A stretch of DNA of 64,000 bases from Mariniplasma anaerobium (lineage in GTDB: Bacteria; Bacillota_I; Bacilli_A; Acholeplasmatales; Acholeplasmataceae), in the NCBI RefSeq assembly GCF_016865445.1, contig NZ_AP024412.1:682001-746000 (forward strand). Direction: 5' to 3'. This document shows, one piece after another, positions 1 to 64,000 of the stretch (positions are counted from its first letter, which is position 1; the number at the start of each line of letters is the position of its first letter). The position numbers and the translations under genes were made by a program. The notes under the pieces were generated by a model. That model saw nothing but the letters and a program-made list of their open reading frames with translations. It did not search any database and had not been told where the DNA came from.

Positions 1-647
1 AACTTAGAACTCCTTTAACTGTGATGCAAGCTCAAGCAGAATATATGCTTAAAAAAGCAGAAAATTCTAGTCAAAAAGCAGATATAAAAACAATTATACA
101 ACAAATATCTTTTATGGAAAACGTTGTTACTCAACTACTAGAAATAACACGCACAAGACAATTATCAAAAGATGATATGGAATCCATAAGTCTATATGAA
201 ATGATTGCATTTACTTCAGACTCATTTTCTAAAAGTTTAAAAGAAAAAAATATTAAACTTAATATAGATAAACCTTCATTTGAAACCTTTGTTTTATGTA
301 ATCAAACGATGATGATTCGAGTATTTTCTAATTTGATAACAAACGCAATTAAATATAATCAAGATCATGGAGAAATACATATTAAGTTTGAAATTGAATC
401 ACATAAATTAGTCACATACATCACAGATAGTGGAATCGGGATTTCTAAAGAAAATCTACCTAAAATATTTGATGCTTTTTATCAAACAGAAGAATCAAGA
501 ACACAAAATGAATTTAGTTTTGGTCTAGGATTGGCTTTAGTTAAAGAAGTTATTAAAATACATGGTGGAGATATACAAGTAAATAGCATTGAAAGCCAAG
601 GAACTACATTTAAAATTTATTTACCTTTAGATAAAGAAAAAGCATAA
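1..647 (+). CDS. Sensor histidine kinase, C-terminal part (cut by window edge)
   Basis: The reading frame is open from the first bases of the window and begins with ELRTPLT, the end of a HisKA H-box, so the phospho-accepting His lies just outside. The GTG at position 21 is therefore an internal valine and not a start. Further on are an N-box (NLITNAIKYNQ), a G1 box (DSGIGIS) and a G2 box (FGLGLALVKEV), giving a complete HATPase_c ATP-binding domain that ends in IYLPL. The sensor and membrane part is missing. The partner response regulator is probably upstream. The gene ends at a bidirectional terminator shared with the convergent next gene. Confidence 0.93.
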   Translation, partial: LRTPLTVMQAQAEYMLKKAENSSQKADIKTIIQQISFMENVVTQLLEITRTRQLSKDDMESISLYEMIAFTSDSFSKSLKEKNIKLNIDKPSFETFVLCNQTMMIRVFSNLITNAIKYNQDHGEIHIKFEIESHKLVTYITDSGIGISKENLPKIFDAFYQTEESRTQNEFSFGLGLALVKEVIKIHGGDIQVNSIESQGTTFKIYLPLDKEKA

Positions 648-648
648 A

Positions 649-676
649 AAAAAGTCTTTTTAAAAAGACTTTTTTC
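649..676. terminator. Bidirectional Rho-independent terminator
   Basis: A palindromic stem (AGTCTTTTT / AAAAAGACT) has A and T runs on both sides. It lies between the convergent kinase gene and the reductase gene and can serve both strands. Confidence 0.8.
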
Positions 677-688
677 TTTTATATCTAT

Positions 689-2011
689 TTAATGCTTAGG
701 TTTTAATATGCGAATATATTTTTTTAGGAGTTTTAAAACATCATCTACCAAAGTCCCAGTAAAGCTAAATGCTTCATAAACTATAGAAACATTTGGATGT
801 TGTTTAGATACTTGTTTTTTTAGTGATTGAACCATTGGTCTAGGACCACACATATAAAGTGTTGTATCATCTGTAAGACCTAAATGAGTAGAAGAAATGA
901 ATCCTTGTTTAGATGAATCAAATAGTGTAAATTTAAAGTTTTTATTTTGTTTTGAAATTTCATTAAAGGTTTCAAGATGCACAGCTTCAGCTTCATTTCT
1001 AACTGAATAGATGAGATGAATAGGTGTATTAATTTTATTTTCACTTCTTAAATAACCTAAAAATGGTGTAACACCAATACCACCAGCTACCCAAAGTTGA
1101 GCATTGGTTTTTGGTTTAAATGTCATTGAACCATAAGGTTTAGTGATATTAATTCTTGTTGGTATAGTCAAAGATGATACTAAGGAATCTGTGAAATCAC
1201 CTAAGGTTTTAATCGTGAAATAAATATATTTTCCATCTTGTCCAGAAATAGAAAATGGATGTGAAGCTTGACTGATTTTATGATCTCTTACTTTAATAAA
1301 AGCAAATTGACCAGATTTAAATTGATATTCTTTTTCCATTAATACTTTTAGTTCTATCATGCTTTCATTAAGGAGTTTTTTATCAACGATAATACCTTTA
1401 TTGCTAAATGCCGATGTTTGATAAATCAATAACATATATAAAGAAGATCCTAGTCCAATAACAGATGTTGTGATCATCCAAATAGATAATAGATCAAATG
1501 AAAATAAATTTACCCAAGATGTGAAAAAGCCATGATAAAGACCGATTAAATAGGGAATCACTAAGAAGCGATGAATAAATCTAAAATGTTCGTATTTTAA
1601 AAATTTAGCTAAAAGAGCTGCAGCGATTAAAAATAAAAATAGATTTCTTGATAATTCACCAGCACCACTAGCACTTCCTATGATAGGTATATTAACATTG
1701 TTAAATATACCGATATCTTCTGAGATAAGGCCATGTACAAAAATAGCTGCTGTTGTTGAAATAGCTATAAGTCTATGCCAAAAATAAACGTTTTCTAAAC
1801 CGCCAAAGACATTAACTAGCCATTTCATTCTTGTAGAGAGAAGAAATACGATTAAAAAACCCATAAGAAGCGTAGATCCTGATATAGAGACTAAAATTGC
1901 ACTATTATTATAGAAATCTGCTTTCATAGAGAAAAACCATAGTAAAACATTTGTGATTAAAATAGCGGATATAAAAATGATTGCTCCGTAATTTTTTCTG
2001 ATAAATTTCAT
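689..2011 (-). CDS. Ferric-reductase-like transmembrane flavoprotein (FAD/NAD(P)H oxidoreductase)
   Basis: About the first 200 residues hold six hydrophobic helices with paired His residues (WHRLIAISTTAAIFVHG and IHRFL...YHGF), as in ferric-reductase-like haem-binding membrane domains. The C-terminal half is a ferredoxin-reductase module with the FAD motif HPFSISG, the nucleotide-binding GGIGVTPFLGYL and the terminal MCGPRPMV. No 2Fe-2S domain follows, so electrons probably go from NAD(P)H via FAD to haem and then to an external acceptor (inference). I chose the ATG at 2011 because AAGGAG lies 8 nt upstream. A GTG at 2020 would abut the Shine-Dalgarno site. The gene stands alone on the minus strand. 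AGATTAA direct repeats 11 bp apart lie upstream. Confidence 0.85.
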   Translation of the reverse strand: MKFIRKNYGAIIFISAILITNVLLWFFSMKADFYNNSAILVSISGSTLLMGFLIVFLLSTRMKWLVNVFGGLENVYFWHRLIAISTTAAIFVHGLISEDIGIFNNVNIPIIGSASGAGELSRNLFLFLIAAALLAKFLKYEHFRFIHRFLVIPYLIGLYHGFFTSWVNLFSFDLLSIWMITTSVIGLGSSLYMLLIYQTSAFSNKGIIVDKKLLNESMIELKVLMEKEYQFKSGQFAFIKVRDHKISQASHPFSISGQDGKYIYFTIKTLGDFTDSLVSSLTIPTRINITKPYGSMTFKPKTNAQLWVAGGIGVTPFLGYLRSENKINTPIHLIYSVRNEAEAVHLETFNEISKQNKNFKFTLFDSSKQGFISSTHLGLTDDTTLYMCGPRPMVQSLKKQVSKQHPNVSIVYEAFSFTGTLVDDVLKLLKKYIRILKPKH

Positions 2012-2048
2012 AGTTAACACTCCTTTTCATAAATACAATACCACTTAA

Positions 2049-2066
2049 AGATTAAAAAAAGATTAA
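2049..2066. promoter_or_regulatory. Possible OmpR/PhoB-type box upstream of the reductase gene
   Basis: AGATTAA occurs at 2049-2055 and again at 2060-2066, an 11-bp period typical of OmpR-family sites. It lies between the divergent reductase and NfeD-like genes. The sequence is AT-rich, so chance is a real alternative. Confidence 0.3.
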
Positions 2067-2219
2067 TTTTTTAAAAATAACTTAAAATAAGTAGTTATTA
2101 CAAAATTTTACATATTTCTATGTTTAAAATAAACACATGATTACACATTAATTATTAATGTTATATTTCATAATATGTGGTAAAATATTAATGATGAAAA
2201 ACAATAAGGAGGAGCTTAC

Positions 2220-2828
2220 ATGTGGTGGGAAAATTTAAGTAATCTTCAACAATTAACTTTTGTAATAGGAACTATAGCTACAGTGATCATGATATTATTT
2301 ATCATACTGATGTTGCTTGGTATAGAAGGTGGAGATTCATTTGATGGGGATGTCGCATTTGATGGCGATTTTGATGCTGGAGATTTAGATGTTTATAATG
2401 CAGATTCTGTTGCATCTATCAGTGGATTAAGAATTGTTACAATAAGAGGTGGATTGGCATTCTTTAGTATAGGTTCTTGGACTACATATTTATTAGCAGA
2501 AACAATGTTACCTATTGTAGCAATTGCTATAGGTATGGTTGCTGGTGTTATTGCAGCAATTTTATTAGCAATGACAATGAAAGCTGTATTAAAATTAGAA
2601 TCATCAGGAAATCTAGATTATTCTACAGCAATTGGGAAAATTGCAACTGTTTATATTAGAATACCTAAAAATGCAATTGGAAAAGGTAAAGTTAATTTCA
2701 ATCATCAAGGTAAACTAGTTGAAGTAGATGCAATAACAAATGAAGATGAAGATATTTTAAGAAAAACAGAAGTGGAAATTATTAGTTTAATCGATGACAC
2801 AACATTAGTTGTGAAAAAAATAAAATAA
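2220..2828 (+). CDS. NfeD/YuaF-like membrane protein, flotillin partner
   Basis: This 202-residue protein has an N-terminal membrane helix (about residues 14-36), a strongly acidic linker (repeated GD/FDGD, about 40-60), two further helices (about 75-120) and a C-terminal beta-rich part (about 135-202) that looks like the NfeD OB-fold. The next gene, 12 nt downstream, encodes a flotillin. NfeD-like proteins next to SPFH proteins are a known pairing, as in yuaF-yuaG of Bacillus. The likely role is organising membrane microdomains together with the flotillin. A strong AAGGAGGAG site precedes the ATG. Confidence 0.75.
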   Translation: MWWENLSNLQQLTFVIGTIATVIMILFIILMLLGIEGGDSFDGDVAFDGDFDAGDLDVYNADSVASISGLRIVTIRGGLAFFSIGSWTTYLLAETMLPIVAIAIGMVAGVIAAILLAMTMKAVLKLESSGNLDYSTAIGKIATVYIRIPKNAIGKGKVNFNHQGKLVEVDAITNEDEDILRKTEVEIISLIDDTTLVVKKIK

Positions 2829-2840
2829 AGGGGAAATAAT

Positions 2841-4301
2841 ATGTTTAGAATTTATGATGCAACAGGTGCAATAGGATTAATTATTGCAGTCGTAGTGATT
2901 ATCGCTATGATATTAGTATTTATAGTTACTAGAATTAGAAAATGTCCATCGGATAAAATTTTAGTAATTTATGGTAAAGTTGGTAATAATAAGGATGGTT
3001 CATCTAAATCAGCCAATTGTCTACATGGTGGGGCTAAGTTTGTTTATCCATTTATACAAGCATACCAATATTTAGATTTAACACCATTATCAATTAGTGT
3101 AGATTTGACAAAAGCATTATCTCGTCAAAATATCCGTATTGATGTACCTTCAAGATTTACTGTAGGTATCTCTACAGAACCAAGTGTAATGCAAAATGCA
3201 GCTGAACGTTTATTAGGCTTAAAATTAGCTGAAATTCAAGAACTTGCAAAAGATATTATCTTTGGACAATTACGTTTAGTTATTGCAACTATGGATATTG
3301 AAGAAATCAATACCAATAGAGATAAATTCCTAGAAGCTGTTTCTGACAATGTTGAATCAGAGTTGAAGAAAATTGGACTTCGTCTAATTAACGTTAACGT
3401 TACTGATATCAATGATGATTCAGGATATATTGAAGCTTTAGGTAAAGAAGCAGCAGCAAAAGCGATTAATGATGCTAAAAAATCTGTAGCTGAAAAGAAT
3501 CGTGATGGTTCTATTGGTGAAGCAGAAGCTGTAAGAGATCAAAGAATTAGTGTTGCAACTGCAAATGCACTAGCAATTGAAGGTGAAAATAAATCATTAG
3601 GAGAAATTTCACAATCAAATGCAAGTCGTAGAGAAACAGAGGCTGAATCATTAAGAAGAGCAACTGCAGCAGAAAAAACTGCAGCAGCAAAAGCACTAGA
3701 AGAATCATATGTAGCTGAAAAACTTGCAGAACTTGCAAGAGCTAGCAGAGAAAAAGCATCTCTAGAAGCTGATGTTATTGTTAAATCAGAAATTGATAAA
3801 CAAAAGAAAGTTATTGAAGCAGAAGCTGTCGCAGAACAAATTAGAAGAGAAGCCAAAGGTCAAGCTGATGGTACTTATTCTAAGATGGAAGCAGAAGCTC
3901 GTGGTACATTAGAAATTCTTTCTAAACAAGCACAAGGGTTCAATGAACTTGTACAAGCTGCAGGTAAGAATCCAAATTCAGCAATTCAATATTTAATTGC
4001 TGATAAATTAGAAACTTTAGTTCAAATTCAAGTAGAAGCAATCAAGAACTTGAAATTTGATAATGTTACTGTTTGGGATACAGGATCAAATGAAGATGGA
4101 AAATCTTCAACTGCAAATTTTGCATCTGGTTTAATGAAGGCTGTTCCACCAATGAGTGATTTATTTAAAATGACTGGTATGGAACTTCCTAGCTTTTTAG
4201 GTAAAGATATTCCTAAAGAAGTAAAAGTTGAGATCCAAGAAAAAAAAGTTAAAGAAGAACCAGTAAAAGAAGCACCAGTTAAAGATACCAAAAAGAAATA
4301 A
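2841..4301 (+). CDS. Flotillin-like SPFH-domain membrane scaffold protein
   Basis: This 486-residue protein has one N-terminal membrane helix (about residues 9-30). An SPFH/band-7 domain follows (about 30-210; FTVGISTEPSVMQNAAERLLGL). A long Ala/Glu-rich coiled coil comes next (about 200-350; many EAEA and AEKTAAAKA segments), then a C-terminal region ending in a Lys/Glu/Pro tail. This is the architecture of YuaG/FloT. Flotillins form membrane microdomains that gather other membrane proteins. It is probably co-transcribed with the NfeD-like gene. The large minus-strand open frames inside it are mirror images of the Ala/Glu-rich repeats. Confidence 0.92.
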   Translation: MFRIYDATGAIGLIIAVVVIIAMILVFIVTRIRKCPSDKILVIYGKVGNNKDGSSKSANCLHGGAKFVYPFIQAYQYLDLTPLSISVDLTKALSRQNIRIDVPSRFTVGISTEPSVMQNAAERLLGLKLAEIQELAKDIIFGQLRLVIATMDIEEINTNRDKFLEAVSDNVESELKKIGLRLINVNVTDINDDSGYIEALGKEAAAKAINDAKKSVAEKNRDGSIGEAEAVRDQRISVATANALAIEGENKSLGEISQSNASRRETEAESLRRATAAEKTAAAKALEESYVAEKLAELARASREKASLEADVIVKSEIDKQKKVIEAEAVAEQIRREAKGQADGTYSKMEAEARGTLEILSKQAQGFNELVQAAGKNPNSAIQYLIADKLETLVQIQVEAIKNLKFDNVTVWDTGSNEDGKSSTANFASGLMKAVPPMSDLFKMTGMELPSFLGKDIPKEVKVEIQEKKVKEEPVKEAPVKDTKKK

Positions 4302-4330
4302 GTATCTTTATTGAATAAAGCAATATACAA

Positions 4331-4368
4331 AAAGGTATGTCTCCGTATGGATACATGCCTTTTTTTTA
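4331..4368 (+). terminator. Rho-independent terminator after the flotillin gene
   Basis: AAAGGTATGT pairs with ACATGCCTTT (one G-T wobble) and is followed by a run of T. Confidence 0.75.
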
Positions 4369-4403
4369 TAATTATATGAACTTTAATGTGGTAAAATAAA
4401 CTA

Positions 4404-4409
4404 TATAAT
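4404..4409 (+). promoter_or_regulatory. Probable -10 box for the 4431 gene
   Basis: TATAAT lies 21 nt before the ATG, and no convincing -35 box is visible. It follows the flotillin terminator, so the next gene needs its own promoter. Confidence 0.5.
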
Positions 4410-4430
4410 GAACATATTGAGGTAAATTAA

Positions 4431-5276
4431 ATGAAGAAGAGATATATAATTATCATGGTTAGTATTGTGGTATTGTTATTGTTATTTTTGTTTCCAGTAA
4501 GTCTTTTACAAACACCTAATTTAACAGCTTTTGAGTATTTAGAGTTGAAACCTTATATAACTATTGGAAACATCATCATAATCGTTCCTTCTTCAACGCT
4601 CATTGTATATTTACTTGGTATTATAACTATCTATATCGGAATTAGACTATATAAATTAGATGCATCATATAAAAAGTATTGGGGAATATCACTCATTTTA
4701 TGGGGTGTAGGAACCCTTTTAGCAGGAACGTCCTATCAAGGTTTAGGATATGAGTTAAAATGCAGTGGACAGGCTTTTTGTTTGTTTACAAGCTGGTTTG
4801 AATTGAGCTACTTGTACATGACTGCATTAAGCATAACTATGATGGCGTATGCTGTAGCTAAAAAGTCTTTAAATGAAAAATATATGGATACCTATTTGAT
4901 GGTGATTAACATTGGATTTATCGTTTATACAATTTCTTTAGTATTTGGAACTATATTTGAGATTAAGTTATGGATAACATATGAATGGTTCTTATTATTT
5001 TTCTTATTATATTTCGTATCATTTTTTGTTGTTAATTTCAAAAACAATAAAAGAAACCCAAACACATTAGATAAAAAATTTGTTTTTGTATGGACATTAA
5101 TGTTAATCATTAATGTGTTATATTTTATATATTTTTATAGTGGTATTCCAGAAAGTTTATATAATAACTATCAGATTTGGTTTTCAGCAAATGATGTACT
5201 TCATATAGGACTTATTTATTGGATGTATTATATTTATAAAACAGTAAAGCGTAACAATAAAGATATAATAAAATAA
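4431..5276 (+). CDS. Polytopic membrane protein of unknown function
   Basis: This 281-residue protein is almost entirely hydrophobic, with about eight predicted membrane segments. Two Cys residues lie in a short loop (LKCSGQAFCLF) and polar residues lie in the last helix (ANDVLHIGLIYW). I do not recognise the family. GAGG lies upstream of the ATG. The SOUL-type gene follows 33 nt later and may be in the same transcript. The conserved-looking His and Asp in the last helix could be functional, but that is a guess. Confidence 0.75.
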   Translation: MKKRYIIIMVSIVVLLLLFLFPVSLLQTPNLTAFEYLELKPYITIGNIIIIVPSSTLIVYLLGIITIYIGIRLYKLDASYKKYWGISLILWGVGTLLAGTSYQGLGYELKCSGQAFCLFTSWFELSYLYMTALSITMMAYAVAKKSLNEKYMDTYLMVINIGFIVYTISLVFGTIFEIKLWITYEWFLLFFLLYFVSFFVVNFKNNKRNPNTLDKKFVFVWTLMLIINVLYFIYFYSGIPESLYNNYQIWFSANDVLHIGLIYWMYYIYKTVKRNNKDIIK

Positions 5277-5309
5277 GATAACATATTAAATTATATAAGG
5301 AGAAAAGCG

Positions 5310-5822
5310 ATGGCATTAATTGAAACATTAAAGTATAAAATTATTCAAGATGATGGACATATTCAAATAAGAGCTTATGATAATATCTTATTAGCGAGTA
5401 CAAAAACAAAGCAAAATGGTCGTCAGGATTCTGGATTTAACAATGTTTTTCAATATATATCTGGAAATAATCAATCTAAAACTAAGATTAGTATGACAAC
5501 ACCTGTTGTTACATATGAAGATGAGGGTAATTTAGTTACAGGGTTTTATGTACCATCAAAATATGGTAAAGATACTGTGCCACAACCTTCTGCAAGCAAT
5601 GTCTTCATCAATGAGATTGAATCTTCTCTATTTGCAGTTATTAAGTTTAAAGGTGCATGGAATGAAAAGAACTATGAAAAGCATAATCAAAAATTATTAG
5701 CGTATATTAAATTAAATAAACTAACGATTATATCAGCACGATTTATTTTAAGATATAGCCCACCATTTGTTCCTGCGTTATTTAGGAAAAATGAAATTGC
5801 TTATCAAGTCACAAGAGATTAA
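5310..5822 (+). CDS. SOUL-family haem-binding protein
   Basis: This 170-residue protein has the SOUL/HBP signature: IRAYDNILLAS near the N-terminus, the central KISMTTPVVTY (family consensus K-I-x-M-T-x-P-V) and the later FAVIKFKGAWNEKNYEKH. Family members bind haem or tetrapyrroles. The physiological role in bacteria is mostly unknown. There is no signal peptide, so it is cytoplasmic. A ferric-reductase-like flavoprotein lies about 3 kb upstream, which may or may not be related. Confidence 0.85.
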   Translation: MALIETLKYKIIQDDGHIQIRAYDNILLASTKTKQNGRQDSGFNNVFQYISGNNQSKTKISMTTPVVTYEDEGNLVTGFYVPSKYGKDTVPQPSASNVFINEIESSLFAVIKFKGAWNEKNYEKHNQKLLAYIKLNKLTIISARFILRYSPPFVPALFRKNEIAYQVTRD

Positions 5823-5864
5823 TAAAGATTAAGAAATCATAAAAAAATAAAAGGGAGAAAGTGT

Positions 5865-6266
5865 ATGGATGTAGTAAAGAACATTGAATCAAAAAAGTCA
5901 GATTATAATGATTTGGAAGGTTTTTTAAGGAAAAATGAGCTTTTGGATGAAAAATTGATTTGGGTTGCTGGCTATGGTGACAAATCAAGAGATGGAAGAA
6001 ATGCAGCAGCTGCTAATTTATTTTATAAAAATAAAAATCTTCAGATGGTATCAGTTAAAGATAATGTGATTTATTTTTTAAAGCATAGAAAAAATGAATT
6101 TTTAGTTTCAATCATAGGAAATGTTGATGAAAAATACAAAATAAAAATATGGAGAAATATGATTTATCCAAGTATTGAAATCATAAGAAACGATGGCGAA
6201 ATTGTTCATATTCAAGCAACAAAAAATAAAAAATGTGTTTATGATTTCAAAAAACTAGCAAAATAA
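5865..6266 (+). CDS. Small cytoplasmic protein of unknown function
   Basis: This 133-residue protein is lysine-rich with alternating beta-like segments (NVIYFLKHR, FLVSIIGNV, YKIKIWRN, IVHIQATK) and no signal or membrane helix. AGGGAG lies upstream of the ATG and a strong terminator follows. The beta content suggests a small barrel of PH-like type, but I recognise no family. Confidence 0.7.
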   Translation: MDVVKNIESKKSDYNDLEGFLRKNELLDEKLIWVAGYGDKSRDGRNAAAANLFYKNKNLQMVSVKDNVIYFLKHRKNEFLVSIIGNVDEKYKIKIWRNMIYPSIEIIRNDGEIVHIQATKNKKCVYDFKKLAK

Positions 6267-6271
6267 ACTTT

Positions 6272-6293
6272 AAAAGTCCTTCGGGACTTTTTT
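6272..6293 (+). terminator. Rho-independent terminator with TTCG tetraloop
   Basis: AAAAGTCC-TTCG-GGACTTTT is followed by T residues, a textbook stable hairpin. Confidence 0.92.
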
Positions 6294-6338
6294 GTAATTT
6301 TAAAAAGAGCATTATTATAAGTATTCATAAAAATAATG

Positions 6339-6344
6339 TATAAT
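6339..6344 (+). promoter_or_regulatory. Probable -10 box for the 6374 operon
   Basis: TATAAT lies 29 nt before the ATG of the glycosidase-like gene and just after the previous terminator. The -35 region is weak. Confidence 0.45.
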
Positions 6345-6373
6345 TGAAATAGTTATTCATAACGGAGGAGAAC

Positions 6374-8488
6374 ATGAAAAAATACATCCTTATAGTCATC
6401 ATTATGCTTATATCTGCTTTGTTATTAATTTTTTTTGTTTTTAATAAAAAGGAATATCATATTTACTCAAAAGTTGGCAATGACTCTATACAAGTCTTAA
6501 AAGACAATGAATATCAAGACATCTTTTTAAAAGGTGTCAATATTGGTGCAACCAAGCCGGGTTTTTTTCCTGGAGAGCTTGCTATTACAAAAAATGAATA
6601 TTTTCAATGGTTTCAAATGATTAAAGATATGAACGCAAATACAGTTCGTGTTTATACCATTTTGAGCCCTAATTTTTATGATGCTTTATACGATTTTAAT
6701 AAAGACCAAGAAGAACCATTATATTTTATGCAAGGCGTTTGGATTAATGAAGATGATATAGTTGATATATTGGATGTTTATGGACAAGATAATAAAATTA
6801 TAAATAATTTTATTAGTGATTCTAAATCAGCAGTTGATGTTATTAATGGGAATGCACAATTACCAATTAGACCAGGGTTTGCTAGTGGGAGTTATACTAA
6901 AGATGTTTCCATGTATATGGTTGGATGGCTACTTGGCTTAGAATGGGATCCAGGTTTTGTTATTAATACAAATGAAAACAATTTTGAAAAAATACCATTT
7001 CAAGGAATATATGCTTACAATACACCAGATAGTTCACCATTTGAAATCTTTTTAGCTGAAATTGCAGAGGAAATCATATCATATGAGGTAGATACATACA
7101 ACAATATGAGACCACTTAGTTTTGTGAATTGGTTAACCACTGATCCGCTATCTCATCCAAATGAACCGTTTGTTAGTGAAGATGAAGTTTCAGTTGATGT
7201 TGAACATATCAAAGCAACAGAAAATTATGAAGCTGGTTTTTTTGCATCTTATCATATTTATCCTTATTACCCAGAATTTATGAATTATAGCTTATCTTAT
7301 AGTAATTATATAGATAACGATGGCAATATAAATCCTTATAAAGGATATTTAGAGGATTTAAAAAATCATCACAGTATGCCTATTGTAGTTGGTGAATTTG
7401 GGATACCTTCATCTAGAGGTAAAGCACATGATGCACTATATACTGGGTTTAATCAAGGTAACATTTCTGAAGAGATGCAAGGTGAAATGGTTGTTGATTT
7501 AGCACATGATATATATGAGTCAGGTTATGCAGGCGCTATGATTTTTTCTTGGCAAGATGAATGGTTTAAAAGAACCTGGAATACCAATCAATATGATTTA
7601 TCTCATAGAAGACCATTTTGGTCTAATATCCAAACAAATGAACAATACTTTGGACTTTTGGCTTTTGATCCAGGAGAAGAATCTCGTGTTAGTTATGCAG
7701 ATGGAGATATGAGTGAATGGTCTAATCAAGATGTGATTTTAACACAGGAAAATCAGGATATATCAATTAAAAGTGATGCTAGATACTTATATATTTTAAT
7801 AAACGATCAAAACTTTGACTTTGATACAGATAAATTATATATCGCAATAGATACACTTGATGGACAAGGTAATGATCATATCATAGATACAAATATATCT
7901 TTTAGTAGAGATGCAGATTTTGTAATTGAAATCAATGATGAAGATGATAGTCGAATACTAGTTGATCAGTATTATGATGCTTTTCAATATCTACATTCAT
8001 ATAGATATACTTATTTAGAAAAAACAATGATAGATAATACTAAAAACTCAGGTGTTTTTAATTCTATGAATCTTGCACTATCTTATCCACTATATTTACC
8101 AGAGGAAGAAACAAACATACCTTTTCAATATTATGAGACTGGTAAATTAGTTTATGGTAATGCTAATCCTTCAAGTGATAGTTACAATTCTTTAAGTGAT
8201 TTTTATGTTAATAATCATAGCATAGAACTTCAGATTCCTTGGCAATTATTGAATTTCACTGATCCATCAACAAAATCAATCATGAGTGATATTAAAACTA
8301 ATACATGGTTAACAAGCCAAATGATTGATTCAATTCATTTAGGATGGGCAGTCGTTAAAGATGATACAGATGCCATTAATGTTCAATTTGGATCCTATCT
8401 ACTTAGCTCTTGGGAATACCCGGTTTATCATGAAAGATTAAAACAATCTTATTATATTATTCAATCTTATTTTGAAACTATTGACTAA
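6374..8488 (+). CDS. Membrane-anchored glycosidase-like protein (TIM barrel plus C-terminal DOMON/CBM9-like domain)
   Basis: One N-terminal membrane helix (about residues 4-24) has no lipobox Cys, so the protein is probably anchored and faces outside. Residues about 30-420 look like a GH5/GH2-type TIM barrel: FLKGVNIGATKPG, NTVRVYTILSP, FASYHIYPYYP and PIVVGEFGIPSS. The last of these carries the Glu usual for the nucleophile at the end of strand 7. Residues about 435-700 form a beta-rich domain (ADGDMSEWSNQD... YLYILINDQNFDFDTDKLYIAIDT) resembling the CBM9/DOMON fold of surface enzymes. The substrate is unknown. The next gene follows 25 nt later. Confidence 0.65.
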   Translation: MKKYILIVIIMLISALLLIFFVFNKKEYHIYSKVGNDSIQVLKDNEYQDIFLKGVNIGATKPGFFPGELAITKNEYFQWFQMIKDMNANTVRVYTILSPNFYDALYDFNKDQEEPLYFMQGVWINEDDIVDILDVYGQDNKIINNFISDSKSAVDVINGNAQLPIRPGFASGSYTKDVSMYMVGWLLGLEWDPGFVINTNENNFEKIPFQGIYAYNTPDSSPFEIFLAEIAEEIISYEVDTYNNMRPLSFVNWLTTDPLSHPNEPFVSEDEVSVDVEHIKATENYEAGFFASYHIYPYYPEFMNYSLSYSNYIDNDGNINPYKGYLEDLKNHHSMPIVVGEFGIPSSRGKAHDALYTGFNQGNISEEMQGEMVVDLAHDIYESGYAGAMIFSWQDEWFKRTWNTNQYDLSHRRPFWSNIQTNEQYFGLLAFDPGEESRVSYADGDMSEWSNQDVILTQENQDISIKSDARYLYILINDQNFDFDTDKLYIAIDTLDGQGNDHIIDTNISFSRDADFVIEINDEDDSRILVDQYYDAFQYLHSYRYTYLEKTMIDNTKNSGVFNSMNLALSYPLYLPEEETNIPFQYYETGKLVYGNANPSSDSYNSLSDFYVNNHSIELQIPWQLLNFTDPSTKSIMSDIKTNTWLTSQMIDSIHLGWAVVKDDTDAINVQFGSYLLSSWEYPVYHERLKQSYYIIQSYFETID

Positions 8489-8513
8489 AAAGACTTATTA
8501 AGGAGATGTTAAA

Positions 8514-9251
8514 TTGGCTAAAATATTAATCATAAACGGTAGTCCACGAAAGAAAAATACATATGGACTATTAAAACGAATAGAAAAAGAGTTTTCTGGG
8601 GATACTATAGAATTTATTAATGTGTCTGACTATGATGTCAAAGCATGTGTGGGTTGTGAACAATGCTTAAGAAAAGGAGTTTGCCATATTAATGATGATG
8701 CTACTAAAATCTTAGATAAAATGGTAGAAGCCGATGGTATTATTATTGGCGCTCCTGTCTATTTAAGACAAATTCCAGGAAATCTAAAAAATATTTTTGA
8801 TAGAGGTTGTGCATGGTATCACAGATCACCAATTGTTGGTAAACCTATCTTTTTTGTAACAACAACACAAGTAACAGGCACTAAATCTTTAATGAGCTAT
8901 TTTAAAGATTTAACCGTGCAATGGGGAGTTATTTATGCTGGAAGCATTAATAAAACGCTATTTAATCTTGAAAAACCATATAAAATAAAAAAACTTGATA
9001 AATTTAAAAAGTATTCAAATAAAGACAATATAATAAAATATCGACCATCTATGAAACAAATCTTTGAATTTCATACACAAAAAGTACTTGCATCAGAAAT
9101 ACTGCCGCTTGATAAAACTTTTTGGGAAGAAAAAGGGTATATGGATAAACCATATTTTTATACATGTAGAATTAATATAGTAACTAGATTATTGGGATAT
9201 CTATATTATAAATTTTTACAAAATATAATTTCAAAAAATAAAACGGTATAA
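8514..9251 (+). CDS. NAD(P)H-dependent FMN reductase / flavodoxin-fold oxidoreductase
   Basis: The protein begins AKILIINGSPRKKNTYGLL, the phosphate loop of the FMN_red/flavodoxin-like fold. It continues with the Cys-containing CVGCEQCLRKGVC and with GAPVYLRQIPGNLKNIFDR, typical of iron-sulfur flavoprotein-like reductases. The start is a TTG with AAGGAG 8 nt upstream, and no ATG is better placed. At 245 residues it has a C-terminal extension beyond the usual ~190. The four-Cys cluster could bind a metal or an Fe-S centre, but this is not certain. Confidence 0.85.
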   Translation: MAKILIINGSPRKKNTYGLLKRIEKEFSGDTIEFINVSDYDVKACVGCEQCLRKGVCHINDDATKILDKMVEADGIIIGAPVYLRQIPGNLKNIFDRGCAWYHRSPIVGKPIFFVTTTQVTGTKSLMSYFKDLTVQWGVIYAGSINKTLFNLEKPYKIKKLDKFKKYSNKDNIIKYRPSMKQIFEFHTQKVLASEILPLDKTFWEEKGYMDKPYFYTCRINIVTRLLGYLYYKFLQNIISKNKTV

Positions 9252-9269
9252 AGAAAGGAAAATAAACAT

Positions 9270-10238
9270 ATGATTAGATTTGGTATTGTTGGAGCTGGAG
9301 GCATAGCTGAAAAGTTTGCTACAGATATTAAAAGTGTTAAAAATGCAAAAGCAGTTGCTATTGCATCAAGAGATCTTGAAAGAGCTAATAAATTTAAAGA
9401 TAAATTTAATTTAGATTATGCTTTTGATAGTTATGAAAAAATGGCTGAAAGTGATTTAATAGATGCTGTATATATCGCAACACCACATAGCTTTCATAAA
9501 GAACAATCCATTATGTTTATGAATCATAAAAAACATGTGTTATGTGAAAAGCCAATTGCTGTGAACTCACAACAATTTGAAGATATGGTCGTATCTTCTC
9601 AGAAAAATAAAGTTCTTTTGATGGAAGCGATGTGGACTAAGTTCTTACCAGCAACTATTAAACTAAGAGAAGTAGTTCATTCAGGTGTATTAGGAAAGCT
9701 TAAACATGCATATATAGAGTTTGGACAAGATTTAAGACATATCGGTGGAGATACGGGTAGATTGTTTAATATGAACCTTGCAGGAGGATGCTTATTAGAT
9801 ATGGGGATATATCCATTATCTTATACACTAAATTTAACTGATAGTTCAGTTAAAACAATCAAAGCCAAAGCTGAATTTCATCATACTGGTGTAGATACTA
9901 AATCAATTGTTGATTTTGTTTTTGATGATGGATCTAGCGCAAAACTTATTTCATCATTTATGGAAGTTTTAGATGCACCTAGTGTTTTTGAATTTGAAAA
10001 AGGAAATATAGTTGTTGATCATTTCCATAAAAGTGAAAAAGTAATTATCAAGGATAAAACTTATTATTTCCCGCATGTATCAGGAGGATTTGAGTACGAA
10101 ATAGAAGCTTTTTCAAAAACAATTGAAGATGGACTTTTAGAAAATGATATCATGACACATGAGCAAACTAGAAAGAGCATGAAACTACTTGATAGAACAA
10201 GAAAAGTTTTTGGATTAAAATATCCGTTTGAAGATTGA
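9270..10238 (+). CDS. Gfo/Idh/MocA-family NAD(P)-dependent oxidoreductase
   Basis: The N-terminal Rossmann fold is clear (FGIVGAGGIAEKFATDIK), followed by VYIATPHSFHKEQS and the family's EKP motif (HVLCEKPIAVN). The C-terminal substrate domain contains GGCLLDMGIYPLSY, as in dihydrodiol dehydrogenase-like members. It probably oxidises or reduces a sugar or polyol. The exact substrate cannot be read from the sequence. It lies 18 nt after the flavoprotein gene, so probably the same operon. Confidence 0.9.
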   Translation: MIRFGIVGAGGIAEKFATDIKSVKNAKAVAIASRDLERANKFKDKFNLDYAFDSYEKMAESDLIDAVYIATPHSFHKEQSIMFMNHKKHVLCEKPIAVNSQQFEDMVVSSQKNKVLLMEAMWTKFLPATIKLREVVHSGVLGKLKHAYIEFGQDLRHIGGDTGRLFNMNLAGGCLLDMGIYPLSYTLNLTDSSVKTIKAKAEFHHTGVDTKSIVDFVFDDGSSAKLISSFMEVLDAPSVFEFEKGNIVVDHFHKSEKVIIKDKTYYFPHVSGGFEYEIEAFSKTIEDGLLENDIMTHEQTRKSMKLLDRTRKVFGLKYPFED

Positions 10239-10256
10239 TAAATTCTAATTTTCTTG

Positions 10257-10265
10257 TGATATAAT
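10257..10265 (+). promoter_or_regulatory. Extended -10 promoter for the PfkB-type kinase
   Basis: TGATATAAT (a TG-N-TATAAT extended -10) lies 28 nt before the ATG. Confidence 0.6.
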
Positions 10266-10293
10266 AAAATAAACATATAAAAGGGGTATTTAC

Positions 10294-11421
10294 ATGGACA
10301 AACGTATAGAGTTATCTAACATATTAAGCAAAAAGAATCCTAAAGATTTAAAGATGATTGTGGGATTTGATGGATTTGTTGATGAAATCATTCACGTGGT
10401 TGATAAAAGAATGGACAGTCAACAATTTACTAGAATCAATACAATTGAAGCTTTAGGAACTAGAATTGTTAAAGCTAGTGGATTATCTACTAATATAGAA
10501 TTAGTACCTACAATTAAAAAAATTGGTGGTAATGGACCGATTATGTGTAATGCGTTATCACAACATAATGCATCAATCGTTTATATGGGTGCTTTAGGCT
10601 ATCCTTCTGTTGATGGTGTTTTTAAAGTGATGGAAGATAAAGTGAAACTATATTCTTTTGCAACTAATGGACACACAGATGCACTTGAATTTGATGATGG
10701 TAAATTATTATTAGGAAAAATGCAGTCTTTAAATGATGTGACTTATGAGAATTTATTAAAAGAAGTAGGAGAAAAAGAATTTATTGATTTATTAAGCAAA
10801 ACAGATTTATTTGCCAACGTGAATTGGAGTATGCTACCTAACTTAACAGATCTTTGGGAAAAAGTTGCGAACAATATCTTACCTCAACTTCCTAAAAGAG
10901 GAAAAAAACCTTACTTTTTTGTAGATCTTGCAGATCCAGAAAAAAGAGAAGATGAAGAAATCAAAAGAGCTTTAAGTATTTTAAAGAGATACACAAAAAA
11001 TTTCTTTGTAGTTCTTGGATTAAATAAAAAAGAAGCTTATGATGTCGCAAATGTTCTAGATTTATTTGATAATGAATCGTTGGTTAACATGCAAGTCTCA
11101 TTAGAAGATTTAAATATTGCACTACAAAATTATTTAGATGTTGATTGTGTAGTTATTCATCCTGTTGATCGTTCATGCTGTGTTATTGATAACAAGTTTT
11201 ATATGGAACAAGGACCATACATCGCAAAACCTAAATTATCAACAGGTGCTGGTGATAATTTCAATGCTGGATTTATTTTAGGTTTAATGCTAGGCTTAAC
11301 TCCAGATCAAGCATTATTAACTGGTATGTCTACTTCTGGTTTTTATGTAAGAAACACGCACAGTCCTGATTTCGAAGAATTGTATACTTTTATGAAAGAT
11401 TGGGCTGAAAATAAAATTTAG
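10294..11421 (+). CDS. PfkB-family carbohydrate kinase
   Basis: This 375-residue protein opens with MIVGFDGFVDE, a PfkB substrate-side motif, and contains KIGGNGPIMCNALSQ and the C-terminal ATP/anion-hole motif STGAGDNFNAGFILG with the catalytic Asp of GAGD. PfkB kinases phosphorylate sugars, nucleosides or related alcohols; the substrate is unknown here. The Shine-Dalgarno site is AAAGGGG. The gene stands alone between its promoter and a terminator. Confidence 0.88.
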   Translation: MDKRIELSNILSKKNPKDLKMIVGFDGFVDEIIHVVDKRMDSQQFTRINTIEALGTRIVKASGLSTNIELVPTIKKIGGNGPIMCNALSQHNASIVYMGALGYPSVDGVFKVMEDKVKLYSFATNGHTDALEFDDGKLLLGKMQSLNDVTYENLLKEVGEKEFIDLLSKTDLFANVNWSMLPNLTDLWEKVANNILPQLPKRGKKPYFFVDLADPEKREDEEIKRALSILKRYTKNFFVVLGLNKKEAYDVANVLDLFDNESLVNMQVSLEDLNIALQNYLDVDCVVIHPVDRSCCVIDNKFYMEQGPYIAKPKLSTGAGDNFNAGFILGLMLGLTPDQALLTGMSTSGFYVRNTHSPDFEELYTFMKDWAENKI

Positions 11422-11431
11422 TATAGATGTT

Positions 11432-11455
11432 AAAAAGCCCAATAGGGCTTTTTTC
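11432..11455 (+). terminator. Rho-independent terminator
   Basis: AAAAAGCCC-AATA-GGGCTTTTTT follows the kinase gene directly. Confidence 0.92.
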
Positions 11456-11550
11456 TTTAGTTTTATATGATTATAATGAACTCAACTATTAGTCATGCAT
11501 TTATTCAAATCTATGAAACATCAAATGAGTAAGAGATTATAAATATATAT

Positions 11551-11584
11551 AAAAAATGATACGGGTTTAATCGTATCATTTTTA
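11551..11584 (-). terminator. Terminator of the large lipoprotein gene
   Basis: AAATGATACG pairs with CGTATCATTT across an 8-nt loop. On the minus strand it is followed by a T run, just past the stop codon of the 11589-15449 gene. Confidence 0.85.
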
Positions 11585-11588
11585 TTTA

Positions 11589-14500
11589 CTATTTGAGAGT
11601 TGGTAAAACTCCGTTTGCCACATCTAAGGTAGTATAGTCGAAGAAATACGTACTCCAAGTTAAATGTTTAGTATAAAACTCATCATCATTAAATTGTTCA
11701 GCACCTGCAGTAACCATTGTGTATTGATATGTATCAAGACCATTTGTAACTAAAGAGCCAGAAGAAATCAATACTTGTCCATCATACTTAAATGTATTTT
11801 CAATATATGAATTAGCACCTGTGCCAACAATTCTGCCAACAGAAACATTTGCAGATGATACATCACCAGTTGCAAAACTATTTGTTATATATATAGAATA
11901 GCGGCCAACAAGTCCAGCAATTTTACCAGCTGATGATTCTACCGATCCTGAGGCATAAGAGTTAATAATGCCTGAATTAGTATAGATGCCATTGCCTGAT
12001 TTTCCAACTAAACCACCAGTTGAACCATAATACGTGTTAGAAGTTGTAATGTCTACATCAGCATATGAATTTGATATATTATTTCTAGGGCTGCTTGAAC
12101 CGGTAGAAAATGATCCAATAAGTCCACCAACTTCTACTGTTACATCATTTGTATTAGTGATTGAAATAGAACCTTTAGCTGAAGATACTGCAACATTACC
12201 ATAATAAGTTGTTCCAGTAAGACCACCAATAATAGCTGTACCAGGCGTATGATTATACCCGTCCATCGTAATGTCTATATTTGTATGTGTATGAATGAGT
12301 GTACCATAGTTGTCACCTATTAAGCCACCTAGTGCAACATTTGTTGATCCATTTACTGTAATACTCGAATTACCAATAACTTCAACATGGCTTACATAAC
12401 CGGTGGATTTACCTGCTAGTGAACCAATATAGAGTGTATGTGTTTCATCAGTCGTAATATTCATATAAACATTTTCTAATTTTAAATCATAAATATATGC
12501 TTGAGAATATCCAAAAAGTCCGAAATAATCGTAAGTTGTTTGGTTAATTTCATAAGAGGTTAATTGAAGGTTTGAGATTGTATGACCGCCTCCATCAAAG
12601 GATCCATTAAAGCGATAATCATCTGTACCAATTGGAGTAAAAGTTATACCTGCAAGATCTAAATCTGCTGTTAAAATATAATCATAATAGAATTCTGTAT
12701 GTGTTGTATCTATAGCTAGTAGATCTGCTACAGTATTGATATAAGAGACATTTGAACTGATATATCCATATATTTCAATTTCTGGGATATATGAAACTAT
12801 CTCTTCAATAAGATCATCGTTTCGCATATAGGAAATTCCTTTTGCGATAAATTTATTATTATATCTAGACAATTCTACAGGTAATACGATTTGTTTCGTA
12901 GTAGACTCGCTTAAGAATTCAGCTTGTAAGTAAGTGACACTATTAATTGTGATACTCTTAACTTCTAGATTGTAAGGATTGTCTAGGTGAACTGTGATTT
13001 GATAATCTGCAGTATCATTTAAAACAACTTCACGTGTGTAATCAACAGCAGTTAATTCTAAGACATCAACAGTTGCAGTTTCTGGATCAACTGAACCAGG
13101 AACATTTAAATTAAATGATATAGATTGATCGAATTCAACATCATATATTGATTCATCAATTTGTGTAACTGAGAAACTTTCTAAGTGGTAATTGTAGGTT
13201 GTATAGTCTGTTTCATGTCCAAGAGAGATATATAGTCTATCTAAATTACTAGGAAATAAGAAATCTTCGTAAATCGTAGAATTAATAGTTACATAATCAA
13301 TTATCATATCATCTGGATTATCGACATCTAAAATCAAGATGATATGATCTCCTGAGAAGTAAATGTCTTGTTCTTGAACAAAGGAAATACCTGCAATATC
13401 TGGCTGTGTTAAATAATCTTGTTCGAATATGTCTGTATTCCATTCATTATCATCGTAATTTTCGTTGACTGCATAACTTGTACGTACTTTTAATGTATAT
13501 ATTGTATTGCTATCTATTGAGTCATCAAAAGTTATAACATTCGATCCAACATTGATTAATTGTGAATCATCAATAGAAGTTCCTTTGTATAATCTTAAAT
13601 AGGCATCTTCTAATAAGACGTCATCAGGATCTAGAAAATCTAGTGTTACAGTAATAGAGTTAGAATCACCTATATTTGAAGTTACAGCAAAGTTTTCTAT
13701 AGAAGGTGTTGTATATGAAAGAACTTCTAGAGTAGATACTGTTTGCTCATCAATTAATTTATAGATATATTCGTTTTCAGTAGAATTTTGAGTATAATCA
13801 GCATAAAGCTTTATTTCATAACTAGTACTATCTTCCAGTCCAGTGACTTCTATTAAAGTGAAGTTGTTGATAGCTGTGAAGCGACTATGATAACTACCAT
13901 CTAACCAAACTTCTACATAGACAGAAATTAATGTGAAGCTTGTTTGGTTAAGCCCAACAGCGATATCAAAACCTTCAGCTTCTGGTTGACAATAGAATAA
14001 TATTAAGTCAGGAGTTGGTGTAGCTAGTGTTGTAAATGTAGATAAAGTGATTGTTTCACTAACTGGAGTTGTTGCTCCAACAGGTGTATATGTATAATCA
14101 ACTTTTAATGTATGCTCAGTTTCTGAAACTAAATAGTTTTTTTCAAATGTATTATTGCCGACAACTAAATTTAAATGATCTACTTCGACTTCGCCTTGAT
14201 AAAGAGTTGCAGTCATTTGTGAAATCGAACTATTAAAATCAACGACATTAATTACGCTACTATAAAGCATATCAGTAATCACTTCATTAGTATTAGTGAA
14301 TCCTAATACAACTGCAGGAAGTGTATCTACTTCCTCATTAAAACCTTCAACAGGTAGTGTTGATCCATATTGGTCAAAAGTTCCTTCAATTTTAACTTCA
14401 TAAGTTGTATCTGATTCTAAGTTAGAAAAAGTAATTGTGTTCATCCCATTATTTATATCATAACTTGCAATAAACGTCGCTTTATTATAAAGTACTAATT

Positions 14501-15449
14501 TTCCATCTTGTAATAAGCCAAGTGGATCAGTCAAACTAACAGAATATGTGATTGAATCTTTAGTTGTTTCAACTAATGTTAAGATGAAATTAAATCCATC
14601 TAGTACAGATACATATTCAATCACTAAAACATTTCTAGTGATACTATAGGTTACATCTTCATAAACAACACTATAAGTGATGGTATAAGATCCTAGTGTA
14701 TTTGAATCTACATCTGAAGTAACATCAATATCCAAATCAAAATCATTAGTAATGGTTGCTCCTGGATCGGTAAAATCATCATAAACAAAAACTGTCATTG
14801 TTGCATCACCATTTAATGCTAAGATGGGTGTTTCAGCTGTAGCATCAACATCTCCAGATGTGAAACTTATTTCATAACCTTCAATGTTTTTCGTGATACT
14901 TTCATAGAGATAACTACCTTCTACAACAACCTTATAGTTAGTGTTTGCAGTGAAAGTATCAATTGTAATTAGTGTATCACCATTTGTGATAGGAAATGTT
15001 TTTACAACATTGCTACCTTGATATAATACAACTTCAACATTTGAAAGATCACCAGTGGGATCATTAAGCGATACTGTAAAGCTAATAGAAGTGTTTGTAA
15101 TCGTAACATCTGAAATATTGATATCTAAATTATATAATACAGAATCAACTACAGTAACTGTTCTATCAACAGAATAATTGACACCTAGATATTCAATAGC
15201 ATAAGTGATAGTATATACACCAACAGTATTTGTATCAAGATCTGATGTTGTTTGTATATCTAAGTTAAAATCACCAATAATGGAAGCACCTGGATCCGTA
15301 TAGGCGGTTCCAACTTCAATCGTAACAAAAACATCACCTGAAAGTTCAATTTCAGGTAATAAAGTAGAGATTTCTTCGGGAGTTGAGCCACAGGACGTCA
15401 AAATAAAAAGTGAAATTAGCAACACTCCGATTTTTAAAATTGTTTTCAT
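11589..15449 (-). CDS. Giant modular surface lipoprotein with DUF5011/Ig-like, FN3-like and GLUG repeats
   Basis: This 1286-residue protein starts with a lipoprotein signal (LLISLFILTSCGS; Cys at residue 20). Two DUF5011-like domains follow (TAYTDPGASIIGDFNLDI and DFTDPGATITNDFDLDI, about residues 35-105 and 205-285). Next come several FN3/Ig-like beta-sandwich repeats (about 110-860, with recurring NTITFSNLESDTTYEVK-type segments). The C-terminal third (about 900-1250) has GLUG-type repeats (GGLIG, GSLAG, GLVGRYS) predicted to form a beta-helix. This suggests a stalk plus adhesin head on the cell surface. No catalytic site is visible. It has its own promoter and terminator. Confidence 0.82.
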   Translation of the reverse strand: MKTILKIGVLLISLFILTSCGSTPEEISTLLPEIELSGDVFVTIEVGTAYTDPGASIIGDFNLDIQTTSDLDTNTVGVYTITYAIEYLGVNYSVDRTVTVVDSVLYNLDINISDVTITNTSISFTVSLNDPTGDLSNVEVVLYQGSNVVKTFPITNGDTLITIDTFTANTNYKVVVEGSYLYESITKNIEGYEISFTSGDVDATAETPILALNGDATMTVFVYDDFTDPGATITNDFDLDIDVTSDVDSNTLGSYTITYSVVYEDVTYSITRNVLVIEYVSVLDGFNFILTLVETTKDSITYSVSLTDPLGLLQDGKLVLYNKATFIASYDINNGMNTITFSNLESDTTYEVKIEGTFDQYGSTLPVEGFNEEVDTLPAVVLGFTNTNEVITDMLYSSVINVVDFNSSISQMTATLYQGEVEVDHLNLVVGNNTFEKNYLVSETEHTLKVDYTYTPVGATTPVSETITLSTFTTLATPTPDLILFYCQPEAEGFDIAVGLNQTSFTLISVYVEVWLDGSYHSRFTAINNFTLIEVTGLEDSTSYEIKLYADYTQNSTENEYIYKLIDEQTVSTLEVLSYTTPSIENFAVTSNIGDSNSITVTLDFLDPDDVLLEDAYLRLYKGTSIDDSQLINVGSNVITFDDSIDSNTIYTLKVRTSYAVNENYDDNEWNTDIFEQDYLTQPDIAGISFVQEQDIYFSGDHIILILDVDNPDDMIIDYVTINSTIYEDFLFPSNLDRLYISLGHETDYTTYNYHLESFSVTQIDESIYDVEFDQSISFNLNVPGSVDPETATVDVLELTAVDYTREVVLNDTADYQITVHLDNPYNLEVKSITINSVTYLQAEFLSESTTKQIVLPVELSRYNNKFIAKGISYMRNDDLIEEIVSYIPEIEIYGYISSNVSYINTVADLLAIDTTHTEFYYDYILTADLDLAGITFTPIGTDDYRFNGSFDGGGHTISNLQLTSYEINQTTYDYFGLFGYSQAYIYDLKLENVYMNITTDETHTLYIGSLAGKSTGYVSHVEVIGNSSITVNGSTNVALGGLIGDNYGTLIHTHTNIDITMDGYNHTPGTAIIGGLTGTTYYGNVAVSSAKGSISITNTNDVTVEVGGLIGSFSTGSSSPRNNISNSYADVDITTSNTYYGSTGGLVGKSGNGIYTNSGIINSYASGSVESSAGKIAGLVGRYSIYITNSFATGDVSSANVSVGRIVGTGANSYIENTFKYDGQVLISSGSLVTNGLDTYQYTMVTAGAEQFNDDEFYTKHLTWSTYFFDYTTLDVANGVLPTLK

Positions 15450-15493
15450 AAATACCCCTTGTTTATTTTATTTTTAAAAAGTTTAGATAGTTT

Positions 15494-15522
15494 ATTATAC
15501 AATAAAATTTAAGTAAAATCAA
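15494..15522 (-). promoter_or_regulatory. Promoter of the giant lipoprotein gene
   Basis: On the minus strand TTGATT and TATAAT are separated by 17 bp, upstream of the AAGGGG Shine-Dalgarno site and the ATG at 15449. Confidence 0.7.
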
Positions 15523-15734
15523 AATAATTTTCCATACATAAATGAAAATAATTTTCTATATGTGATTTTTTATAAATTAAGGGTTTATATTTTATATAAA
15601 ATTAGTAGTAATTAAAGTCGATTATAGAAATTAAGTGAGGTAAATTGAAAATCATGAAGCAAACATTAGAGTAAAATATGACTTTTAAATTTATGCAATA
15701 AGTGATACAATAAAAGAAAAAATAGGGTGATGTT

Positions 15735-16082
15735 ATGGATTTTCAAGAAAAAAAAGTGCTATCGAAAATAAATTATAAGAAAGCATTAGTATTTATGGTT
15801 ACTAGAAAACTAAGAGATAAAAGCTATAAAGGTAAAATTAAAAAATTTACAGGATTTGCTAATGTTGCATTATTAAAAGTAGAAGATTTACAAAATCTTT
15901 ATATAGATTTTAAAATTACAAATGGACAAGCTGCTTTAATAGCTATCCAAAAAGACGAGATGAAAATACTTGCTCAAGAAAATTTGGAAAAACATATAAC
16001 ACTTCCGTTTAAAAAAGGATTTGTTAGACTGAGACTTATTGGAGAACAAACAGATTTGAATTTTTTAATTAAAAAAGTATAA
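15735..16082 (+). CDS. Small basic protein of unknown function
   Basis: This 115-residue protein is rich in Lys, with no signal or membrane helix. The predicted structure is mixed, with beta strands in the second half (YIDFKITNGQAALIAIQ, GFVRLRLIGE). A GGGTGAT site precedes the ATG. The 285 nt upstream, shared with the divergent lipoprotein gene, show only the minus-strand promoter. I do not recognise a family. Confidence 0.65.
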   Translation: MDFQEKKVLSKINYKKALVFMVTRKLRDKSYKGKIKKFTGFANVALLKVEDLQNLYIDFKITNGQAALIAIQKDEMKILAQENLEKHITLPFKKGFVRLRLIGEQTDLNFLIKKV

Positions 16083-16147
16083 AAGTAAATAATTAGGTAT
16101 ATATTTGCAAATTTTTGTTATAATGATATGGGGAAAAAGGAGTTACT

Positions 16148-16819
16148 ATGAAATATATTGCACATCGCGGTAAAACTATCAGCGCACTAGAAAACACCAA
16201 AGAAGCATTTATGGATGCTGCCCTAGATCCTCATTTTGATGGTGTGGAGTGTGATATCTATACTTCAAATGATGGAGAATTCATTATCTTTCATGATGAA
16301 TCAACGAAGCGGTTGTCTTCTAAAAATCATCAAATTATGGATTTGTCATATGAAGAGATTAAACAAATAAAACTATTTGACAAAAAGAAAAACAACTATG
16401 AAATACCTCATTTAGTAGAATTTTTAGATATATGTAAAGCACATCATAAAAAACCGATTATTGAAATTAAGAAGATACATGATATTACACAACTGCATAA
16501 TTTATTTGCTATTATAGGTGATTATGATGATTTAGACCCAGTTATTATTTCTTTTAATATCAATTATTTGAAATATTTAAGAGCAATAACAGATATTGAT
16601 TTATATCTTTTAACGACTTTTATTGATGATGAACTTATTTATGATTGTAGAGTGAATTTGTTAAACCTATATTTGAACAAAGAATCTATTAACAAAACAC
16701 TAGTAGAAAAACTTAAGAAAAAAGGATTTAATCTGGGTGTATTTACTGTAAATGATAAAAAAACAGAATCTATTTGTAAAGAGCTTATGATTGATTTATT
16801 AACTACAGATAAACTATAA
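16148..16819 (+). CDS. Glycerophosphodiester phosphodiesterase
   Basis: The N-terminus KYIAHRGKTISALENT carries the GDPD HRG...ENT signature (His6, Arg7, Glu15). It is followed by GVECDIYTSNDGEFIIFHDE with the metal-binding Glu/Asp and catalytic His, then KKPIIEIKK. At 223 residues it is a compact cytoplasmic GDPD without a signal peptide. It hydrolyses glycerophosphodiesters to glycerol-3-phosphate and an alcohol. In a wall-less bacterium this fits phospholipid head-group recycling (inference). A terminator follows. Confidence 0.93.
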   Translation: MKYIAHRGKTISALENTKEAFMDAALDPHFDGVECDIYTSNDGEFIIFHDESTKRLSSKNHQIMDLSYEEIKQIKLFDKKKNNYEIPHLVEFLDICKAHHKKPIIEIKKIHDITQLHNLFAIIGDYDDLDPVIISFNINYLKYLRAITDIDLYLLTTFIDDELIYDCRVNLLNLYLNKESINKTLVEKLKKKGFNLGVFTVNDKKTESICKELMIDLLTTDKL

Positions 16820-16849
16820 ACTTAACGATAACAGTTAAGTTTTTTTTTT
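16818..16849 (+). terminator. Rho-independent terminator
   Basis: AACTTAAC pairs with GTTAAGTT and is followed by a long T run. Confidence 0.88.
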
Positions 16850-16914
16850 AGTCTTTTAATTCTTAGCCTTTGTGTTTATAATAGAAGTATAAGCATATGT
16901 CTAGGAGGCAGCAA

Positions 16915-18075
16915 TTGAAAAAATATATTGGATATTTTTATACATTTATGATTATGTTTGTCATTGTTCTTTTTGCAATTCCAAATATTAATCTTCAAGC
17001 ATATAATCAAGATGAAATACAACAAGCTGATGCTCTTTATTTTGCATCTAGATATTGTAGTGCATGTCAAAAAGTAGAAAACGAAAAAATTATTATTGAT
17101 CTTATTGAAGATGGATATGATATACAAATCTTCTATTTAGAAGATGATAAAGACTATACTAACTTATTGTATGATGTACAATTCACTTATGATGTTGATT
17201 TCTTTGGAACTCAATTAACTCCTGTAATCTTTGTAGGAGACACCTATTTTGTAGGGTATACTGATATTAAAGATAGTGTAGAGTCAAACACGTTGCAAAA
17301 TATCATGGATAGAGATGATTTACTCACATTAAGAGCTGCACCAGATGCTGATTTCTCATTGATTACCTTTGTATTACTAGGATTTGTCGATGGTGTAAAT
17401 CCTTGTGCAATAGCTATGCTTTTATTATTTATTTCCATGTTAAGTTTCTCAGATAATTCAAAAACACTGTTAAAGATTAGTTTTATCTTTATTTCCGCAA
17501 TTTTTATTTCATATTTTTTATTTGGAACTATATTGTATACGACGTTATCAAGTTTAAATGGACTTGCACCTATATTAGAGATTATACCTTGGATTATTAT
17601 AGGTATTTCAGTTATAGTTGTTATCCTAAATCTATTTGATTTTATCGTAACGATATTGAAAAGATATGATAAAGTTAAAAATCAATTACCAAGTAGAATT
17701 CAAAAGTTTAATAAAAAAATGATGACTAAATTTACTCAAAAATTAGAAGAAGGCAGTTTCATGGTTTATTTTATTGCATTTTTCATAGGTATTGTCATCT
17801 CATTTACTGAATTTTTATGCACTGGTCAAGCGTATTTCACAGCAATACTCCATTTGATTCATTTCTCTAGCCATATTGGCCGTGGATTGATCTTATTATT
17901 AATTTACAATTTTATTTTTGTACTACCTTTGATTATTATTGCAGTGATTGCTGCAAAAACAAAATCAATCATGAGTATATCAGTCTTTATGAGAGAAAAA
18001 CTACATTGGATAAAATTATTTAATGTTTTTGTGTTTTTAGCAATTATCATTTATTATATATTGGTGGTACTGTGA
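16915..18075 (+). CDS. Thioredoxin-like domain fused to a CcdA/DsbD-like membrane domain
   Basis: The N-terminal membrane helix (about residues 5-25) leads to an outside-facing thioredoxin-like domain with the redox pair Cys48-Ser-Ala-Cys51 and a cis-Pro-like LTPVIFVGDTYFVGY. Residues about 140-386 form six or so membrane helices. Helix 1 carries DGVNPCAIAMLL and helix 4 carries FLCTGQAYF, the paired membrane Cys of CcdA/DsbD electron transporters. Such a protein would move electrons from cytoplasmic thioredoxin to exported thiols. I chose the TTG at 16915 because AGGAGG lies 6 nt upstream. The ATG at 16897 precedes the Shine-Dalgarno site. Confidence 0.8.
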   Translation: MKKYIGYFYTFMIMFVIVLFAIPNINLQAYNQDEIQQADALYFASRYCSACQKVENEKIIIDLIEDGYDIQIFYLEDDKDYTNLLYDVQFTYDVDFFGTQLTPVIFVGDTYFVGYTDIKDSVESNTLQNIMDRDDLLTLRAAPDADFSLITFVLLGFVDGVNPCAIAMLLLFISMLSFSDNSKTLLKISFIFISAIFISYFLFGTILYTTLSSLNGLAPILEIIPWIIIGISVIVVILNLFDFIVTILKRYDKVKNQLPSRIQKFNKKMMTKFTQKLEEGSFMVYFIAFFIGIVISFTEFLCTGQAYFTAILHLIHFSSHIGRGLILLLIYNFIFVLPLIIIAVIAAKTKSIMSISVFMREKLHWIKLFNVFVFLAIIIYYILVVL

Positions 18076-18082
18076 GGGTCAT

Positions 18083-18376
18083 ATGAAATATAAAATAATT
18101 CTAAAAAAAGAAGAAGAAATCATCTTTGACGGGAAGCCTATAGATCTTCCAATTAAAAAAGATGTATTAAAACAAAAATCATTTGAAATGTTTGGTGATG
18201 AAGAACCTTGCATCATACATCAGGTATATATCATTGAATTTTTTTGTGATGCTTTAGTTTCTAGATTTAAAGATAATTTAGATCAAGAAATTAAGCTTTC
18301 TGATTCTATTGAAGAGATTAAATTTATTGATATTAAAAATATAGATCAAACTACGCTCATTATAAGGAGAAAATAA
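18083..18376 (+). CDS. Small acidic/basic protein of unknown function preceding the cysteine desulfurase
   Basis: This 97-residue cytoplasmic protein has two Cys (EEPCIIHQ, FFCDALV) and mixed alpha/beta character. It starts 7 nt after the membrane redox gene (GAGGG site) and ends 2 nt before the cysteine desulfurase ATG, so it is almost certainly co-translated with it. The family is not recognised. A role in sulfur transfer is possible from context only. Confidence 0.7.
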   Translation: MKYKIILKKEEEIIFDGKPIDLPIKKDVLKQKSFEMFGDEEPCIIHQVYIIEFFCDALVSRFKDNLDQEIKLSDSIEEIKFIDIKNIDQTTLIIRRK

Positions 18377-18378
18377 TC

Positions 18379-19521
18379 ATGAAAGAATTTTATCTAGATT
18401 ATGCTGCTACAACGCCACTTGATAATCGCGTATTAGATTTTATGAAGCCATTTTTGGAACATAAATTTGAAAATCCTTCTTCAATGCATAGTCATGCAAT
18501 TGAAAATAAAAAAGCAATCAATCAAGCAAGAAAAAAGGTAGCTGATGCACTTAATGCTTCACCAGATGAGATATTTTTCACTTCAGGAGGCACCGAATCT
18601 ACTAATTGGGCAATTAAAGGTTATGCATTTAAAAACCCAGATAAGAGAGAAATCATCACATCTAAGATAGAACATAAAGCAACTTTAAACACACTTCATT
18701 TTTTAGAAACTCAAGGGTATAAAGTTACATATTTAGATGTTGATGCATATGGTTTGATAGATCTAAAACAATTAGATCAAGCAATCAATGAAAATACTTT
18801 AATGGTTTCTATCATTTATTCTAATAATGAAATAGGAACGATTCAAGATGTTAGATCAATATCCAAAATTTGCAGAAGACATCAAACAAAGCTTCATTTA
18901 GATGCTGTTCAAGCTTTTGCACAACTTGATATTGATCTTCAAGATTTAGATGTAGATTTTTTAACAATATCAAGTCATAAATTTTATGGACCAAAAGGTG
19001 TTGGAGTACTGTATGTGAAAAAAGGTTTAGAATTAGAACCTTTAATTCATGGAGGCTCACAAGAAAGTAAACAACGTGGAGGAACTGAAAATCTATATGG
19101 TGTTGTAGGTATGGGAGAAGCAGCAAGAATTGCAAGATTAGAATTAGAAAAAAACAGAAATCATTATCAAATGTTGCAAATAGATTTTCATCAAAAAATG
19201 ATGAATGCATTTGATGATATTAAATTAAATGGTACACCTTGTGGTTCTAATCGATCTTACAATAATTTATCTTATGCATTTAAACATGTTTTAGGTCATG
19301 AATTTCATTTTCAACTTAATAAATTAGGTGTTTTTATTTCAAATGGAAGTGCATGTAATGCACAATCTATTGAACCAACACATGTTATTAAAGCAATAAA
19401 TGTAGAAAAAGAATATCAACCATGTGTGATTAGAATATCATTTGGAAAATATTGTAAGTTAGAAGATCATGATGAAATCATCAAAAGATTTAAACAAGCT
19501 TATGATGAAATAAGAAACTAA
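18379..19521 (+). CDS. Cysteine desulfurase (NifS/IscS family)
   Basis: This 380-residue PLP enzyme releases sulfur from cysteine as a persulfide for Fe-S clusters or tRNA thiolation. It has TSGGTESTNWAIKG for cofactor binding, the PLP lysine in SSHKFYGPKGVG (Lys201), GGSQESKQRGGTEN, and the catalytic Cys326 in SNGSACNAQS on a short loop (class I-like). It sits third in a tight group with the Trx/CcdA-like gene and the 97-residue gene, a thiol and sulfur theme. Confidence 0.95.
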   Translation: MKEFYLDYAATTPLDNRVLDFMKPFLEHKFENPSSMHSHAIENKKAINQARKKVADALNASPDEIFFTSGGTESTNWAIKGYAFKNPDKREIITSKIEHKATLNTLHFLETQGYKVTYLDVDAYGLIDLKQLDQAINENTLMVSIIYSNNEIGTIQDVRSISKICRRHQTKLHLDAVQAFAQLDIDLQDLDVDFLTISSHKFYGPKGVGVLYVKKGLELEPLIHGGSQESKQRGGTENLYGVVGMGEAARIARLELEKNRNHYQMLQIDFHQKMMNAFDDIKLNGTPCGSNRSYNNLSYAFKHVLGHEFHFQLNKLGVFISNGSACNAQSIEPTHVIKAINVEKEYQPCVIRISFGKYCKLEDHDEIIKRFKQAYDEIRN

Positions 19522-19579
19522 GTATATTAACTTTTTACTAAAACGACAAATATAATCAAAAACTCTATGGGAGATTTTT

Positions 19580-19999
19580 ATGACAGACTTAATGCAATTT
19601 ATATTTATCACATTAGCTATAATCGTTTTTTCATCTTTCTTGTTAACTGGGCTAAGAATGGCAGTTCATCGATATTTTGATTTTCAAATCGATAAGAAAT
19701 TGTTTTATGAATATCTAGTATTTCATTTGATATCTTTATTAAGCGCTGGAGGAGCATTCTTATTTATCCCGTTTGGACAAACTGGTGTCGTTAACTATGC
19801 TGTTTTATCTTTTTGGATTATTTTTGTTACTACCATATTAATTTTAGAATATTTTATATTTTATAGACGTCATTTTAACTATGAATCAGGTAATAAATAT
19901 TTCGTTTTCTTAATCGTTTCTTATTTTGCAAACACACTTATCCTAGTTGTGGTTTTAAATGTGTTGATTATCGTAGGCGGCGTACTTGGTGTCATATAA
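19580..19999 (+). CDS. Four-helix membrane protein of unknown function
   Basis: This 139-residue protein has four hydrophobic segments (about residues 5-25, 45-65, 70-95 and 112-137). A GGGAG site lies 8 nt before the ATG. No motif is recognised. A terminator follows. Confidence 0.65.
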   Translation: MTDLMQFIFITLAIIVFSSFLLTGLRMAVHRYFDFQIDKKLFYEYLVFHLISLLSAGGAFLFIPFGQTGVVNYAVLSFWIIFVTTILILEYFIFYRRHFNYESGNKYFVFLIVSYFANTLILVVVLNVLIIVGGVLGVI

Positions 20000-20028
20000 A
20001 GTTTAGTTTAATGTAAATGAAATTTTTA

Positions 20029-20063
20029 TAAACACATACACTTCAATTTATGAAGTGTTTTTT
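20029..20063 (+). terminator. Probable Rho-independent terminator
   Basis: ACTTCA pairs with TGAAGT, extended by AAACAC/GTGTTT with a 4-nt bulge, and is followed by Ts. Confidence 0.7.
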
Positions 20064-20083
20064 ATTTAGACTATATCTAATCA

Positions 20084-20124
20084 TTAAGTTTTAGTTAAGT
20101 AACTTAATTTTCACTTAAGTTACT
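20084..20124. promoter_or_regulatory. Repeat-rich regulatory region upstream of the GGDEF-EAL gene
   Basis: TTAAGT occurs at 20084 and 20095, an 11-bp period as in OmpR/PhoB boxes. It overlaps a perfect 10-bp inverted repeat, AGTAACTTAA (20098-20107) and TTAAGTTACT (20115-20124). An extended -10-like TGATATAGT follows at 20144-20152. The motif TTAAG(6 nt)TTAAG recurs at 52894, upstream of another gene. Confidence 0.45.
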
Positions 20125-20174
20125 AACTATTGAATTTCTTATTTGATATAGTTAAAAAGAGGAGGTCTATATGA

Positions 20175-22544
20175 GTGAACCAAAGAAGATTTAAATTATT
20201 TGCAAAAATTGGATATGCCACATTGTTTATATACATATTGTATGTAGCTATTGCCGTAGCGGATAAAGAGCTTTTTTTCCTATATTATTCAATAACTTCA
20301 GGGGCACTTGTATTAATCTCAATACTTTTAATGATTGTAGCTATAATAGAAAGAAGAAAGTCACTTATCATTTCATCATTAATCTTCATTGCATTATTTA
20401 TAGCAGAAATTATTATCAGATCAATTTATCAATCATTTAATGATATATTAATTAATTATACTATTGAAACAATCTATCAAATCATATTTGCTATCGCGGT
20501 TGCGATTTTTGGATTTGGAATCTTAGATTTTTTATCATTTATGCAAAAAAGAAAGAACATTCAGGAACTTGCATTTGAAAATAGTAGTGCAATATATATT
20601 GAATATGATAAAAGCGCAAAAACATTTATATTTGAGTATTCAAAGAGCTTTTCAAAAGCTCATCACATTAACAAACAAACTAGAAAATATTCACTAGAAG
20701 AAATAAAATCATTTACAAAAGAAATAGATAGACACAAACTTATTGAAATTTTAGAAAAAAATAACGTTGAAAACACAACAGAAATAAATATTAAATTACC
20801 AGATTTAAATAATTACTTATCTTTTTACTTTTATGCAACAAAAACTAATAATCACTATTTATGGATTGCTTTTGATGTATCCGATATGGATTTAATGAGA
20901 AAGCAGTTAACAATAACAAAAAATCAGTTGAAGGAATTGTCGATATCTAATAAAAAAGTTATTGAAAATACAAACGAACTTATAGTTATTCTTGATATGA
21001 ATGGAAATGTCATACAGGCTTCAAATAAATATTGTGAGATATTTAACTATGATCCTGATGAGATAGTGGGAGTTTATGTTAATGATATTGGGAACAGATA
21101 TCATAGTGATTTCGATGAATGGATAAAAGATGTAGCTGAAAAAAAAATTACAACCTCAGTCACAAAATATAAAAAAAATGACGAAGATTTTCTTATTTCA
21201 TGGAAGAATGTATTGTTAAATGATGGAGATGGCAAACCAAAATCTATTATTTCTATGGGAGAAGATATTACTAAAATAACAAATTTAAGAAATTCATTAG
21301 AATATCAAGCTAATTATAATCAGATTACTGGATTATTAAATAAAAATGGTTTAAATAAACGTATTAAAGAATTGAAAGATGTTAGATCAGCAGCTTGTTT
21401 TAATATTGATATTGATGAGTTTTATACAGTTACTGATTATTATGGTATCCAGATTTCAGAACAACTCTTAAAAATTCTAGGAAATGAATTAAAAAATATC
21501 ATATCAAGCAATGATATACTAGCAAATCAAAGTGAAGATCAATTCTTATTAATTTTAATTAATCCTTCGAAAGTATTAATTGAAAAGACAAAAGAGATTT
21601 TAGAAGAACAAATTGTTAAATCTTATACTATTGGTGATCTTTATATACAAATAAAAAAACGAATTGGTTATGCAATATATACCGATGACACTAAAAATTT
21701 TAATGACTTAATCAATTATGCAGCGCTAGCATCCTATCATAAGCCAGACACACAATACAACCAAGTAACTAGATATCAACCAATTATGAAAGAAAACTTA
21801 GAAAATAACATTATTTTAGGAAATAGACTTTTTGAAGCAATCAAGAATAAAAAAATAGATATTCATATGCAATATATTATGGATGCCTCGACTCAAAAAG
21901 CTATTTATGTAGAGGCTCTTGCTAGATGGCATGATGACGTACTAGGTTTTATTGTTCCTGATGAGTTTTTCAAAGTAGCAAGAAAATCCAATTTAATTGA
22001 AATGTTAGAATTAAATTTAATCGAAAAAAGTCTATCTAGTTTTAAAATTCTTAAAGAAAAAGAAGGTCAACAAGATTTAAAACTTACAATCAATTTGACT
22101 CCAGAAATGTTTTTAAAAGAAGGATTTGCACAACAATTCTATGATATTACTATACTTAATCAGGTTAATCCAAAAGATGTTTTTGTAGAAGTATCTGAAA
22201 ATACATTTGTACATAATAACTTTATATGTAATGAAATGATAAAAAGGTTTAAATCATTTGGATTTTATATAGCAATAGATGATTTTGGTAGTATGTATTC
22301 ATCCCTAGCTGTTTTAGAAAACATAGAGTATGACATGATTAAAATTGATGGTAGTATTATTAATCACTTAGAATCAAAGAAAAATCATGCAATTGTTGAG
22401 ATGATAAGCAGAATTGGCAGTTTGTCTCATAAAATAATTGTTGCTGAGCTTGTAGAATCAAAAGAAGTTAGTGATATTTTATTAAAAGTAAATATTTACT
22501 TACAACAAGGCTATTACTTCCATAAACCACAAAAAATGATATAA
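20175..22544 (+). CDS. Membrane PAS-GGDEF-EAL protein, probable cyclic-di-GMP phosphodiesterase
   Basis: About four membrane helices (residues about 12-115) are followed by a PAS domain (about 255-370; LIVILDMNGNVIQASNKYCEIF), a GGDEF domain (about 375-540) and an EAL domain (about 545-789). The GGDEF signature is replaced by SEDQF (453-457), so cyclase activity is unlikely. The EAL side keeps EALAR (Glu580), NLTPE, EVSE, DDFGS, KIDG, the Glu of AELVE and QGYYFHKP, so hydrolysis of c-di-GMP is plausible. The start is GTG, 9 nt after AGGAGG. An ATG 4 nt upstream is out of frame and stops after 7 codons. Confidence 0.88.
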   Translation: MNQRRFKLFAKIGYATLFIYILYVAIAVADKELFFLYYSITSGALVLISILLMIVAIIERRKSLIISSLIFIALFIAEIIIRSIYQSFNDILINYTIETIYQIIFAIAVAIFGFGILDFLSFMQKRKNIQELAFENSSAIYIEYDKSAKTFIFEYSKSFSKAHHINKQTRKYSLEEIKSFTKEIDRHKLIEILEKNNVENTTEINIKLPDLNNYLSFYFYATKTNNHYLWIAFDVSDMDLMRKQLTITKNQLKELSISNKKVIENTNELIVILDMNGNVIQASNKYCEIFNYDPDEIVGVYVNDIGNRYHSDFDEWIKDVAEKKITTSVTKYKKNDEDFLISWKNVLLNDGDGKPKSIISMGEDITKITNLRNSLEYQANYNQITGLLNKNGLNKRIKELKDVRSAACFNIDIDEFYTVTDYYGIQISEQLLKILGNELKNIISSNDILANQSEDQFLLILINPSKVLIEKTKEILEEQIVKSYTIGDLYIQIKKRIGYAIYTDDTKNFNDLINYAALASYHKPDTQYNQVTRYQPIMKENLENNIILGNRLFEAIKNKKIDIHMQYIMDASTQKAIYVEALARWHDDVLGFIVPDEFFKVARKSNLIEMLELNLIEKSLSSFKILKEKEGQQDLKLTINLTPEMFLKEGFAQQFYDITILNQVNPKDVFVEVSENTFVHNNFICNEMIKRFKSFGFYIAIDDFGSMYSSLAVLENIEYDMIKIDGSIINHLESKKNHAIVEMISRIGSLSHKIIVAELVESKEVSDILLKVNIYLQQGYYFHKPQKMI

Positions 22545-22571
22545 AAAACTGTCTTAATTGACAGTTTTTTT
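22543..22571 (+). terminator. Rho-independent terminator
   Basis: AAAAACTGTC-TTAATT-GACAGTTTTTT follows the EAL gene directly. Confidence 0.92.
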
Positions 22572-22584
22572 AATGAAGTTTATA

Positions 22585-22593
22585 TGCTATAAT
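22585..22593 (+). promoter_or_regulatory. Extended -10 promoter for the esterase operon
   Basis: TGCTATAAT lies 22 nt before the ATG, after the preceding terminator. Confidence 0.6.
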
Positions 22594-22614
22594 GTTATAG
22601 ATGAGAGGTGACAT

Positions 22615-23346
22615 ATGAAATTTCATTTAAATAGTGGTAATAGCTATGATTTAAATTTGATAGATGACTTAAAACGAGATCTTGTATTGATATTACCAGG
22701 TGGCGCATATCAGTATGCATCTGAAAGAGAAGCTGGTGTTGTTGCAGATGCTTTTTCTGATCTTTTTCATCAAGCGATATATTATTATAGAGATTCTCAA
22801 ATACTTTATCCTAAAATTAACGATGAAGCATATGAACTTTTAAATATTTTAAAACAACATGAAAAGATCAATAATATTTATATCATTGGTTTTAGTGCAG
22901 GTGGACATTTTGCAGCTATGATCTCAAATTTATATCCTGATTATGTAAAAAAACTTGTATTATGCTATCCAGTGATTACGACAAATCCTAGATATATGCA
23001 TGTAAATTCTTTTGTAAATTTATTTGGTAAAAAACCAACTACAGATGAACTAGAAGAAGTATCAATGGAAAGAAAGATACATTCTCAATTTCCACCAACA
23101 TTTATCATGCATACGATGACCGATACAAGTGTTCCGGTGGAAAATTCATTATTATTTATTGAAGCATTAAAAGCAAATAAGGTTTATGTAGAAAGCCATT
23201 TATATCCAACAGGTAGACATGGTATATCTATTGCAACAAAAGATGTACGTTATGAAGATATGACTGAGAAAGATTACCTAGATACTTATGGATACATTTC
23301 TGATTGGGTAAGACTAGCTAAATTATTTTTGAAAAGAGGACTTTAA
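22615..23346 (+). CDS. Alpha/beta hydrolase, probable carbohydrate or short-chain esterase
   Basis: This 243-residue protein has LILPGGAYQYASEREA (oxyanion-hole loop), the nucleophile elbow IGFSAGGHFAA with Ser, the acid residue in MTDTSVPVE and a C-terminal His in TGRHGIS. This is the layout of acetyl-esterase/BD-FAE-like enzymes. There is no signal peptide. Its stop codon overlaps the ATG of the peptidase gene, so the genes are coupled. Confidence 0.88.
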   Translation: MKFHLNSGNSYDLNLIDDLKRDLVLILPGGAYQYASEREAGVVADAFSDLFHQAIYYYRDSQILYPKINDEAYELLNILKQHEKINNIYIIGFSAGGHFAAMISNLYPDYVKKLVLCYPVITTNPRYMHVNSFVNLFGKKPTTDELEEVSMERKIHSQFPPTFIMHTMTDTSVPVENSLLFIEALKANKVYVESHLYPTGRHGISIATKDVRYEDMTEKDYLDTYGYISDWVRLAKLFLKRGL

Positions 23347-24029
23347 TGACACATATATTATTAAGTAGAGGTATCATTGGTAGAGATGATATGGTCAAAG
23401 AGTTAAAAAATATAATAAAAAAAGAGTATAAAGTTTGTATATTAGCTTTTTCATTTTTTGATAAACACATAGATTCAAAAGAAGACTATGATTTATACTA
23501 TAAAAAAGGTGGAGAATACTATCAAAAAATGATAGATAGTTTTGCACCATATGATATTAAAGAAAGTCAAATATCTTGGATATATTATTTTGATGATACA
23601 AAAGAAAGCGCAAAACAAAAAATAAGTGACGCTGATATCATCTATTTTCCAGGTGGATCACCTGATCAAATGATGACACGTATTATCGAGTTTGAATTAA
23701 AAGAACATATAGAAGCACAAGACAAAATATTCATAGGTTCTTCAGCCGGCACAATGATTCAGTTTGCTGATTACCACATATCAAAAGATATAGATTACGA
23801 TTGTTTTAGTCTTCAAGAAGGATTAACTTTAATTAGTGATTTCATCATTGAAGTACATTATAGAAGAAGAAAAAAACAAAAGAGTGCATTAAGAAAAATG
23901 CATCGACTAACACATAAGAATATTTATGGAATACCTGATAATGGTGCCATTATCTATGATAATAATAAAATCATATTACTTAATGATGCATCGCAATTAT
24001 ACAACCACAAAGGAGTCATTAGAAAATGA
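23346..24029 (+). CDS. Peptidase E-like (S51 family) class I glutamine-amidotransferase-fold protein
   Basis: This 227-residue protein has IIYFPGGSPDQMM and IGSSAGTMIQF, the latter holding the nucleophile Ser of the S51 family (GxSAG), and a late His-rich region (EVHYRRRKK). Known relatives are Asp-specific dipeptidases and cyanophycinases. The gene overlaps both neighbours by a few bases (ATG on the previous stop; ATGA at its end). The exact substrate is unknown. Confidence 0.82.
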   Translation: MTHILLSRGIIGRDDMVKELKNIIKKEYKVCILAFSFFDKHIDSKEDYDLYYKKGGEYYQKMIDSFAPYDIKESQISWIYYFDDTKESAKQKISDADIIYFPGGSPDQMMTRIIEFELKEHIEAQDKIFIGSSAGTMIQFADYHISKDIDYDCFSLQEGLTLISDFIIEVHYRRRKKQKSALRKMHRLTHKNIYGIPDNGAIIYDNNKIILLNDASQLYNHKGVIRK

Positions 24030-24766
24030 AAAAGTTTTTAATAATTTATATTATCATCAGTTTATTATTTGGTGTCGCGATTTACTTTGTAACCTTAACA
24101 TTAGCTTATAATCAAAGAGTATACGATGTCTACTATGAGTTGGCTGATGAAGCAGTAGCAACACTTGATTTTGATGATTTCATCAGTATGCAATCTATTT
24201 CTTATCAGAAGATTCATCGAGAAGAAACTGATTCGTACACGATTGATGTTTATCATGTAATTGGGAAAAATGATGAAACCTATATTAATCAGTTTGGTCT
24301 ATTCATTGTACCAACACAAGAGGTTGATTTTGCTCTTGATGTAGAAGATTTAGATGACCAAACTGGTATTAGAGTTATTAAATTAAATGGCGAAGATGCA
24401 AATGAAACTATATATGAAACTTATACAGAACCAAGTTATGAAGGTGCCGCTGTTAGTTATGGATTATCTTTAATGTCATTTTATTTTTATGCAATTGATT
24501 TTGATGAAGATCTAGAATTAGAAATTGAACTGTATGATTATAATGGAGATATGTTTGCTAATTTTAATCAAAATATTATTTCTCAACAGTATCCAGATTT
24601 AGATGATGGATTTAGTCCAGGCATGGATGCTGATTACTTAGCAGAACTCATCGATCAAGATACTTATGTCTATCCAAAACTCATTAGAAATATGACAATT
24701 TTCATCGTTTCTGATATCATTCTAGGTTCACTTATATATTTTTTTATTAAGAGAAAGAATCAATAA
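24026..24766 (+). CDS. Membrane protein with large external domain, unknown function
   Basis: This 246-residue protein has an N-terminal membrane helix (about residues 3-25), an acidic external region of about 190 residues rich in Asp/Glu, and a C-terminal helix (about 222-240) followed by a short basic tail. No family is recognised. It is translationally coupled to the peptidase gene by an ATGA overlap and is followed by a terminator. Confidence 0.7.
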   Translation: MKKFLIIYIIISLLFGVAIYFVTLTLAYNQRVYDVYYELADEAVATLDFDDFISMQSISYQKIHREETDSYTIDVYHVIGKNDETYINQFGLFIVPTQEVDFALDVEDLDDQTGIRVIKLNGEDANETIYETYTEPSYEGAAVSYGLSLMSFYFYAIDFDEDLELEIELYDYNGDMFANFNQNIISQQYPDLDDGFSPGMDADYLAELIDQDTYVYPKLIRNMTIFIVSDIILGSLIYFFIKRKNQ

Positions 24767-24784
24767 TTTCTTTCTCTTTTTTTT
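24751..24784 (+). terminator. Rho-independent terminator
   Basis: GAGAAAGAAT pairs with the downstream ATTTCTTTCTC arm and is followed by a long T run. It overlaps the end of the membrane-protein gene. Confidence 0.85.
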
Positions 24785-24793
24785 CTGTTTAGA

Positions 24794-24821
24794 TTGATTT
24801 TTATTTTTTATCAATTATAAT
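24794..24821 (+). promoter_or_regulatory. Promoter of the GH30 gene
   Basis: TTGATT and TATAAT are spaced by 16 bp. The -10 box covers the ATG at 24820, which rules that ATG out as the start. Confidence 0.7.
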
Positions 24822-24843
24822 GAGTAAAGTAGAGGTGAATATA

Positions 24844-26148
24844 ATGAAACATATTAGAACCAGTAAATATGATAATGAAAGATTTAATATAGTGAAAGAA
24901 AAAGAAACATTCCCAAAGCTTACAATGGAGCTTAAGATTGATCCGAATAAAACAATGCAGTCGATCATAGGTTTTGGTGGAGCATTTACTGAATCAAGTG
25001 CATATAATCTTTTAAGAATCAGCAAGGAACAAAGATTAAAAGCTATTAAAGATTATTTTGATCCAGTAGATGGATTAGGATATACCCTTGGTAGAGTATC
25101 CATACACGGATGCGATTTTAGTTTAAATAGTTATTTATATATTGATGATTATGATGATTCGCTTAATTCATTTTCAATTAAACGAGATCAACCAATCATT
25201 GATTTAATTAATGATGCATCAGCTATTAGAAAACAAGACATTAAAATTTTAGCTTCTCCTTGGACACCACCATTTTGGATGAAAGATAATAATTCACCCA
25301 TTAGAGGCGGAAAATTGTTACCAAAATATGATCAAATCTGGGCAGACTATTTTGTTAAGTTTATTAAAGCTTATGAAGAAAAAGGTATAAATGTATTCTC
25401 AGTTACAGTTCAAAACGAGCCTATGGCAGCTCAAAGATGGGATTCATGTATTTTTGAAGCTGATGATGAAGCAAGATTTGTTAAAGTTTTAGGAAAGACT
25501 TTCAAACAACATGATTTGAAACAAAACATTTATATATGGGATCATAATCGTGATCAAATGTTAGAAAGAACTAAAGCGGTTTTAAAAGACAAAGAAGCGT
25601 ATAAGTATGTTTATGGAACTGCATTTCATTGGTATGATCAAGAAGAATTTGAAGAAGTAAAAAAAACACATGACGCATTTCCAGAAAAACATTTACTTTT
25701 TACAGAAGGCTGTCAAGAAAACGGGCCACATCTTGGAGATTATGCTATTGGTGAAAGATATGGCAGAAATATGATAAACGATTTTAGAAATTATAATGAA
25801 GGATATATTGATTGGAATCTATTTTTAGATGATGTCGGTGGACCTAATCATGTAAATAATTTATGTTCTGCACCGATACATATTAAAGTTTTTAATGAAG
25901 AAGTTTATAGAAATTTGAGTTACTATTATATTGGTCATTTTTCTAAATATATTATGCCAAATGCTGTTCAAATTGAATCTAAAGGGGATAAAGATTTATA
26001 TTATATTGCTTTTAAAAATCCAGATGATAGTTATGTTGTTATTATTCAAAATGAAAAAGAACAAGATTTCAAAATCAATATAAAAGGATTGAAAAAACCA
26101 ATCGAGGTTCTTAGTAAAGCACATAGTATTTCAACATTATTAATTTAA
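24844..26148 (+). CDS. GH30-family glycoside hydrolase (beta-glucosidase / beta-1,6-glucanase type)
   Basis: This 434-residue cytoplasmic enzyme has the GH30 features: MQSIIGFGGAFTESSA, SPWTPPFWMK, the acid/base Glu192 in VQNEPMAAQRW and the nucleophile Glu288 in LLFTEGCQE, ending in a short beta-sandwich. GH30 members cleave glucosylceramide, beta-1,6-glucan or xylan. Next to a beta-1,3-glucan locus, removal of beta-1,6-linked glucose branches of laminarin is the likely job (inference). The ATG is preceded by GAGGTG. An IS element sits 22 nt past the stop. Confidence 0.88.
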   Translation: MKHIRTSKYDNERFNIVKEKETFPKLTMELKIDPNKTMQSIIGFGGAFTESSAYNLLRISKEQRLKAIKDYFDPVDGLGYTLGRVSIHGCDFSLNSYLYIDDYDDSLNSFSIKRDQPIIDLINDASAIRKQDIKILASPWTPPFWMKDNNSPIRGGKLLPKYDQIWADYFVKFIKAYEEKGINVFSVTVQNEPMAAQRWDSCIFEADDEARFVKVLGKTFKQHDLKQNIYIWDHNRDQMLERTKAVLKDKEAYKYVYGTAFHWYDQEEFEEVKKTHDAFPEKHLLFTEGCQENGPHLGDYAIGERYGRNMINDFRNYNEGYIDWNLFLDDVGGPNHVNNLCSAPIHIKVFNEEVYRNLSYYYIGHFSKYIMPNAVQIESKGDKDLYYIAFKNPDDSYVVIIQNEKEQDFKINIKGLKKPIEVLSKAHSISTLLI

Positions 26149-26156
26149 AGTTAAAT

Positions 26157-26166
26157 AAAAAGGAGC
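26157..26166 (+). terminator. Left arm of the GH30 terminator, split by the IS element
   Basis: AAAAAGGAGC here pairs with GCTTCTTTTT at 27412-27421 (one G-T pair). With the IS and one TAT copy removed, the loop is ATATC and a T tail follows. The two arms now lie 1.2 kb apart. Confidence 0.75.
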
Positions 26167-26170
26167 ATAT

Positions 26171-26210
26171 TGAACTGCTCCCCGTTTAGTAGACATTAAA
26201 TAAAAAGGGG
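26171..26210. repeat. Left terminal inverted repeat of the IS
   Basis: It starts TGAACTG. The inner block 26188-26210 matches the right end at 19 of 22 positions. Confidence 0.85.
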
Positions 26211-26297
26211 CTTAGTGGTTTTAAGGGGTTTGAAATTCGAGGAAAATTTTAATTTAGGCACTTTCATACTACAATTAAGTATGGAGGTGTTTTTATT

Positions 26298-26582
26298 ATG
26301 GCAAAAAAAGGACAAATTTTTAAGAAGTATCCTTTAGATTTGAAGCTAAAGATTGTGAAAGAAAAAATTGATGTTGGAAAGAGTTATAAATTTCTTTCAG
26401 ATCATTATAAAATTAGCGAAGGAACCATAACGACTTGGGTATATATGTATCGTAGAGATGGGGGACTTGATATCAAACAAAAAGGCAGACCAGTAGAGCT
26501 AGATATAGACTACAAAGAACGCTATGAAATCTTAAAAAAATTCCAGGACTTCTTGGGGGTGGTCGAACAAAAGAAAAAATAA
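26298..26582 (+). CDS. IS3-family transposase OrfA
   Basis: This 94-residue protein contains a helix-turn-helix (YPLDLKLKIVKE... YKISEGTITTWVYMYR) as in IS3-family OrfA proteins, which bind the IS ends. It stops at TAA directly after a run of six A (26574-26579). The -1 frame is open from there into OrfB, so an OrfAB fusion made by programmed frameshifting is expected. GGAGG lies 13 nt before the ATG. Confidence 0.9.
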   Translation: MAKKGQIFKKYPLDLKLKIVKEKIDVGKSYKFLSDHYKISEGTITTWVYMYRRDGGLDIKQKGRPVELDIDYKERYEILKKFQDFLGVVEQKKK

Positions 26583-26623
26583 TTTTTATTGATAGATACC
26601 GAAAAACATATAACCTTAGATCA

Positions 26624-27367
26624 ATGTGCGAGGTATTAGGTGTAGGACTTAAAAACTATTATAAATATAGAGGTGTATTGGATCCTGACTATAAAGTATA
26701 TCGTCTAGTCAAAGAGGTATTTGATAGCAGCAAGAAAACATATGGATATAGACGCATAGCTGATGAAATACGCGATTGTAAAGGTATTATCATCAACTAT
26801 AAGAAAGTCCTTAGAATCATGCGCAAGTATGGAATTCAAGCTCAATACATTAGAAATATCAAACCTAATTACAGTAAGAAATGCATAGAAGAAAATATCA
26901 AGGATGATTTATTAAAAAGAAAGTTTAATCAAAGAGGATGGGTCACAGATATAACATACCTTATCTTTGGAAGTAAAAGGGCATATTTATCTACGATATT
27001 GGATTTAAAAACTAGAAAAGTAGTCTCACATATCATCAGTTCTAGAAATGATAACAAGCTCGTTATGGATACATTAAATCTAGCAATCAGTAAAACAAAA
27101 GATCTAAACGGACTCATTATCCATTCAGATCAAGGGTCTCCGTATGTTTCAACAGAATATAGAATTATCTGCGAATCTAATGGTATACTCATTTCCATGT
27201 CAAGAAGGGGTACACCATTAGACAACGCAGTGATTGAGAGTTTCCATTCAATACTAAAAAAAGAAACTCTGTACAATAATGATATCAAAAATTTAAAAGA
27301 ATATATACAATTAGTGGAAGAATGGATAGAATTTTATAACACCACAAGGAGAAAACAAAAAAAGTAG
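26624..27367 (+). CDS. IS3-family transposase OrfB (DDE integrase core)
   Basis: From the ATG this is 247 residues, but the frame is open back to the A-run at 26574, so the true product is probably the OrfAB fusion. It shows TYGYRRIADEI (HTH_21-like), then the rve core: DITYLIFGSKRAYLS (first Asp), IIHSDQGSPYVS (second Asp) and GTPLDNAVIESFHSILKKE (Glu). The C-terminus ends at FYNTTRRKQKK, about 15-20 residues short of the usual YN..R....L..P..Y tail, with the stop at the edge of the right inverted repeat. Activity therefore needs testing. Confidence 0.9.
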   Translation: MCEVLGVGLKNYYKYRGVLDPDYKVYRLVKEVFDSSKKTYGYRRIADEIRDCKGIIINYKKVLRIMRKYGIQAQYIRNIKPNYSKKCIEENIKDDLLKRKFNQRGWVTDITYLIFGSKRAYLSTILDLKTRKVVSHIISSRNDNKLVMDTLNLAISKTKDLNGLIIHSDQGSPYVSTEYRIICESNGILISMSRRGTPLDNAVIESFHSILKKETLYNNDIKNLKEYIQLVEEWIEFYNTTRRKQKK

Positions 27368-27397
27368 ACCCTTTTTTATTAGTGTCTACTTTTTGGG
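27359..27397 (+). terminator. Hairpin inside the IS right end, probable transposase terminator
   Basis: AAAAAGTAGAC (27359-27369) pairs perfectly with GTCTACTTTTT (27384-27394). It overlaps the orfB stop codon and the inverted repeat. Confidence 0.6.
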
Positions 27398-27407
27398 GTC
27401 CACTTCA
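27369..27407. repeat. Right terminal inverted repeat of the IS
   Basis: It reads inward TGAAGTGGACCCC then AGTAGACACTAA. The outermost bases are TCA, matching the TGA of the left end. Confidence 0.85.
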
Positions 27408-27411
27408 TATC

Positions 27412-27423
27412 GCTTCTTTTTTT
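27412..27423 (+). terminator. Right arm and T tail of the split GH30 terminator
   Basis: GCTTCTTTTTTT is the partner of 26157-26166; it is no longer adjacent because of the IS. Confidence 0.7.
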
Positions 27424-27453
27424 GTAAGCGTTTCACTTTTTTTAATAAAAGAC

Positions 27454-27481
27454 TTTACTTTTAAATAAAATCTATTATAAT
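27454..27481 (+). promoter_or_regulatory. Promoter of the GH94 phosphorylase operon
   Basis: TTTACT and TATAAT are separated by 16 bp. The start of transcription is expected near 27488, right at the operator. Confidence 0.65.
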
Positions 27482-27489
27482 GGAATTAG

Positions 27490-27501
27490 GAAACCGATTT
27501 C
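27490..27501. promoter_or_regulatory. LacI-type operator at the GH94 promoter
   Basis: GAAACCGATTTC is identical to the site at 32262-32273 and fits the LacI-family pattern with a central CG. It lies just after the -10 box, where a bound repressor would block transcription. The LacI gene at 31138 is in this same operon, so autoregulation is likely. Confidence 0.75.
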
Positions 27502-27514
27502 TTGAGGTGGCAAA

Positions 27515-30022
27515 ATGATTATTAAAAAGCATATAGAAAGCAATAAAAACACTGGATATTATTTTCCTATGTTTAACTTAAAAGGGTTTAGATCATCAAT
27601 TACGCCCTTTTTTGGTGGAGATGTAAAGACTGATCTTCATCATTATGCAACAGAACCTACATCAGAATTGGGTTTATTTGAACATACGCAATCGAGAAAT
27701 GTCATTTTTGATATTGATCATAATTTATATTTTTTAAATGGACAAACACAATTACAACAAAATGATAGCATTGATTATGAAGTAGGACCTTTATATCAAA
27801 AAGTAAATAGACATAATAAACTTCATGATATATCAACAACTTCTTTTGTTTTATTAAATGAAATGGCAGAAGTACATGAAATAGTATATACAAATAAAAC
27901 AAAAAAAGACCAGCATATAAAAGTTACTACTGCAACACCGATGTATGCAAGAAGTGTTGATAATTTGCATGATCATCGACATGTAACATCTTTATTAAAC
28001 ACAATTGATGTTTTAAATGGTGCAATTAAAGTTAAACCGACACTTTCATTTGATGAAAGAGGTCATCAAGTTAACGATACGACTTACTATTTTATTGCGT
28101 CAAGTGATGATATGCATATTAAAGGCTACATTCCTACTCAAGAAGATTATTTAAACCAGGGTTCATTCCATTTTCCAAAAGGCTTGGATAAATTAAAAGA
28201 ACAAGGATATCACATAGATGGTTATGAAGCAATGGGCGGCATAGCATTTGATGGCATTATAATTAAACCAAATGAATCTGTAACATTTTATATGGCTATA
28301 GCTATTCAAAAAGAAGATATGGATATAAATCAGTTTAGAAAAACATATTTATCAACATCAGGGTTTCATAAGGCTTTAGATGAAGTAATAGCTTTTTTTG
28401 AAACATATTTAAGTCAATTGAAGTTTGAAATCGATACTGATGAAACATCAAAACAATTAAATTGGGTATCATTACAACCATTACTTAGAAGATATTATGG
28501 GAATTCATTCATGCCACATCATGATTATGGTAAAGGTGGACGCGGATGGCGTGATTTATGGCAAGATTTACTCGCATTAATTATGATGAATGATGATAGT
28601 GTTTATGAACTATTGTATAGTAATTTCCAAGGCGTTAGAATTGATGGTTCTAATGCGACAATTATTGGAGATCAACCAGGTGAATTTAAGGCGGATCGTA
28701 ATCAAATAACAAGAGTTTGGTCTGATCATGGAGTTTGGCCATTAATCACAACTAAACTTTACATTGATGAAACAGGGGATGTTGACTTTTTATTGAAAGA
28801 ACAATCATATTTTTCTGATCAGTTCACACATTATACTAGACAAATTAAAAAGATTAATGAACAAAATATATTAATTGATGAAAATAACAAAATATATAAG
28901 GGCTCAATTTTAGAACATCTACTTATTGAAAACCTAGTGGGTTTTCATAATATCGGAAAACATGGATTCACTAGACTAGAAGATGCTGATTGGAATGATG
29001 GATTAGATATGGCACATGAAAATGGTGAAACGATTGCGTTTACACACATGTATGCTGAAAATTTAAGTATTTTAGCGCATTTGCTAAAATCTACAAATTT
29101 AAAATCTATAAATTTATTAGACGATATCGAGGTTTTATTAACCAAAAACGCAAATTTACAAACTTATTTTGATAGAGTATCTCAATTTAAAGGCAACAAG
29201 GTATCTTTTAATATAAATTATCTTTTTGAAAGATTAATGAAACTATCAGAAGATAAGAAAAAATTTATTAATGATAATGCATATGAAGAAAATAAATATC
29301 AAAGTTATTATGATAAAAACGGAGAATTATTAGATGATAAAACTTCAATTGCTTTAACAGGTCAAGCAATGGCACTCATAGCACACACTCCAACTCAGGA
29401 ACAAGCTCAAAAAATAGCTTTTCACACAAAAGAAAAGCTTTTCGATACAAGTGTTGGTGGATATCATTTAAATACAAATTATCAAAAAGTATTAACTAAT
29501 ATGGGTAGAGCATTTGGATTTGCATATAATCATAAAGAAAATGGAGCAGTATTCGCTCATATGGCTATGATGTATGCTTATGGGTTATATGAATATAATT
29601 TAGTTGATGAAGCAAGACAAGCAACATTTCAACTATTAAAGCAAGCTCAAAAAGAAGACTCTCAAGTATTAGCTGGCATACCTGAATATTTTTCTGATAA
29701 AGGTCACGGAAAGTATTCATATCTTACTGGATCAGCTAGTTGGTTATTACTATTACTTAGAAAACAAATATTTGGACTCGAATTTAATTTAGGAAAATTA
29801 ACACTTAATCCGAAATTGACAAAAGAAGATTTCATAAATCAAAGTGCATCAATAGTAACAAATATATTTGGTAAAACAGTCAAAATAACATATCACAATC
29901 CGAAAAATTTAGATTATGGTCAATATAAAATTAAAGATATATTTATAAATGATAAAGAAGTACACATGCCTATTACAAAAATTAATGGAAGTATAGAGGT
30001 GCATCTAGATGAAATTGTATGA
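27515..30022 (+). CDS. GH94-family phosphorylase, probably laminaribiose phosphorylase
   Basis: This 835-residue cytoplasmic protein has the GH94 architecture: an N-terminal beta-sandwich with FNLKGFRSSITPFFGGDV, then an (alpha/alpha)6 barrel with GGRGWRDLWQDLLALI and the DWND motif (492-495) that holds the general-acid Asp. GH94 enzymes split beta-glucosides with phosphate to give a sugar-1-phosphate, saving ATP. A GH94 laminaribiose phosphorylase is known from Acholeplasma laidlawii. The neighbouring GH16 genes support a beta-1,3 substrate here. Cellobiose remains possible. The gene overlaps the cupin gene by 14 nt. Confidence 0.85.
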   Translation: MIIKKHIESNKNTGYYFPMFNLKGFRSSITPFFGGDVKTDLHHYATEPTSELGLFEHTQSRNVIFDIDHNLYFLNGQTQLQQNDSIDYEVGPLYQKVNRHNKLHDISTTSFVLLNEMAEVHEIVYTNKTKKDQHIKVTTATPMYARSVDNLHDHRHVTSLLNTIDVLNGAIKVKPTLSFDERGHQVNDTTYYFIASSDDMHIKGYIPTQEDYLNQGSFHFPKGLDKLKEQGYHIDGYEAMGGIAFDGIIIKPNESVTFYMAIAIQKEDMDINQFRKTYLSTSGFHKALDEVIAFFETYLSQLKFEIDTDETSKQLNWVSLQPLLRRYYGNSFMPHHDYGKGGRGWRDLWQDLLALIMMNDDSVYELLYSNFQGVRIDGSNATIIGDQPGEFKADRNQITRVWSDHGVWPLITTKLYIDETGDVDFLLKEQSYFSDQFTHYTRQIKKINEQNILIDENNKIYKGSILEHLLIENLVGFHNIGKHGFTRLEDADWNDGLDMAHENGETIAFTHMYAENLSILAHLLKSTNLKSINLLDDIEVLLTKNANLQTYFDRVSQFKGNKVSFNINYLFERLMKLSEDKKKFINDNAYEENKYQSYYDKNGELLDDKTSIALTGQAMALIAHTPTQEQAQKIAFHTKEKLFDTSVGGYHLNTNYQKVLTNMGRAFGFAYNHKENGAVFAHMAMMYAYGLYEYNLVDEARQATFQLLKQAQKEDSQVLAGIPEYFSDKGHGKYSYLTGSASWLLLLLRKQIFGLEFNLGKLTLNPKLTKEDFINQSASIVTNIFGKTVKITYHNPKNLDYGQYKIKDIFINDKEVHMPITKINGSIEVHLDEIV

Positions 30023-30416
30023 TACTTATGATTTATTAGGAATTGGATATCAAAAAATATTTAACTTTCAATCCTGGAGAATTGCTAAATTAAATTATAT
30101 TAAAGAACTTGACATCCAAAATCTTAATTTTATTGAATGTCATCATGAAACTGATGAAATATTCGTATTAATTCAAGGAAAATGTGATATGTTTATATTA
30201 AAAGAAGATTCCCCAAAAACATTTGAACACTTTTCCTTAGAAACACAAAAAATATATCGTATACCTAAAGGTGTTTATCACGCTCATGCTCTTTCTAAAG
30301 ACGCACAGATACTTATTATTGAAGAAGACGATACATGTGATGGTAATTCTCATCGTGTCTATCTAAACGAGCAAGAAATTAAAAACTTACAATTATCAAC
30401 ATGTGGAGGTAATTGA
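30009..30416 (+). CDS. Small cupin-domain protein
   Basis: This 135-residue single cupin has FIECHHETDEIFVLIQGKCDMF (first cupin motif with His/His/Glu) and IPKGVYHAHAL (second motif with His), so a metal site is likely preserved. It is translationally coupled between the phosphorylase and the GH16 gene. Possible roles are a sugar epimerase/isomerase or a ligand-binding accessory. The function is not known. Confidence 0.82.
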   Translation: MKLYDTYDLLGIGYQKIFNFQSWRIAKLNYIKELDIQNLNFIECHHETDEIFVLIQGKCDMFILKEDSPKTFEHFSLETQKIYRIPKGVYHAHALSKDAQILIIEEDDTCDGNSHRVYLNEQEIKNLQLSTCGGN

Positions 30417-31141
30417 TGAATTACAAACTAGTATGGCAAGATTTATTTGATCAAGATAAATTAGATTTAAACACATGGAATATTGTAACGGGTGGCAATG
30501 GATTTGGAAATAATGAAGATCAATATTATACAAGTCAAGAAAAGAATCTATTTATTAAAGATCAAACATTGCATATAGTTGCATATAAAGAAGCGTATAA
30601 GCAAAGAAATTACACTTCAGCTAAAATCTCTACAAAAAATAAAAAGCTTATTAAATATGGACGCATTGATGTATTAGCTCATGTACCTAGAGGTATGGGG
30701 ACTTGGCCAGCAATTTGGTTACTAGGTGAAAATATTAATGAAAGTGGTTGGCCATTATGCGGTGAAATAGATATGATGGAACATGTAGGAAATCACGAAG
30801 GATTCTTTCATTATTCTCTTCACTCAAAGACATTTAATCATAACAAACGCAATCAACCTACATACATTTATGAAGATCAAAAATTGCTTGATGGATTTCA
30901 TTTATATCGTCTTGATTGGGAAGAAGATAAAATCTCATTTTATGTAGATGACAAGCATATGGCGACATTTAAAAAACCTCAAGATGCAACCGTCGAACAA
31001 TGGCCATTTGATCAATCTTTCTATTTTATTTTAAATCTTGCGATTGGTGGTAGTTGGGGAGGATATATTGATGATTCAATGTTTCCTGTTGCATTTAAGA
31101 TTAAGCACGTTAAAGTATACGAAAGAAGTGATGAAAATTGA
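30416..31141 (+). CDS. Cytoplasmic GH16 beta-1,3-glucanase (laminarinase-like)
   Basis: This 241-residue GH16 enzyme has TWPAIWLLG and the catalytic motif GEIDMMEH (Glu117 nucleophile, Asp119, Glu122 acid/base); the extra Met is the beta-bulge type of laminarinases. It has no signal peptide, so it should act on imported oligosaccharides. The ATG at 30416 overlaps the cupin stop, with GGAGGT 5 nt upstream. The secreted relative at 50650 shares the same core. Confidence 0.9.
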   Translation: MNYKLVWQDLFDQDKLDLNTWNIVTGGNGFGNNEDQYYTSQEKNLFIKDQTLHIVAYKEAYKQRNYTSAKISTKNKKLIKYGRIDVLAHVPRGMGTWPAIWLLGENINESGWPLCGEIDMMEHVGNHEGFFHYSLHSKTFNHNKRNQPTYIYEDQKLLDGFHLYRLDWEEDKISFYVDDKHMATFKKPQDATVEQWPFDQSFYFILNLAIGGSWGGYIDDSMFPVAFKIKHVKVYERSDEN

Positions 31142-32160
31142 ACAAGAAAAGAACAATTTATAATATCGCAAAAGAACTAGATTTAGCTCCTGGAACGATT
31201 TCAAAAGTAATTAATAATACTGGAAATGTTTCTGATTCAACTAGAAAAAGAGTACTAGCGTATATAAAAAAAGTAGGATATGTACCTAATAATTCAGCTA
31301 GAATGCTTAAGTCTAAAAGAACTTATACAGTAGGTATTGTATTTACTGAAGAATCTGATGTAGGATTAGAACATTCATTCTTTTCTAGTATTTTGCAACA
31401 TTTTAAAACATTTGTTGAAGTACAAGGATATGAACTTAGTTTTATTGTTAAAAAACTAGGACAACATGAATTATCATATTACGAATGGTGTATGAATAAA
31501 CGTGTAGATGGCGTTTATATCGTTGTTGGTAACTATGATGATAAGGGGTTATATGAACTTGTTGAAAGTTCTATACCAGCCGTATCAACAGATATGTTAC
31601 TTCCAAAACTTCATACTGTAATCAGCGATAATGATCAAGGCGTTAAACTGATATTTGATTATATAAAAGAAGAGTTGAAGCTTAAAAATATTGCATACAT
31701 ATCTGGACCTAAATCTTCTAAAGCCTTTAATGAACGTGTAGATGCTTATCATAAATACACACAAGAATACCAGTTGAATCAAACATCAGAAGTCATCTAC
31801 GCAGATAGCTTTGGATTTACAAGTGGATATAATGCCGTATACAAGTTATTAAAAAAACCTGAACAAAAACCTGAACTTATTATGGTTGCTAGTGATGATA
31901 TTGCACTAGGGGTTTTAAAAGGTTTATCTGATATGCATATTAAAGTACCAGAGGACATCCAAGTTGTTGGCTTTGATGATATTGCATTTTCTAAGCATTT
32001 TACCCCATCGCTTACAACAATAAGACAAGATAGAAAATTGTTAGGCCAAACCGCAGCTAGACTTTTAATTGAACTTATGGACAACCCAAACAAGGATGTT
32101 TCTGAGATTGTAAAATTACCAGTTGAATTAGTCATCAGAGAGTCTACAAGAAAAAAATAA
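31138..32160 (+). CDS. LacI-family transcriptional regulator of the beta-glucan locus
   Basis: This 340-residue protein has an N-terminal LacI HTH (TIYNIAKELDLAPGTISKVINNTGNVSDSTRKRV) and hinge (NNSARMLKS), then a periplasmic-binding-like sensor (about 60-335) with DIQVVGFDDIAFSKHFTPSLTTIRQ. It starts with a TTG overlapping the stop of the GH16 gene. Its likely targets are the GAAACCGATTTC-type operators at 27490 and 32172-32273. The ligand is probably a laminari-oligosaccharide or glucose derivative (inference). Confidence 0.92.
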   Translation: MNKKRTIYNIAKELDLAPGTISKVINNTGNVSDSTRKRVLAYIKKVGYVPNNSARMLKSKRTYTVGIVFTEESDVGLEHSFFSSILQHFKTFVEVQGYELSFIVKKLGQHELSYYEWCMNKRVDGVYIVVGNYDDKGLYELVESSIPAVSTDMLLPKLHTVISDNDQGVKLIFDYIKEELKLKNIAYISGPKSSKAFNERVDAYHKYTQEYQLNQTSEVIYADSFGFTSGYNAVYKLLKKPEQKPELIMVASDDIALGVLKGLSDMHIKVPEDIQVVGFDDIAFSKHFTPSLTTIRQDRKLLGQTAARLLIELMDNPNKDVSEIVKLPVELVIRESTRKK

Positions 32161-32169
32161 ATTTTTATA

Positions 32170-32198
32170 TTGAAAACGGTTTCTTTATATGTTATGAT
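32170..32198 (+). promoter_or_regulatory. Promoter of the large phosphorylase-transport operon
   Basis: TTGAAA and TATGAT are spaced by exactly 17 bp. The predicted start is near 32205. Operator copies lie inside the promoter and downstream. Confidence 0.7.
32172..32183. promoter_or_regulatory. LacI-type operator 1 (inside promoter)
   Basis: GAAAACGGTTTC overlaps the -35 box and spacer. Confidence 0.7.
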
Positions 32199-32216
32199 AT
32201 AAATATAATGAAAAAA

Positions 32217-32228
32217 GAAATCGGTTTC
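32217..32228. promoter_or_regulatory. LacI-type operator 2
   Basis: GAAATCGGTTTC lies 45 bp from operator 1, twice the 22.5-bp spacing of the following sites. Confidence 0.72.
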
Positions 32229-32238
32229 CTAAAAAGGC

Positions 32239-32250
32239 GGAACCGGTCTC
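32239..32250. promoter_or_regulatory. LacI-type operator 3 (diverged)
   Basis: GGAACCGGTCTC lies 22 bp after operator 2. It has the central CCGG but weaker arms. Confidence 0.6.
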
Positions 32251-32261
32251 CTTTAAAAAAA

Positions 32262-32273
32262 GAAACCGATTTC
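32262..32273. promoter_or_regulatory. LacI-type operator 4
   Basis: GAAACCGATTTC lies 23 bp after operator 3 and is identical to the site at 27490-27501. Confidence 0.75.
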
Positions 32274-32291
32274 CTTAAAAAGGAGAGAAAT

Positions 32292-35200
32292 ATGGAAAAT
32301 TATCATTTCAAACTTAATAATTATCAAAAGCAAAAACCATTTTCTAGCTTTTTAAGTGGGGTCTCTGGATTAAAAGGTATCCCTTTATGGGCTTTTTATG
32401 TCAATAGAGGTCAACTTATCTCATCTTTTGGTATTAGAAATAAAGATGGCGCAATCATGGAGTTCTTTCCAGCTAATGCAGCTTATCATTATGTATCTAG
32501 AATTGGATTTAGAACATTCATAAAGATTGATAACAAAGTTTATGAATGTTTTAAAGAGCAAGGTGAATATCAAACATTAGATGTTTATCAAGATCGAGTA
32601 TCTATAACACAAAACTTAGAAGAAGAAAAAATTTCAATAAAGATTACCTATTTCACACTTCCTAATGAAAGAATGGCAGCTTTAGTTAGAAAAGTTGAAA
32701 TCATAAATCACAGTAATGATGAAAGACAAATTGAAATTGTTGATGGATTGGCACAGATTTTACCAACAGGTGTTGATTATGGAGGATATAAAGCCATTTC
32801 AAATTTATTACAAAGTTGGATGCAAACCAAAAACAAAGAAGAGTATGTGTTTTATACTTTAAGGGGTTCAACCGGAGATGAAGCAGAAGTAAGTGAAATC
32901 AGCGAAGGTAACTTCGTGCACTCAAGATCGAGTATAAAACCCACTTACATTTACGATTATAAGGCTTTATTTTTAGAAGATACATCATTAGAAATACCAT
33001 ATGCTTTTATAAATGGTGATATTTTAGAACAAAAACAAACACACGTTAATCAAGTACCAGCAGCAATGGTGCATTACGCTTTTAAATTAAATAAAGAATT
33101 TAAATTTGTATCCATGTTTGGATATAGTGAAACAGAAGATAAATTAGATGAATTTGTTAAAAAGACTAATTTGAACTATTTTTTAAATAAAGAATCTGAA
33201 AATAAACAAATTCATGATGAAATAACGAGCACGATTAAAATGAAAACTAATTTTCCGATTTATGATGCATACTTAAAACAATGTTATCTCGATAATGTAT
33301 TACGCGGTGGTTATCCAATACAAATTGAAGCTAAAGATAAAGATGCTACGTATTATATATATTCAAGAAAACACGGTGATTTAGAGAGAGATTATAATTT
33401 CTTTAATTTAGAGCCAGCTTATTATTCTCAAGGCAATGGTAATTTCAGAGATGTACTTCAAAATAGAAGAAATGACTTAGTATTCTTTCCAAAAATCAAA
33501 GCATTTAATGTATTGATGTTTACATCTTTCATTCAAGATGATGGATATAATCCATTATCTATTGAGGGCATTGAGTTTATATATGAAGGTGATATCAATA
33601 ATCTAGACACAGAACTTATTAAATTTATACAAAATCCATTCACACCTGGAAAACTTCTTATGGTGATTGAAGATCTAAAACTAGATGAGTCATTGTTTAA
33701 AACAATACTTGCTCAAAGTAAAGTCATTTATAAAGCATCATTTGGTGAAGGGTATTGGGAAGATCACTTCACATATCTTCTAGATTTGATTGAAGGTTTT
33801 GAATCTATATATCCAGATTTTGTAGAAGATTTATTATTTAATCAAAAAGTCTCTATTTATCAATCAAATGCTTATGTTGTTCCAAGAAATCAAAAATATG
33901 TAATGACACATAAAAAAACGATTAGACAATTTGGGTCTGTAAAGCATTTAGATGAAATGGATCATTGGTTAAAAGAAAATAAAAAAATTATTGAAATTCC
34001 TGTAATATCAAAATTATTGACACTTGTTTTAAATAAATATGCACATTTAGATCCAAAGGGCATTGGACTTTCATATGAAGGGAATAAACCAGGATGGAAT
34101 GATGCGTGTAATGGTATACCAGGATTATTTGGATCAGGAGTATCTGAAACATTTGAACTTTTAAAGTTAGTTTCTTATTTAAGAAAAAACATTGAAAAAT
34201 ATGGCGATTATGAATTAGATATTTTATCTGACACAAAAGAATTTATAAATAAATTAAATCTGATCAATGAGCAAGATGATTTCAGGCATTGGGATCAAAG
34301 AATGAATGCTCTTGAAGCTTATCGAAAAAATAGACTGACTAGAAACACAAATATTTCTAAAGTGAATTCAAAAGAAATATTTGAGATTACATCTAAAATA
34401 GAAACAGTTTTAGAAAAAGCAGTACATAAAGCAAAAGCGTTAAGTGATATCATTCCAACATATTTAACATATGAAGCAACTTCATATGATGAAATTGTAG
34501 ATGATAACAATCAACAAGTTATTGGAGATTATGGCCTACCTTTAGTTAATGTTCACTCTTTTGAAATGAGAGCATTACCGAGTTTCTTAGAAGGACCTGC
34601 AAGATATCTAAAAAATTTAGCAAAACCAGAAGAAGCAAAATCTATTTATGATAACGTTAAACAATCAGGTTTATATGATAAGAAACATAAATTTTATCAA
34701 ACAAGTGTTTCCTTAGAAGAAGAATCATTTGAAATTGGTAGATTAAAAGCATTTACACCTGGATGGTTAGAGAGAGAATCGAATTTCTTACACATGACGT
34801 ATAAATATTTACTTGGATTATTAAAGTCAGGTTTATATGATACATTCTATGAAGAAATTAAAACAAATTACACATGTTTTATGGATCCTGAAGTTTATGG
34901 AAGGTCACCTATAGAAAATTCGTCATTTATTGTGACTTCTTCAAATCCTGATCCAAAAAAACATGGTCAAGGATTTGTCTCAAGATTATCTGGATCTACA
35001 GCAGAAATGTTATCAATGTTTAGTTACATGTTTTATGGTAAAAATTTATTTAAATATTTAAATGGACAATTGATCTTTGAATTAAATCCAAAATTAAATA
35101 AGGAATTTTTTATAGATCATAAGATTGAAACCACACTTTTTAAGGATATTAAGTTGACTTATCATAATGAATTATTAGTTAACACTTATGATGAAGATGC

Positions 35201-35345
35201 TTATATCGAAAAGATAGTATTAACAACAAAAGATCAAGTTATAAAATTTGATCAATCATTTATTGAAGAAAAATGGGCAAAAGATATTCGTAAGAAAAAT
35301 GTCTTAAAAATAGATGTCTATTATAATAAGGAGGAAAATAAATGA
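32292..35345 (+). CDS. Large beta-glucan phosphorylase, GH149/GH161-like (1,3-beta-oligoglucan phosphorylase)
   Basis: This 1017-residue cytoplasmic protein has the two-part GH94-clan layout. A beta-rich N-terminal region begins around GLKGIPLWAFYVNRGQLISSFGI. The long (alpha/alpha)6 barrel carries GNKPGWNDACNGIPGLFGSG, where Asp604 of WND is the expected general acid. The length and the PGWNDA-NG motif fit 1,3-beta-oligoglucan phosphorylases (GH149 or GH161), which I cannot tell apart by eye. The start is the ATG at 32292 with AAGGAG 7 nt upstream. The in-frame ATG at 32208 would translate the operator array and is rejected. Confidence 0.8.
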   Translation: MENYHFKLNNYQKQKPFSSFLSGVSGLKGIPLWAFYVNRGQLISSFGIRNKDGAIMEFFPANAAYHYVSRIGFRTFIKIDNKVYECFKEQGEYQTLDVYQDRVSITQNLEEEKISIKITYFTLPNERMAALVRKVEIINHSNDERQIEIVDGLAQILPTGVDYGGYKAISNLLQSWMQTKNKEEYVFYTLRGSTGDEAEVSEISEGNFVHSRSSIKPTYIYDYKALFLEDTSLEIPYAFINGDILEQKQTHVNQVPAAMVHYAFKLNKEFKFVSMFGYSETEDKLDEFVKKTNLNYFLNKESENKQIHDEITSTIKMKTNFPIYDAYLKQCYLDNVLRGGYPIQIEAKDKDATYYIYSRKHGDLERDYNFFNLEPAYYSQGNGNFRDVLQNRRNDLVFFPKIKAFNVLMFTSFIQDDGYNPLSIEGIEFIYEGDINNLDTELIKFIQNPFTPGKLLMVIEDLKLDESLFKTILAQSKVIYKASFGEGYWEDHFTYLLDLIEGFESIYPDFVEDLLFNQKVSIYQSNAYVVPRNQKYVMTHKKTIRQFGSVKHLDEMDHWLKENKKIIEIPVISKLLTLVLNKYAHLDPKGIGLSYEGNKPGWNDACNGIPGLFGSGVSETFELLKLVSYLRKNIEKYGDYELDILSDTKEFINKLNLINEQDDFRHWDQRMNALEAYRKNRLTRNTNISKVNSKEIFEITSKIETVLEKAVHKAKALSDIIPTYLTYEATSYDEIVDDNNQQVIGDYGLPLVNVHSFEMRALPSFLEGPARYLKNLAKPEEAKSIYDNVKQSGLYDKKHKFYQTSVSLEEESFEIGRLKAFTPGWLERESNFLHMTYKYLLGLLKSGLYDTFYEEIKTNYTCFMDPEVYGRSPIENSSFIVTSSNPDPKKHGQGFVSRLSGSTAEMLSMFSYMFYGKNLFKYLNGQLIFELNPKLNKEFFIDHKIETTLFKDIKLTYHNELLVNTYDEDAYIEKIVLTTKDQVIKFDQSFIEEKWAKDIRKKNVLKIDVYYNKEENK

Positions 35346-37858
35346 AAAAAAGATTTATATTTACCGTTTTAATGTTATTAGCTGTATTTACTTTAGTTGC
35401 ATGTGGTGAAACAGAAACACCTGAAGTGACTTTATCAGCAATTACTTTTAGCGGAGTTGACAATGTCACTCTAGACTTTGATGCAGATTTCAATGTATTA
35501 GATGGCGTAACAGCGACAGGTAATAATGATGTAGATTACTCAGATTTAATTACGTATTCTCACGTAGCTACAACAATTATTACAGATGATGTATTAGATA
35601 CAACAGTGACTGGACAACATGCGATTAAGTATGAAGTAGAAGTCGATGGCATATTAGCACAAGTATTTAGAATGGTTACGGTTAGTGAACCGGCAGCTGT
35701 TGAAGGTCAAATGCTAGTTAATGCTGATTTCTCACAAGGTACTGCAGGTTGGGATGGCAGTGCAGTTTATATTGCAGATGGTGCTGAAATGACTTTATCT
35801 ACAGAAGATTTTGATGGCAATCTTGCATTTAAAGCTGAAGTTGTTGTTGGTGCTAATGTTTGGACTCCAAGATTTGGCCAAATGAATGTACCTTTTGAAG
35901 ATGGCAAGACATATGAAATTTCATTTAAAGCTAAATCAAGCGCAGAAAAAATAATTAATTTACAAGTTGGTGAAATATTAGCTGGTGCACCTTACTGGAA
36001 TGATTTTAAACCAGGGTTAACTATTACTAAAACTATCACAACTGAATGGGCTACATATTCATATAAATTCACTATGAATCAAGATAATCAAGCTGGTGGT
36101 ATCTTATTTGAAATGGGTACTATAGGAAGTAATGCAGTTAATGCAACTTTATGGTTTGATGATATTACAATAACTGAAACAACTCCAGATCTTGATGAAA
36201 CAGCTCCAGCTTTCACTGGATTAGCTGCATCAAAATCTATTTTAGTTGGTGCTGATTTTGTTCCAATGGCAGGCGTTACTGCGTTTGACATTGTTGATGG
36301 CGATGTTACAGAAGATGTAGTTGTTGAAATTAAGGATTCAATGGATGCTGTTGTTCAATCAGTAGACACATCAGTTGAAGGAACTTATACACTTACTTAT
36401 ACTGTAAGTGATGTTGCTGGCAATGAAGCTGAATTCGTTGTTACTTTAGAAATCGTTGGAATGCAATTTAGTGATACTAATTTAATTGTAAATCCATCAT
36501 TTGAAGCTGATCTTAATGTTGAAACTCCTGAATGGGCTTTATGGCAACAAGATGGTTATTGGGCAACACCAGCTCCAGTTGTGGTTACAGAACTTGATAC
36601 AACTGCTGGAACTTATTCACTAGATATTACTGGTGGTGGAGATGCTGCATGGGCAGTTCAATTTTCTCAAGATGGAATTGAACTTGTTGAAGGTAACACA
36701 TATCGCTTAACTGTAATGGTTCAAGCAGAAGTTGCAAGAAAGATAAATGTAGCAGTAGGTTATGGTGACCCATGGGTTCAATATGCTAGATTTGATGGTC
36801 AAGATGTTGCAACTGATGAAACAACTTTAGAATTCTTATTTACAGTTTCTCAAGCAACGCATGAAGTTAAAGTAGTCTTTGAACTTGGTTCACAAGATGG
36901 CTTTGCTGATGGCTTAGTAACATTTAGTGAAGTTAAATTACAAGAAGCATTATTAGATGACATCATTATGAATGGTCAATTTAATACTGGTTGGGAACTA
37001 TGGTTCCAAGACTGGGGAGATGCTCCAACAGTTACACTAGATCGTACAAATGGTTCATTTGATCTTGCGATTGATAAAGGTGGAGATGCTTTCTGGGCTG
37101 TTCAATTTAACCAATTAGTTGATTTAGAAGCTGCTACAACATATACACTTTCATTTGATGCAAGTGCTACAGTAGCAAGAAATATTAATATTGAACTTTT
37201 AGGCACATCTCTTGAAGGTGATTCAAAAGGGTCATTCGATTTAACAACAGGTGTACAAACATTTACAGTTGATATTACAACTACTGATGCACTTACAGCT
37301 GCTAAATTAAGTTTCGAAATGGGCGCAACTGGATCATTTGCTGCAGGTACTGTTTCTCTTGACAATATTTCATTAAAAGTTAAAGATGATGCAGAAGCAG
37401 AAGAACTAATTATCAATGGTGATGCAACATCAGTTCCATACTTTATGTATGATAATGCTGGTGAAGGTGCAGGCACAATGGTTTTAGGCGAAAATAGTGC
37501 AGTTATTGATGTAACTACATTAGGTTCACAACCTTATACTCCTCATTTCTATCAAATGATTGAAGGACTTACTCCTGGCGATTATGTATTAAAAATTGTC
37601 TTAGACTCAACAGTTGATAGAGACTTAAGAGTTAACATGGTATTACCAGATTCTGGATATGCAAGTATCTTAGCTGACGGTTCTGTTGACTTTGGTGTTG
37701 TTTCAACTGAAACTAACGTTGTTTATGTAACATTTACAGTGACAAATGAAGTTACTAATGTTAAATTAGAATTAGACTTTGGTACATTAACTGATTTAAC
37801 ATCTGCTGTTGGTGTATTTACAATTTATGAAGTGTTAGTATATCAAGATTTAAATTAA
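35342..37858 (+). CDS. Surface lipoprotein with several carbohydrate-binding-type modules
   Basis: The lipoprotein signal ends in FTLVACGE (Cys about residue 21). A short Ig-like domain follows. Then come CBM4/9-like jelly-roll modules that begin LVNADFSQGTAGWDG (about 125-280), LIVNPSFEADLNV (about 380-535), IIMNGQFNTGWELW (about 540-680) and LIINGDATSVPYF (about 690-838), with a DUF5011-like domain in between (AGVTAFDIVDGDVTED). No catalytic motif is visible. It probably holds beta-glucan at the cell surface. The gene overlaps the phosphorylase stop (ATGA) and precedes the sugar-binding protein by 17 nt. Confidence 0.82.
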   Translation: MKKRFIFTVLMLLAVFTLVACGETETPEVTLSAITFSGVDNVTLDFDADFNVLDGVTATGNNDVDYSDLITYSHVATTIITDDVLDTTVTGQHAIKYEVEVDGILAQVFRMVTVSEPAAVEGQMLVNADFSQGTAGWDGSAVYIADGAEMTLSTEDFDGNLAFKAEVVVGANVWTPRFGQMNVPFEDGKTYEISFKAKSSAEKIINLQVGEILAGAPYWNDFKPGLTITKTITTEWATYSYKFTMNQDNQAGGILFEMGTIGSNAVNATLWFDDITITETTPDLDETAPAFTGLAASKSILVGADFVPMAGVTAFDIVDGDVTEDVVVEIKDSMDAVVQSVDTSVEGTYTLTYTVSDVAGNEAEFVVTLEIVGMQFSDTNLIVNPSFEADLNVETPEWALWQQDGYWATPAPVVVTELDTTAGTYSLDITGGGDAAWAVQFSQDGIELVEGNTYRLTVMVQAEVARKINVAVGYGDPWVQYARFDGQDVATDETTLEFLFTVSQATHEVKVVFELGSQDGFADGLVTFSEVKLQEALLDDIIMNGQFNTGWELWFQDWGDAPTVTLDRTNGSFDLAIDKGGDAFWAVQFNQLVDLEAATTYTLSFDASATVARNINIELLGTSLEGDSKGSFDLTTGVQTFTVDITTTDALTAAKLSFEMGATGSFAAGTVSLDNISLKVKDDAEAEELIINGDATSVPYFMYDNAGEGAGTMVLGENSAVIDVTTLGSQPYTPHFYQMIEGLTPGDYVLKIVLDSTVDRDLRVNMVLPDSGYASILADGSVDFGVVSTETNVVYVTFTVTNEVTNVKLELDFGTLTDLTSAVGVFTIYEVLVYQDLN

Positions 37859-37875
37859 TAAGGGAGGACATATAG

Positions 37876-39348
37876 ATGAAAAAAATAGTTTCTCTATTAA
37901 TGGTATTAATCTTAGGATTTGTCTTAGTTGCTTGTGGTGGCGATGATCCACTAGATCCAACTGGTCCAGTTCAAACAATTCAGTTATCATATGCTGACTG
38001 GGGAGACCCAGAATTCAATCAAAAAATGATTGATGCCTTCGAAGTAAAATATCCTAATATTAAAGTTACTTTAAGAACAGATATTGAAGGTAGTGGTGAA
38101 GCATTTACTGGTAATTTAATTACTGCTGCTCAAGCAGGATTGTTACCTGATGTATTTGCGACAGATAATGTACCTACAATTATTAATGCAGGTTTAACGC
38201 TTGATGTTGCACAATATTGGGATGCTGATGTAGATACTGATTCAGTTTATGATAATATAGCTTTAACAGGTGTTTATAATGGTAAACGTTTTGCAGTTCC
38301 ATCATTCCAATTTTTAAAAGGTATAATGATTAACTTAGATATCTTTGAAGAAGCGAATTTAACAACTGTTGATGGCAAATATCGTATCGACAATGATGGC
38401 TATCCAGTAAAAGATTGGACATTCGAAGAATTTATTGAAGTTGCAAAAGCAATCAAAAACTTTGAAATTAATCCTGCTGATGATACTTTAGTAGATCCAG
38501 CTAACACTGTTGTTGGTTTAGATACATGGTATGGAAGTCCAGATTTCCAACAAGTATGGCCAATGATGGAAGACGAAAATGTTCAATATGACACATGGGA
38601 TGGAACACAATTTAATTACACATCTGATGATTGGGTTTATGCCATGGAACAAAAAGTTGAAATGCACCAATTAACTAATGGTACAACAACAAGATTCACT
38701 ACAGAAGTATATGATGCAAACACAATCTTACAACAATACTTAATTCAATTTGGTGTTGGTGCTATGGATATCGAAGGATCTTGGCAATTTTGGGTTCTTA
38801 ATGAAGCTAAAGAAACAAGTGATATAAACTTAGGTTTTTGGCCTTATCCAAGTGGAGATGCAGGTTTATTTCCGCCAACAATTCTAGATTATCAAGCAGT
38901 ATCTAGTCAAACTGATCATCCTGAAGAAGCATATTTGCTTGCAAAATGGATGACATTTGGTGAAGAAGGTTGGGAAGCTAGATTAGATTTACTAGAAGCT
39001 GACTTTGATGAAGCTGAAGCTGCTGGTATAACACCAATGTATTTAGATAGATTCCCAGTTGCTAATTATCCAGGAGTTTGGGATAGAGTTTATGATTTAG
39101 TTGATGGTATTGAAGGTATTGATTACACATTTAATCGTATCGAATATGCTAAACCAGATTTAGACAAATGGTTACCAGGATATAAAGATTTCTGGGCATG
39201 GGTTAATGATCCAGAAAATCCATATAATTGGGAAAACCTTGTTCAAGCTGGCCCACAAGCAGTTGAAACATATGCTGTTCAATGGGAAAATAAAGCAAAT
39301 GAAATTGTTCAAGGACAACTAGAAACATTAGGTTCAGATACAGAATAA
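37876..39348 (+). CDS. ABC transporter sugar-binding lipoprotein (family 1)
   Basis: This 490-residue lipoprotein (GFVLVACGGD; Cys about residue 20) has the family 1 solute-binding fold: DPEFNQKMIDAFEVKYPNIKVT, NLITAAQAGLLPDVFATDN, FQQVWPMMEDENVQYD, and many Trp residues in the C-terminal half suited to stacking on glucose rings. It should bind beta-1,3-gluco-oligosaccharides for the permeases downstream. AGGGAGG lies before the ATG. A hairpin follows the gene. Confidence 0.92.
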   Translation: MKKIVSLLMVLILGFVLVACGGDDPLDPTGPVQTIQLSYADWGDPEFNQKMIDAFEVKYPNIKVTLRTDIEGSGEAFTGNLITAAQAGLLPDVFATDNVPTIINAGLTLDVAQYWDADVDTDSVYDNIALTGVYNGKRFAVPSFQFLKGIMINLDIFEEANLTTVDGKYRIDNDGYPVKDWTFEEFIEVAKAIKNFEINPADDTLVDPANTVVGLDTWYGSPDFQQVWPMMEDENVQYDTWDGTQFNYTSDDWVYAMEQKVEMHQLTNGTTTRFTTEVYDANTILQQYLIQFGVGAMDIEGSWQFWVLNEAKETSDINLGFWPYPSGDAGLFPPTILDYQAVSSQTDHPEEAYLLAKWMTFGEEGWEARLDLLEADFDEAEAAGITPMYLDRFPVANYPGVWDRVYDLVDGIEGIDYTFNRIEYAKPDLDKWLPGYKDFWAWVNDPENPYNWENLVQAGPQAVETYAVQWENKANEIVQGQLETLGSDTE

Positions 39349-39368
39349 AGATAAATAAAAGAGTAGAT

Positions 39369-39391
39369 AGAGGAGATGGAAATCTCCTCTT
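39369..39391 (+). other. Intergenic mRNA hairpin after the sugar-binding protein gene
   Basis: AGAGGAGAT pairs with ATCTCCTCT around a short loop. No T run follows, so it is probably a 3'-end stabiliser or partial attenuator that lets the binding protein be made in excess over the permeases (inference). Confidence 0.65.
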
Positions 39392-39415
39392 GACACTATA
39401 TTTTTGGAGGGTAAT

Positions 39416-42400
39416 ATGAAAAAAACAAAAGATATTTTAAAAAAAGGAATGGCACATATAGAGGCGTTTTTTAAGTTGCTTACCATTAAGAAATGGCTGA
39501 TATTAACCTTTTCTGTATTACTAGTGACGATTATTACAGTTTCTTTTTTTAAAGTATCTTCAAATCATGATTTTTATGCTACACAAGAATTATCTTATGA
39601 TTATAGTAATCAAAGTCTTTCGCAAGCATATAATCAAACGCTATATAGTGAGCTAAAACAAAATTATATAGAAAATAACATTCAAGATACTCAAGTAGAA
39701 GAAACAGTAACTACTTTAGAGATGGTCGGTGATTTTGTTGATGTAAATGATGTTAACTATGGTGAAATAGTGCAAGATTACCAATCACAAAAATCTAATA
39801 GTAATGATATTTTATTATTAAAAGAAAATAATGATATTACGTGGACTCATAATGAAAGTGAATCTGGGTTGTATTATTTAGCAATTGACTTTTATGAAAT
39901 TCAAGATAACATTAATCAAGCACAAATCGAAATATCAATTAATGGTGAACCACAATTTTATGAGGCTCAAACTATTGTATTAAAATCAAAATGGGTTTAT
40001 GACACATATGACTTCATGCTTGATCGTTATGAAAATGAAATTATGCCAAGTTCTCATAAAGTAAAAGAATGGACATATCAAAATATATATGACTACCGTG
40101 GTATGCATCCAGGTTATTTTGCATTTTATTTAGAACAAGGTGATGAACTTTCTATTTCTTATGTTAATCAAGAAGTTTTAATTGGTCAAATATATTATGT
40201 ACAAAACGAATCATTTATGACTTATGATAATTATTTAAATATGTATCCGACTGCTAACGTTGTTGAAGATGAAATAACAGTATCAGCAAGAAATATCTTA
40301 TATCGTAACAATCCATCGATTAGACTTAGAACAGAACAAGATCCATCAAACTTATATTATGACACACAATTTTTAAGATTAAATACAATCTTTGGTGATT
40401 CTTGGCAAAATTCTGGTGATGAAATTGCGTATGAAATAGATGTTGAAGAAGCAGGATTTTATCATTTATCATTTAAATATAGACAATACATGATTAAAGA
40501 TATGACTGTATTTAGAAAGATTAGAATTAATGGTGAAGTTCCTTTTGATTTATTTGAAAGTTACGCATTTCCATATACGACTAATTTCATTAATCGTACA
40601 TTATCAGATTCAGATGGTGAGTCCATTAAAGTTTATTTAGAAGCTGGTACAAATGAAATTGTATTAGAATCAGTCAATTATCCTTATCGTGACACAATTG
40701 AAACTATTCAATATGTCATGAGTAATATTCAAGCATTAGCTCTAGACGTTAAACGTTACACCAGTGGCGGAACTGATAAATATAGAGACTGGGATATCGA
40801 AGCATATTTTCCAGAAGCAAGTGATAATATCACAAGTTGGGCAAGACTATTAGAAGAAACTTATGATGTTTTATTACCATTATCTGATATAGAACAACCT
40901 TCTGAGATTGCAAACTTGATGGTTGCGGCTAAGAGATTAGATAATATTGCATCTGACATTAATAAACTACCTTCTATGATGGTTCAATTTTCTGATGGAG
41001 ATTCATCAATTAATCAAATATTAGGCGATTTAATGCAAAGATTACTAAGAACAAATCTAGAAATGGAACGTATGATTGTTCATGGAGATGTAAAAATTGA
41101 AAAACCATATGCTAATATATTTGTTCGCTTTTTTGAAGGAACAAAACGATTAGTTTTATCATTTGTTAATAACCCATATTCTGCATCTGATAGAAACGAT
41201 GAAGATATAACGGTTTGGGTTAACCATCCAAGACAATACATTGAAGTCATGCAAGCTTTAATTGATCAATATTATCAAGGAAATAGAAAAGTTACATTAT
41301 CACAAATGCCAGATCAAAATAAATTGATTTTAGCGAATGCATCAAATCAAGCACCAGATTTAGCCATTGGTGTTGATCACTGGATTCCATATGAATTTGC
41401 GATAAGAGATGCAGCATTAGATTTAAGACAATTTTCAGGGTATGAAGATACAGTTAACAATTTTACTAAAGGAGCTATGATTCCTTATGTCTTTCAAGAT
41501 GGGGTTTACGGTTTACCGGAAACACAAGATTTCTGGGTAACTTATTATAGAAAAGATATATTAAACAGTATTGGGATAACTGAAATACCTCAGACATGGG
41601 AAGAAATCATTGAGATCCTGCCTTTGTTACAAAGTTATGGCATGAATTATTTTGTACCATTAGCACAGTATAGTGGACTTAAACCATATGTTGCAACACT
41701 ACCATTTATTTATCAATTTGGTGGTGATTTATATGCATCTGATGGTATGTCTACAGCAATTAACTCAGAAGAAACATTAGAAGGTATAACTTTAATGAGT
41801 GATTTATTTACTTTATATAACCTTCCTAAGTATGTTCCTAACTTTTATAATCATTTTAGATATGGTCTGCTACCTATTGGTATATCAAATCTATCAACTT
41901 ATATTTTATTAGAAACAGCAGCAGTTGAACTTGATGGTCTATGGGAAATGGATTTACATCCTGGCGTATATAATGAAGAACTTGATGAAATCGTGAGATA
42001 TTCATCTGTAGGCGGTCAATCATCAATGATTATGAGTTCTACTGAATATCCAGAAGAATCATGGGATTTCTTAAATTGGTGGATGTCAACATCCGTTCAA
42101 AGTGAATTTGCATTTTTATTACAATCTACATATGGGCAAGCATATTTTTGGAATACAGCTAATATAGAAGCATTCAAAAATATTTCAATGCCAGATGAAT
42201 ATAAACAAATCATATTAGAACAATGGGAATATGGAGTTGAAGCTTCAAGAATTCCTGGGGCATATATGGTTGAACGATCTATTAGTAATGCATGGACATC
42301 TATAGTATTTGATGGTACAAATCCAAGACAAGCTCTAGATGAAGCGGTAAGAGTATCTAATAGAGAAATTATTTATAAAATGGCTGAATTTGGATATACA

Positions 42401-42484
42401 GAAAATGGAGAAATTATTAAAGAATATATTGTTCCGAGTATTTATAATATAGACCAATGGCTGACGGAGGTAGATCATGACTAA
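39416..42484 (+). CDS. Large membrane-anchored protein: binding-module N-half plus family 1 solute-binding domain
   Basis: This 1022-residue protein has one N-terminal membrane helix (about residues 25-45). A region of about 400 residues follows with CBM-like beta-sandwiches ([20 protein letters not shown] and [17 protein letters not shown], each with a repeated INGE-type strand), then a helical linker (about 450-585). A complete solute-binding domain ends it (about 600-1022; [53 protein letters not shown]). It thus presents a second binding protein tethered to the membrane. The ATG at 39416 has GGAGG 5 nt upstream. Confidence 0.8.
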
Positions 42485-43361
42485 AAGAATGAATCATCCA
42501 GCATGGTTTCTATTACCTTACTGGACACTATTTTTCGTATTTATTATTGTACCTGTTATTGCGGCAATCTTCTTATCATTTACTTATTTTAATGCAATTC
42601 AAGCTCCAACTTTTATTGGAATTACTAATTATATCGAATTGATTACGATGGATACAGTATTTATGCAATACGTTTTATCAAATACTTTAAAATTTGCATT
42701 AATAGTTGGACCTGTAGGATATTTGCTATCATTTATTCTTGCATGGGTTCTTGCACAAATACCACAAAAATATCGTACAGTTTTTGCAATCATTTTATAT
42801 TCACCATCCTTAACCATGGGTGTTGCAATGGCTTCTATGTGGCGTATCATTTTCTCTGGTGACTCACAAGGGTATTTAAATAGTTTACTTCTAAATTGGG
42901 GAGTTATATTAGAGCCTATTCAATTTTTACAATCACCTGATTACTTAATGACAATTATGATTGTAGTAAGTTTATGGAGCTCTATGGGTGTCGGCTTTTT
43001 AGCAATGCTTGCAGGTGTATTAAACATTGATCAAACATTGTATGAAGCTGCTTATGTAGATGGTATTAGAAATCGTGCACAAGAAATATTTTATATTACG
43101 ATTCCATCTATGAAACCACAAATGTTATTCGGTGCTGTTATGGCAGTTGTTACAACATTTCAAGCAGGAGGTATTGGGGTTCAATTATCTGGATCAAATC
43201 CGACACCACAATATGCTGGCCAACTCATTGTTAATCACATTGAGGACTTTGGCTTTATCAGGTATATGATGGGTTATGCAGCTACAGTTAGTGTTGTATT
43301 ACTCTTAATTGTATATTTTATTTCAAAAATAACATTTCGTATATTAGGTGAAAAGGAGTGA
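42477..43361 (+). CDS. ABC sugar permease, MalF type (pair 1)
   Basis: This 294-residue protein has six membrane helices and the EAA loop [20 protein letters not shown], which contacts the ATPase. It overlaps the preceding binding-protein gene by 8 nt and has GGAGG before the ATG. It forms a heterodimer with the next gene product for CUT1-type uptake of oligosaccharides. Confidence 0.92.
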
Positions 43362-43365
43362 TTAT

Positions 43366-44247
43366 ATGGCATCAGCTAGTTTCCAAGGGACAAAAATAAA
43401 TCCTACTAGGCTTCATAGAAGTCAACTACCTTTCTTTATGTTTTTAATTCCTTTTGCGACATTAATGATTTTACCGATCTTATTTATCTTTAATCATGCA
43501 TTTAAGCCTAGAAGTGAATTATTCGCATATCCACCTAGATTTTTTGTAAGAAATCCTACCTTTGATAACTTTAATGAATTATCAAGACTAGTTTCCGCAT
43601 CAGGAGTTCCTTTCTCTAGATATCTTGTTAATAGTTTGTTAGTTACAATCATTGGTGTAACACTTGCAATATTTATAACAGCATTTTCTGCTTATGCTTT
43701 ATCAAAATTAAAGTTTAGAGGCAAAAAATTATTGTTTGAAATTAATACATTAGCCTTAATGTTTGTACCTATCGCGGTTCAAATACCTAGATATTTAATT
43801 ATTGCAAGATCAGGATTAATTGATACATATGCAGCTCATATATTACCGATGATTGTCATGCCAGTTGCAATGTTTTTAATCAAGCAGTTTATTGATCAAA
43901 CACCAAATGAAATTATTGAATCTGCTAAAATTGATGGTGCATCTGAGATGCAAATCTTCTTCAAAATAGTGCTTCCAGTTATTGCACCTGCAATCGCAAC
44001 CGTAGGTATTTTAGCATTTCAAATTATATGGAATGATGTTTCAACATCTGTCTTATATATTAATGATGAATCGAAAAGAACATTAGCATTTTATATGCAA
44101 AGTTTAACATCCATTCAAGGGAATAACGTTGCTGGACAAGGGATGGCCGCAGCAGCTTCTTTGATTATGTTTGTTCCAAACTTAGTACTATTTGTATTCT
44201 TACAAGGTAAGGTCATGAATACGATGGCCCATTCAGGTATCAAATAA
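43366..44247 (+). CDS. ABC sugar permease, MalG type (pair 1)
   Basis: This 293-residue protein has six membrane helices and the EAA loop ESAKIDGASEMQIFFKIVLP. I chose the ATG at 43366, with AAGGAG 9 nt upstream, over an upstream GTG inside the previous gene. It is co-translated with its partner and with the Yip1-type gene that follows. Confidence 0.92.
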   Translation: MASASFQGTKINPTRLHRSQLPFFMFLIPFATLMILPILFIFNHAFKPRSELFAYPPRFFVRNPTFDNFNELSRLVSASGVPFSRYLVNSLLVTIIGVTLAIFITAFSAYALSKLKFRGKKLLFEINTLALMFVPIAVQIPRYLIIARSGLIDTYAAHILPMIVMPVAMFLIKQFIDQTPNEIIESAKIDGASEMQIFFKIVLPVIAPAIATVGILAFQIIWNDVSTSVLYINDESKRTLAFYMQSLTSIQGNNVAGQGMAAAASLIMFVPNLVLFVFLQGKVMNTMAHSGIK

Positions 44248-46280
44248 TGAAAAAATTATTTATAGTATTCTTTATATTTACATTATTATTCATCCCATCG
44301 TTTAAAGTTGAAGCAAATGGTCTACCATATAGCACGTATACTTATAGTAGTGCATTAAATCGTATGGTATGGACTCAAGATGCATATATCCCACTTTCTA
44401 TACAAGAAGAACTTGCTGGATATGAATTAAATGAACCAAAAGATTTAACAATTGATGATAATGATAATATTTATATTGCTGATTATGGTAATCATCGTAT
44501 TATTAAATATAGTCTGCAAGATGATATTGTTACAGTTATTGGTGAAGATATATTAGATGAACCAATGGGTGTACATGTTGGAAAAGATGGAAGTTTGTAT
44601 GTTGCAGATTTTGGATTAAAAATGGGTTTAAAATTTGTATATGATGAGATTTTATTATCATATGTATTAGAAAATACTTATGAAAAACCTACAAATACTC
44701 CATATTTTACAGATCAAGATGCATTTGACCCTACAAAGATTATTACAGATAAAGGTGATAATGTTTATATGTTATTAGCTGGGAATATCAATGGACTTGC
44801 AGAATATGAAAATTCTGGTATGTTCTTTGGTTTCTTTGGAGGTAATACGATTCCAAACACATGGGATAATATTTTGAAATACATGTTGTTTGATGAAGAT
44901 CAAAGAAGACAATGGTTCCAAATGATTCCAGATCCTGTTTATAATATAGCAGTTGATCGTGATGGATTAATCTTAACAACAACAAAAGGATCAGATGGAT
45001 ATCTAAAATTAAATATTGCTAATTTTGTTTATAATCAATCAGTTTGGGGCTTTGATTCAACAGAAGATGTATTTGTTGGACCTTATGATACAATCTTTAC
45101 GATTACATCAGAAGGCTATATCACAGAATATGCGCCTGATGGCTCTGTATTATTCGTTTTTAGTGGTCAAGATGTAAGTAATCAAAAAGGATTGTTTAAA
45201 TCGCCTACAAGTATTGCTATTGATTCTAAAAATAACATTTACGCACTGGATCAAGAGACATCTGCTTTGCAAGTGTTTATTCCAACTGAGTTTGCAAATT
45301 TAGTACATTTTGCAATCAGTCTTTACCAAGATGGTAAATATAGTGAATCATTAGAACCATGGCAAGAAGTATTAAAAATGAACAGTCTATTCGACCTTGC
45401 TAATAAAGGTATCGGTAATGCATACTTCTCAAATGAGGACTATGATCAAGCGATGGAATATTATGAAGTTGCAAGAGATCAAGATGGTTTTTCTAATGCT
45501 TTCTGGGAAGTTCGAAATGAGATGCTTTTAGATAGTGGCGAAATTATTATTTCATTTATTTTAATTGCAATTGTATTATATTTCGTGAATTACTTCACGC
45601 ATTTTATGAGATTTTTAACAGATCCAATTAAAAAATTAAAAATATATTTACAAAAATATAAGTTCTATCAAGAAATGGTGTTCCCATTTTATATATTTAA
45701 AAATCCAGCAGATGGATATTATGGTATAAAACGTGAGAAAAAAGGCTCTAATTTTACAGCAACAATTTATCTGTTACTATTCTTTTTAGCCTATATCTTA
45801 TCGATTTACAGAACAAGTTTCTTGTTTAATAATCAAATACCATCAGAGATAAATCTATTTGAACAAATGGTTACAATCTTTGTTCCATTTATATTATGGG
45901 TAGTAGCAAACTACTTAGTATGTAGTATTCGAGATGGCGAAGGTAAATTAAGTGATGTTTATCAAGCATCTGCATATACATTATTACCAATGATTATCGC
46001 TTTACCAATTATTACTATAGTATCTAATGGATTGACTTATAACGAAGCTTTCATATATGACGCACTAATGATTATTGCTTTATCAATTACAGTTATATAT
46101 TTCATCATTATGGTTAAAGAAATTCATTTCTATGATATGAGACCAACCATTGGGAATATTTTAATTTCGATATTTACAGCATTAATGATTGTCGCAGTAT
46201 TGTTCATTGTTTATTTACTATTAAATGAAGTTTATGGACTGTTTGCAGACATTGTAAGGGAGTTGATTAACCGTGGTTAA
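44247..46280 (+). CDS. NHL-repeat / TPR / Yip1-domain membrane protein
   Basis: A signal peptide (about residues 1-23) is followed by an NHL-type beta-propeller (about 45-340; NEPKDLTIDDNDNIYIADYGNHRIIKYS, GLFKSPTSIAIDSKNNIYALD). Next are a short TPR stretch (about 350-415; GNAYFSNEDYDQAMEYYEVA), one membrane helix (about 428-448) and a Yip1-type domain (about 475-677) with about five membrane helices. The propeller probably faces outside, where it could bind glucan or organise the transport proteins. The gene is embedded between permease pairs. The function is unknown and the placement suggests a transport accessory. Confidence 0.78.
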   Translation: MKKLFIVFFIFTLLFIPSFKVEANGLPYSTYTYSSALNRMVWTQDAYIPLSIQEELAGYELNEPKDLTIDDNDNIYIADYGNHRIIKYSLQDDIVTVIGEDILDEPMGVHVGKDGSLYVADFGLKMGLKFVYDEILLSYVLENTYEKPTNTPYFTDQDAFDPTKIITDKGDNVYMLLAGNINGLAEYENSGMFFGFFGGNTIPNTWDNILKYMLFDEDQRRQWFQMIPDPVYNIAVDRDGLILTTTKGSDGYLKLNIANFVYNQSVWGFDSTEDVFVGPYDTIFTITSEGYITEYAPDGSVLFVFSGQDVSNQKGLFKSPTSIAIDSKNNIYALDQETSALQVFIPTEFANLVHFAISLYQDGKYSESLEPWQEVLKMNSLFDLANKGIGNAYFSNEDYDQAMEYYEVARDQDGFSNAFWEVRNEMLLDSGEIIISFILIAIVLYFVNYFTHFMRFLTDPIKKLKIYLQKYKFYQEMVFPFYIFKNPADGYYGIKREKKGSNFTATIYLLLFFLAYILSIYRTSFLFNNQIPSEINLFEQMVTIFVPFILWVVANYLVCSIRDGEGKLSDVYQASAYTLLPMIIALPIITIVSNGLTYNEAFIYDALMIIALSITVIYFIIMVKEIHFYDMRPTIGNILISIFTALMIVAVLFIVYLLLNEVYGLFADIVRELINRG

Positions 46281-48663
46281 ATATGCTAAATATATACTTA
46301 TTATGTTTTTATTTGTCATGAGTGTTGTAGTTATTACATATGGATACAACCAGCCTGTTGTGGGAGATCAACAAGAAGTAGAAACAAATTTTAATTACAT
46401 TAATCAAATATTTTTAGAGTCTTCAAGATATACGCAAAAAGACCAAGTGGATCAAGCTGTACTTGACGCTTATCATGACGATTTTATACTTGGTTTTAGT
46501 AGTCAAGACTTACTTGATTTAGGATTTGAAGAAATGTTTGACACAGCAGAATTAACTGTGTATTTTGAAAAAGATTCATTTTCAATGATTGTTTATAATA
46601 AAATAACGAACTATTTATGGTCTTCACGTCCAGAATTTCAAGGACTAAGCGGTGTTAGAGAAGATAATACTGCTACAAGAAACTTAATGAATTCAGGTTT
46701 ATGGGTAGACTATGTAAGAAGTCAAAATGTTTCATCATCAACAATATCAACAGCTTCTTTATATACATTAGCTGAAGCTAAGTATTTGACAGATGGATCG
46801 ATGACAGATACGCAAACAGATCCATTAAGTCCTTATCAATTAGAAGCTGGAAGTTATTCTAATCGAAGAGTTGCAACATCAGTAGAGAAAAACAGTAACA
46901 CTTTGTTTACAGTTTTAATTGATTTAAAAGAAATTGATGTTAAATTTGAAGTGCAAATTTCTTTAATTAATGGAACACTTAGTGTTTATATTCCTGTTCA
47001 AACTATTGAAGAATATGGAGATATTTATAAATTATTATCCATTTCAATATTCCCATATTTAGGTGCTGCTAGAGAAGATAATATACCAGGTTACATGATG
47101 ATTCCAGATGGTATTGGAGCACTTGTTAGAATGAATAAAGCACATAATACGACATTCCAAGCACAATTTTATGGTGCAGATTTCGGTTATGGCTCTAGTT
47201 CAATCGCGCAATTATCAGTTCCTATTTTTGGTATGGTTCATGCTCAAGAAGAAAATGGATATTTAGCTGAAATTGAAGAAGGCGCAGAAGTAACAAGCTT
47301 ACAAGCCCAATATTGGGGTAACAATTCAAGATATCATCGCATCGGATCTAAATACAATGTTAGAAGAGTATTCAGATACATTATTAACAAGGCTGGCGAT
47401 GGTAACGATACAATTGATGAAGCCTTAACAGAAAGTAATTTTAAAATTAATTATAATTTCTTATCTAATCAAAACGCAAGTTATGTTGGTATGGCGAAAG
47501 TTTATCGTGCTCGACTTATTGAAAGAGGCGTTTTAACAGATAATGAAAAGACACTAGATAATCAAATTCCAATTCATTTAAGTTACATCATGAGTGATAC
47601 AGAAAAATCATTTATTGGATCTACAAGTGTTGTTATGACTACTGTTGATGATGTTTATAATAGTTATCAATCATTTAAAGCATCAGGTATAACTAATCAA
47701 CAAATTCAACTAAATGGATGGAGTAGAGATGGTTTTGTTTTCCAGGCACCATATCGCTCTAAAATCGCTAATAAGAGCGATTATCAAGACTTATTCGAAA
47801 CTATAAAAGCTGAAGGAAACACCGTTTATCTTGATAATGATTATGTCCAAGGATCAGAGTTGACCAATAGAATTTCTTACACACAAGATGTTGCGAAAAC
47901 ATTATCTAGACTTAAGATGGAGAGAAACTATCGTAGTCTTAATGCTCAAGTAACTGAAGTTTATTATATTTATCCTGAAGAAAGTTATAAATTTGCACAA
48001 GATGATTTAGACTTTTATCAAGACTTAGGAGTCTCAGGTTTATATTTAAGTACTATAGGGTCAACATTATTTAGTTATTATGATCAACAAAACTATGAAC
48101 GTCAAGAATCTATGTCTTATTATCAAGATATAGTTTCAATGTATGATCAAATTTTATTAAGTAGACCTAATCAGTATTTTTATGAAAATTTAAGTGGTTA
48201 TCTTGATATGCCTATTACAAATGCACAATATGATTATTATTCAGATTTAATTCCATTGATTCCACTTATTTTAAAAGGTAGCATATCTTATTACATTCCT
48301 TATTTAAACTTTAATGCCATGGGTGAAGATAGATTACTTACAATGGTTGATTTTGGAATGAATCCAAGTTATTTGTTAACCGAAGAAGATACATATAAAA
48401 TGAGATATACTAATGCTTCGTTATATTACACGACAACAAGAAGTGATTATGAAGAAGAAATCATAGAAACTTATGAATATGTAAATGGAGCTTTATCATC
48501 TGTTATTGGAGCATCGATTTCAAATCGTGAAGTATTAGATACTGGATTTGTCAAAGTGACTTACTCAAATGGGGTTATGATCTATGTCAATTATAATTAT
48601 GAACAAAAGACATTAGATGGACAAACAGTAGAGATGCGAGATTATAAGGTGGTGCTAGGATGA
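46273..48663 (+). CDS. DUF5696-like membrane-anchored extracellular protein
   Basis: This 796-residue protein has one N-terminal membrane helix (about residues 5-25) and a long external region. The first half is beta-rich (LTVYFEKDSFSMIVYNKITNYLW). The second half, from about residue 400, looks like an alpha/beta barrel (IQLNGWSRDGFVFQAP, GNTVYLDNDYVQGSE, GVSGLYLSTIGSTLFS), similar in style to some retaining glycosidases. I match it to DUF5696 from memory of such proteins beside sugar ABC genes. The GTG start lies 10 nt after AAGGGAG. It may be a glucan-processing enzyme, but this is unproven. Confidence 0.65.
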   Translation: MVKYAKYILIMFLFVMSVVVITYGYNQPVVGDQQEVETNFNYINQIFLESSRYTQKDQVDQAVLDAYHDDFILGFSSQDLLDLGFEEMFDTAELTVYFEKDSFSMIVYNKITNYLWSSRPEFQGLSGVREDNTATRNLMNSGLWVDYVRSQNVSSSTISTASLYTLAEAKYLTDGSMTDTQTDPLSPYQLEAGSYSNRRVATSVEKNSNTLFTVLIDLKEIDVKFEVQISLINGTLSVYIPVQTIEEYGDIYKLLSISIFPYLGAAREDNIPGYMMIPDGIGALVRMNKAHNTTFQAQFYGADFGYGSSSIAQLSVPIFGMVHAQEENGYLAEIEEGAEVTSLQAQYWGNNSRYHRIGSKYNVRRVFRYIINKAGDGNDTIDEALTESNFKINYNFLSNQNASYVGMAKVYRARLIERGVLTDNEKTLDNQIPIHLSYIMSDTEKSFIGSTSVVMTTVDDVYNSYQSFKASGITNQQIQLNGWSRDGFVFQAPYRSKIANKSDYQDLFETIKAEGNTVYLDNDYVQGSELTNRISYTQDVAKTLSRLKMERNYRSLNAQVTEVYYIYPEESYKFAQDDLDFYQDLGVSGLYLSTIGSTLFSYYDQQNYERQESMSYYQDIVSMYDQILLSRPNQYFYENLSGYLDMPITNAQYDYYSDLIPLIPLILKGSISYYIPYLNFNAMGEDRLLTMVDFGMNPSYLLTEEDTYKMRYTNASLYYTTTRSDYEEEIIETYEYVNGALSSVIGASISNREVLDTGFVKVTYSNGVMIYVNYNYEQKTLDGQTVEMRDYKVVLG

Positions 48664-49715
48664 AAAATATATTAAAGAGCATAGCACAGTTTTTAAATAA
48701 GTTTTTTGAGAAGATAGGAAATTTTTATACACATAAAGTATCAAAAGGTATCGATAAGGCAAAATTTATTTTAGAGCATAATTTTTTAATTAGAAGAGAA
48801 GGATTAACGCTGACATTATTTAGTTTTCTTAAAATTAATGTTACGAGAAAAAGAAGAGAAGCTTTTTATGGCATTATGTTTATTATGTTATGGATTATCG
48901 GTTTTTTAATCTTTACTTTATATCCTATGTTTTACTCTCTTTATTTAAGCTTTAATGAAGCTTACTACAGTTTAGAAACTGGTGTAGAAACTACATTTAT
49001 TGGATTCACCAATTATTTAAATGTATTTAGAAGTCAATCATTGCTTCCATTATTTGGAACATATATAGGTAAAATGATTATTGCAGTTCCATTAATTGTT
49101 GTATTTTCAATCTTAATTGCTGTTTTAATTAATAACCCTATTAAACTTAAAGGTATTTGGAGAACTATATTTTTCTTACCAGTTATTATTTCTACAGGTC
49201 CAGTTATTAATGAATTAAACAATCAAAATGCAACCTCGATTCCAGCTTTAGAAGATAGTTCAGTTATTGTTTATATTTCAGAAAATTTAGGACCATGGTT
49301 AGCTAATCCGATAGAAGCAATTTTAACTTCTATGCTACTTATTTTATGGTATGCAGGTATTCCAATATTAATCTTTTTAGCTGGTCTTCAAAAAATTGAT
49401 GGATCAATTTATGAAGCTGCATCAATTGATGGTGCTTCACCTTGGGATCGTTTTTGGAAGATTACACTTCCCTCAATTAAGCCACTGATCAGTGTAAGTG
49501 TGATTTATATTGTTGTTTCAATGAGTTTATTTGTTGAACCAGAAGGTATATTAGATTTAGCAAGATTACATATGTTAATTGGAGCTCCAGATTCAAACTT
49601 CTGGTTTGGATATGGTTATGCAGCTGCGATAGCGTGGGTATATTTCTTACTTATGGTCATTATTATGGGTGTATTCATTTTAATCCTTTCAGCAAGAAGA
49701 AAGGAGAATAGATGA
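48660..49715 (+). CDS. ABC sugar permease, MalF/LplB type (pair 2)
   Basis: This 351-residue protein has a cytoplasmic N-terminal extension of about 65 residues, six membrane helices and the EAA loop YEAASIDGASPWDRFWKITLP. It overlaps the DUF5696-like gene (ATGA) and the next permease gene. The long N-terminus is absent in pair 1. Confidence 0.92.
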   Translation: MKNILKSIAQFLNKFFEKIGNFYTHKVSKGIDKAKFILEHNFLIRREGLTLTLFSFLKINVTRKRREAFYGIMFIMLWIIGFLIFTLYPMFYSLYLSFNEAYYSLETGVETTFIGFTNYLNVFRSQSLLPLFGTYIGKMIIAVPLIVVFSILIAVLINNPIKLKGIWRTIFFLPVIISTGPVINELNNQNATSIPALEDSSVIVYISENLGPWLANPIEAILTSMLLILWYAGIPILIFLAGLQKIDGSIYEAASIDGASPWDRFWKITLPSIKPLISVSVIYIVVSMSLFVEPEGILDLARLHMLIGAPDSNFWFGYGYAAAIAWVYFLLMVIIMGVFILILSARRKENR

Positions 49716-50647
49716 TGAAAAAATTAGATTATAGACGTCTAAAATCAAGATCTAGACATTTTCTCTTTGGCATGAATTTCACAGATGGAATTGTTTATAA
49801 ATTTGTAATTTATACACTATTGATTAGTTTCAGTTACATATATTTGTATCCTGTACTTTTCATGACAGTTAATAGCTTTATGAGTGTTGATGACTTAATT
49901 AATCCAGGTGTTAAATGGATACCATCTAGTCTTCAGTTTGTAAACTATGGTCGAGCATTACAAGTATTAGAGTTACCTGGATCAATTGTAGGAACAACTT
50001 CATACGTCTTGAAAGTTTCAATTTCTGTAACAATATCATCAGCGATCATTGGATATGGATTTGCGAAATTTAGATTTCCACTTAAAAATCTATTATTTGT
50101 TTTAATGTTAGCAACATTCATCCTACCTTCACAAGTAACGATGGTTGCAAATATGCTTATTTTCAGAAATTTAGGACTTATGAGTACACAAAAATCAATG
50201 ATTTATCCTGCGATTTTCGGACAAGGTGTTAATGCAGCAATTTATATATTGATTTTCTATCAATTCTTTAAAACGATTCCTGGAGTATTAATGGAATCGG
50301 CAGAAGTAGACGGAGCATCGCAAATAAAAATTTTTACAAGAATTGCAATTCCACTAGCAATACCATCATTTTTGATTGTTTTCTTATTCAGCTTTGTATG
50401 GTACTGGAATGAAACATTCATCACTTCACTTTATGTTGGTGGTAGAATCACCTTACCGCTTAAATTACAAGCATTTAGAGCGAGTTATGAGACATTGTTC
50501 CCTCCAGGAACTGCTGGTGCAGAATTAAATGAGGCAATTATGCTAGCAGGCAACATGTTAACTATATTACCACTTCTTGTGTTATACTTTATAGCACAAA
50601 GATTCTTTGTAGAAAGCATTGACAGAACTGGTATCACAGGAGAGTAA
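49712..50647 (+). CDS. ABC sugar permease, MalG type (pair 2)
   Basis: This 311-residue protein has six membrane helices and the EAA loop MESAEVDGASQIKIFTRIAIP. It overlaps the previous stop codon, with AAGGAG upstream. With the 48660 product it makes a second permease heterodimer. Which binding protein serves which pair cannot be read from the order alone. Confidence 0.92.
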   Translation: MMKKLDYRRLKSRSRHFLFGMNFTDGIVYKFVIYTLLISFSYIYLYPVLFMTVNSFMSVDDLINPGVKWIPSSLQFVNYGRALQVLELPGSIVGTTSYVLKVSISVTISSAIIGYGFAKFRFPLKNLLFVLMLATFILPSQVTMVANMLIFRNLGLMSTQKSMIYPAIFGQGVNAAIYILIFYQFFKTIPGVLMESAEVDGASQIKIFTRIAIPLAIPSFLIVFLFSFVWYWNETFITSLYVGGRITLPLKLQAFRASYETLFPPGTAGAELNEAIMLAGNMLTILPLLVLYFIAQRFFVESIDRTGITGE

Positions 50648-50649
50648 TT

Positions 50650-51774
50650 ATGAAAAAAGTATTAAGTTTAGTTTTATTATTATTTATATTAGTCGGATGT
50701 AATCCATCAGAAGGTCCTATATCTACAGTTGATCCTTTAGTACCAGCAGAAGGATGTAGTCAACCAACTCTTGAAGGTGGCTGGGTATGCACTTGGGCAG
50801 ATGAATTTGAGGGAGATGAAGTTGATTTAGATAAATGGAATTTTGAAGTTAATGATTATGGTGGAGGTAATAATGAGCTCCAATATTACACTGAAAAAAA
50901 CGCTCAAATCGTTGATGGAAAACTCGTTATAACAGCGATTAAAGAAGATTATTTAACTAGAGATTATACATCTAGTAGATTAACTACTAAATATAAAGGT
51001 GATTTTCGCTATGGTAGAATTGTTGTTTCAGCTAAATTGCCAACTGGTGCAGGAACTTGGCCAGCAATTTGGATGATGCCAACATTAAATGCATATGGAA
51101 GTTGGCCAAATAGTGGTGAAATAGATATTATGGAATATGTGGGAAGAGATCCACAAAATGTATTTTCAACCATTCATACTGAAAAGTTTAATCATCAAGA
51201 TGGCACTCAAATAGGATATGATATAACTGTTCCAACTGCTGAAACAGAATTTCACACGTATGAAATTATATGGAATCCTGGAGAAATTATTACGTATGTA
51301 GATGGCGTATCATTTGCAACATTTAGATATACTGCACAATTTAATCAAGATGTAGCGTATTATGAAGCATTTCCTTTTGACCAAGATTTTTTCTTAATTT
51401 TAAATTTAGCTTTAGGTGGAGGATTTGGTGGAACAGTTGATGATTCAATATTTCCAACTGCTTTTGAAATTGATTACGTAAGAGTTTATAAATATGATTA
51501 TGGAACCATAGATAAAGAAGTACCATCAAATATTGAAGATTTACAAATATCCCAATTAAAAAACACTATTTATTGGGATGCATCGAGTGATGATTATGGT
51601 GTAGAAAAATATGCAATTTATGTTGATGATGAATTATATGATTTTGCAAATTTAAACCAATATACTTTTGATCGCTTAGTAAAAGGACAATCATATCAGA
51701 TTAAAGTTCAAGCAATTGATTTTGTTGGTAATGCTTCAGAGATAAGTCAAATACTTTCTTTCACATATTTGTAA
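50650..51774 (+). CDS. Secreted GH16 beta-1,3-glucanase lipoprotein with C-terminal FN3-like domain
   Basis: The lipoprotein signal ends LFILVGCNPS (Cys about residue 17). The GH16 domain (about 45-285) has TWPAIWMMPT and GEIDIMEYVG (Glu157, Asp159, Glu162), a laminarinase-type catalytic site. A single FN3-like domain closes the protein (about 295-374; GVEKYAIYVDDELYD). It should cut laminarin-like glucan at the cell surface to supply the transporter. It is the last gene of the operon that starts at 32170. Confidence 0.92.
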   Translation: MKKVLSLVLLLFILVGCNPSEGPISTVDPLVPAEGCSQPTLEGGWVCTWADEFEGDEVDLDKWNFEVNDYGGGNNELQYYTEKNAQIVDGKLVITAIKEDYLTRDYTSSRLTTKYKGDFRYGRIVVSAKLPTGAGTWPAIWMMPTLNAYGSWPNSGEIDIMEYVGRDPQNVFSTIHTEKFNHQDGTQIGYDITVPTAETEFHTYEIIWNPGEIITYVDGVSFATFRYTAQFNQDVAYYEAFPFDQDFFLILNLALGGGFGGTVDDSIFPTAFEIDYVRVYKYDYGTIDKEVPSNIEDLQISQLKNTIYWDASSDDYGVEKYAIYVDDELYDFANLNQYTFDRLVKGQSYQIKVQAIDFVGNASEISQILSFTYL

Positions 51775-51821
51775 AAAATAAAAAAAATAATTGTTTTTAA
51801 TGAAATTTCTAATAAAGTTGT

Positions 51822-51827
51822 GTATAA
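51822..51827 (+). promoter_or_regulatory. -10 box of the candidate small RNA
   Basis: TATAAT sits 6 nt before the predicted transcript start, with a TG two bases further upstream. No good -35 box is visible. Confidence 0.5.
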
Positions 51828-51833
51828 TATGAA

Positions 51834-51957
51834 TGTATTAATAGTTGCATGATGATAAAAGTGGTTTTTACCTTTTATGTAAAGATTACTTATCATGTTA
51901 ATTATTAGTAACGCCCTAGTGATAACTCCCCCCCAATCACTAGGGCTCATTTTTTTT
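51834..51957 (+). ncRNA. Candidate small regulatory RNA with C-rich terminator loop
   Basis: A TATAAT box is followed by about 125 nt without a coding frame. A first stem is closed by ATGATAA (51852-51858) and TTATCAT (51890-51896), with an inner ATAAAA/TTTTAT plus GGT/ACC. It ends in a strong 11-bp hairpin, GCCCTAGTGAT / ATCACTAGGGC (51913-51946), followed by eight T. The terminator loop contains CTCCCCCCC, which can pair with G-rich Shine-Dalgarno sites. The hairpin may also terminate the long operon upstream, so the separate RNA is a prediction. Confidence 0.5.
51913..51957 (+). terminator. Strong Rho-independent terminator of the glucan operon / small RNA
   Basis: An 11-bp perfect stem with a 12-nt loop and a T8 tail. 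Confidence 0.92.
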
Positions 51958-51988
51958 ATAAAATAGTGTTAAACATTGTTTCATATTG

Positions 51989-51997
51989 TGATATAAT
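51989..51997 (+). promoter_or_regulatory. Extended -10 promoter of the response regulator gene
   Basis: TGATATAAT lies 34 nt before the ATG, with no clear -35 box. Confidence 0.6.
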
Positions 51998-52030
51998 TAA
52001 TATATAAAATTTTTACAAAGGGGTGCCATT

Positions 52031-52726
52031 ATGGCTAGTAAAATACTTCTTATAGAAGACAATGTGCTAATTAGCAAAAGTATCGAGCAAAAATTAAAAG
52101 ATGAAATGTATAATGTCAAAGCAGTGTTTAATGGACAAGATGCAATTGATCAATTTTCAAAAGATAATTATGATTGTGTACTGCTAGATTTAATGTTGCC
52201 TAAAGTTAGTGGAGAAGATGTTTTAAAACATATAAGATCTAAAGGTGAAACACCTGTTATGATTATATCTACAAAAGATACGGATGTTGAAAAGGCTATA
52301 AATTTGGGATTAGGTGCAGATGATTACTTATCTAAACCATTTTCAATGCTTGAACTTCTAGCACGTGTTAAAGCACTGTTAAGAAGAAGTAGACAGTCTG
52401 AAGAGAAACCTAAGAAAAATGTTTATAATTTCAAAGATTTAAGTATTAATTTATCTACTTATCAAGTTGTTAAAAATGGTGTTGTTTTGGAACTGACATT
52501 AAAAGAATTTGAAATCTTGAGATTATTATTAACTCATCCAGACCAAACATTTTCAAAACAAGAAATGTATCGCAAAATATGGAATGAAGAATATTATTTC
52601 AATGATAATGTCATCAATGTACACATTAGAAGATTAAGAAAGAAAATTGAAAATGATCCTTCAAATCCAGAAATAGTAATTACAATGTGGGGATTTGGTT
52701 ATAAATTAGGACAAATTGAAATTTAA
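52031..52726 (+). CDS. OmpR/PhoB-family response regulator (orphan)
   Basis: This 231-residue protein has an N-terminal receiver domain (Asp53 in LLDLMLP, Lys102 in YLSKPF, acidic pocket in LIEDN) and a C-terminal winged helix (about 130-228; LTLKEFEILRLLL, NDNVINVHIRRLRKKIE). No histidine kinase lies next to it. The nearest is the partial one at the left edge, 51 kb away. The Shine-Dalgarno site is AAGGGG. A terminator follows. It may act on TTAAG-repeat boxes such as the one just downstream at 52894 (inference). Confidence 0.93.
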   Translation: MASKILLIEDNVLISKSIEQKLKDEMYNVKAVFNGQDAIDQFSKDNYDCVLLDLMLPKVSGEDVLKHIRSKGETPVMIISTKDTDVEKAINLGLGADDYLSKPFSMLELLARVKALLRRSRQSEEKPKKNVYNFKDLSINLSTYQVVKNGVVLELTLKEFEILRLLLTHPDQTFSKQEMYRKIWNEEYYFNDNVINVHIRRLRKKIENDPSNPEIVITMWGFGYKLGQIEI

Positions 52727-52748
52727 TATTTATTACACATAAAAAAAT

Positions 52749-52790
52749 AAGGCTTGACTCCACAAATTCATATGGAGTTAAGCTTTTTTT
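52749..52790 (+). terminator. Rho-independent terminator
   Basis: AAGGCTTGACTCCA pairs with TGGAGTTAAGCTT (G-T wobble and one bulge) and is followed by T7. Confidence 0.88.
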
Positions 52791-52893
52791 CAATAAAAAG
52801 AAAGATAAAAATTGATTACTGTATAGATTAAATCTATGCAGTTTTTATTTATTATTATCATCTAATAACAATCTAAAAATTAGTAAGGAATAA

Positions 52894-52909
52894 TTAAGAA
52901 TTAGTTAAG
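52894..52909 (+). promoter_or_regulatory. TTAAG direct repeat, probable OmpR-type box
   Basis: TTAAG(6 nt)TTAAG with an 11-bp period lies 22 nt upstream of TATAAT (52931-52936). The surrounding ATTAAG-TTAGTTAAG pattern also occurs upstream of the GGDEF-EAL gene (20084). Confidence 0.45.
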
Positions 52910-52960
52910 ATACAAGACACTTTAAATCTATATAATTAGAACTAGAGAGGATTGATATGT

Positions 52961-53449
52961 ATGGATCATTACGAAATACCTTGGTCATTTTACTTCCAGT
53001 TCAATCATAGCGAACAAATTATGCGTATATATCTTTCTAATTTATTTAAATTGAAAGAAGCAATCCCAAATAATTACTATGTTTTATCATATGATGATAT
53101 TGAAAAATTTCTTCACAAATATGATTTGAGAAAATTAAACTACTTTTTTGATAAAAAAGTAACGAATACTTTCGATATGGTTTTAAAAGTAAAAGACTTT
53201 ACTAGAAAAAAAGGTTATATTAATTTACATGCTTTATGTTATATAGAATCAAAAACGATGCATTGTGTTTCAATAGATGTGATGGAAGTGATAAAAATTA
53301 AAAAAATGTTTGATAAACATATTCTTAACACTAATGTACATCTAGAGATAAGAAACTCAGAATATGACTTTAAAGAGATCAAAGATAAGAAAATTGAAGC
53401 TTTAGAAGATCATTTACATGAATTAATTTATAGAAAGTACTCGAATTAA
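52961..53449 (+). CDS. Cytoplasmic protein of unknown function
   Basis: This 162-residue protein has no signal or membrane helix and a mixed alpha/beta character, with aromatic-rich EIPWSFYFQFNHSEQIM at the N-terminus. It starts at ATG 52961, about 10 nt after AGAGAGG; the TTG at 52952 is too close to that site. The family is not recognised. The TTAAG box and TATAAT upstream suggest control by the neighbouring response regulator. Confidence 0.7.
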   Translation: MDHYEIPWSFYFQFNHSEQIMRIYLSNLFKLKEAIPNNYYVLSYDDIEKFLHKYDLRKLNYFFDKKVTNTFDMVLKVKDFTRKKGYINLHALCYIESKTMHCVSIDVMEVIKIKKMFDKHILNTNVHLEIRNSEYDFKEIKDKKIEALEDHLHELIYRKYSN

Positions 53450-53539
53450 GAAATAATTAATAATTTCATCACTTTAAGTTAATGAATGATGACTATAATG
53501 TGAGTATGAGATAAGTTTCAATGAAAAGGTGGTAGAGTA

Positions 53540-53860
53540 ATGAAAAAAGCAATCGTTATATTAGCTGTATTACTTTCTGCAATGATGTTCACCTTAGAAA
53601 TATCAAAAGTGCAAGCTAATCCAATAAAACTTAATAAATTAGAATTTGTCACTTATGACATGGATCTTGTATATGGCCATTATTTTGAAACAGGTGCTGA
53701 TCTTAGTCAATTAGAAATTCCTGATGCTCCAGAAAAAGAAGGATACATATTTGTTGGATGGAGTATTGAAATTCCTGAAACTATGCCTGATTATAATATG
53801 CGCATATTTGCACAATATATGCAATCACAAGTTGTCGTTTATGAAAAAATAGGTGCATAA
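53540..53860 (+). CDS. Small secreted protein with Listeria-Bacteroides (InlB B-type) repeat
   Basis: This 106-residue protein has a cleavable signal (about residues 1-27, ending SKVQA) and a single domain containing APEKEGYIFVGWSIEIPETMPDYNMRIFAQY. That shape matches the GYxFxGWs...MPxxxxxxxAxw pattern of the Listeria-Bacteroides repeat, a small beta-grasp adhesion module. There is no lipobox and no anchor, so it is released or binds another surface protein. TATAAT lies at 53494-53499. A terminator follows. Confidence 0.8.
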   Translation: MKKAIVILAVLLSAMMFTLEISKVQANPIKLNKLEFVTYDMDLVYGHYFETGADLSQLEIPDAPEKEGYIFVGWSIEIPETMPDYNMRIFAQYMQSQVVVYEKIGA

Positions 53861-53878
53861 TAATATAGACAAATTAAT

Positions 53879-53902
53879 AAGAGGAGAAATCCTCTTTTTT
53901 TA
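53879..53902 (+). terminator. Rho-independent terminator
   Basis: AAGAGGA-GAAA-TCCTCTT is followed by a T run. Confidence 0.88.
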
Positions 53903-53973
53903 TTGTTTAGTATAGCATAAAAAAAATTATACATATTTGTATTCTTATTTTTGCATTGTAAAAACGATATAAA

Positions 53974-53982
53974 TGTTATACT
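53974..53982 (+). promoter_or_regulatory. Extended -10 promoter of the second LacI gene
   Basis: TGTTATACT lies 46 nt before the ATG; the -35 region (TTGTAA) is spaced a little short at 15 bp. Confidence 0.5.
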
Positions 53983-54028
53983 ATTTTAGTAGTTAGATAA
54001 TTATTTTGACAGTAATTGAGGTATTTTT

Positions 54029-55042
54029 ATGAGTATGAAAAATAAAATTAATATTTATGAATTAGCAAAAGCAACTGGATTTTCTGCATCTACCGTTTCT
54101 AAAGCACTAAATCATAGAGGTAGAATTAGTGAAGAGACAAGTACTAAGATATTAAAAAAAGCTGCGGAATTAAATTATGTAGCTTCTTATCATGCAAAAA
54201 CACTTAGTTTAAATAAATCTTGGATCATTGGAATTATTTATTCAGATAACTTAGGAATTGGGTTTTCTCATCCCCACTTTTCTATGATTTTAGAAAGTTT
54301 TAAACAAGAAGTAGAAAAAGCAGGATATGAAATTACATTTATTAATAGAAATATGGGTAATGTAGAAATGACTTACTTAGAATTTTGTCAATATAGAAAA
54401 GTTGAAGGCGTATTTATTGTTAACTTCTATAGTTTCTCAAAACAAATACCAGAATTAGTTGAAAGTGGGATTCCAATTGTGTCATCAGATGCAGGAGATT
54501 TAAATATTCCGACAATTACATCTGATGATCTGCAAGGTGGACGACTTGCATCTGAATATTTAATTTCTCTTGGACATCAAAAACGTGTGTATCATATTGC
54601 TGGACCACTTTATACAATATCTGGTCAAAATAGATATAAAGGGTTTTTAGAAGTAATGAAAGAACATGGTGTTGAGTATAAAGTCTTTGAAGCTGTAAAT
54701 TTTGGGTTTAAAGATGGATATGATCAAGCAATCAAAATTATCGAGGAAGCACACTTACCATCTGCAATTTTTATCGCAGGTGATTGGATGGCTTTAGGAG
54801 CTATTAAAGCCTTTAAAGATCATGGAATAAATGTTCCAGAAGATATCTCAATTATTGGATATGATGATTTAGAATTTTTGAAATATTCTAGCCCAGCCTT
54901 AACGACCATAGCACAAAATAAACAGGAGATTGGACGGACTGCTGCACATAATTTAATTAATCAAATCAACGGTTTAGATACTCATTCTTCTAAAATCAGT
55001 ATAGAAGTAGTTGAAAGAGATACATGTAAAAAAATTAATTAA
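54029..55042 (+). CDS. LacI-family transcriptional regulator of the lipoprotein pair
   Basis: This 337-residue protein has a LacI HTH (INIYELAKATGFSASTVSKALNHRGRISEETSTKI) and a sugar-sensing domain with DISIIGYDDLEFLKYSSPALTTIAQ. It is close in length and layout to the 31138 regulator. It probably controls the next operon, whose promoter has a LacI-type site exactly at the start of transcription. GAGG lies 7 nt before the ATG. Confidence 0.92.
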   Translation: MSMKNKINIYELAKATGFSASTVSKALNHRGRISEETSTKILKKAAELNYVASYHAKTLSLNKSWIIGIIYSDNLGIGFSHPHFSMILESFKQEVEKAGYEITFINRNMGNVEMTYLEFCQYRKVEGVFIVNFYSFSKQIPELVESGIPIVSSDAGDLNIPTITSDDLQGGRLASEYLISLGHQKRVYHIAGPLYTISGQNRYKGFLEVMKEHGVEYKVFEAVNFGFKDGYDQAIKIIEEAHLPSAIFIAGDWMALGAIKAFKDHGINVPEDISIIGYDDLEFLKYSSPALTTIAQNKQEIGRTAAHNLINQINGLDTHSSKISIEVVERDTCKKIN

Positions 55043-55067
55043 ACGACTTGTTGTGAGTCGTTTTTAT
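55041..55067 (+). terminator. Rho-independent terminator
   Basis: AAACGACT pairs with AGTCGTTT and is followed by Ts; it overlaps the LacI stop codon. Confidence 0.85.
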
Positions 55068-55084
55068 TTTATCTTTATGAGTCC

Positions 55085-55113
55085 TTGACATTACAGAAGA
55101 TATAGTTTAAAAT
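55085..55113 (+). promoter_or_regulatory. Strong promoter of the lipoprotein pair
   Basis: A perfect -35 TTGACA and TAAAAT are spaced by 17 bp. Transcription should start near 55120. Confidence 0.82.
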
Positions 55114-55117
55114 TGTG

Positions 55118-55131
55118 GTAAAGCGGTTTCG
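55118..55131. promoter_or_regulatory. LacI-type operator at the transcription start
   Basis: GTAAAGCGGTTTCG has the central GCGG core and a TTTC arm like the sites at 27490 and 32172. It overlaps the predicted start, a position suited to repression by the upstream LacI protein. Confidence 0.65.
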
Positions 55132-55159
55132 CAAATATATACGAAAGTTAGAGAAACAA

Positions 55160-56293
55160 ATGAAAAAAATGTGGATTTTGATAATAATTTTTATTATAAG
55201 TGTAGCAATTAGTGGCTGTAATGAGGCATTGTCATGTGGAGAAGGAACAATTCTTCAAGATGGACTTTGTGTCATAGAAAGTTCAGTTGATGACAATAAT
55301 GATAATATAGACACTTGTAGTGATGGACATAAAGCTTATGAAGTGGTTAATGGAGATTTTATAAATCCTCCAGCAGAACCTTGGTTTTTCATAGGCGGAT
55401 GGATGGTAAGTCAACCTGATAGTATTTGGATGGAAGATTTTGATGCAATTATATTTGATGTCACAGATGCAGCATTAACAGAAAGAGCTGTATGGGATGG
55501 AGCGTTTTGGCAACCAAAAGTGTTTACTGAAGCTGGATATACATACACAGTGACATATACACTTCGTACAGATGAAGAAAATGGTAGGGATGTCATTGTA
55601 TTTTTAGAAAATACAGATAATAATAATTTTAAATTTATTGAAGATACAGTATCGTTAACTAAAGAGTATCAAACATTTACATATACCTATGTAGCAACAG
55701 AAGATAATAATGATACAAAAGTTGGCATATTTTTTGCAAATGATGTAGGAACCGTGATCATCGATTCTATATTAATTGATAGAACTTCAACAAATGGAGA
55801 AGTTGTATCATGTTCTACAAATTTAGCAATTTATGAAGTAGTTAATGGATATTTTATAAATCCTCCAGCAGAACCTTGGTTTTTCATAGGCGGATGGATG
55901 GTAAGTCAACCTGATAGTATTTGGATGGAAGATTTTGATGCAATTATATTTGATGTTACAGATGCAGCATTAACAGAAAGAGCTGTATGGGATGGAGCGT
56001 TTTGGCAACCAAAAGTGTTTACTGAAGCTGGATATACATACATAGTGACATATACACTTCGTACAGATGAAGAAAATGGTAGGGATGTCATTGTATTTTT
56101 AGAAAATACAGATAATAATAATTTTAAATTTATTGAAGATACAGTATCGTTAACCAAAGAGTATCAAACATTTACATATACTTATGTAGCAACAGAAGAT
56201 AATAATGATACAAAAGTTGGTATATTTTTTGCAAATGATGTAGGAACCGTGATTATCGATTCAATATTAATTGATCGTGTAGTCACAGAATAG
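55160..56293 (+). CDS. Lipoprotein with two nearly identical carbohydrate-binding-type domains
   Basis: The lipoprotein signal ends ISVAISGCNE. A short Cys-containing segment follows (CGEGTILQDGLC). Two CBM4/9-like domains come next (about residues 58-207 and 223-372), identical except for a few residues (for example TYTVTYT versus TYIVTYT). The DNA is duplicated with a 495-bp offset. No catalytic site is seen. I start at the ATG at 55160 because it opens the signal peptide. The open frame extends to a GTG at 55115, but that would lie in the operator. Confidence 0.85.
   Translation: MKKMWILIIIFIISVAISGCNEALSCGEGTILQDGLCVIESSVDDNNDNIDTCSDGHKAYEVVNGDFINPPAEPWFFIGGWMVSQPDSIWMEDFDAIIFDVTDAALTERAVWDGAFWQPKVFTEAGYTYTVTYTLRTDEENGRDVIVFLENTDNNNFKFIEDTVSLTKEYQTFTYTYVATEDNNDTKVGIFFANDVGTVIIDSILIDRTSTNGEVVSCSTNLAIYEVVNGYFINPPAEPWFFIGGWMVSQPDSIWMEDFDAIIFDVTDAALTERAVWDGAFWQPKVFTEAGYTYIVTYTLRTDEENGRDVIVFLENTDNNNFKFIEDTVSLTKEYQTFTYTYVATEDNNDTKVGIFFANDVGTVIIDSILIDRVVTE
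55336..55781 (+). repeat. First copy of a ~446-bp near-identical tandem repeat
   Basis: It matches 55831-56276 with only scattered single-base changes and encodes one binding domain. Confidence 0.88.
55831..56276 (+). repeat. Second copy of the ~446-bp repeat
   Basis: It is offset 495 bp (165 codons) from the first copy, so the reading frame is kept. Confidence 0.88.
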
Positions 56294-56301
56294 AGGATAT
56301 T

Positions 56302-58002
56302 ATGAGAAAATTAGGGTTCATAGTTGTTTTATTAATTGTTATAGGTTTGTCAAGTTGTGGTAATACAGCAATTCAGTGTGGTGAAGGGACAGTTCCTATA
56401 GATGGAGTATGTCAAGTGCAAGTGACTTGTGATAGTGGACAAACTTATGATGAAGAAACAAATACATGTGAAGAAAAAGAAGTCATAACATGTAATCCAG
56501 GTTATACAAATGAAGATGGAGAATGTGTGTTAGATGAAGTTGAATTAGAAATAGAACTTGTTACTGGATCTCAACTTTCTTTTGAAGTTGGATCAACACT
56601 CCCAGACTTTTCAACTTATTTTGAATTAGAAGGTACAGTTATTGATAATTCAATGATTGAACATACATTGTTATTAGGTGCTGATAACACCATGACAACG
56701 CCGGGAGTTTTTAGTGTAACAATTACCATTGGAAATGATTCAAAAACAATTTCAATCATAGTAACTGATTCGGCAATTGACTATAGTGATATCATAACAG
56801 AGGGACAAGCTGGTATTTATTTAATTCCTTCTAAAGAAACAGATTTTATTGTAGGTGATTATATGCCTGATTTCTTATCATACTTTATTGCTTATGATGG
56901 AGAAAATTATGTTTCAATTACACCAGATAAAGTATTACATAATTTATTATTAAGTGCTGATAATAGAATGATTCAAGCAGGCACGTATAAAGCTTGGGTT
57001 GATTTAACAATTGGTGGTACAGCTTATTATCAAGAAGTAAATATTGCTGTTACACCAGTAGGTGGGGCAACTGTAGAATCTATTGGACAAACAGGTTGGG
57101 AGATTATAAATCCTGAATTTACAGACGCAAATTGGTTTGATGCATGGATGGTTCCAAGTGGAGATGTTGCAATAACTAATACTGATGGTGAAATCGATAT
57201 ACAAATTAATACAATTGGTATGAATTTTTGGGATATTCTGTTTGCCCAACCAGGAAAGACTTTTGAAAAAGGATACACTTATGAAGTGACCTATTCTATG
57301 AAAACTGGATTAACTGCAGGCAGAGATGTTGTTGTTTTTGTTGAACCTTCACAAGGCGCAGCTAAATTATTAGAAGAGCAAGTATCATTAACTACAGTAT
57401 ATCAAGATTTCACATTTACGTTCCAAACGACAACCAATACAACAAGCGGTGTTGTTGGTGTATTCCTTGGAGCAAACCTTCCAGGAGCTCATCCAGGTGT
57501 TGTGATGATTGATTCTATTGTAATCACTAGAACAGGCGAACTACAAGAAGAAGTTAATTTTATTGATTTACCTAACCAAGAGTTTACGAGTTCAGATATT
57601 TCATTGTGGGCTACAGAGGGTAATGTTGTCTTAGCACATAATGCTAGTGGATACTTAGAAGCAGATGTTTCAGCATTTACTGGAGCTTTCTATCAAGAAA
57701 ATCTGCAACAAGGTGGATATTTCATAGAAGCAGGTAAAACATACACAATCGTATTTATTATAAAAACTGATATTACTTTAGGAAGAGATGTAACCTTCTT
57801 TGTAGAAGATACAAATGCAGGATATGTAAAATATTTTGAAGAAACAGAAACTCTTACAACAGTATTCCAAACATTTACTTATACATTTACACCAACTGTA
57901 GACAATGATGATACTAAGATAGGAATATTTTTAGGAGATATGGATAATTCTGCAATAGGGTTAGTTATTATTGATTCTATTGTTATTACAGAATCAAATT
58001 AA
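56302..58002 (+). CDS. Lipoprotein with Cys-rich stalk, Ig-like and two carbohydrate-binding-type domains
   Basis: This 566-residue protein has a lipoprotein signal (IGLSSCGN). A Cys-rich segment (about residues 25-78; CGEGTVPIDGVC, CDSGQTYDEETNTC, CNPGYTNEDGEC) precedes two Ig-like domains (about 78-250). Two CBM4/9-like domains follow (about 255-410 and 415-566) that are related to those of the previous gene but clearly diverged. It is 8 nt downstream of the first lipoprotein, with AGAGGA before the ATG. Together the pair probably displays a glycan-binding surface layer. Confidence 0.82.
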   Translation: MRKLGFIVVLLIVIGLSSCGNTAIQCGEGTVPIDGVCQVQVTCDSGQTYDEETNTCEEKEVITCNPGYTNEDGECVLDEVELEIELVTGSQLSFEVGSTLPDFSTYFELEGTVIDNSMIEHTLLLGADNTMTTPGVFSVTITIGNDSKTISIIVTDSAIDYSDIITEGQAGIYLIPSKETDFIVGDYMPDFLSYFIAYDGENYVSITPDKVLHNLLLSADNRMIQAGTYKAWVDLTIGGTAYYQEVNIAVTPVGGATVESIGQTGWEIINPEFTDANWFDAWMVPSGDVAITNTDGEIDIQINTIGMNFWDILFAQPGKTFEKGYTYEVTYSMKTGLTAGRDVVVFVEPSQGAAKLLEEQVSLTTVYQDFTFTFQTTTNTTSGVVGVFLGANLPGAHPGVVMIDSIVITRTGELQEEVNFIDLPNQEFTSSDISLWATEGNVVLAHNASGYLEADVSAFTGAFYQENLQQGGYFIEAGKTYTIVFIIKTDITLGRDVTFFVEDTNAGYVKYFEETETLTTVFQTFTYTFTPTVDNDDTKIGIFLGDMDNSAIGLVIIDSIVITESN

Positions 58003-58026
58003 AAAGATATTATATTATTAGATAAT

Positions 58027-58060
58027 AAAAAGGACGAAAAATATATTCGTCCTTTTTTCT
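58027..58060. terminator. Bidirectional terminator between lipoprotein gene and tRNA
   Basis: AAAAAGGACGAA pairs with TTCGTCCTTTTT, with A and T runs on both sides. Confidence 0.88.
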
Positions 58061-58088
58061 TTAGCATAGTGCTAATTCATTTATAAAA

Positions 58089-58164
58089 TGGTACCCCCTG
58101 TAGGGTTCGAACCTACGACCCACTGATTAAGAGTCAGTTGCTCTACCAACTGAGCTAAGAGGGC
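58089..58164 (-). tRNA. tRNA-Lys (anticodon CTT)
   Basis: Read on the minus strand, the cloverleaf is complete: acceptor GCCCTCT with AGGGGGT (two G-U pairs), D-arm GCTCAGTTGGTAGAGC, anticodon loop CTCTTAA with anticodon CTT, T-arm GTAGG-TTCGAAC-CCTAC, and an encoded CCA end. 76 nt. It is a single tRNA, not in a cluster. Confidence 0.95.
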
Positions 58165-58185
58165 ATCTCATAATCATGCTTTTTT

Positions 58186-58213
58186 ATTATAGCATATTAG
58201 ATAAAAAAATCAA
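58186..58213 (-). promoter_or_regulatory. tRNA-Lys promoter
   Basis: On the minus strand TTGATT and TATAAT are separated by 16 bp, with a TGC extended -10. Confidence 0.6.
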
Positions 58214-58313
58214 AGATTTTGTGAAAACAAAGTCTAAAAAAAACATATAATACTGGAAAAACATAAATTTGATAATAGCTAGTATATACAACATCATAAA
58301 AAGGCTCATATTA

Positions 58314-58322
58314 TGGTATAAT
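58314..58322 (+). promoter_or_regulatory. Extended -10 promoter for the Nudix operon
   Basis: TGGTATAAT lies 29 nt before the ATG. Confidence 0.55.
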
Positions 58323-58350
58323 TTTTTATAGATATCTATAGGAGCTCATT

Positions 58351-58842
58351 ATGTATAAATACACTTTAGGATTCTTAATTAAAGGCAATCAAATCTTGAT
58401 GTTAAATCGAAATAAATCACCATGGATGGGCTCTTGGAATGGTCTAGGGGGAAAAATTCAAATAAATGAGACACCACAAGCTTGTATACAAAGAGAAGTC
58501 TTTGAAGAAACAGGGCTTGAACTTAAAGTTGAAAATTTCATCTTTAAGGGAGTTGTGACTTGGGATGAATTTGATGCGATGGGTAACGGATTATATATTT
58601 ATATATATCACTTAAATGAGAAATTAGATCTCATAACACCTTTAAAAGTAGATGAAGGTATCTTAGATTTTAAAGATATATCATGGATTTCTAGTTTTGA
58701 AAATGAAGGTGTAGCAAAAAATATTCCTTATTTCTTACCTTCTGTTTTAAATGATGATATTAATTATAATTACCTTTGTAAATTTGAAGATAGGATATTA
58801 AAAGAAGTCGTTAAGAAGAAGGTGGATGTATGCCTGGATTAA
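58351..58842 (+). CDS. Nudix hydrolase (MutT-like, 8-oxo-dGTP diphosphatase type)
   Basis: This 163-residue protein has a full Nudix box, GGKIQINETPQACIQREVFEETGL (region about residues 35-58), preceded by a substrate strand with LNRNKSPWMGSWNGLG. It is likely to clean oxidised or non-canonical nucleotides, though the substrate is not fixed by sequence. The next gene starts before its stop (13-nt overlap). Confidence 0.9.
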   Translation: MYKYTLGFLIKGNQILMLNRNKSPWMGSWNGLGGKIQINETPQACIQREVFEETGLELKVENFIFKGVVTWDEFDAMGNGLYIYIYHLNEKLDLITPLKVDEGILDFKDISWISSFENEGVAKNIPYFLPSVLNDDINYNYLCKFEDRILKEVVKKKVDVCLD

Positions 58843-59294
58843 AATATATACTTATTGTACTTGCAGTCATTATAATTATTTTTGTGATTTTCTATATCAA
58901 TTTTAAACAAAAACAAAAGATTAAATCTGAAACTATTGATATATTAAACACATACGGTAAAACTATTATAAAAGATAAAAGTTTATTATTTGAAATAAAT
59001 CATAACCTTTATGAAATCTTGTTTTATAAGATTGCAGAAAAGCATGAACTGACAATTAATAGTAAATTGATTTGGGAAGTACACACAAAAACCGGATCTC
59101 AGTTGATTAACCAAAAAAGTTTCTTAACTAGTGATTATCCTAAAATTATTATTTTATATCCTATTGCAACTAAAATTAAGAGATTTATCAATGAAAACGA
59201 AATGGTGTTCATTGACTTTCGTGATTCGTTTTTTGATATGAGATTAATAAAGTTAGCTGACTTAAAATTGGCTTTATCGGAGGTAGAATTATGA
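58830..59294 (+). CDS. Single-pass membrane protein of unknown function
   Basis: This 154-residue protein has one N-terminal helix (about residues 4-24) and a cytoplasmic or external domain rich in Lys/Ile. AAGGTGG precedes the ATG. It is coupled on both sides (Nudix and metallophosphoesterase). No family is recognised. Confidence 0.7.
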   Translation: MPGLKYILIVLAVIIIIFVIFYINFKQKQKIKSETIDILNTYGKTIIKDKSLLFEINHNLYEILFYKIAEKHELTINSKLIWEVHTKTGSQLINQKSFLTSDYPKIIILYPIATKIKRFINENEMVFIDFRDSFFDMRLIKLADLKLALSEVEL

Positions 59295-60238
59295 AAAAAA
59301 CTTATTTATTCTTTATCTTTTTTTTATTTGCCATTAGTATAAGTGCTTGTACACAGCAGCAGGATATTTTATGGACAGATAATGATGCATTTAATTTAGA
59401 AGTTTCTAGTGACACAATTAAGATTTTACAAATAACAGATCTTCATCTTGCATTTGGTATTAGTAATCGTGACCAAATGACCTATGATTTAATTGCTAAT
59501 CTAGCTGCATCAGATGATTACGACTTAATCGTAATTACTGGTGATATGATGATGAGTCCTCATGCTCCATCTTTATTTAGAGGTTTAATCAAGCATATGG
59601 AATCTTTAGAAATACCTTGGACCTTTGTTTTTGGTAATCATGACAATGATTTTAATGATTATTCAGAACTTTTAGATCAAATACAAGATACCAATTATTT
59701 ATATTTTAAAAATGGTCCTGAAATGACAGATGGCGGTATTGGTAATTTTAAGATTAATTTTATATATCAAGATCAAATTATTTATCATGCATATTTCCTT
59801 GATTCTAAAGCAGAAAGAGAAATATATACTGAAGAAGAAGGAGAATATGGATATTTATCGACTGCTCAAGTTGCTTGGTATGAAAACAATGTTTCAACAG
59901 ATTTAGTTGAATCAGTGGTGTTTATGCATATTCCACTTAGACAATTTATAGATCCAACAACTTATGATGGTGTTTTCTTAGAAGATAAAGTCTATGCTCA
60001 AGGGATAGACACTGGATTTTTTGATGCGATGGTTTTAAATGATAAATCAAAAGCAGTATTTGTTGGACATGACCATTTAAATGATTTTTCTTTCATAAAA
60101 GATGATGTTTTATTAGCATATGGTAGAATTTCTGGATATACATCTTATGGATATCTTGAACGTGGCGGAAGACATATTGAAATTAAAGATCAAGTTCTTA
60201 CTACATACGTTAAATTAGAAAGTGAGGTATCCTCATGA
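59291..60238 (+). CDS. Calcineurin-like metallophosphoesterase lipoprotein
   Basis: The lipoprotein signal ends AISISACTQ (Cys about residue 20). The phosphoesterase motifs are in order: LQITDLHLAFG (DxH), IVITGDMMM (GD), FVFGNHDND (GNHD), VFMHIPL (H) and FVGHDHLND (GHDH). It is a surface-anchored phosphatase, nuclease or phosphodiesterase that would use two metal ions. It overlaps both neighbours by 4 nt. Confidence 0.9.
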   Translation: MKKTYLFFIFFLFAISISACTQQQDILWTDNDAFNLEVSSDTIKILQITDLHLAFGISNRDQMTYDLIANLAASDDYDLIVITGDMMMSPHAPSLFRGLIKHMESLEIPWTFVFGNHDNDFNDYSELLDQIQDTNYLYFKNGPEMTDGGIGNFKINFIYQDQIIYHAYFLDSKAEREIYTEEEGEYGYLSTAQVAWYENNVSTDLVESVVFMHIPLRQFIDPTTYDGVFLEDKVYAQGIDTGFFDAMVLNDKSKAVFVGHDHLNDFSFIKDDVLLAYGRISGYTSYGYLERGGRHIEIKDQVLTTYVKLESEVSS

Positions 60239-60387
60239 ATATTAGATTAAAAGATCGTATACTTGTGATGTTATCATCATTTTTCTATGGTGTACTAGGT
60301 TATTTCTTTACAGGGTCTTTATGGTGGTTTTTAATATTAGCAGCTGCTTTATTATTTGTAGGTATTGGAGGAAAAAAACATGTTTGA
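60235..60387 (+). CDS. 50-residue small membrane protein
   Basis: The ATG overlaps the phosphoesterase stop (ATGA), and the frame runs 50 codons to a TGA inside the next gene. The product has one or two hydrophobic stretches (FFYGVLGYFF, WWFLILAAALLFVGIG) and ends GGKKHV. The tight coupling and clean frame support it as real. The function is unknown. Confidence 0.65.
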   Translation: MNIRLKDRILVMLSSFFYGVLGYFFTGSLWWFLILAAALLFVGIGGKKHV

Positions 60388-60670
60388 AATCATGATTTTT
60401 ACCTTGATTAATGCATTTTGGGTAACCTTAGTGATAGGTACGCTAACATTGCTATCTTTAAGAGTTATCTATTCACTACAATTTAGTTATACGATAAAAG
60501 AAAAATTAATGATATGGTTTATACCTCTATCAATTGGTTTTTATCATCTTGAAGATAAAAAAAATGTTATATCAAGAATATATAGAATCTTTGTAGTTAT
60601 CTTTTTTATAACTGCCATACTAGCTTTCTTATTCGTGTTATATACTGAAATGGAGTTAATGATTATATGA
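60380..60670 (+). CDS. Two-helix small membrane protein
   Basis: This 96-residue protein has two hydrophobic helices (about residues 5-25 and 68-92) with a basic middle. The ATG at 60380 has GGAGG 8 nt upstream; a TTG at 60365 would begin at the Shine-Dalgarno site itself. It is coupled to the 50-residue gene and to the thioesterase gene. The family is unknown. Confidence 0.7.
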   Translation: MFEIMIFTLINAFWVTLVIGTLTLLSLRVIYSLQFSYTIKEKLMIWFIPLSIGFYHLEDKKNVISRIYRIFVVIFFITAILAFLFVLYTEMELMII

Positions 60671-61185
60671 TATATAAAGTATTGAAAAAACAGAATAATT
60701 CTGAGATGTGTTTCGTATGTGGTATACATAATGAATCTGGATTAAACACGTCTTATTATGAACTTGAAAACAACCAACTTATTGGTGTTTTTAAAGGTCA
60801 TGATGTACATCAAAGTTATCCAGAGAGAATGCACGGTGGGATTGTAACTGCATTGCTAGATGAAACAATAGGTAGAGCAGTTCAAACCTTAGATGAAAAT
60901 ATTTGGGGTGTAACTGTCGAAATCACAGTTAGATTTGTTAAACCAGTACCCCTTGACCAAGTTTTATATACGGTAGGATATGTGACAAACATGAGAAGTC
61001 GTATGTTTGAAGGTGAGGGATATGTTTGCAATACAGATAAAGAGATTTTAGCTACAGCCAAAGCAAAGTATTTCATACAACATGTAGATAAAATAGTTAG
61101 CGATATAGATTTTGTAAGGGAGCAATGGATTTACGTAGATGATGCAAAAGATTCTGAAGTAAAATCATTTGATTTGCCAAAATGA
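60667..61185 (+). CDS. Hotdog-fold thioesterase (PaaI/4HBT type)
   Basis: This 172-residue protein has MCFVCGIHNESGLN near the N-terminus, then HGGIVTALLDETIGRA with the catalytic acidic residue on the hot-dog helix, and VTVEITVRFVKPVPLDQ. Members hydrolyse acyl-CoA thioesters. It overlaps the preceding gene by 4 nt and the ABC-F gene by 4 nt. Confidence 0.87.
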   Translation: MIYKVLKKQNNSEMCFVCGIHNESGLNTSYYELENNQLIGVFKGHDVHQSYPERMHGGIVTALLDETIGRAVQTLDENIWGVTVEITVRFVKPVPLDQVLYTVGYVTNMRSRMFEGEGYVCNTDKEILATAKAKYFIQHVDKIVSDIDFVREQWIYVDDAKDSEVKSFDLPK

Positions 61186-62729
61186 GTATATTAGAAGTAG
61201 AAAACATAAAATTTAGTTATAGTGGTGAACAACTTTATCAACAAGCTTCAATGCGTCTATTTGAAGGGGAGCATGCAGTTTTAGTTGGTCCTAACGGAAC
61301 TGGTAAATCAACATTATTAAAGCTTTTAGATAAGAGTTTAAAACCAGATGCAGGTAGCATCAATTGGATGGCTAACAAAAAGATAGGATATTTAGATCAA
61401 TATGCAAAAATAAATCCTAAACTTTTGGTTAAGTCATATCTATATGATGTTTTTTTACCTTTGTTTGAAAAAGAAAAAGAAATGGAAAAATTATATCTTT
61501 CAGTAGCTAATGAACCAGAAGAAAAGCATGAAAGAATTATGCATTGGGCTTCAGATATTCAAGAACAATTGCTTGATTCAGATTTCTATCAAATGAAATC
61601 ATTAATTGGGAATATCATTCATGGTCTAGGCTTACAAATGGATATTTTAGATATGCAAATTAAACATTTATCTGGTGGTATGCGTGCAAAGATTATTTTA
61701 GGTAAATTACTTTTAGAAAATGCAGATGTGCTTTTACTAGACGAACCTACAAACTTCTTGGATGTTAAACACATTGAATGGTTAACTAAGTTTTTAAATG
61801 GCTATGATAAAGCATTTATTGTTGTATCGCATCATGAAGAGTTCTTGATGGATATTGCTCAAACTGTATTTGCTTTAGAAAACGGGCAAATCAGTAGATA
61901 TAAAGGGGATTATCTATTTTATTTATCAGAGAGGGAACTAAGAATTGCACAACAAGAAAAAGCATTTGTCACACAACAAAAATTTATTAAAAAGACAGAA
62001 GATTTTATTAAGAAAAATATTGTTAGAGCAACGACGACTAAACGTGCTCAAAGTAGACGTAAGATGTTAGCTAAAATAGAAAGAATAAAAGCACCAGAAC
62101 AATCGAGAAATTATCATTTTCATTTTCCATTGTCTAGAACGACTGGTAAAGATGTCTTTATATCAAATGACTTAGAAATTGGATATAGTGATTCTTTATT
62201 GGAACCACTTAATATTGCGATATTAAAACAAGAAAAAGTCGCAATCACAGGTAAAAATGGTGTTGGTAAATCAACATTCATTAAAACTGTTTTAGATATT
62301 ATTCCTAAACTTGCAGGTGAGTATCATTGGATAGATACAGCTCATATTGCATATTTTGAACAAGAGTCTAAATTTGAAGATGGGATAACACCATTTCAAG
62401 TTGTTCATCATAGATATCAGCATTTCACAAAAAAGGATGTCATGAGTTTACTTGGTAATCACGGTATTGATTATGAGATGGCAACTAGAGATATTAATAC
62501 ATTGTCAGGTGGAGAACAAACAAAAGTAAGACTAGCATTATTAAGACATCAAAAAGGAAATGTATTAATTCTAGATGAGCCTACGAATCATTTAGATTTT
62601 GCGGCTAAAGAAGCATTGAAAGATGCATTAATAAATTATGAAGGAACTTTAATACTAGTTTCTCATGAAAAAGAATTTTATCAAGACATTTGCGATTATG
62701 AAATTTCATTATACGAACCTGAAGAGTGA
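61182..62729 (+). CDS. ABC-F family ATPase (translation or antibiotic-protection type)
   Basis: This 515-residue protein has two ATPase domains without membrane helices. Domain 1 has Walker A GPNGTGKST, LSGGM and LLLDEPTNFLD. Domain 2 has GKNGVGKST, LSGGEQ and LILDEPTNHLD. The linker of about 80 residues between them (about 245-320) is charged and helical (KKTEDFIKKNIVRATTTKRAQSRRK), as in ribosome-binding ABC-F proteins. It is not the missing ATPase of the sugar transporter, which would be a single domain. A terminator follows. Confidence 0.92.
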   Translation: MSILEVENIKFSYSGEQLYQQASMRLFEGEHAVLVGPNGTGKSTLLKLLDKSLKPDAGSINWMANKKIGYLDQYAKINPKLLVKSYLYDVFLPLFEKEKEMEKLYLSVANEPEEKHERIMHWASDIQEQLLDSDFYQMKSLIGNIIHGLGLQMDILDMQIKHLSGGMRAKIILGKLLLENADVLLLDEPTNFLDVKHIEWLTKFLNGYDKAFIVVSHHEEFLMDIAQTVFALENGQISRYKGDYLFYLSERELRIAQQEKAFVTQQKFIKKTEDFIKKNIVRATTTKRAQSRRKMLAKIERIKAPEQSRNYHFHFPLSRTTGKDVFISNDLEIGYSDSLLEPLNIAILKQEKVAITGKNGVGKSTFIKTVLDIIPKLAGEYHWIDTAHIAYFEQESKFEDGITPFQVVHHRYQHFTKKDVMSLLGNHGIDYEMATRDINTLSGGEQTKVRLALLRHQKGNVLILDEPTNHLDFAAKEALKDALINYEGTLILVSHEKEFYQDICDYEISLYEPEE

Positions 62730-62764
62730 AGATAAAGATTTATATTATCTTCACTTTTCTTTAC
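62726..62764 (+). terminator. Rho-independent terminator
   Basis: GTGAAGATAA pairs perfectly with TTATCTTCAC and is followed by T-rich sequence. It overlaps the ABC-F stop. Confidence 0.85.
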
Positions 62765-62782
62765 TCTTAAAGATTAATTTGT

Positions 62783-62788
62783 TATAAT
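62783..62788 (+). promoter_or_regulatory. -10 box of the copper operon
   Basis: TATAAT lies just upstream of the CsoR-like palindrome; the -35 region (TTTACT at 62760) is weak. Confidence 0.6.
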
Positions 62789-62793
62789 AAATA

Positions 62794-62813
62794 TACCCCC
62801 CCTATAGAGGGTA
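62794..62813. promoter_or_regulatory. CsoR-type copper operator
   Basis: TACCC-N10-GGGTA, with the GC-rich run typical of CsoR sites, lies between the -10 box and the copZ start. Copper-loaded CsoR would release it and induce copZA. Confidence 0.65.
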
Positions 62814-62830
62814 GAAAGAAGGATGTATTT

Positions 62831-63046
62831 ATGATAACAAAAGAATATAATGTAACAGGAATGACTTGTCAAGGTTGTGCAAGTAGTGTCACTAGAGTTA
62901 TTTCGAGAAATAAAGGTGTAGAAGACTGTGTAGTAAGACATATGGAAGGTGAAGTTGTTGTTACTTATGATGAAAGTCTAATTAACGATGAAAAAATCAT
63001 GTCACAAATCACTAGACTAGGATTTAAAGCTGAAGTCAAAGCATGA
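62831..63046 (+). CDS. copZ: Copper chaperone CopZ
   Basis: This 71-residue HMA protein has GMTCQGCASSVTRVI, with Cys residues spaced CxxC for Cu(I). It passes copper to the ATPase encoded next, whose ATG overlaps its stop. Confidence 0.88.
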   Translation: MITKEYNVTGMTCQGCASSVTRVISRNKGVEDCVVRHMEGEVVVTYDESLINDEKIMSQITRLGFKAEVKA

Positions 63047-64000
63047 AAACAGAAAAATTTGACATCATAGGCATGACTTGTGCTACATGTGCAAATTCCA
63101 TTGACCATGTATTAAAAGATCAAAAAGGTATCATTAAAGGTAATGTAAATTTAGCTAACGATACTGCAATTATAGAATTTGATGAGAGTGTTATATCGAT
63201 TCAAGGTGTCATTGAAACCATTGAAAGTGCAGGTTTTGATGCATCTTTAAAAAAAGAAAATATAAGAAAACTAACATTAACTATACAAGGTATGACTTGT
63301 GCAACGTGCGCAGGTAATGTTGACCATGCTGTTAAAAATTTAGAAGGTGTTAAAAGCGTTAATGTTAATATAGCAAATGATAAGATGACAGTAGAGTTTG
63401 ATGCTGATGTTTTAAAGTTAAGTCAAATCAAAAAAACAATTCAAGATATTGGCTATGATGCTTTATTAGATGAAGAGATTGATAAAACTGTTGATCCTGA
63501 TGTTATAAAAATGCAAAAAGCAAAGAAAAAGATGTTAACATCTGCATCTTTAACTGCAGTTATTATGACATTAATGATTATTCATATGTTTATTGTTCCT
63601 ATCCCTGGATATACAATTATAACAGCTACACTAGCTTTCCCTGTAGTCTTTATTTTAGGAGCTCATGTTCATAAGACTAGTTTTAAATCTTTAAAATCAG
63701 GGAGACCTAATATGGATGTTTTAGTTTCTCTAGGTTCTCTACCTCCATATTTAATAGGTTTATTAGGATTGTTTTTACCTATTACTACATTTATCGAAAT
63801 GGCATCTACAATTATGACATTTCATTTAATTGGTAAGTTTTTAGAAACAAGAGCAAAAGGCAAAGCATCAGAAGCAATTAAAAAGTTAATTGAACTTGGT
63901 GCAAAAACAGCATCGATTATTGTAGATGGACAAGAAATAGAAGTTTTAACAAGTGAGCTTTCTGTTAAAGATATTATGGTTATTAGACCTGGAGCCAAAA
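63043..64000 (+). CDS. copA: Copper-exporting P-type ATPase, N-terminal part (cut by window edge)
   Basis: The frame starts at ATG 63043 (ATGA overlap with copZ) and stays open to the window end. It has two N-terminal HMA domains (MTCATCANSID, MTCATCAGNVD), then membrane helices and SGRPNMDVLVSLGS. The start of the A-domain region follows (FLETRAKGKASEAIKKLIELG, residues about 265-285). The CPC motif and phosphorylation site lie outside. Two HMA domains in addition to CopZ is the usual Gram-positive arrangement. Confidence 0.92.
   Translation, partial: MKTEKFDIIGMTCATCANSIDHVLKDQKGIIKGNVNLANDTAIIEFDESVISIQGVIETIESAGFDASLKKENIRKLTLTIQGMTCATCAGNVDHAVKNLEGVKSVNVNIANDKMTVEFDADVLKLSQIKKTIQDIGYDALLDEEIDKTVDPDVIKMQKAKKKMLTSASLTAVIMTLMIIHMFIVPIPGYTIITATLAFPVVFILGAHVHKTSFKSLKSGRPNMDVLVSLGSLPPYLIGLLGLFLPITTFIEMASTIMTFHLIGKFLETRAKGKASEAIKKLIELGAKTASIIVDGQEIEVLTSELSVKDIMVIRPGAK

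Follow-up and report, generated by a model that had tools for sequence, protein, structure and literature searches.

The promoter of the GH161 operon in the window (the whole 64,000-nucleotide stretch of DNA analysed here) probably stands under two layers of LacI-family control, in which the regulator encoded at 31138 would act on O2, O4 and a single operator at the neighbouring promoter P1, CcpA would act on O1, and duplicated units could be bound cooperatively. As a whole, the array is an ordinary case of an already familiar type of regulation, with a cre-like site and three dedicated operator copies (two of them good) that were recently multiplied. The features at this promoter, P2, are as follows.

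31138..32160 (+), LacI-family regulator of 340 aa with Pfam PF00356 and PF13377, within the P1 operon
32170..32198 (+), promoter P2 of the GH161 operon: -35 TTGAAA (32170-32175), 17-bp spacer and extended -10 TG-T-TATGAT (32193-32198); kept in relatives
32171..32184 (+), O1: cre-like TGAAAACGGTTTCT that overlaps both the -35 and the spacer; outside the genus, relatives have TGNAANCGNWWNCA there
32217..32228 (+), O2: GAAATCGGTTTC, putative operator for the local LacI, centred at about +18; conserved, and the ancestral one of the downstream operators
32239..32250 (+), O3: GGAACCGGTCTC, degenerate copy of the operator, centred at about +40; operator score 6.1
32262..32273 (+), O4: GAAACCGATTTC, perfect operator copy just 5' of the Shine-Dalgarno, centre about +63; score 26.2
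32211..32281 (+), 22-23-bp unit (operator plus linker CTTAAAAAGG) repeated in tandem, 3.2 copies; gave rise to O3 and O4
32293..35345 (+), GH161 beta-1,3-oligoglucan phosphorylase; ATG at 32293 with the Shine-Dalgarno AAGGAG just 5'

The four sites are present where the sequence-only reading had placed them, starting at 32172 (GAAAACGGTTTC), 32217 (GAAATCGGTTTC), 32239 (GGAACCGGTCTC) and 32262 (GAAACCGATTTC), with centre spacings of 45, 22 and 23 bp by direct reading. Three of the four (32172, 32217 and 32262) match GAAANCGNTTTC exactly and the one at 32239 has two mismatches. When the intergenic region (32158-32292, 135 bp, with the lacI-family gene 31138-32160 on one side and the phosphorylase gene on the other) was subjected to 20,000 dinucleotide-preserving shuffles, one exact site appeared in 16 of them and two or more in none, and four sites at up to two mismatches were likewise never obtained (0 of 20,000). 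Independently, Tandem Repeats Finder reports 3.2 copies of a 22-bp unit at 32211-32281. Across the 1.9-Mb genome there are six exact GAAANCGNTTTC sites, four of which lie at the phosphorolysis locus, three in the array and one at 27490; this last one, before the GH94 gene, was missing from the earlier list. The operator cluster upstream of GH161 is real, and a chance origin is ruled out. An even palindrome with a central CG is the rule for LacI-family operators (PMC4052901), and O2, O4 and the P1 operator all read GAAAYCGRTTTC, which supports the operator type that had been proposed.

The proposed placement of the array within and just downstream of a promoter also holds, with one site over the -35 and spacer and the others past the start. 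Mapped Acholeplasma promoters carry an EXT TRTG element and start transcription about 6 nt past the -10 (PMC5138195), a layout that P2 matches; transcription is thus expected to start near 32205, which puts the centres of O1 to O4 at about -28, +18, +40 and +63. The array belongs to the 5' UTR and does not encode protein, judging from the GH161 match (PDB GH161 chains, E 4e-196), which opens at residue 31 of the long frame, from the orthologs in relatives, whose start codon is the equivalent of ATG 32293, and from the Shine-Dalgarno that precedes this ATG. The frame that runs open from 32208 into the phosphorylase does exist, and the warning that it could be mistaken for a 28-residue N-terminal extension was well placed, as the gene starts at 32293. 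That the phosphorylase nevertheless begins at ATG 32208, and the array is coding, has next to no chance of being right: the continuous frame speaks for it, but 32208 has no Shine-Dalgarno whereas 32293 is preceded by a good one, the solved GH161 chains and the orthologs begin at the 32293 position, and the transcript is expected to start only about 3 nt away from ATG 32208.

We also considered that the repeats act in RNA, through a 5' UTR hairpin in which O2 pairs with O4 and controls translation or termination, given that the two are exact reverse complements and are paired in the minimum-energy fold. This is highly improbable and we rejected it, since the fold (z-score -1.5) is no better than that of shuffles, 15 of 200 of which fold at least as well, and Rfam returns no family at its threshold; moreover, the single copy of close relatives cannot form the hairpin and the same palindrome stands alone at P1. 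A minus-strand 'terminator' called at 32271-32241 was discarded as well, being the palindromes read as a hairpin (one found against 0.9 expected by chance).

The notion of four equivalent copies fails once the sites are scored with matrices for the local operator and for cre that were built from the relatives' sites alone, those of the cre matrix having been picked with the cre pattern: O1 falls into the cre class, O2 and O4 into the local-operator class, and O3 is weak. Local-operator scores are 26.2 for O2, O4 and the P1 operator, 11.9 for O1 and 6.1 for O3, and cre scores are 14.4 for O1 (the best in the whole window), 7.3 for O2, O4 and P1, and -4.1 for O3. In 1 Mb of simulated sequence the operator score of 26.2 did not occur (0 occurrences), whereas random sequence reaches the score of O1 about 4 times and that of O3 about 30 times per Mb. 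The same division runs through about 25 orthologous Acholeplasmataceae promoters, where a cre-like site lies upstream and an operator-like one downstream with hardly any mixing, and where the O1-O2 distance is 42-46 bp in nearly all promoters that keep O1 (spacing exceptions include L133 and L110); in some orthologs, L113 and L116 among them, a promoter of this kind is missing between lacI and GH161. A second LacI paralog of one genome (L131 in G040, 55% identical) shows the same cre-like plus operator layout, 44 bp apart, which suggests that the regulatory region was duplicated along with the LacI gene.

In the sequence-only reading, all four sites including O1 were operators of one local LacI that formed a single phased cooperative array, and we regard this as rather unlikely. 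The GAAA-CG-TTTC frame is common to all four, and in this genus O1 shares its right half, CGGTTTC, with the local operator and has an operator score of 11.9, which lies above background; outside the genus, however, the O1 equivalents score -12 to 7 as operators and 9-21 as cre, and are flanked by TG..CA, with the CA end of a cre, and the 42-46-bp distance to O2 varies over nearly half a helical turn. By eye, nearly all relatives outside the genus fit TGNAANCGNWWNCA, which O1 matches here at 13 of 14 positions, the last cre base having been lost in this genus. In this genus O1 has drifted toward the local operator and may be shared by CcpA and the local LacI, for which an intermediate affinity is possible.

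Under the two-layer reading, O1 is most likely read by CcpA. An ortholog of this regulator occurs in 18 of 18 genomes tested (PDB match E 5e-72), and CcpA has been reported in Acholeplasma, with a regulon of three operons in A. laidlawii (PMC5138195). The broad cre pattern TGWAANCGNWWNCA is uninformative in this genome (12 matches against 7 for its control), and we therefore used a tighter palindromic form, TGWAARCGNTTWCA, which is enriched (48 against 10 for the reversed control). Several TGWAARCGNTTWCA copies precede genes for sugar-binding lipoproteins and other catabolic-looking genes, as identified by eye. Many Acholeplasmataceae have a conserved, cre-like TGAAAACGATTACA ahead of an elongation-factor-like GTPase gene, downstream of its -10 and upstream of its Shine-Dalgarno (L068:1500, with the equivalent site in L074, L076, L077, L079, L090, L092 and L099).

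The second promoter of the locus, P1, precedes the operon that contains the regulator gene, and its features are the following.

27423..27435 (+), cre-like TGTAAGCGTTTCA upstream of P1, one base shorter than canonical; cre identity putative
27490..27501 (+), P1 operator: GAAACCGATTTC, centre about +8, directly 3' of the -10 TATAAT (27476-27481) of the GH94 gene
27515..30022 (+), GH94 laminaribiose phosphorylase, whose gene opens the P1 operon; PDB 6ggy, E 1.9e-180

The P1 transcript is expected to start near 27488. The P1 operator is conserved in place in most relatives that have the locus, and the TGTAAGCGTTTCA element is retained by the congeners and by several relatives beyond them. G006 and G019 have a perfect local-LacI operator some 67 bp 5' of the P1 operator, roughly where TGTAAGCGTTTCA stands here, as if the two kinds of element could replace each other. 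An IS3-type insertion sequence occupies 26171-27407 between a GH30 gene and P1 (frames 26298-26582 and 26624-27367), with imperfect terminal repeats TGAA.TG..CCCC and a likely 3-bp target duplication TAT (26168-26170 / 27408-27410), and it ends about 15 bp before TGTAAGCGTTTCA. The neighbourhood also includes a GH16 gene, and a 135-residue protein encoded at 30009-30416 in the P1 operon has no Pfam match and is cupin-like by eye.

Orthologs of 31138 occur across Acholeplasmatales, and the operator tracks this gene from genome to genome: exact GAAAYCGRTTTC is found in 18 of 18 genomes with an ortholog (56 sites, 41 of them within 10 kb of it) and in three of 20 relatives without a close ortholog, one copy each. 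The reversed-pattern control gives 37 matches in the first set and 56, against 3, in the second; as 56 is not far above 37, the case for GAAAYCGRTTTC rests on location and co-occurrence and not on raw number. As to location, nearly every relative carries one operator at a fixed place past the -10 of the GH94 operon and another a short way past the lacI-GH161 promoter. This co-occurrence supports the earlier naming of the 31138 protein as the likely binder, and we propose it as the predicted reader of O2, O4 and P1 and, weakly, of O3. As its gene sits in the P1 operon, it is probably autoregulated. Searching plasmids for 31138 yielded distant LacI proteins alone, all below 60% identity (best listed, 32%).

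The window encodes a second LacI-family protein, at 54029, whose family membership and an operator-like TAAAGCGGTTTC (55119) just downstream of its gene, after promoter-like sequence, might make it a binder of the array. We give this very little credence and rejected it: relatives that keep the operators have no 54029 ortholog, their best matches being 31138 orthologs or paralogs at 34-42%, and the candidate site of 54029 scores 1.9 for the operator of the array. The region at 55084-55130, with a TTGACA promoter-like sequence and then TAAAGCGGTTTC, may instead hold an operator of the 54029 protein itself; the GTG start called at 55115 overlaps TAAAGCGGTTTC and is probably too early.

Among the closest relatives, G001, G002 and G004 have O1 and O2 alone, G003 has one extra operator 22 bp further on, and the genome of the window (G000) has two, of which the middle copy, O3, has decayed. 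The ancestral layout, as read from these comparisons, is O1 plus O2, with O3 and O4 as recent tandem duplicates of the 22-23-bp unit. Because a tree of LacI, GH161 and GH94 joins G000 and G003 as a sister group with full support, one duplication in their common ancestor and a second in the genome of the window would be the simplest history. The full array is hence not a conserved device, close relatives having O1 and O2 alone. This is a clear instance of sister species that differ in operator number through tandem duplication, and as the downstream operator is available in one, two or three copies, repression strength and cooperativity can be compared directly.

It is conceivable, if doubtful, that O3 and O4 are neutral by-products of tandem duplication and that O2 (and O1) alone matter, given the decay of O3, the recent origin of both copies and the lack of either in G001, G002 and G004. 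Against this, O4 is a perfect 12-mer and stands immediately 5' of the Shine-Dalgarno, the place taken by O2 in relatives, and other lineages (G043, G058, G015 and G007) repeatedly have a third operator close to it. Such third operators lie at 33, 45, 54-56 (past an intervening cre-like site) or 73 bp, often just before the Shine-Dalgarno, and one lineage has a cre-like site 21 bp after O2. A cre-like TGTAAGCGTTTNNA stands 21-22 bp downstream of O2 in G043, G058 and L121, with a close variant in G050. That the slot 21-22 bp past O2 is reusable, and filled either by an extra local-LacI operator (G000 and G003) or by cre-like TGTAAGCGTTTNNA, strikes us as improbable; if true, the local repressor and CcpA could bind side by side and cooperate, and operator duplication and cre acquisition would be interchangeable ways to tighten one promoter.

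The claim that dimers bound to the array would face the same side of the DNA stands only in part: the sites are roughly in line for a helical repeat near 11-11.2 bp, but not at 10.5 bp per turn, where the angles are 34 degrees for O2-O3, 69 for O3-O4, 103 for O2-O4 and -154 for O1-O4. Because the alignment depends on the helical repeat, the sequence cannot support that claim. Looping, also suggested earlier, requires the C-terminal tetramerisation helix of LacI. The 31138 protein aligns to residues 3-329 of the 360 of LacI and ends where this helix would begin, so that looping appears unlikely and cooperation between neighbouring dimers the likelier option. A survey of LacI-family regulons found intersite peaks at 13, 22 and 32 bp, read the 22-bp peak as cooperative dimers, and counted groups of three sites at 116 operons and of four at 5 (PMC4052901); adjacent-dimer cooperativity at 22 bp is plausible by analogy with this known behaviour of the family. 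Given how degenerate O3 is, the array may function as two independent sites separated by 45 bp.

From the computed sites, motif classes, regulator co-occurrence, duplication history and gene start, we infer binding, inducer, direction of regulation and cooperativity in the two-layer scheme as follows. The 31138 repressor would bind O2, O4 and, more weakly, O3, all downstream of the transcription start, together with the single P1 operator at 27490, and would block promoter escape or elongation until released by a beta-1,3-gluco-oligosaccharide or a product. CcpA would shut P2 through the cre-like O1 in the -35 and spacer when better sugars are present, and neighbouring dimers, about two turns apart on the duplicated units, could bind cooperatively.

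Paired operators 21-22 bp apart are known for RafR of Enterobacteriales and ScrR of Burkholderiales (Ravcheev et al. 2014, PMC4052901); our literature search returned no paper on cooperativity at RafR operators. As in those systems, the sites are even palindromes with a central CG, a local regulator adjoins a sugar operon, and neighbouring sites are 22 and 23 bp apart here and 22 bp apart in G003, in keeping with the 21-22-bp pairs. Unlike them, the 22-bp neighbours are lineage-specific duplicates and not obligatory pairs (G001, G002, G004 and most other orthologs have a single downstream operator), the middle copy is degenerate, and a separate cre-like site stands at the -35. CcpA/cre control of Firmicutes is resembled in the CcpA ortholog of all 18 genomes and in an O1 that nearly fits cre and is placed over the -35, but the last cre base is lost at O1 in this genus, and CcpA binding here is predicted. 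Clusters of GH94, GH161 and GH16 genes for beta-1,3-glucan phosphorolysis have been described in Acholeplasma laidlawii and A. oculi (PMC6484121), and the locus described here likewise brings together a GH94 laminaribiose phosphorylase, GH161, GH16 and transporter genes. That work leaves regulation untreated (its text contains neither 'LacI' nor 'transcription'), and we found no described regulator for the GH94-GH161 genes of Acholeplasmataceae in the open literature searched. In contrast, we propose both a regulator and its operators, so that a predicted regulator and operator motif are now assigned to the GH94-GH161 genes for beta-1,3-glucan (laminarin-type) phosphorolysis in the wall-less Acholeplasmataceae.

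Follow-up and report, generated by a model that had tools for sequence, protein, structure and literature searches.

How bacteria without an outer membrane capture and import long glycans is poorly known. In the Bacteroidota, each Sus-type locus holds a surface enzyme, surface glycan-binding proteins and a transporter, one chassis per glycan. The Listeria innocua system of the beta-1,2-glucooligosaccharide-binding protein 5ysb is an ordinary importer with a single substrate-binding protein (SBP) and no extra proteins. For CUT1 importers, the use of a shared MsmX-type ATPase has been established in Bacillus subtilis (PMC7658222). In Acholeplasma laidlawii PG-8A, a GH94 cluster with an SBP and ABC parts adjoins a GH161 cluster whose permease pair has no SBP, and an SBP common to both clusters was proposed (PMC6484121).

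We analysed a stretch of 64,000 nucleotides (hereafter, the window) from the 1.9 Mb genome of Mariniplasma anaerobium. One locus in it resembles the CUT1/MsmX importers in its SBP, its EAA-loop permeases and, putatively, an ATPase coded elsewhere, but adds a second permease pair, a CBM-SBP fusion anchored in the membrane and three further proteins, all in a fixed order. Like the PG-8A clusters, it brings GH94, GH161 and GH16 next to ABC parts, and one of its permease pairs has no SBP of its own; PG-8A was treated as two clusters, whereas in the window and in a related genome (G045) both pairs stand in one module joined by NHL-Yip1 and DUF5696 proteins. The likeness to Sus-type loci is one of function only (surface enzyme, glycan-binding proteins and transporter in one locus), and the window module has neither an outer membrane nor a TonB receptor and is built of unrelated proteins. 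With a probability of roughly 60%, we regard the eight genes as a single conserved module of the ABC type that imports oligosaccharides, in this copy beta-1,3-glucan oligosaccharides derived from laminarin, and that would work by the route proposed below.

The eight-gene locus and its probable laminarin neighbourhood

Positions 37876-50647 on the plus strand hold eight genes. In order, they encode a free SBP and an anchored SBP, the first permease pair (P1 and P2), an NHL-TPR-Yip1 protein, the DUF5696 protein and a second permease pair (P3 and P4). All parts named by an earlier sequence-only reading were found at the place and in the order that it gave. It had counted ten genes, a number reached only when the CBM lipoprotein (35342-37858) and the GH16 lipoprotein (50650-51774) on either side are included. 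The features of the locus and its surroundings are as follows.

24820-26148, plus strand: GH30, nearest to endo-1,6-beta-glucanase (288 bits, below the curated cut-off)
27515-30022, plus strand: GH94 laminaribiose phosphorylase (605 bits to 6ggy)
30413-31141, plus strand: GH16 protein with no predicted signal or TM segment
31138-32160, plus strand: LacI-family regulator
32171-32184, plus strand: candidate LacI-type operator before GH161, TGAAAACGGTTTCT, seen in the sequence and statistically weak
32208-35345, plus strand: GH161 beta-1,3-oligoglucan phosphorylase (657 bits to 9qqk)
35342-37858, plus strand: CBM4_9 lipoprotein with three CBM stretches
37876-39348, plus strand: free substrate-binding lipoprotein, 490 aa (lipobox LVACG; 72 bits to the family 1 extracellular SBP 22hh)
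39369-39390, plus strand: hairpin in the gap between the two SBP genes (from folding and coordinates)
39416-42484, plus strand: anchored SBP, 1022 aa, with N-terminal anchor, CBM35/Golvesin-like beta domains, helical linker and C-terminal CUT1-type SBP
42477-43361, plus strand: permease P1, EAA loop present
43348-44247, plus strand: permease P2, EAA loop present
44247-46280, plus strand: NHL beta-propeller, TPR (predicted outside) and Yip1 membrane domain, 677 aa
46273-48663, plus strand: DUF5696 protein, 796 aa, with N-terminal anchor and GH129/GH101-type fold
48660-49715, plus strand: permease P3, EAA loop present
49712-50647, plus strand: permease P4, EAA loop present
50650-51774, plus strand: GH16 laminarinase-type lipoprotein, GEIDIMEY motif intact
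51913-51957, plus strand: intrinsic terminator at the operon 3' end (11-bp stem, -18 kcal/mol, T-run)

The genes had been described as overlapping throughout. This holds from the anchored SBP to P4, where every junction overlaps by 1-14 bases, but not between the two SBP genes, which are set apart by a gap of 55 bases (67 when the likely ATG is taken as the start) that contains a strong hairpin. Hairpins of different sequence occupy this gap in several relatives and are absent in some, and the one in the window likely keeps the mRNA of the free SBP in excess over that of the anchored SBP. The anchored SBP starts at ATG 39416, from which its length of 1022 residues stands as first given; the upstream TTG 39404 falls at the ribosome-binding site. 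The GH16 lipoprotein gene begins 2 bases after P4 and is followed by the strong terminator. A promoter and terminator scan gave a result no better than shuffles, and the operator search returned two matches against 0.59 expected. Beyond the 3' end of the operon, a response-regulator gene is found at 52031.

The window copy most likely serves laminarin, since the GH94, GH161, GH30 and GH16 lipoprotein genes adjoin the module; a GH16 laminarinase-type enzyme thus stands together with beta-1,3-glucan phosphorylases, and by sequence similarity these neighbours form a predicted beta-1,3/1,6-glucan pathway. A 14-gene run (laminaribiose phosphorylase, GH16, LacI, GH161, CBM lipoprotein, the eight-gene module and the GH16 lipoprotein) was found in the same order in G045, which belongs to another genus of the family. 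This genome, congeneric with A. laidlawii, was used for comparison because the locus was absent from A. laidlawii strain G089, in which we detected no laminaribiose phosphorylase and only one full DUF5696 copy. One module of this type offers an explanation for the SBP-less pair of PG-8A, a strain known here from PMC6484121 alone: that pair would correspond to P3/P4. Beta-glucan uptake, as first proposed for the locus, is therefore very probable for the window copy, but it is not a property of the module itself, which elsewhere has peptidoglycan-, mannan- and xylan-type neighbours.

Conservation of the module and its two permease pairs

The conservation of the gene order was profiled in two sets of loci. 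The first comprised the two copies found by search in the source genome and 40 neighbourhoods picked from the phylum by their DUF5696 match; sub-threshold matches (profile ~299-366, in ~560-aa ORFs) were left out of the member count. The order anchored SBP-P1-P2-NHL(-)Yip1-DUF5696-P3-P4 was found in 42 of these 42 loci, two of them with P3 and P4 fused. For the second set, named genomes were searched with P1 alone, the most conserved part, which avoided circularity; for such a scan, the sequences in the broad DUF5696 alignment diverge too much. At least 585 matches were confirmed and the best 80 kept. Among those with enough sequence, P1, NHL, Yip1, DUF5696, P3 and P4 were all present in 73 of 74 loci and the anchored SBP in 74 of 74; as the sample consists of the best 80 P1 matches, looser P1 relatives may differ. 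The exception (L134) has no called Yip1 gene and everything else. P2, which stood outside the presence test, has no ORF call of its own in three of the 73 loci, and one of the 73 (L126) has a fragmented DUF5696 frame.

Such recurrence of the order shows that the grouping is not due to chance. It is real, and conserved more strongly than the sequence-only reading could tell. That reading had placed the NHL/Yip1 and DUF5696 genes with the permeases; the search of genomes for the gene order bears this out, and the lack of conservation beside the permeases that it had named as grounds for abandoning the idea did not occur. The module spans two bacterial phyla, with hosts in the Acholeplasmataceae, Paenibacillaceae, other Bacillales and Clostridia (Paenibacillus, Cohnella, Lederbergia, Gracilibacillus and Thermobacillus among them), and the gene order is the same in the annotations of Paenibacillus cellulosilyticus and Butyrivibrio fibrisolvens. 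The distance matrices of the eight parts are correlated with r of 0.81-0.96 (109 loci). In every listed pair of modules from the same genome, each part resembled the matching part of a module in another genome more closely than its home paralogue. Together, the matrix correlation and the absence of part-swapping between paralogous modules indicate that the parts travel as a unit.

Both SBPs have features of extracytoplasmic sugar-binding proteins. The anchored one matches SBP_bac_1 (E 1.2e-15), and its C-terminal domain has an MBP-like fold nearest to cycloisomaltooligosaccharide- and beta-1,2-glucooligosaccharide-binding proteins, including 5ysb of L. innocua; a helical linker separates this domain from N-terminal CBM35/Golvesin-like regions. 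The free SBP had no match in Pfam and is placed by its similarity to family 1, and the proteins in its slot in relatives match SBP_bac_1/8. The EAA loop is kept in all four permeases, with the E and G columns invariant or nearly so (116-124 loci), so both pairs should couple to an ATPase. The operon itself has no ATPase gene; an ORF elsewhere in the source genome, 56% identical to a Paenibacillus UgpC-type (MsmX-like) ATPase, is the best candidate. The module thus goes beyond one SBP with one permease pair, and the description of it as more elaborate than a normal CUT1 operon was well founded: two SBPs, two permease pairs and three extra proteins or domains are all conserved.

These genes could instead encode two physically separate, ordinary CUT1 importers that are merely co-transcribed, for example for long and short oligosaccharides, with the anchored SBP serving P1/P2, the free SBP serving P3/P4, and NHL-Yip1 and DUF5696 acting as independent surface proteins. 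The presence of both EAA loops in each pair and of two SBP genes in most loci agrees with this, as does the fusion of P3 and P4 into one ORF in two loci (L066 and L067), which indicates that these two pair with each other. If the importers were separate, their parting in some genomes would be expected, yet in essentially all loci, across two phyla, the two pairs flank the NHL, Yip1 and DUF5696 genes, and in some copies, such as the second one of the source genome (L003), no second SBP was seen in the stretch read. We consider separate importers unlikely. Distinct importers sharing a promoter would likewise be co-transcribed and co-inherited. Assembly of the parts into one complex is plausible, and the assignment of each SBP to a pair is putative.

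The DUF5696 and NHL-TPR-Yip1 proteins

The protein first read as DUF5696-like is more than that, with a full match to the DUF5696 family (PF18952; 456.5 bits against a cut-off of 25.6, profile positions 6-612 of 612). Its AlphaFold2 monomer model (pLDDT 78, pTM 0.82) comprises an anchored beta domain, a TIM barrel and a C-terminal beta domain. Foldseek placed GH129 at the top (5opq, E 7e-31, TM-score 0.67 by target; 5wzn) and GH101 next, and profile searches with DUF5696 likewise pointed to GH129/GH101 (E 1e-7 to 1e-4). The protein is therefore similar in whole fold, and remotely in sequence, to GH129 (ZgGH129, 5opq; NagBb, 5wzn) and GH101 (EngBF), whereas it is membrane-anchored, adjoins permeases and does not conserve their catalytic acids. 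A GH129 family (PF11308) search in the class gave no match anywhere, not even in the controls, and is therefore uninformative.

The EngBF segment IYLDVWGN, which holds the GH101 nucleophile, aligned with GLYLSTIG of the window protein in a remote profile alignment, where S593 takes the nucleophile place; in the model, S593 directly follows the strand 589-592. The PDB titles for the Streptococcus pneumoniae GH101 enzyme name D764N and E796Q mutants. Across 118 sequences, the nucleophile column is mostly non-acidic (R50, D10, N9, S9, G8 and others); where the following strand ends, positions 631-633 are acidic in 8%, 0% and 1% of the sequences. As mapped by the remote alignment and the model, the nucleophile Asp and acid/base Glu of GH129/GH101 are thus not conserved, although 10 of the 118 sequences do have Asp in the nucleophile column, which makes it less certain that the catalytic acids are gone throughout the family. 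The loss of conservation makes the earlier suggestion that this protein processes the chain unlikely.

It would be improbable, for the same reason, that DUF5696 is an active anchored glycosidase trimming oligosaccharides at the pore with an active site unlike that of GH129/GH101. The glycosidase fold and the conserved acidic positions (D279, D303, and 693, which is D or E in all 118 sequences and lies in a helix in the model) speak for such an enzyme. One family standing beside enzymes of unlike specificity suits general docking better than cutting. Judged by the model and the alignment, DUF5696 is probably a non-enzymatic glycan-docking protein, most simply read as a former glycosidase retained for binding. 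No mention of DUF5696 was found in the literature searched, which leaves out subscription journals, and its novelty is judged within that limit.

A fused gene encodes NHL and Yip1 in 33 of 122 loci, and separate genes do so in the others. The NHL-TPR part is predicted to be outside because it is preceded by a signal-like segment at the N-terminus and followed by the first of the later TM helices; the Yip1 domain is predicted in the membrane. Shaping of the membrane by the extra proteins, also suggested by the sequence-only reading, is conjectural. A literature search for NHL/YIP1/SBP with Paenibacillus found nothing. A glycan sensor made of NHL-Yip1, the anchored SBP and DUF5696, controlling the operon from outside the transport path, is highly improbable: an anchored binding protein with a long helical linker and the nearby response-regulator gene would suit it, but none of the three proteins has a cytoplasmic signalling domain, and the locus already has a LacI regulator together with a candidate operator.

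Proposed import route and other copies of the module

For the single import module that we favour, the surface GH16 lipoprotein would cut laminarin, and the fragments would be caught by the CBM lipoprotein and the free SBP. The membrane-tethered CBM-SBP fusion would pass chains to the pore, where the P1/P2 and P3/P4 heterodimers may act jointly with an extracellular scaffold of the NHL/TPR/Yip1 protein and DUF5696, the latter binding or orienting the glycan, probably without cutting it. Import would be powered by a shared MsmX-like ATPase coded elsewhere, and cytosolic GH161 and GH94 would phosphorolyse the imported oligosaccharides.

More tentatively, and with the odds somewhat against it, this could be a new ABC importer architecture, in which a double-pore complex of P1/P2 and P3/P4 is held together, on the outer side of the membrane, by a scaffold of the beta-propeller/Yip1 type and by a glycosidase that has lost catalysis and instead docks or threads long chains. 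It would serve many polysaccharides in wall-less and Gram-positive bacteria and take longer oligosaccharides than a normal CUT1 importer. The gene set occurs in hundreds of loci, and genomes often carry it more than once, so that it has the look of a widespread import machine, as predicted from its genes. If it is viewed as a single module, DUF5696 and the bacterial NHL-Yip1 proteins acquire a function that can be tested.

The enzymes linked to different copies cover laminarin, xylan-, mannan- and peptidoglycan-type glycans. Where NHL and Yip1 are separate genes, those downstream of the module include NamZ, GH26, GH10 and GHL10; where the two are fused, they include PF10091 and GH16. Because these neighbours are so unlike, the module appears to be a general import chassis with enzymes swapped per copy. 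The second copy of the source genome is followed by DUF624, a NamZ exo-N-acetylmuramidase and GH3 and, further on, by BadF-type, SIS-domain (GKRP-like) and glucosamine-6-phosphate isomerase-type proteins. These neighbours would form a peptidoglycan-fragment pathway, a setting that suggests the scavenging of peptidoglycan fragments by Acholeplasma-type bacteria.

A second module copy with peptidoglycan-type neighbours

The M. anaerobium genome (G000) holds a second copy of the eight-gene module:

G000:C1:1803500-1822500, second module copy (locus L003)

This copy is adjoined by NamZ, GH3, BadF-type, SIS-domain and glucosamine-6-phosphate isomerase-type genes, and the same neighbour gene set was found again in other family members (loci L038-L041). 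Judged from gene content, the set suggests that peptidoglycan fragments are scavenged in an Acholeplasma relative.

Variation among module copies

Strong hairpins are present in the gap between the genes for the free binding lipoprotein (SBP) and the anchored CBM-SBP fusion (SBP*), both in the window (39349-39415) and at six other loci (L043, L057, L060, L061, L063 and L064), with dissimilar sequences; none was found in this gap at L053, L054 and L055. In the window permease P3, about 65 additional N-terminal residues (48660-48860) precede the first TM segment; many relatives lack this extension (e.g., the 313-aa P3 of L003). A single ORF of about 616 aa, at about 10.8-12.7 kb, encodes a P3-P4 fusion at L066 and L067.

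On a Paenibacillus cellulosilyticus plasmid (L073), the module lies beside a UgpC ATPase gene and genes for several LLM flavin-dependent oxidoreductases instead of glycosidases, which hints at an unusual substrate. In Paenibacillus sp. D2_2 (L126), the DUF5696 ORF is in three pieces and SBP* in two, reflecting either a decaying copy or sequencing errors.

Surroundings of the probable glucan locus

Two more proteins with CBM4_9 matches are encoded downstream of a second LacI regulator (54029), perhaps in the same regulon:

55115-56293, CBM4_9-matching protein
56302-58002, CBM4_9-matching protein

An IS3-family transposase ORF (26624-27367) is flanked by the GH30 and laminaribiose phosphorylase genes.
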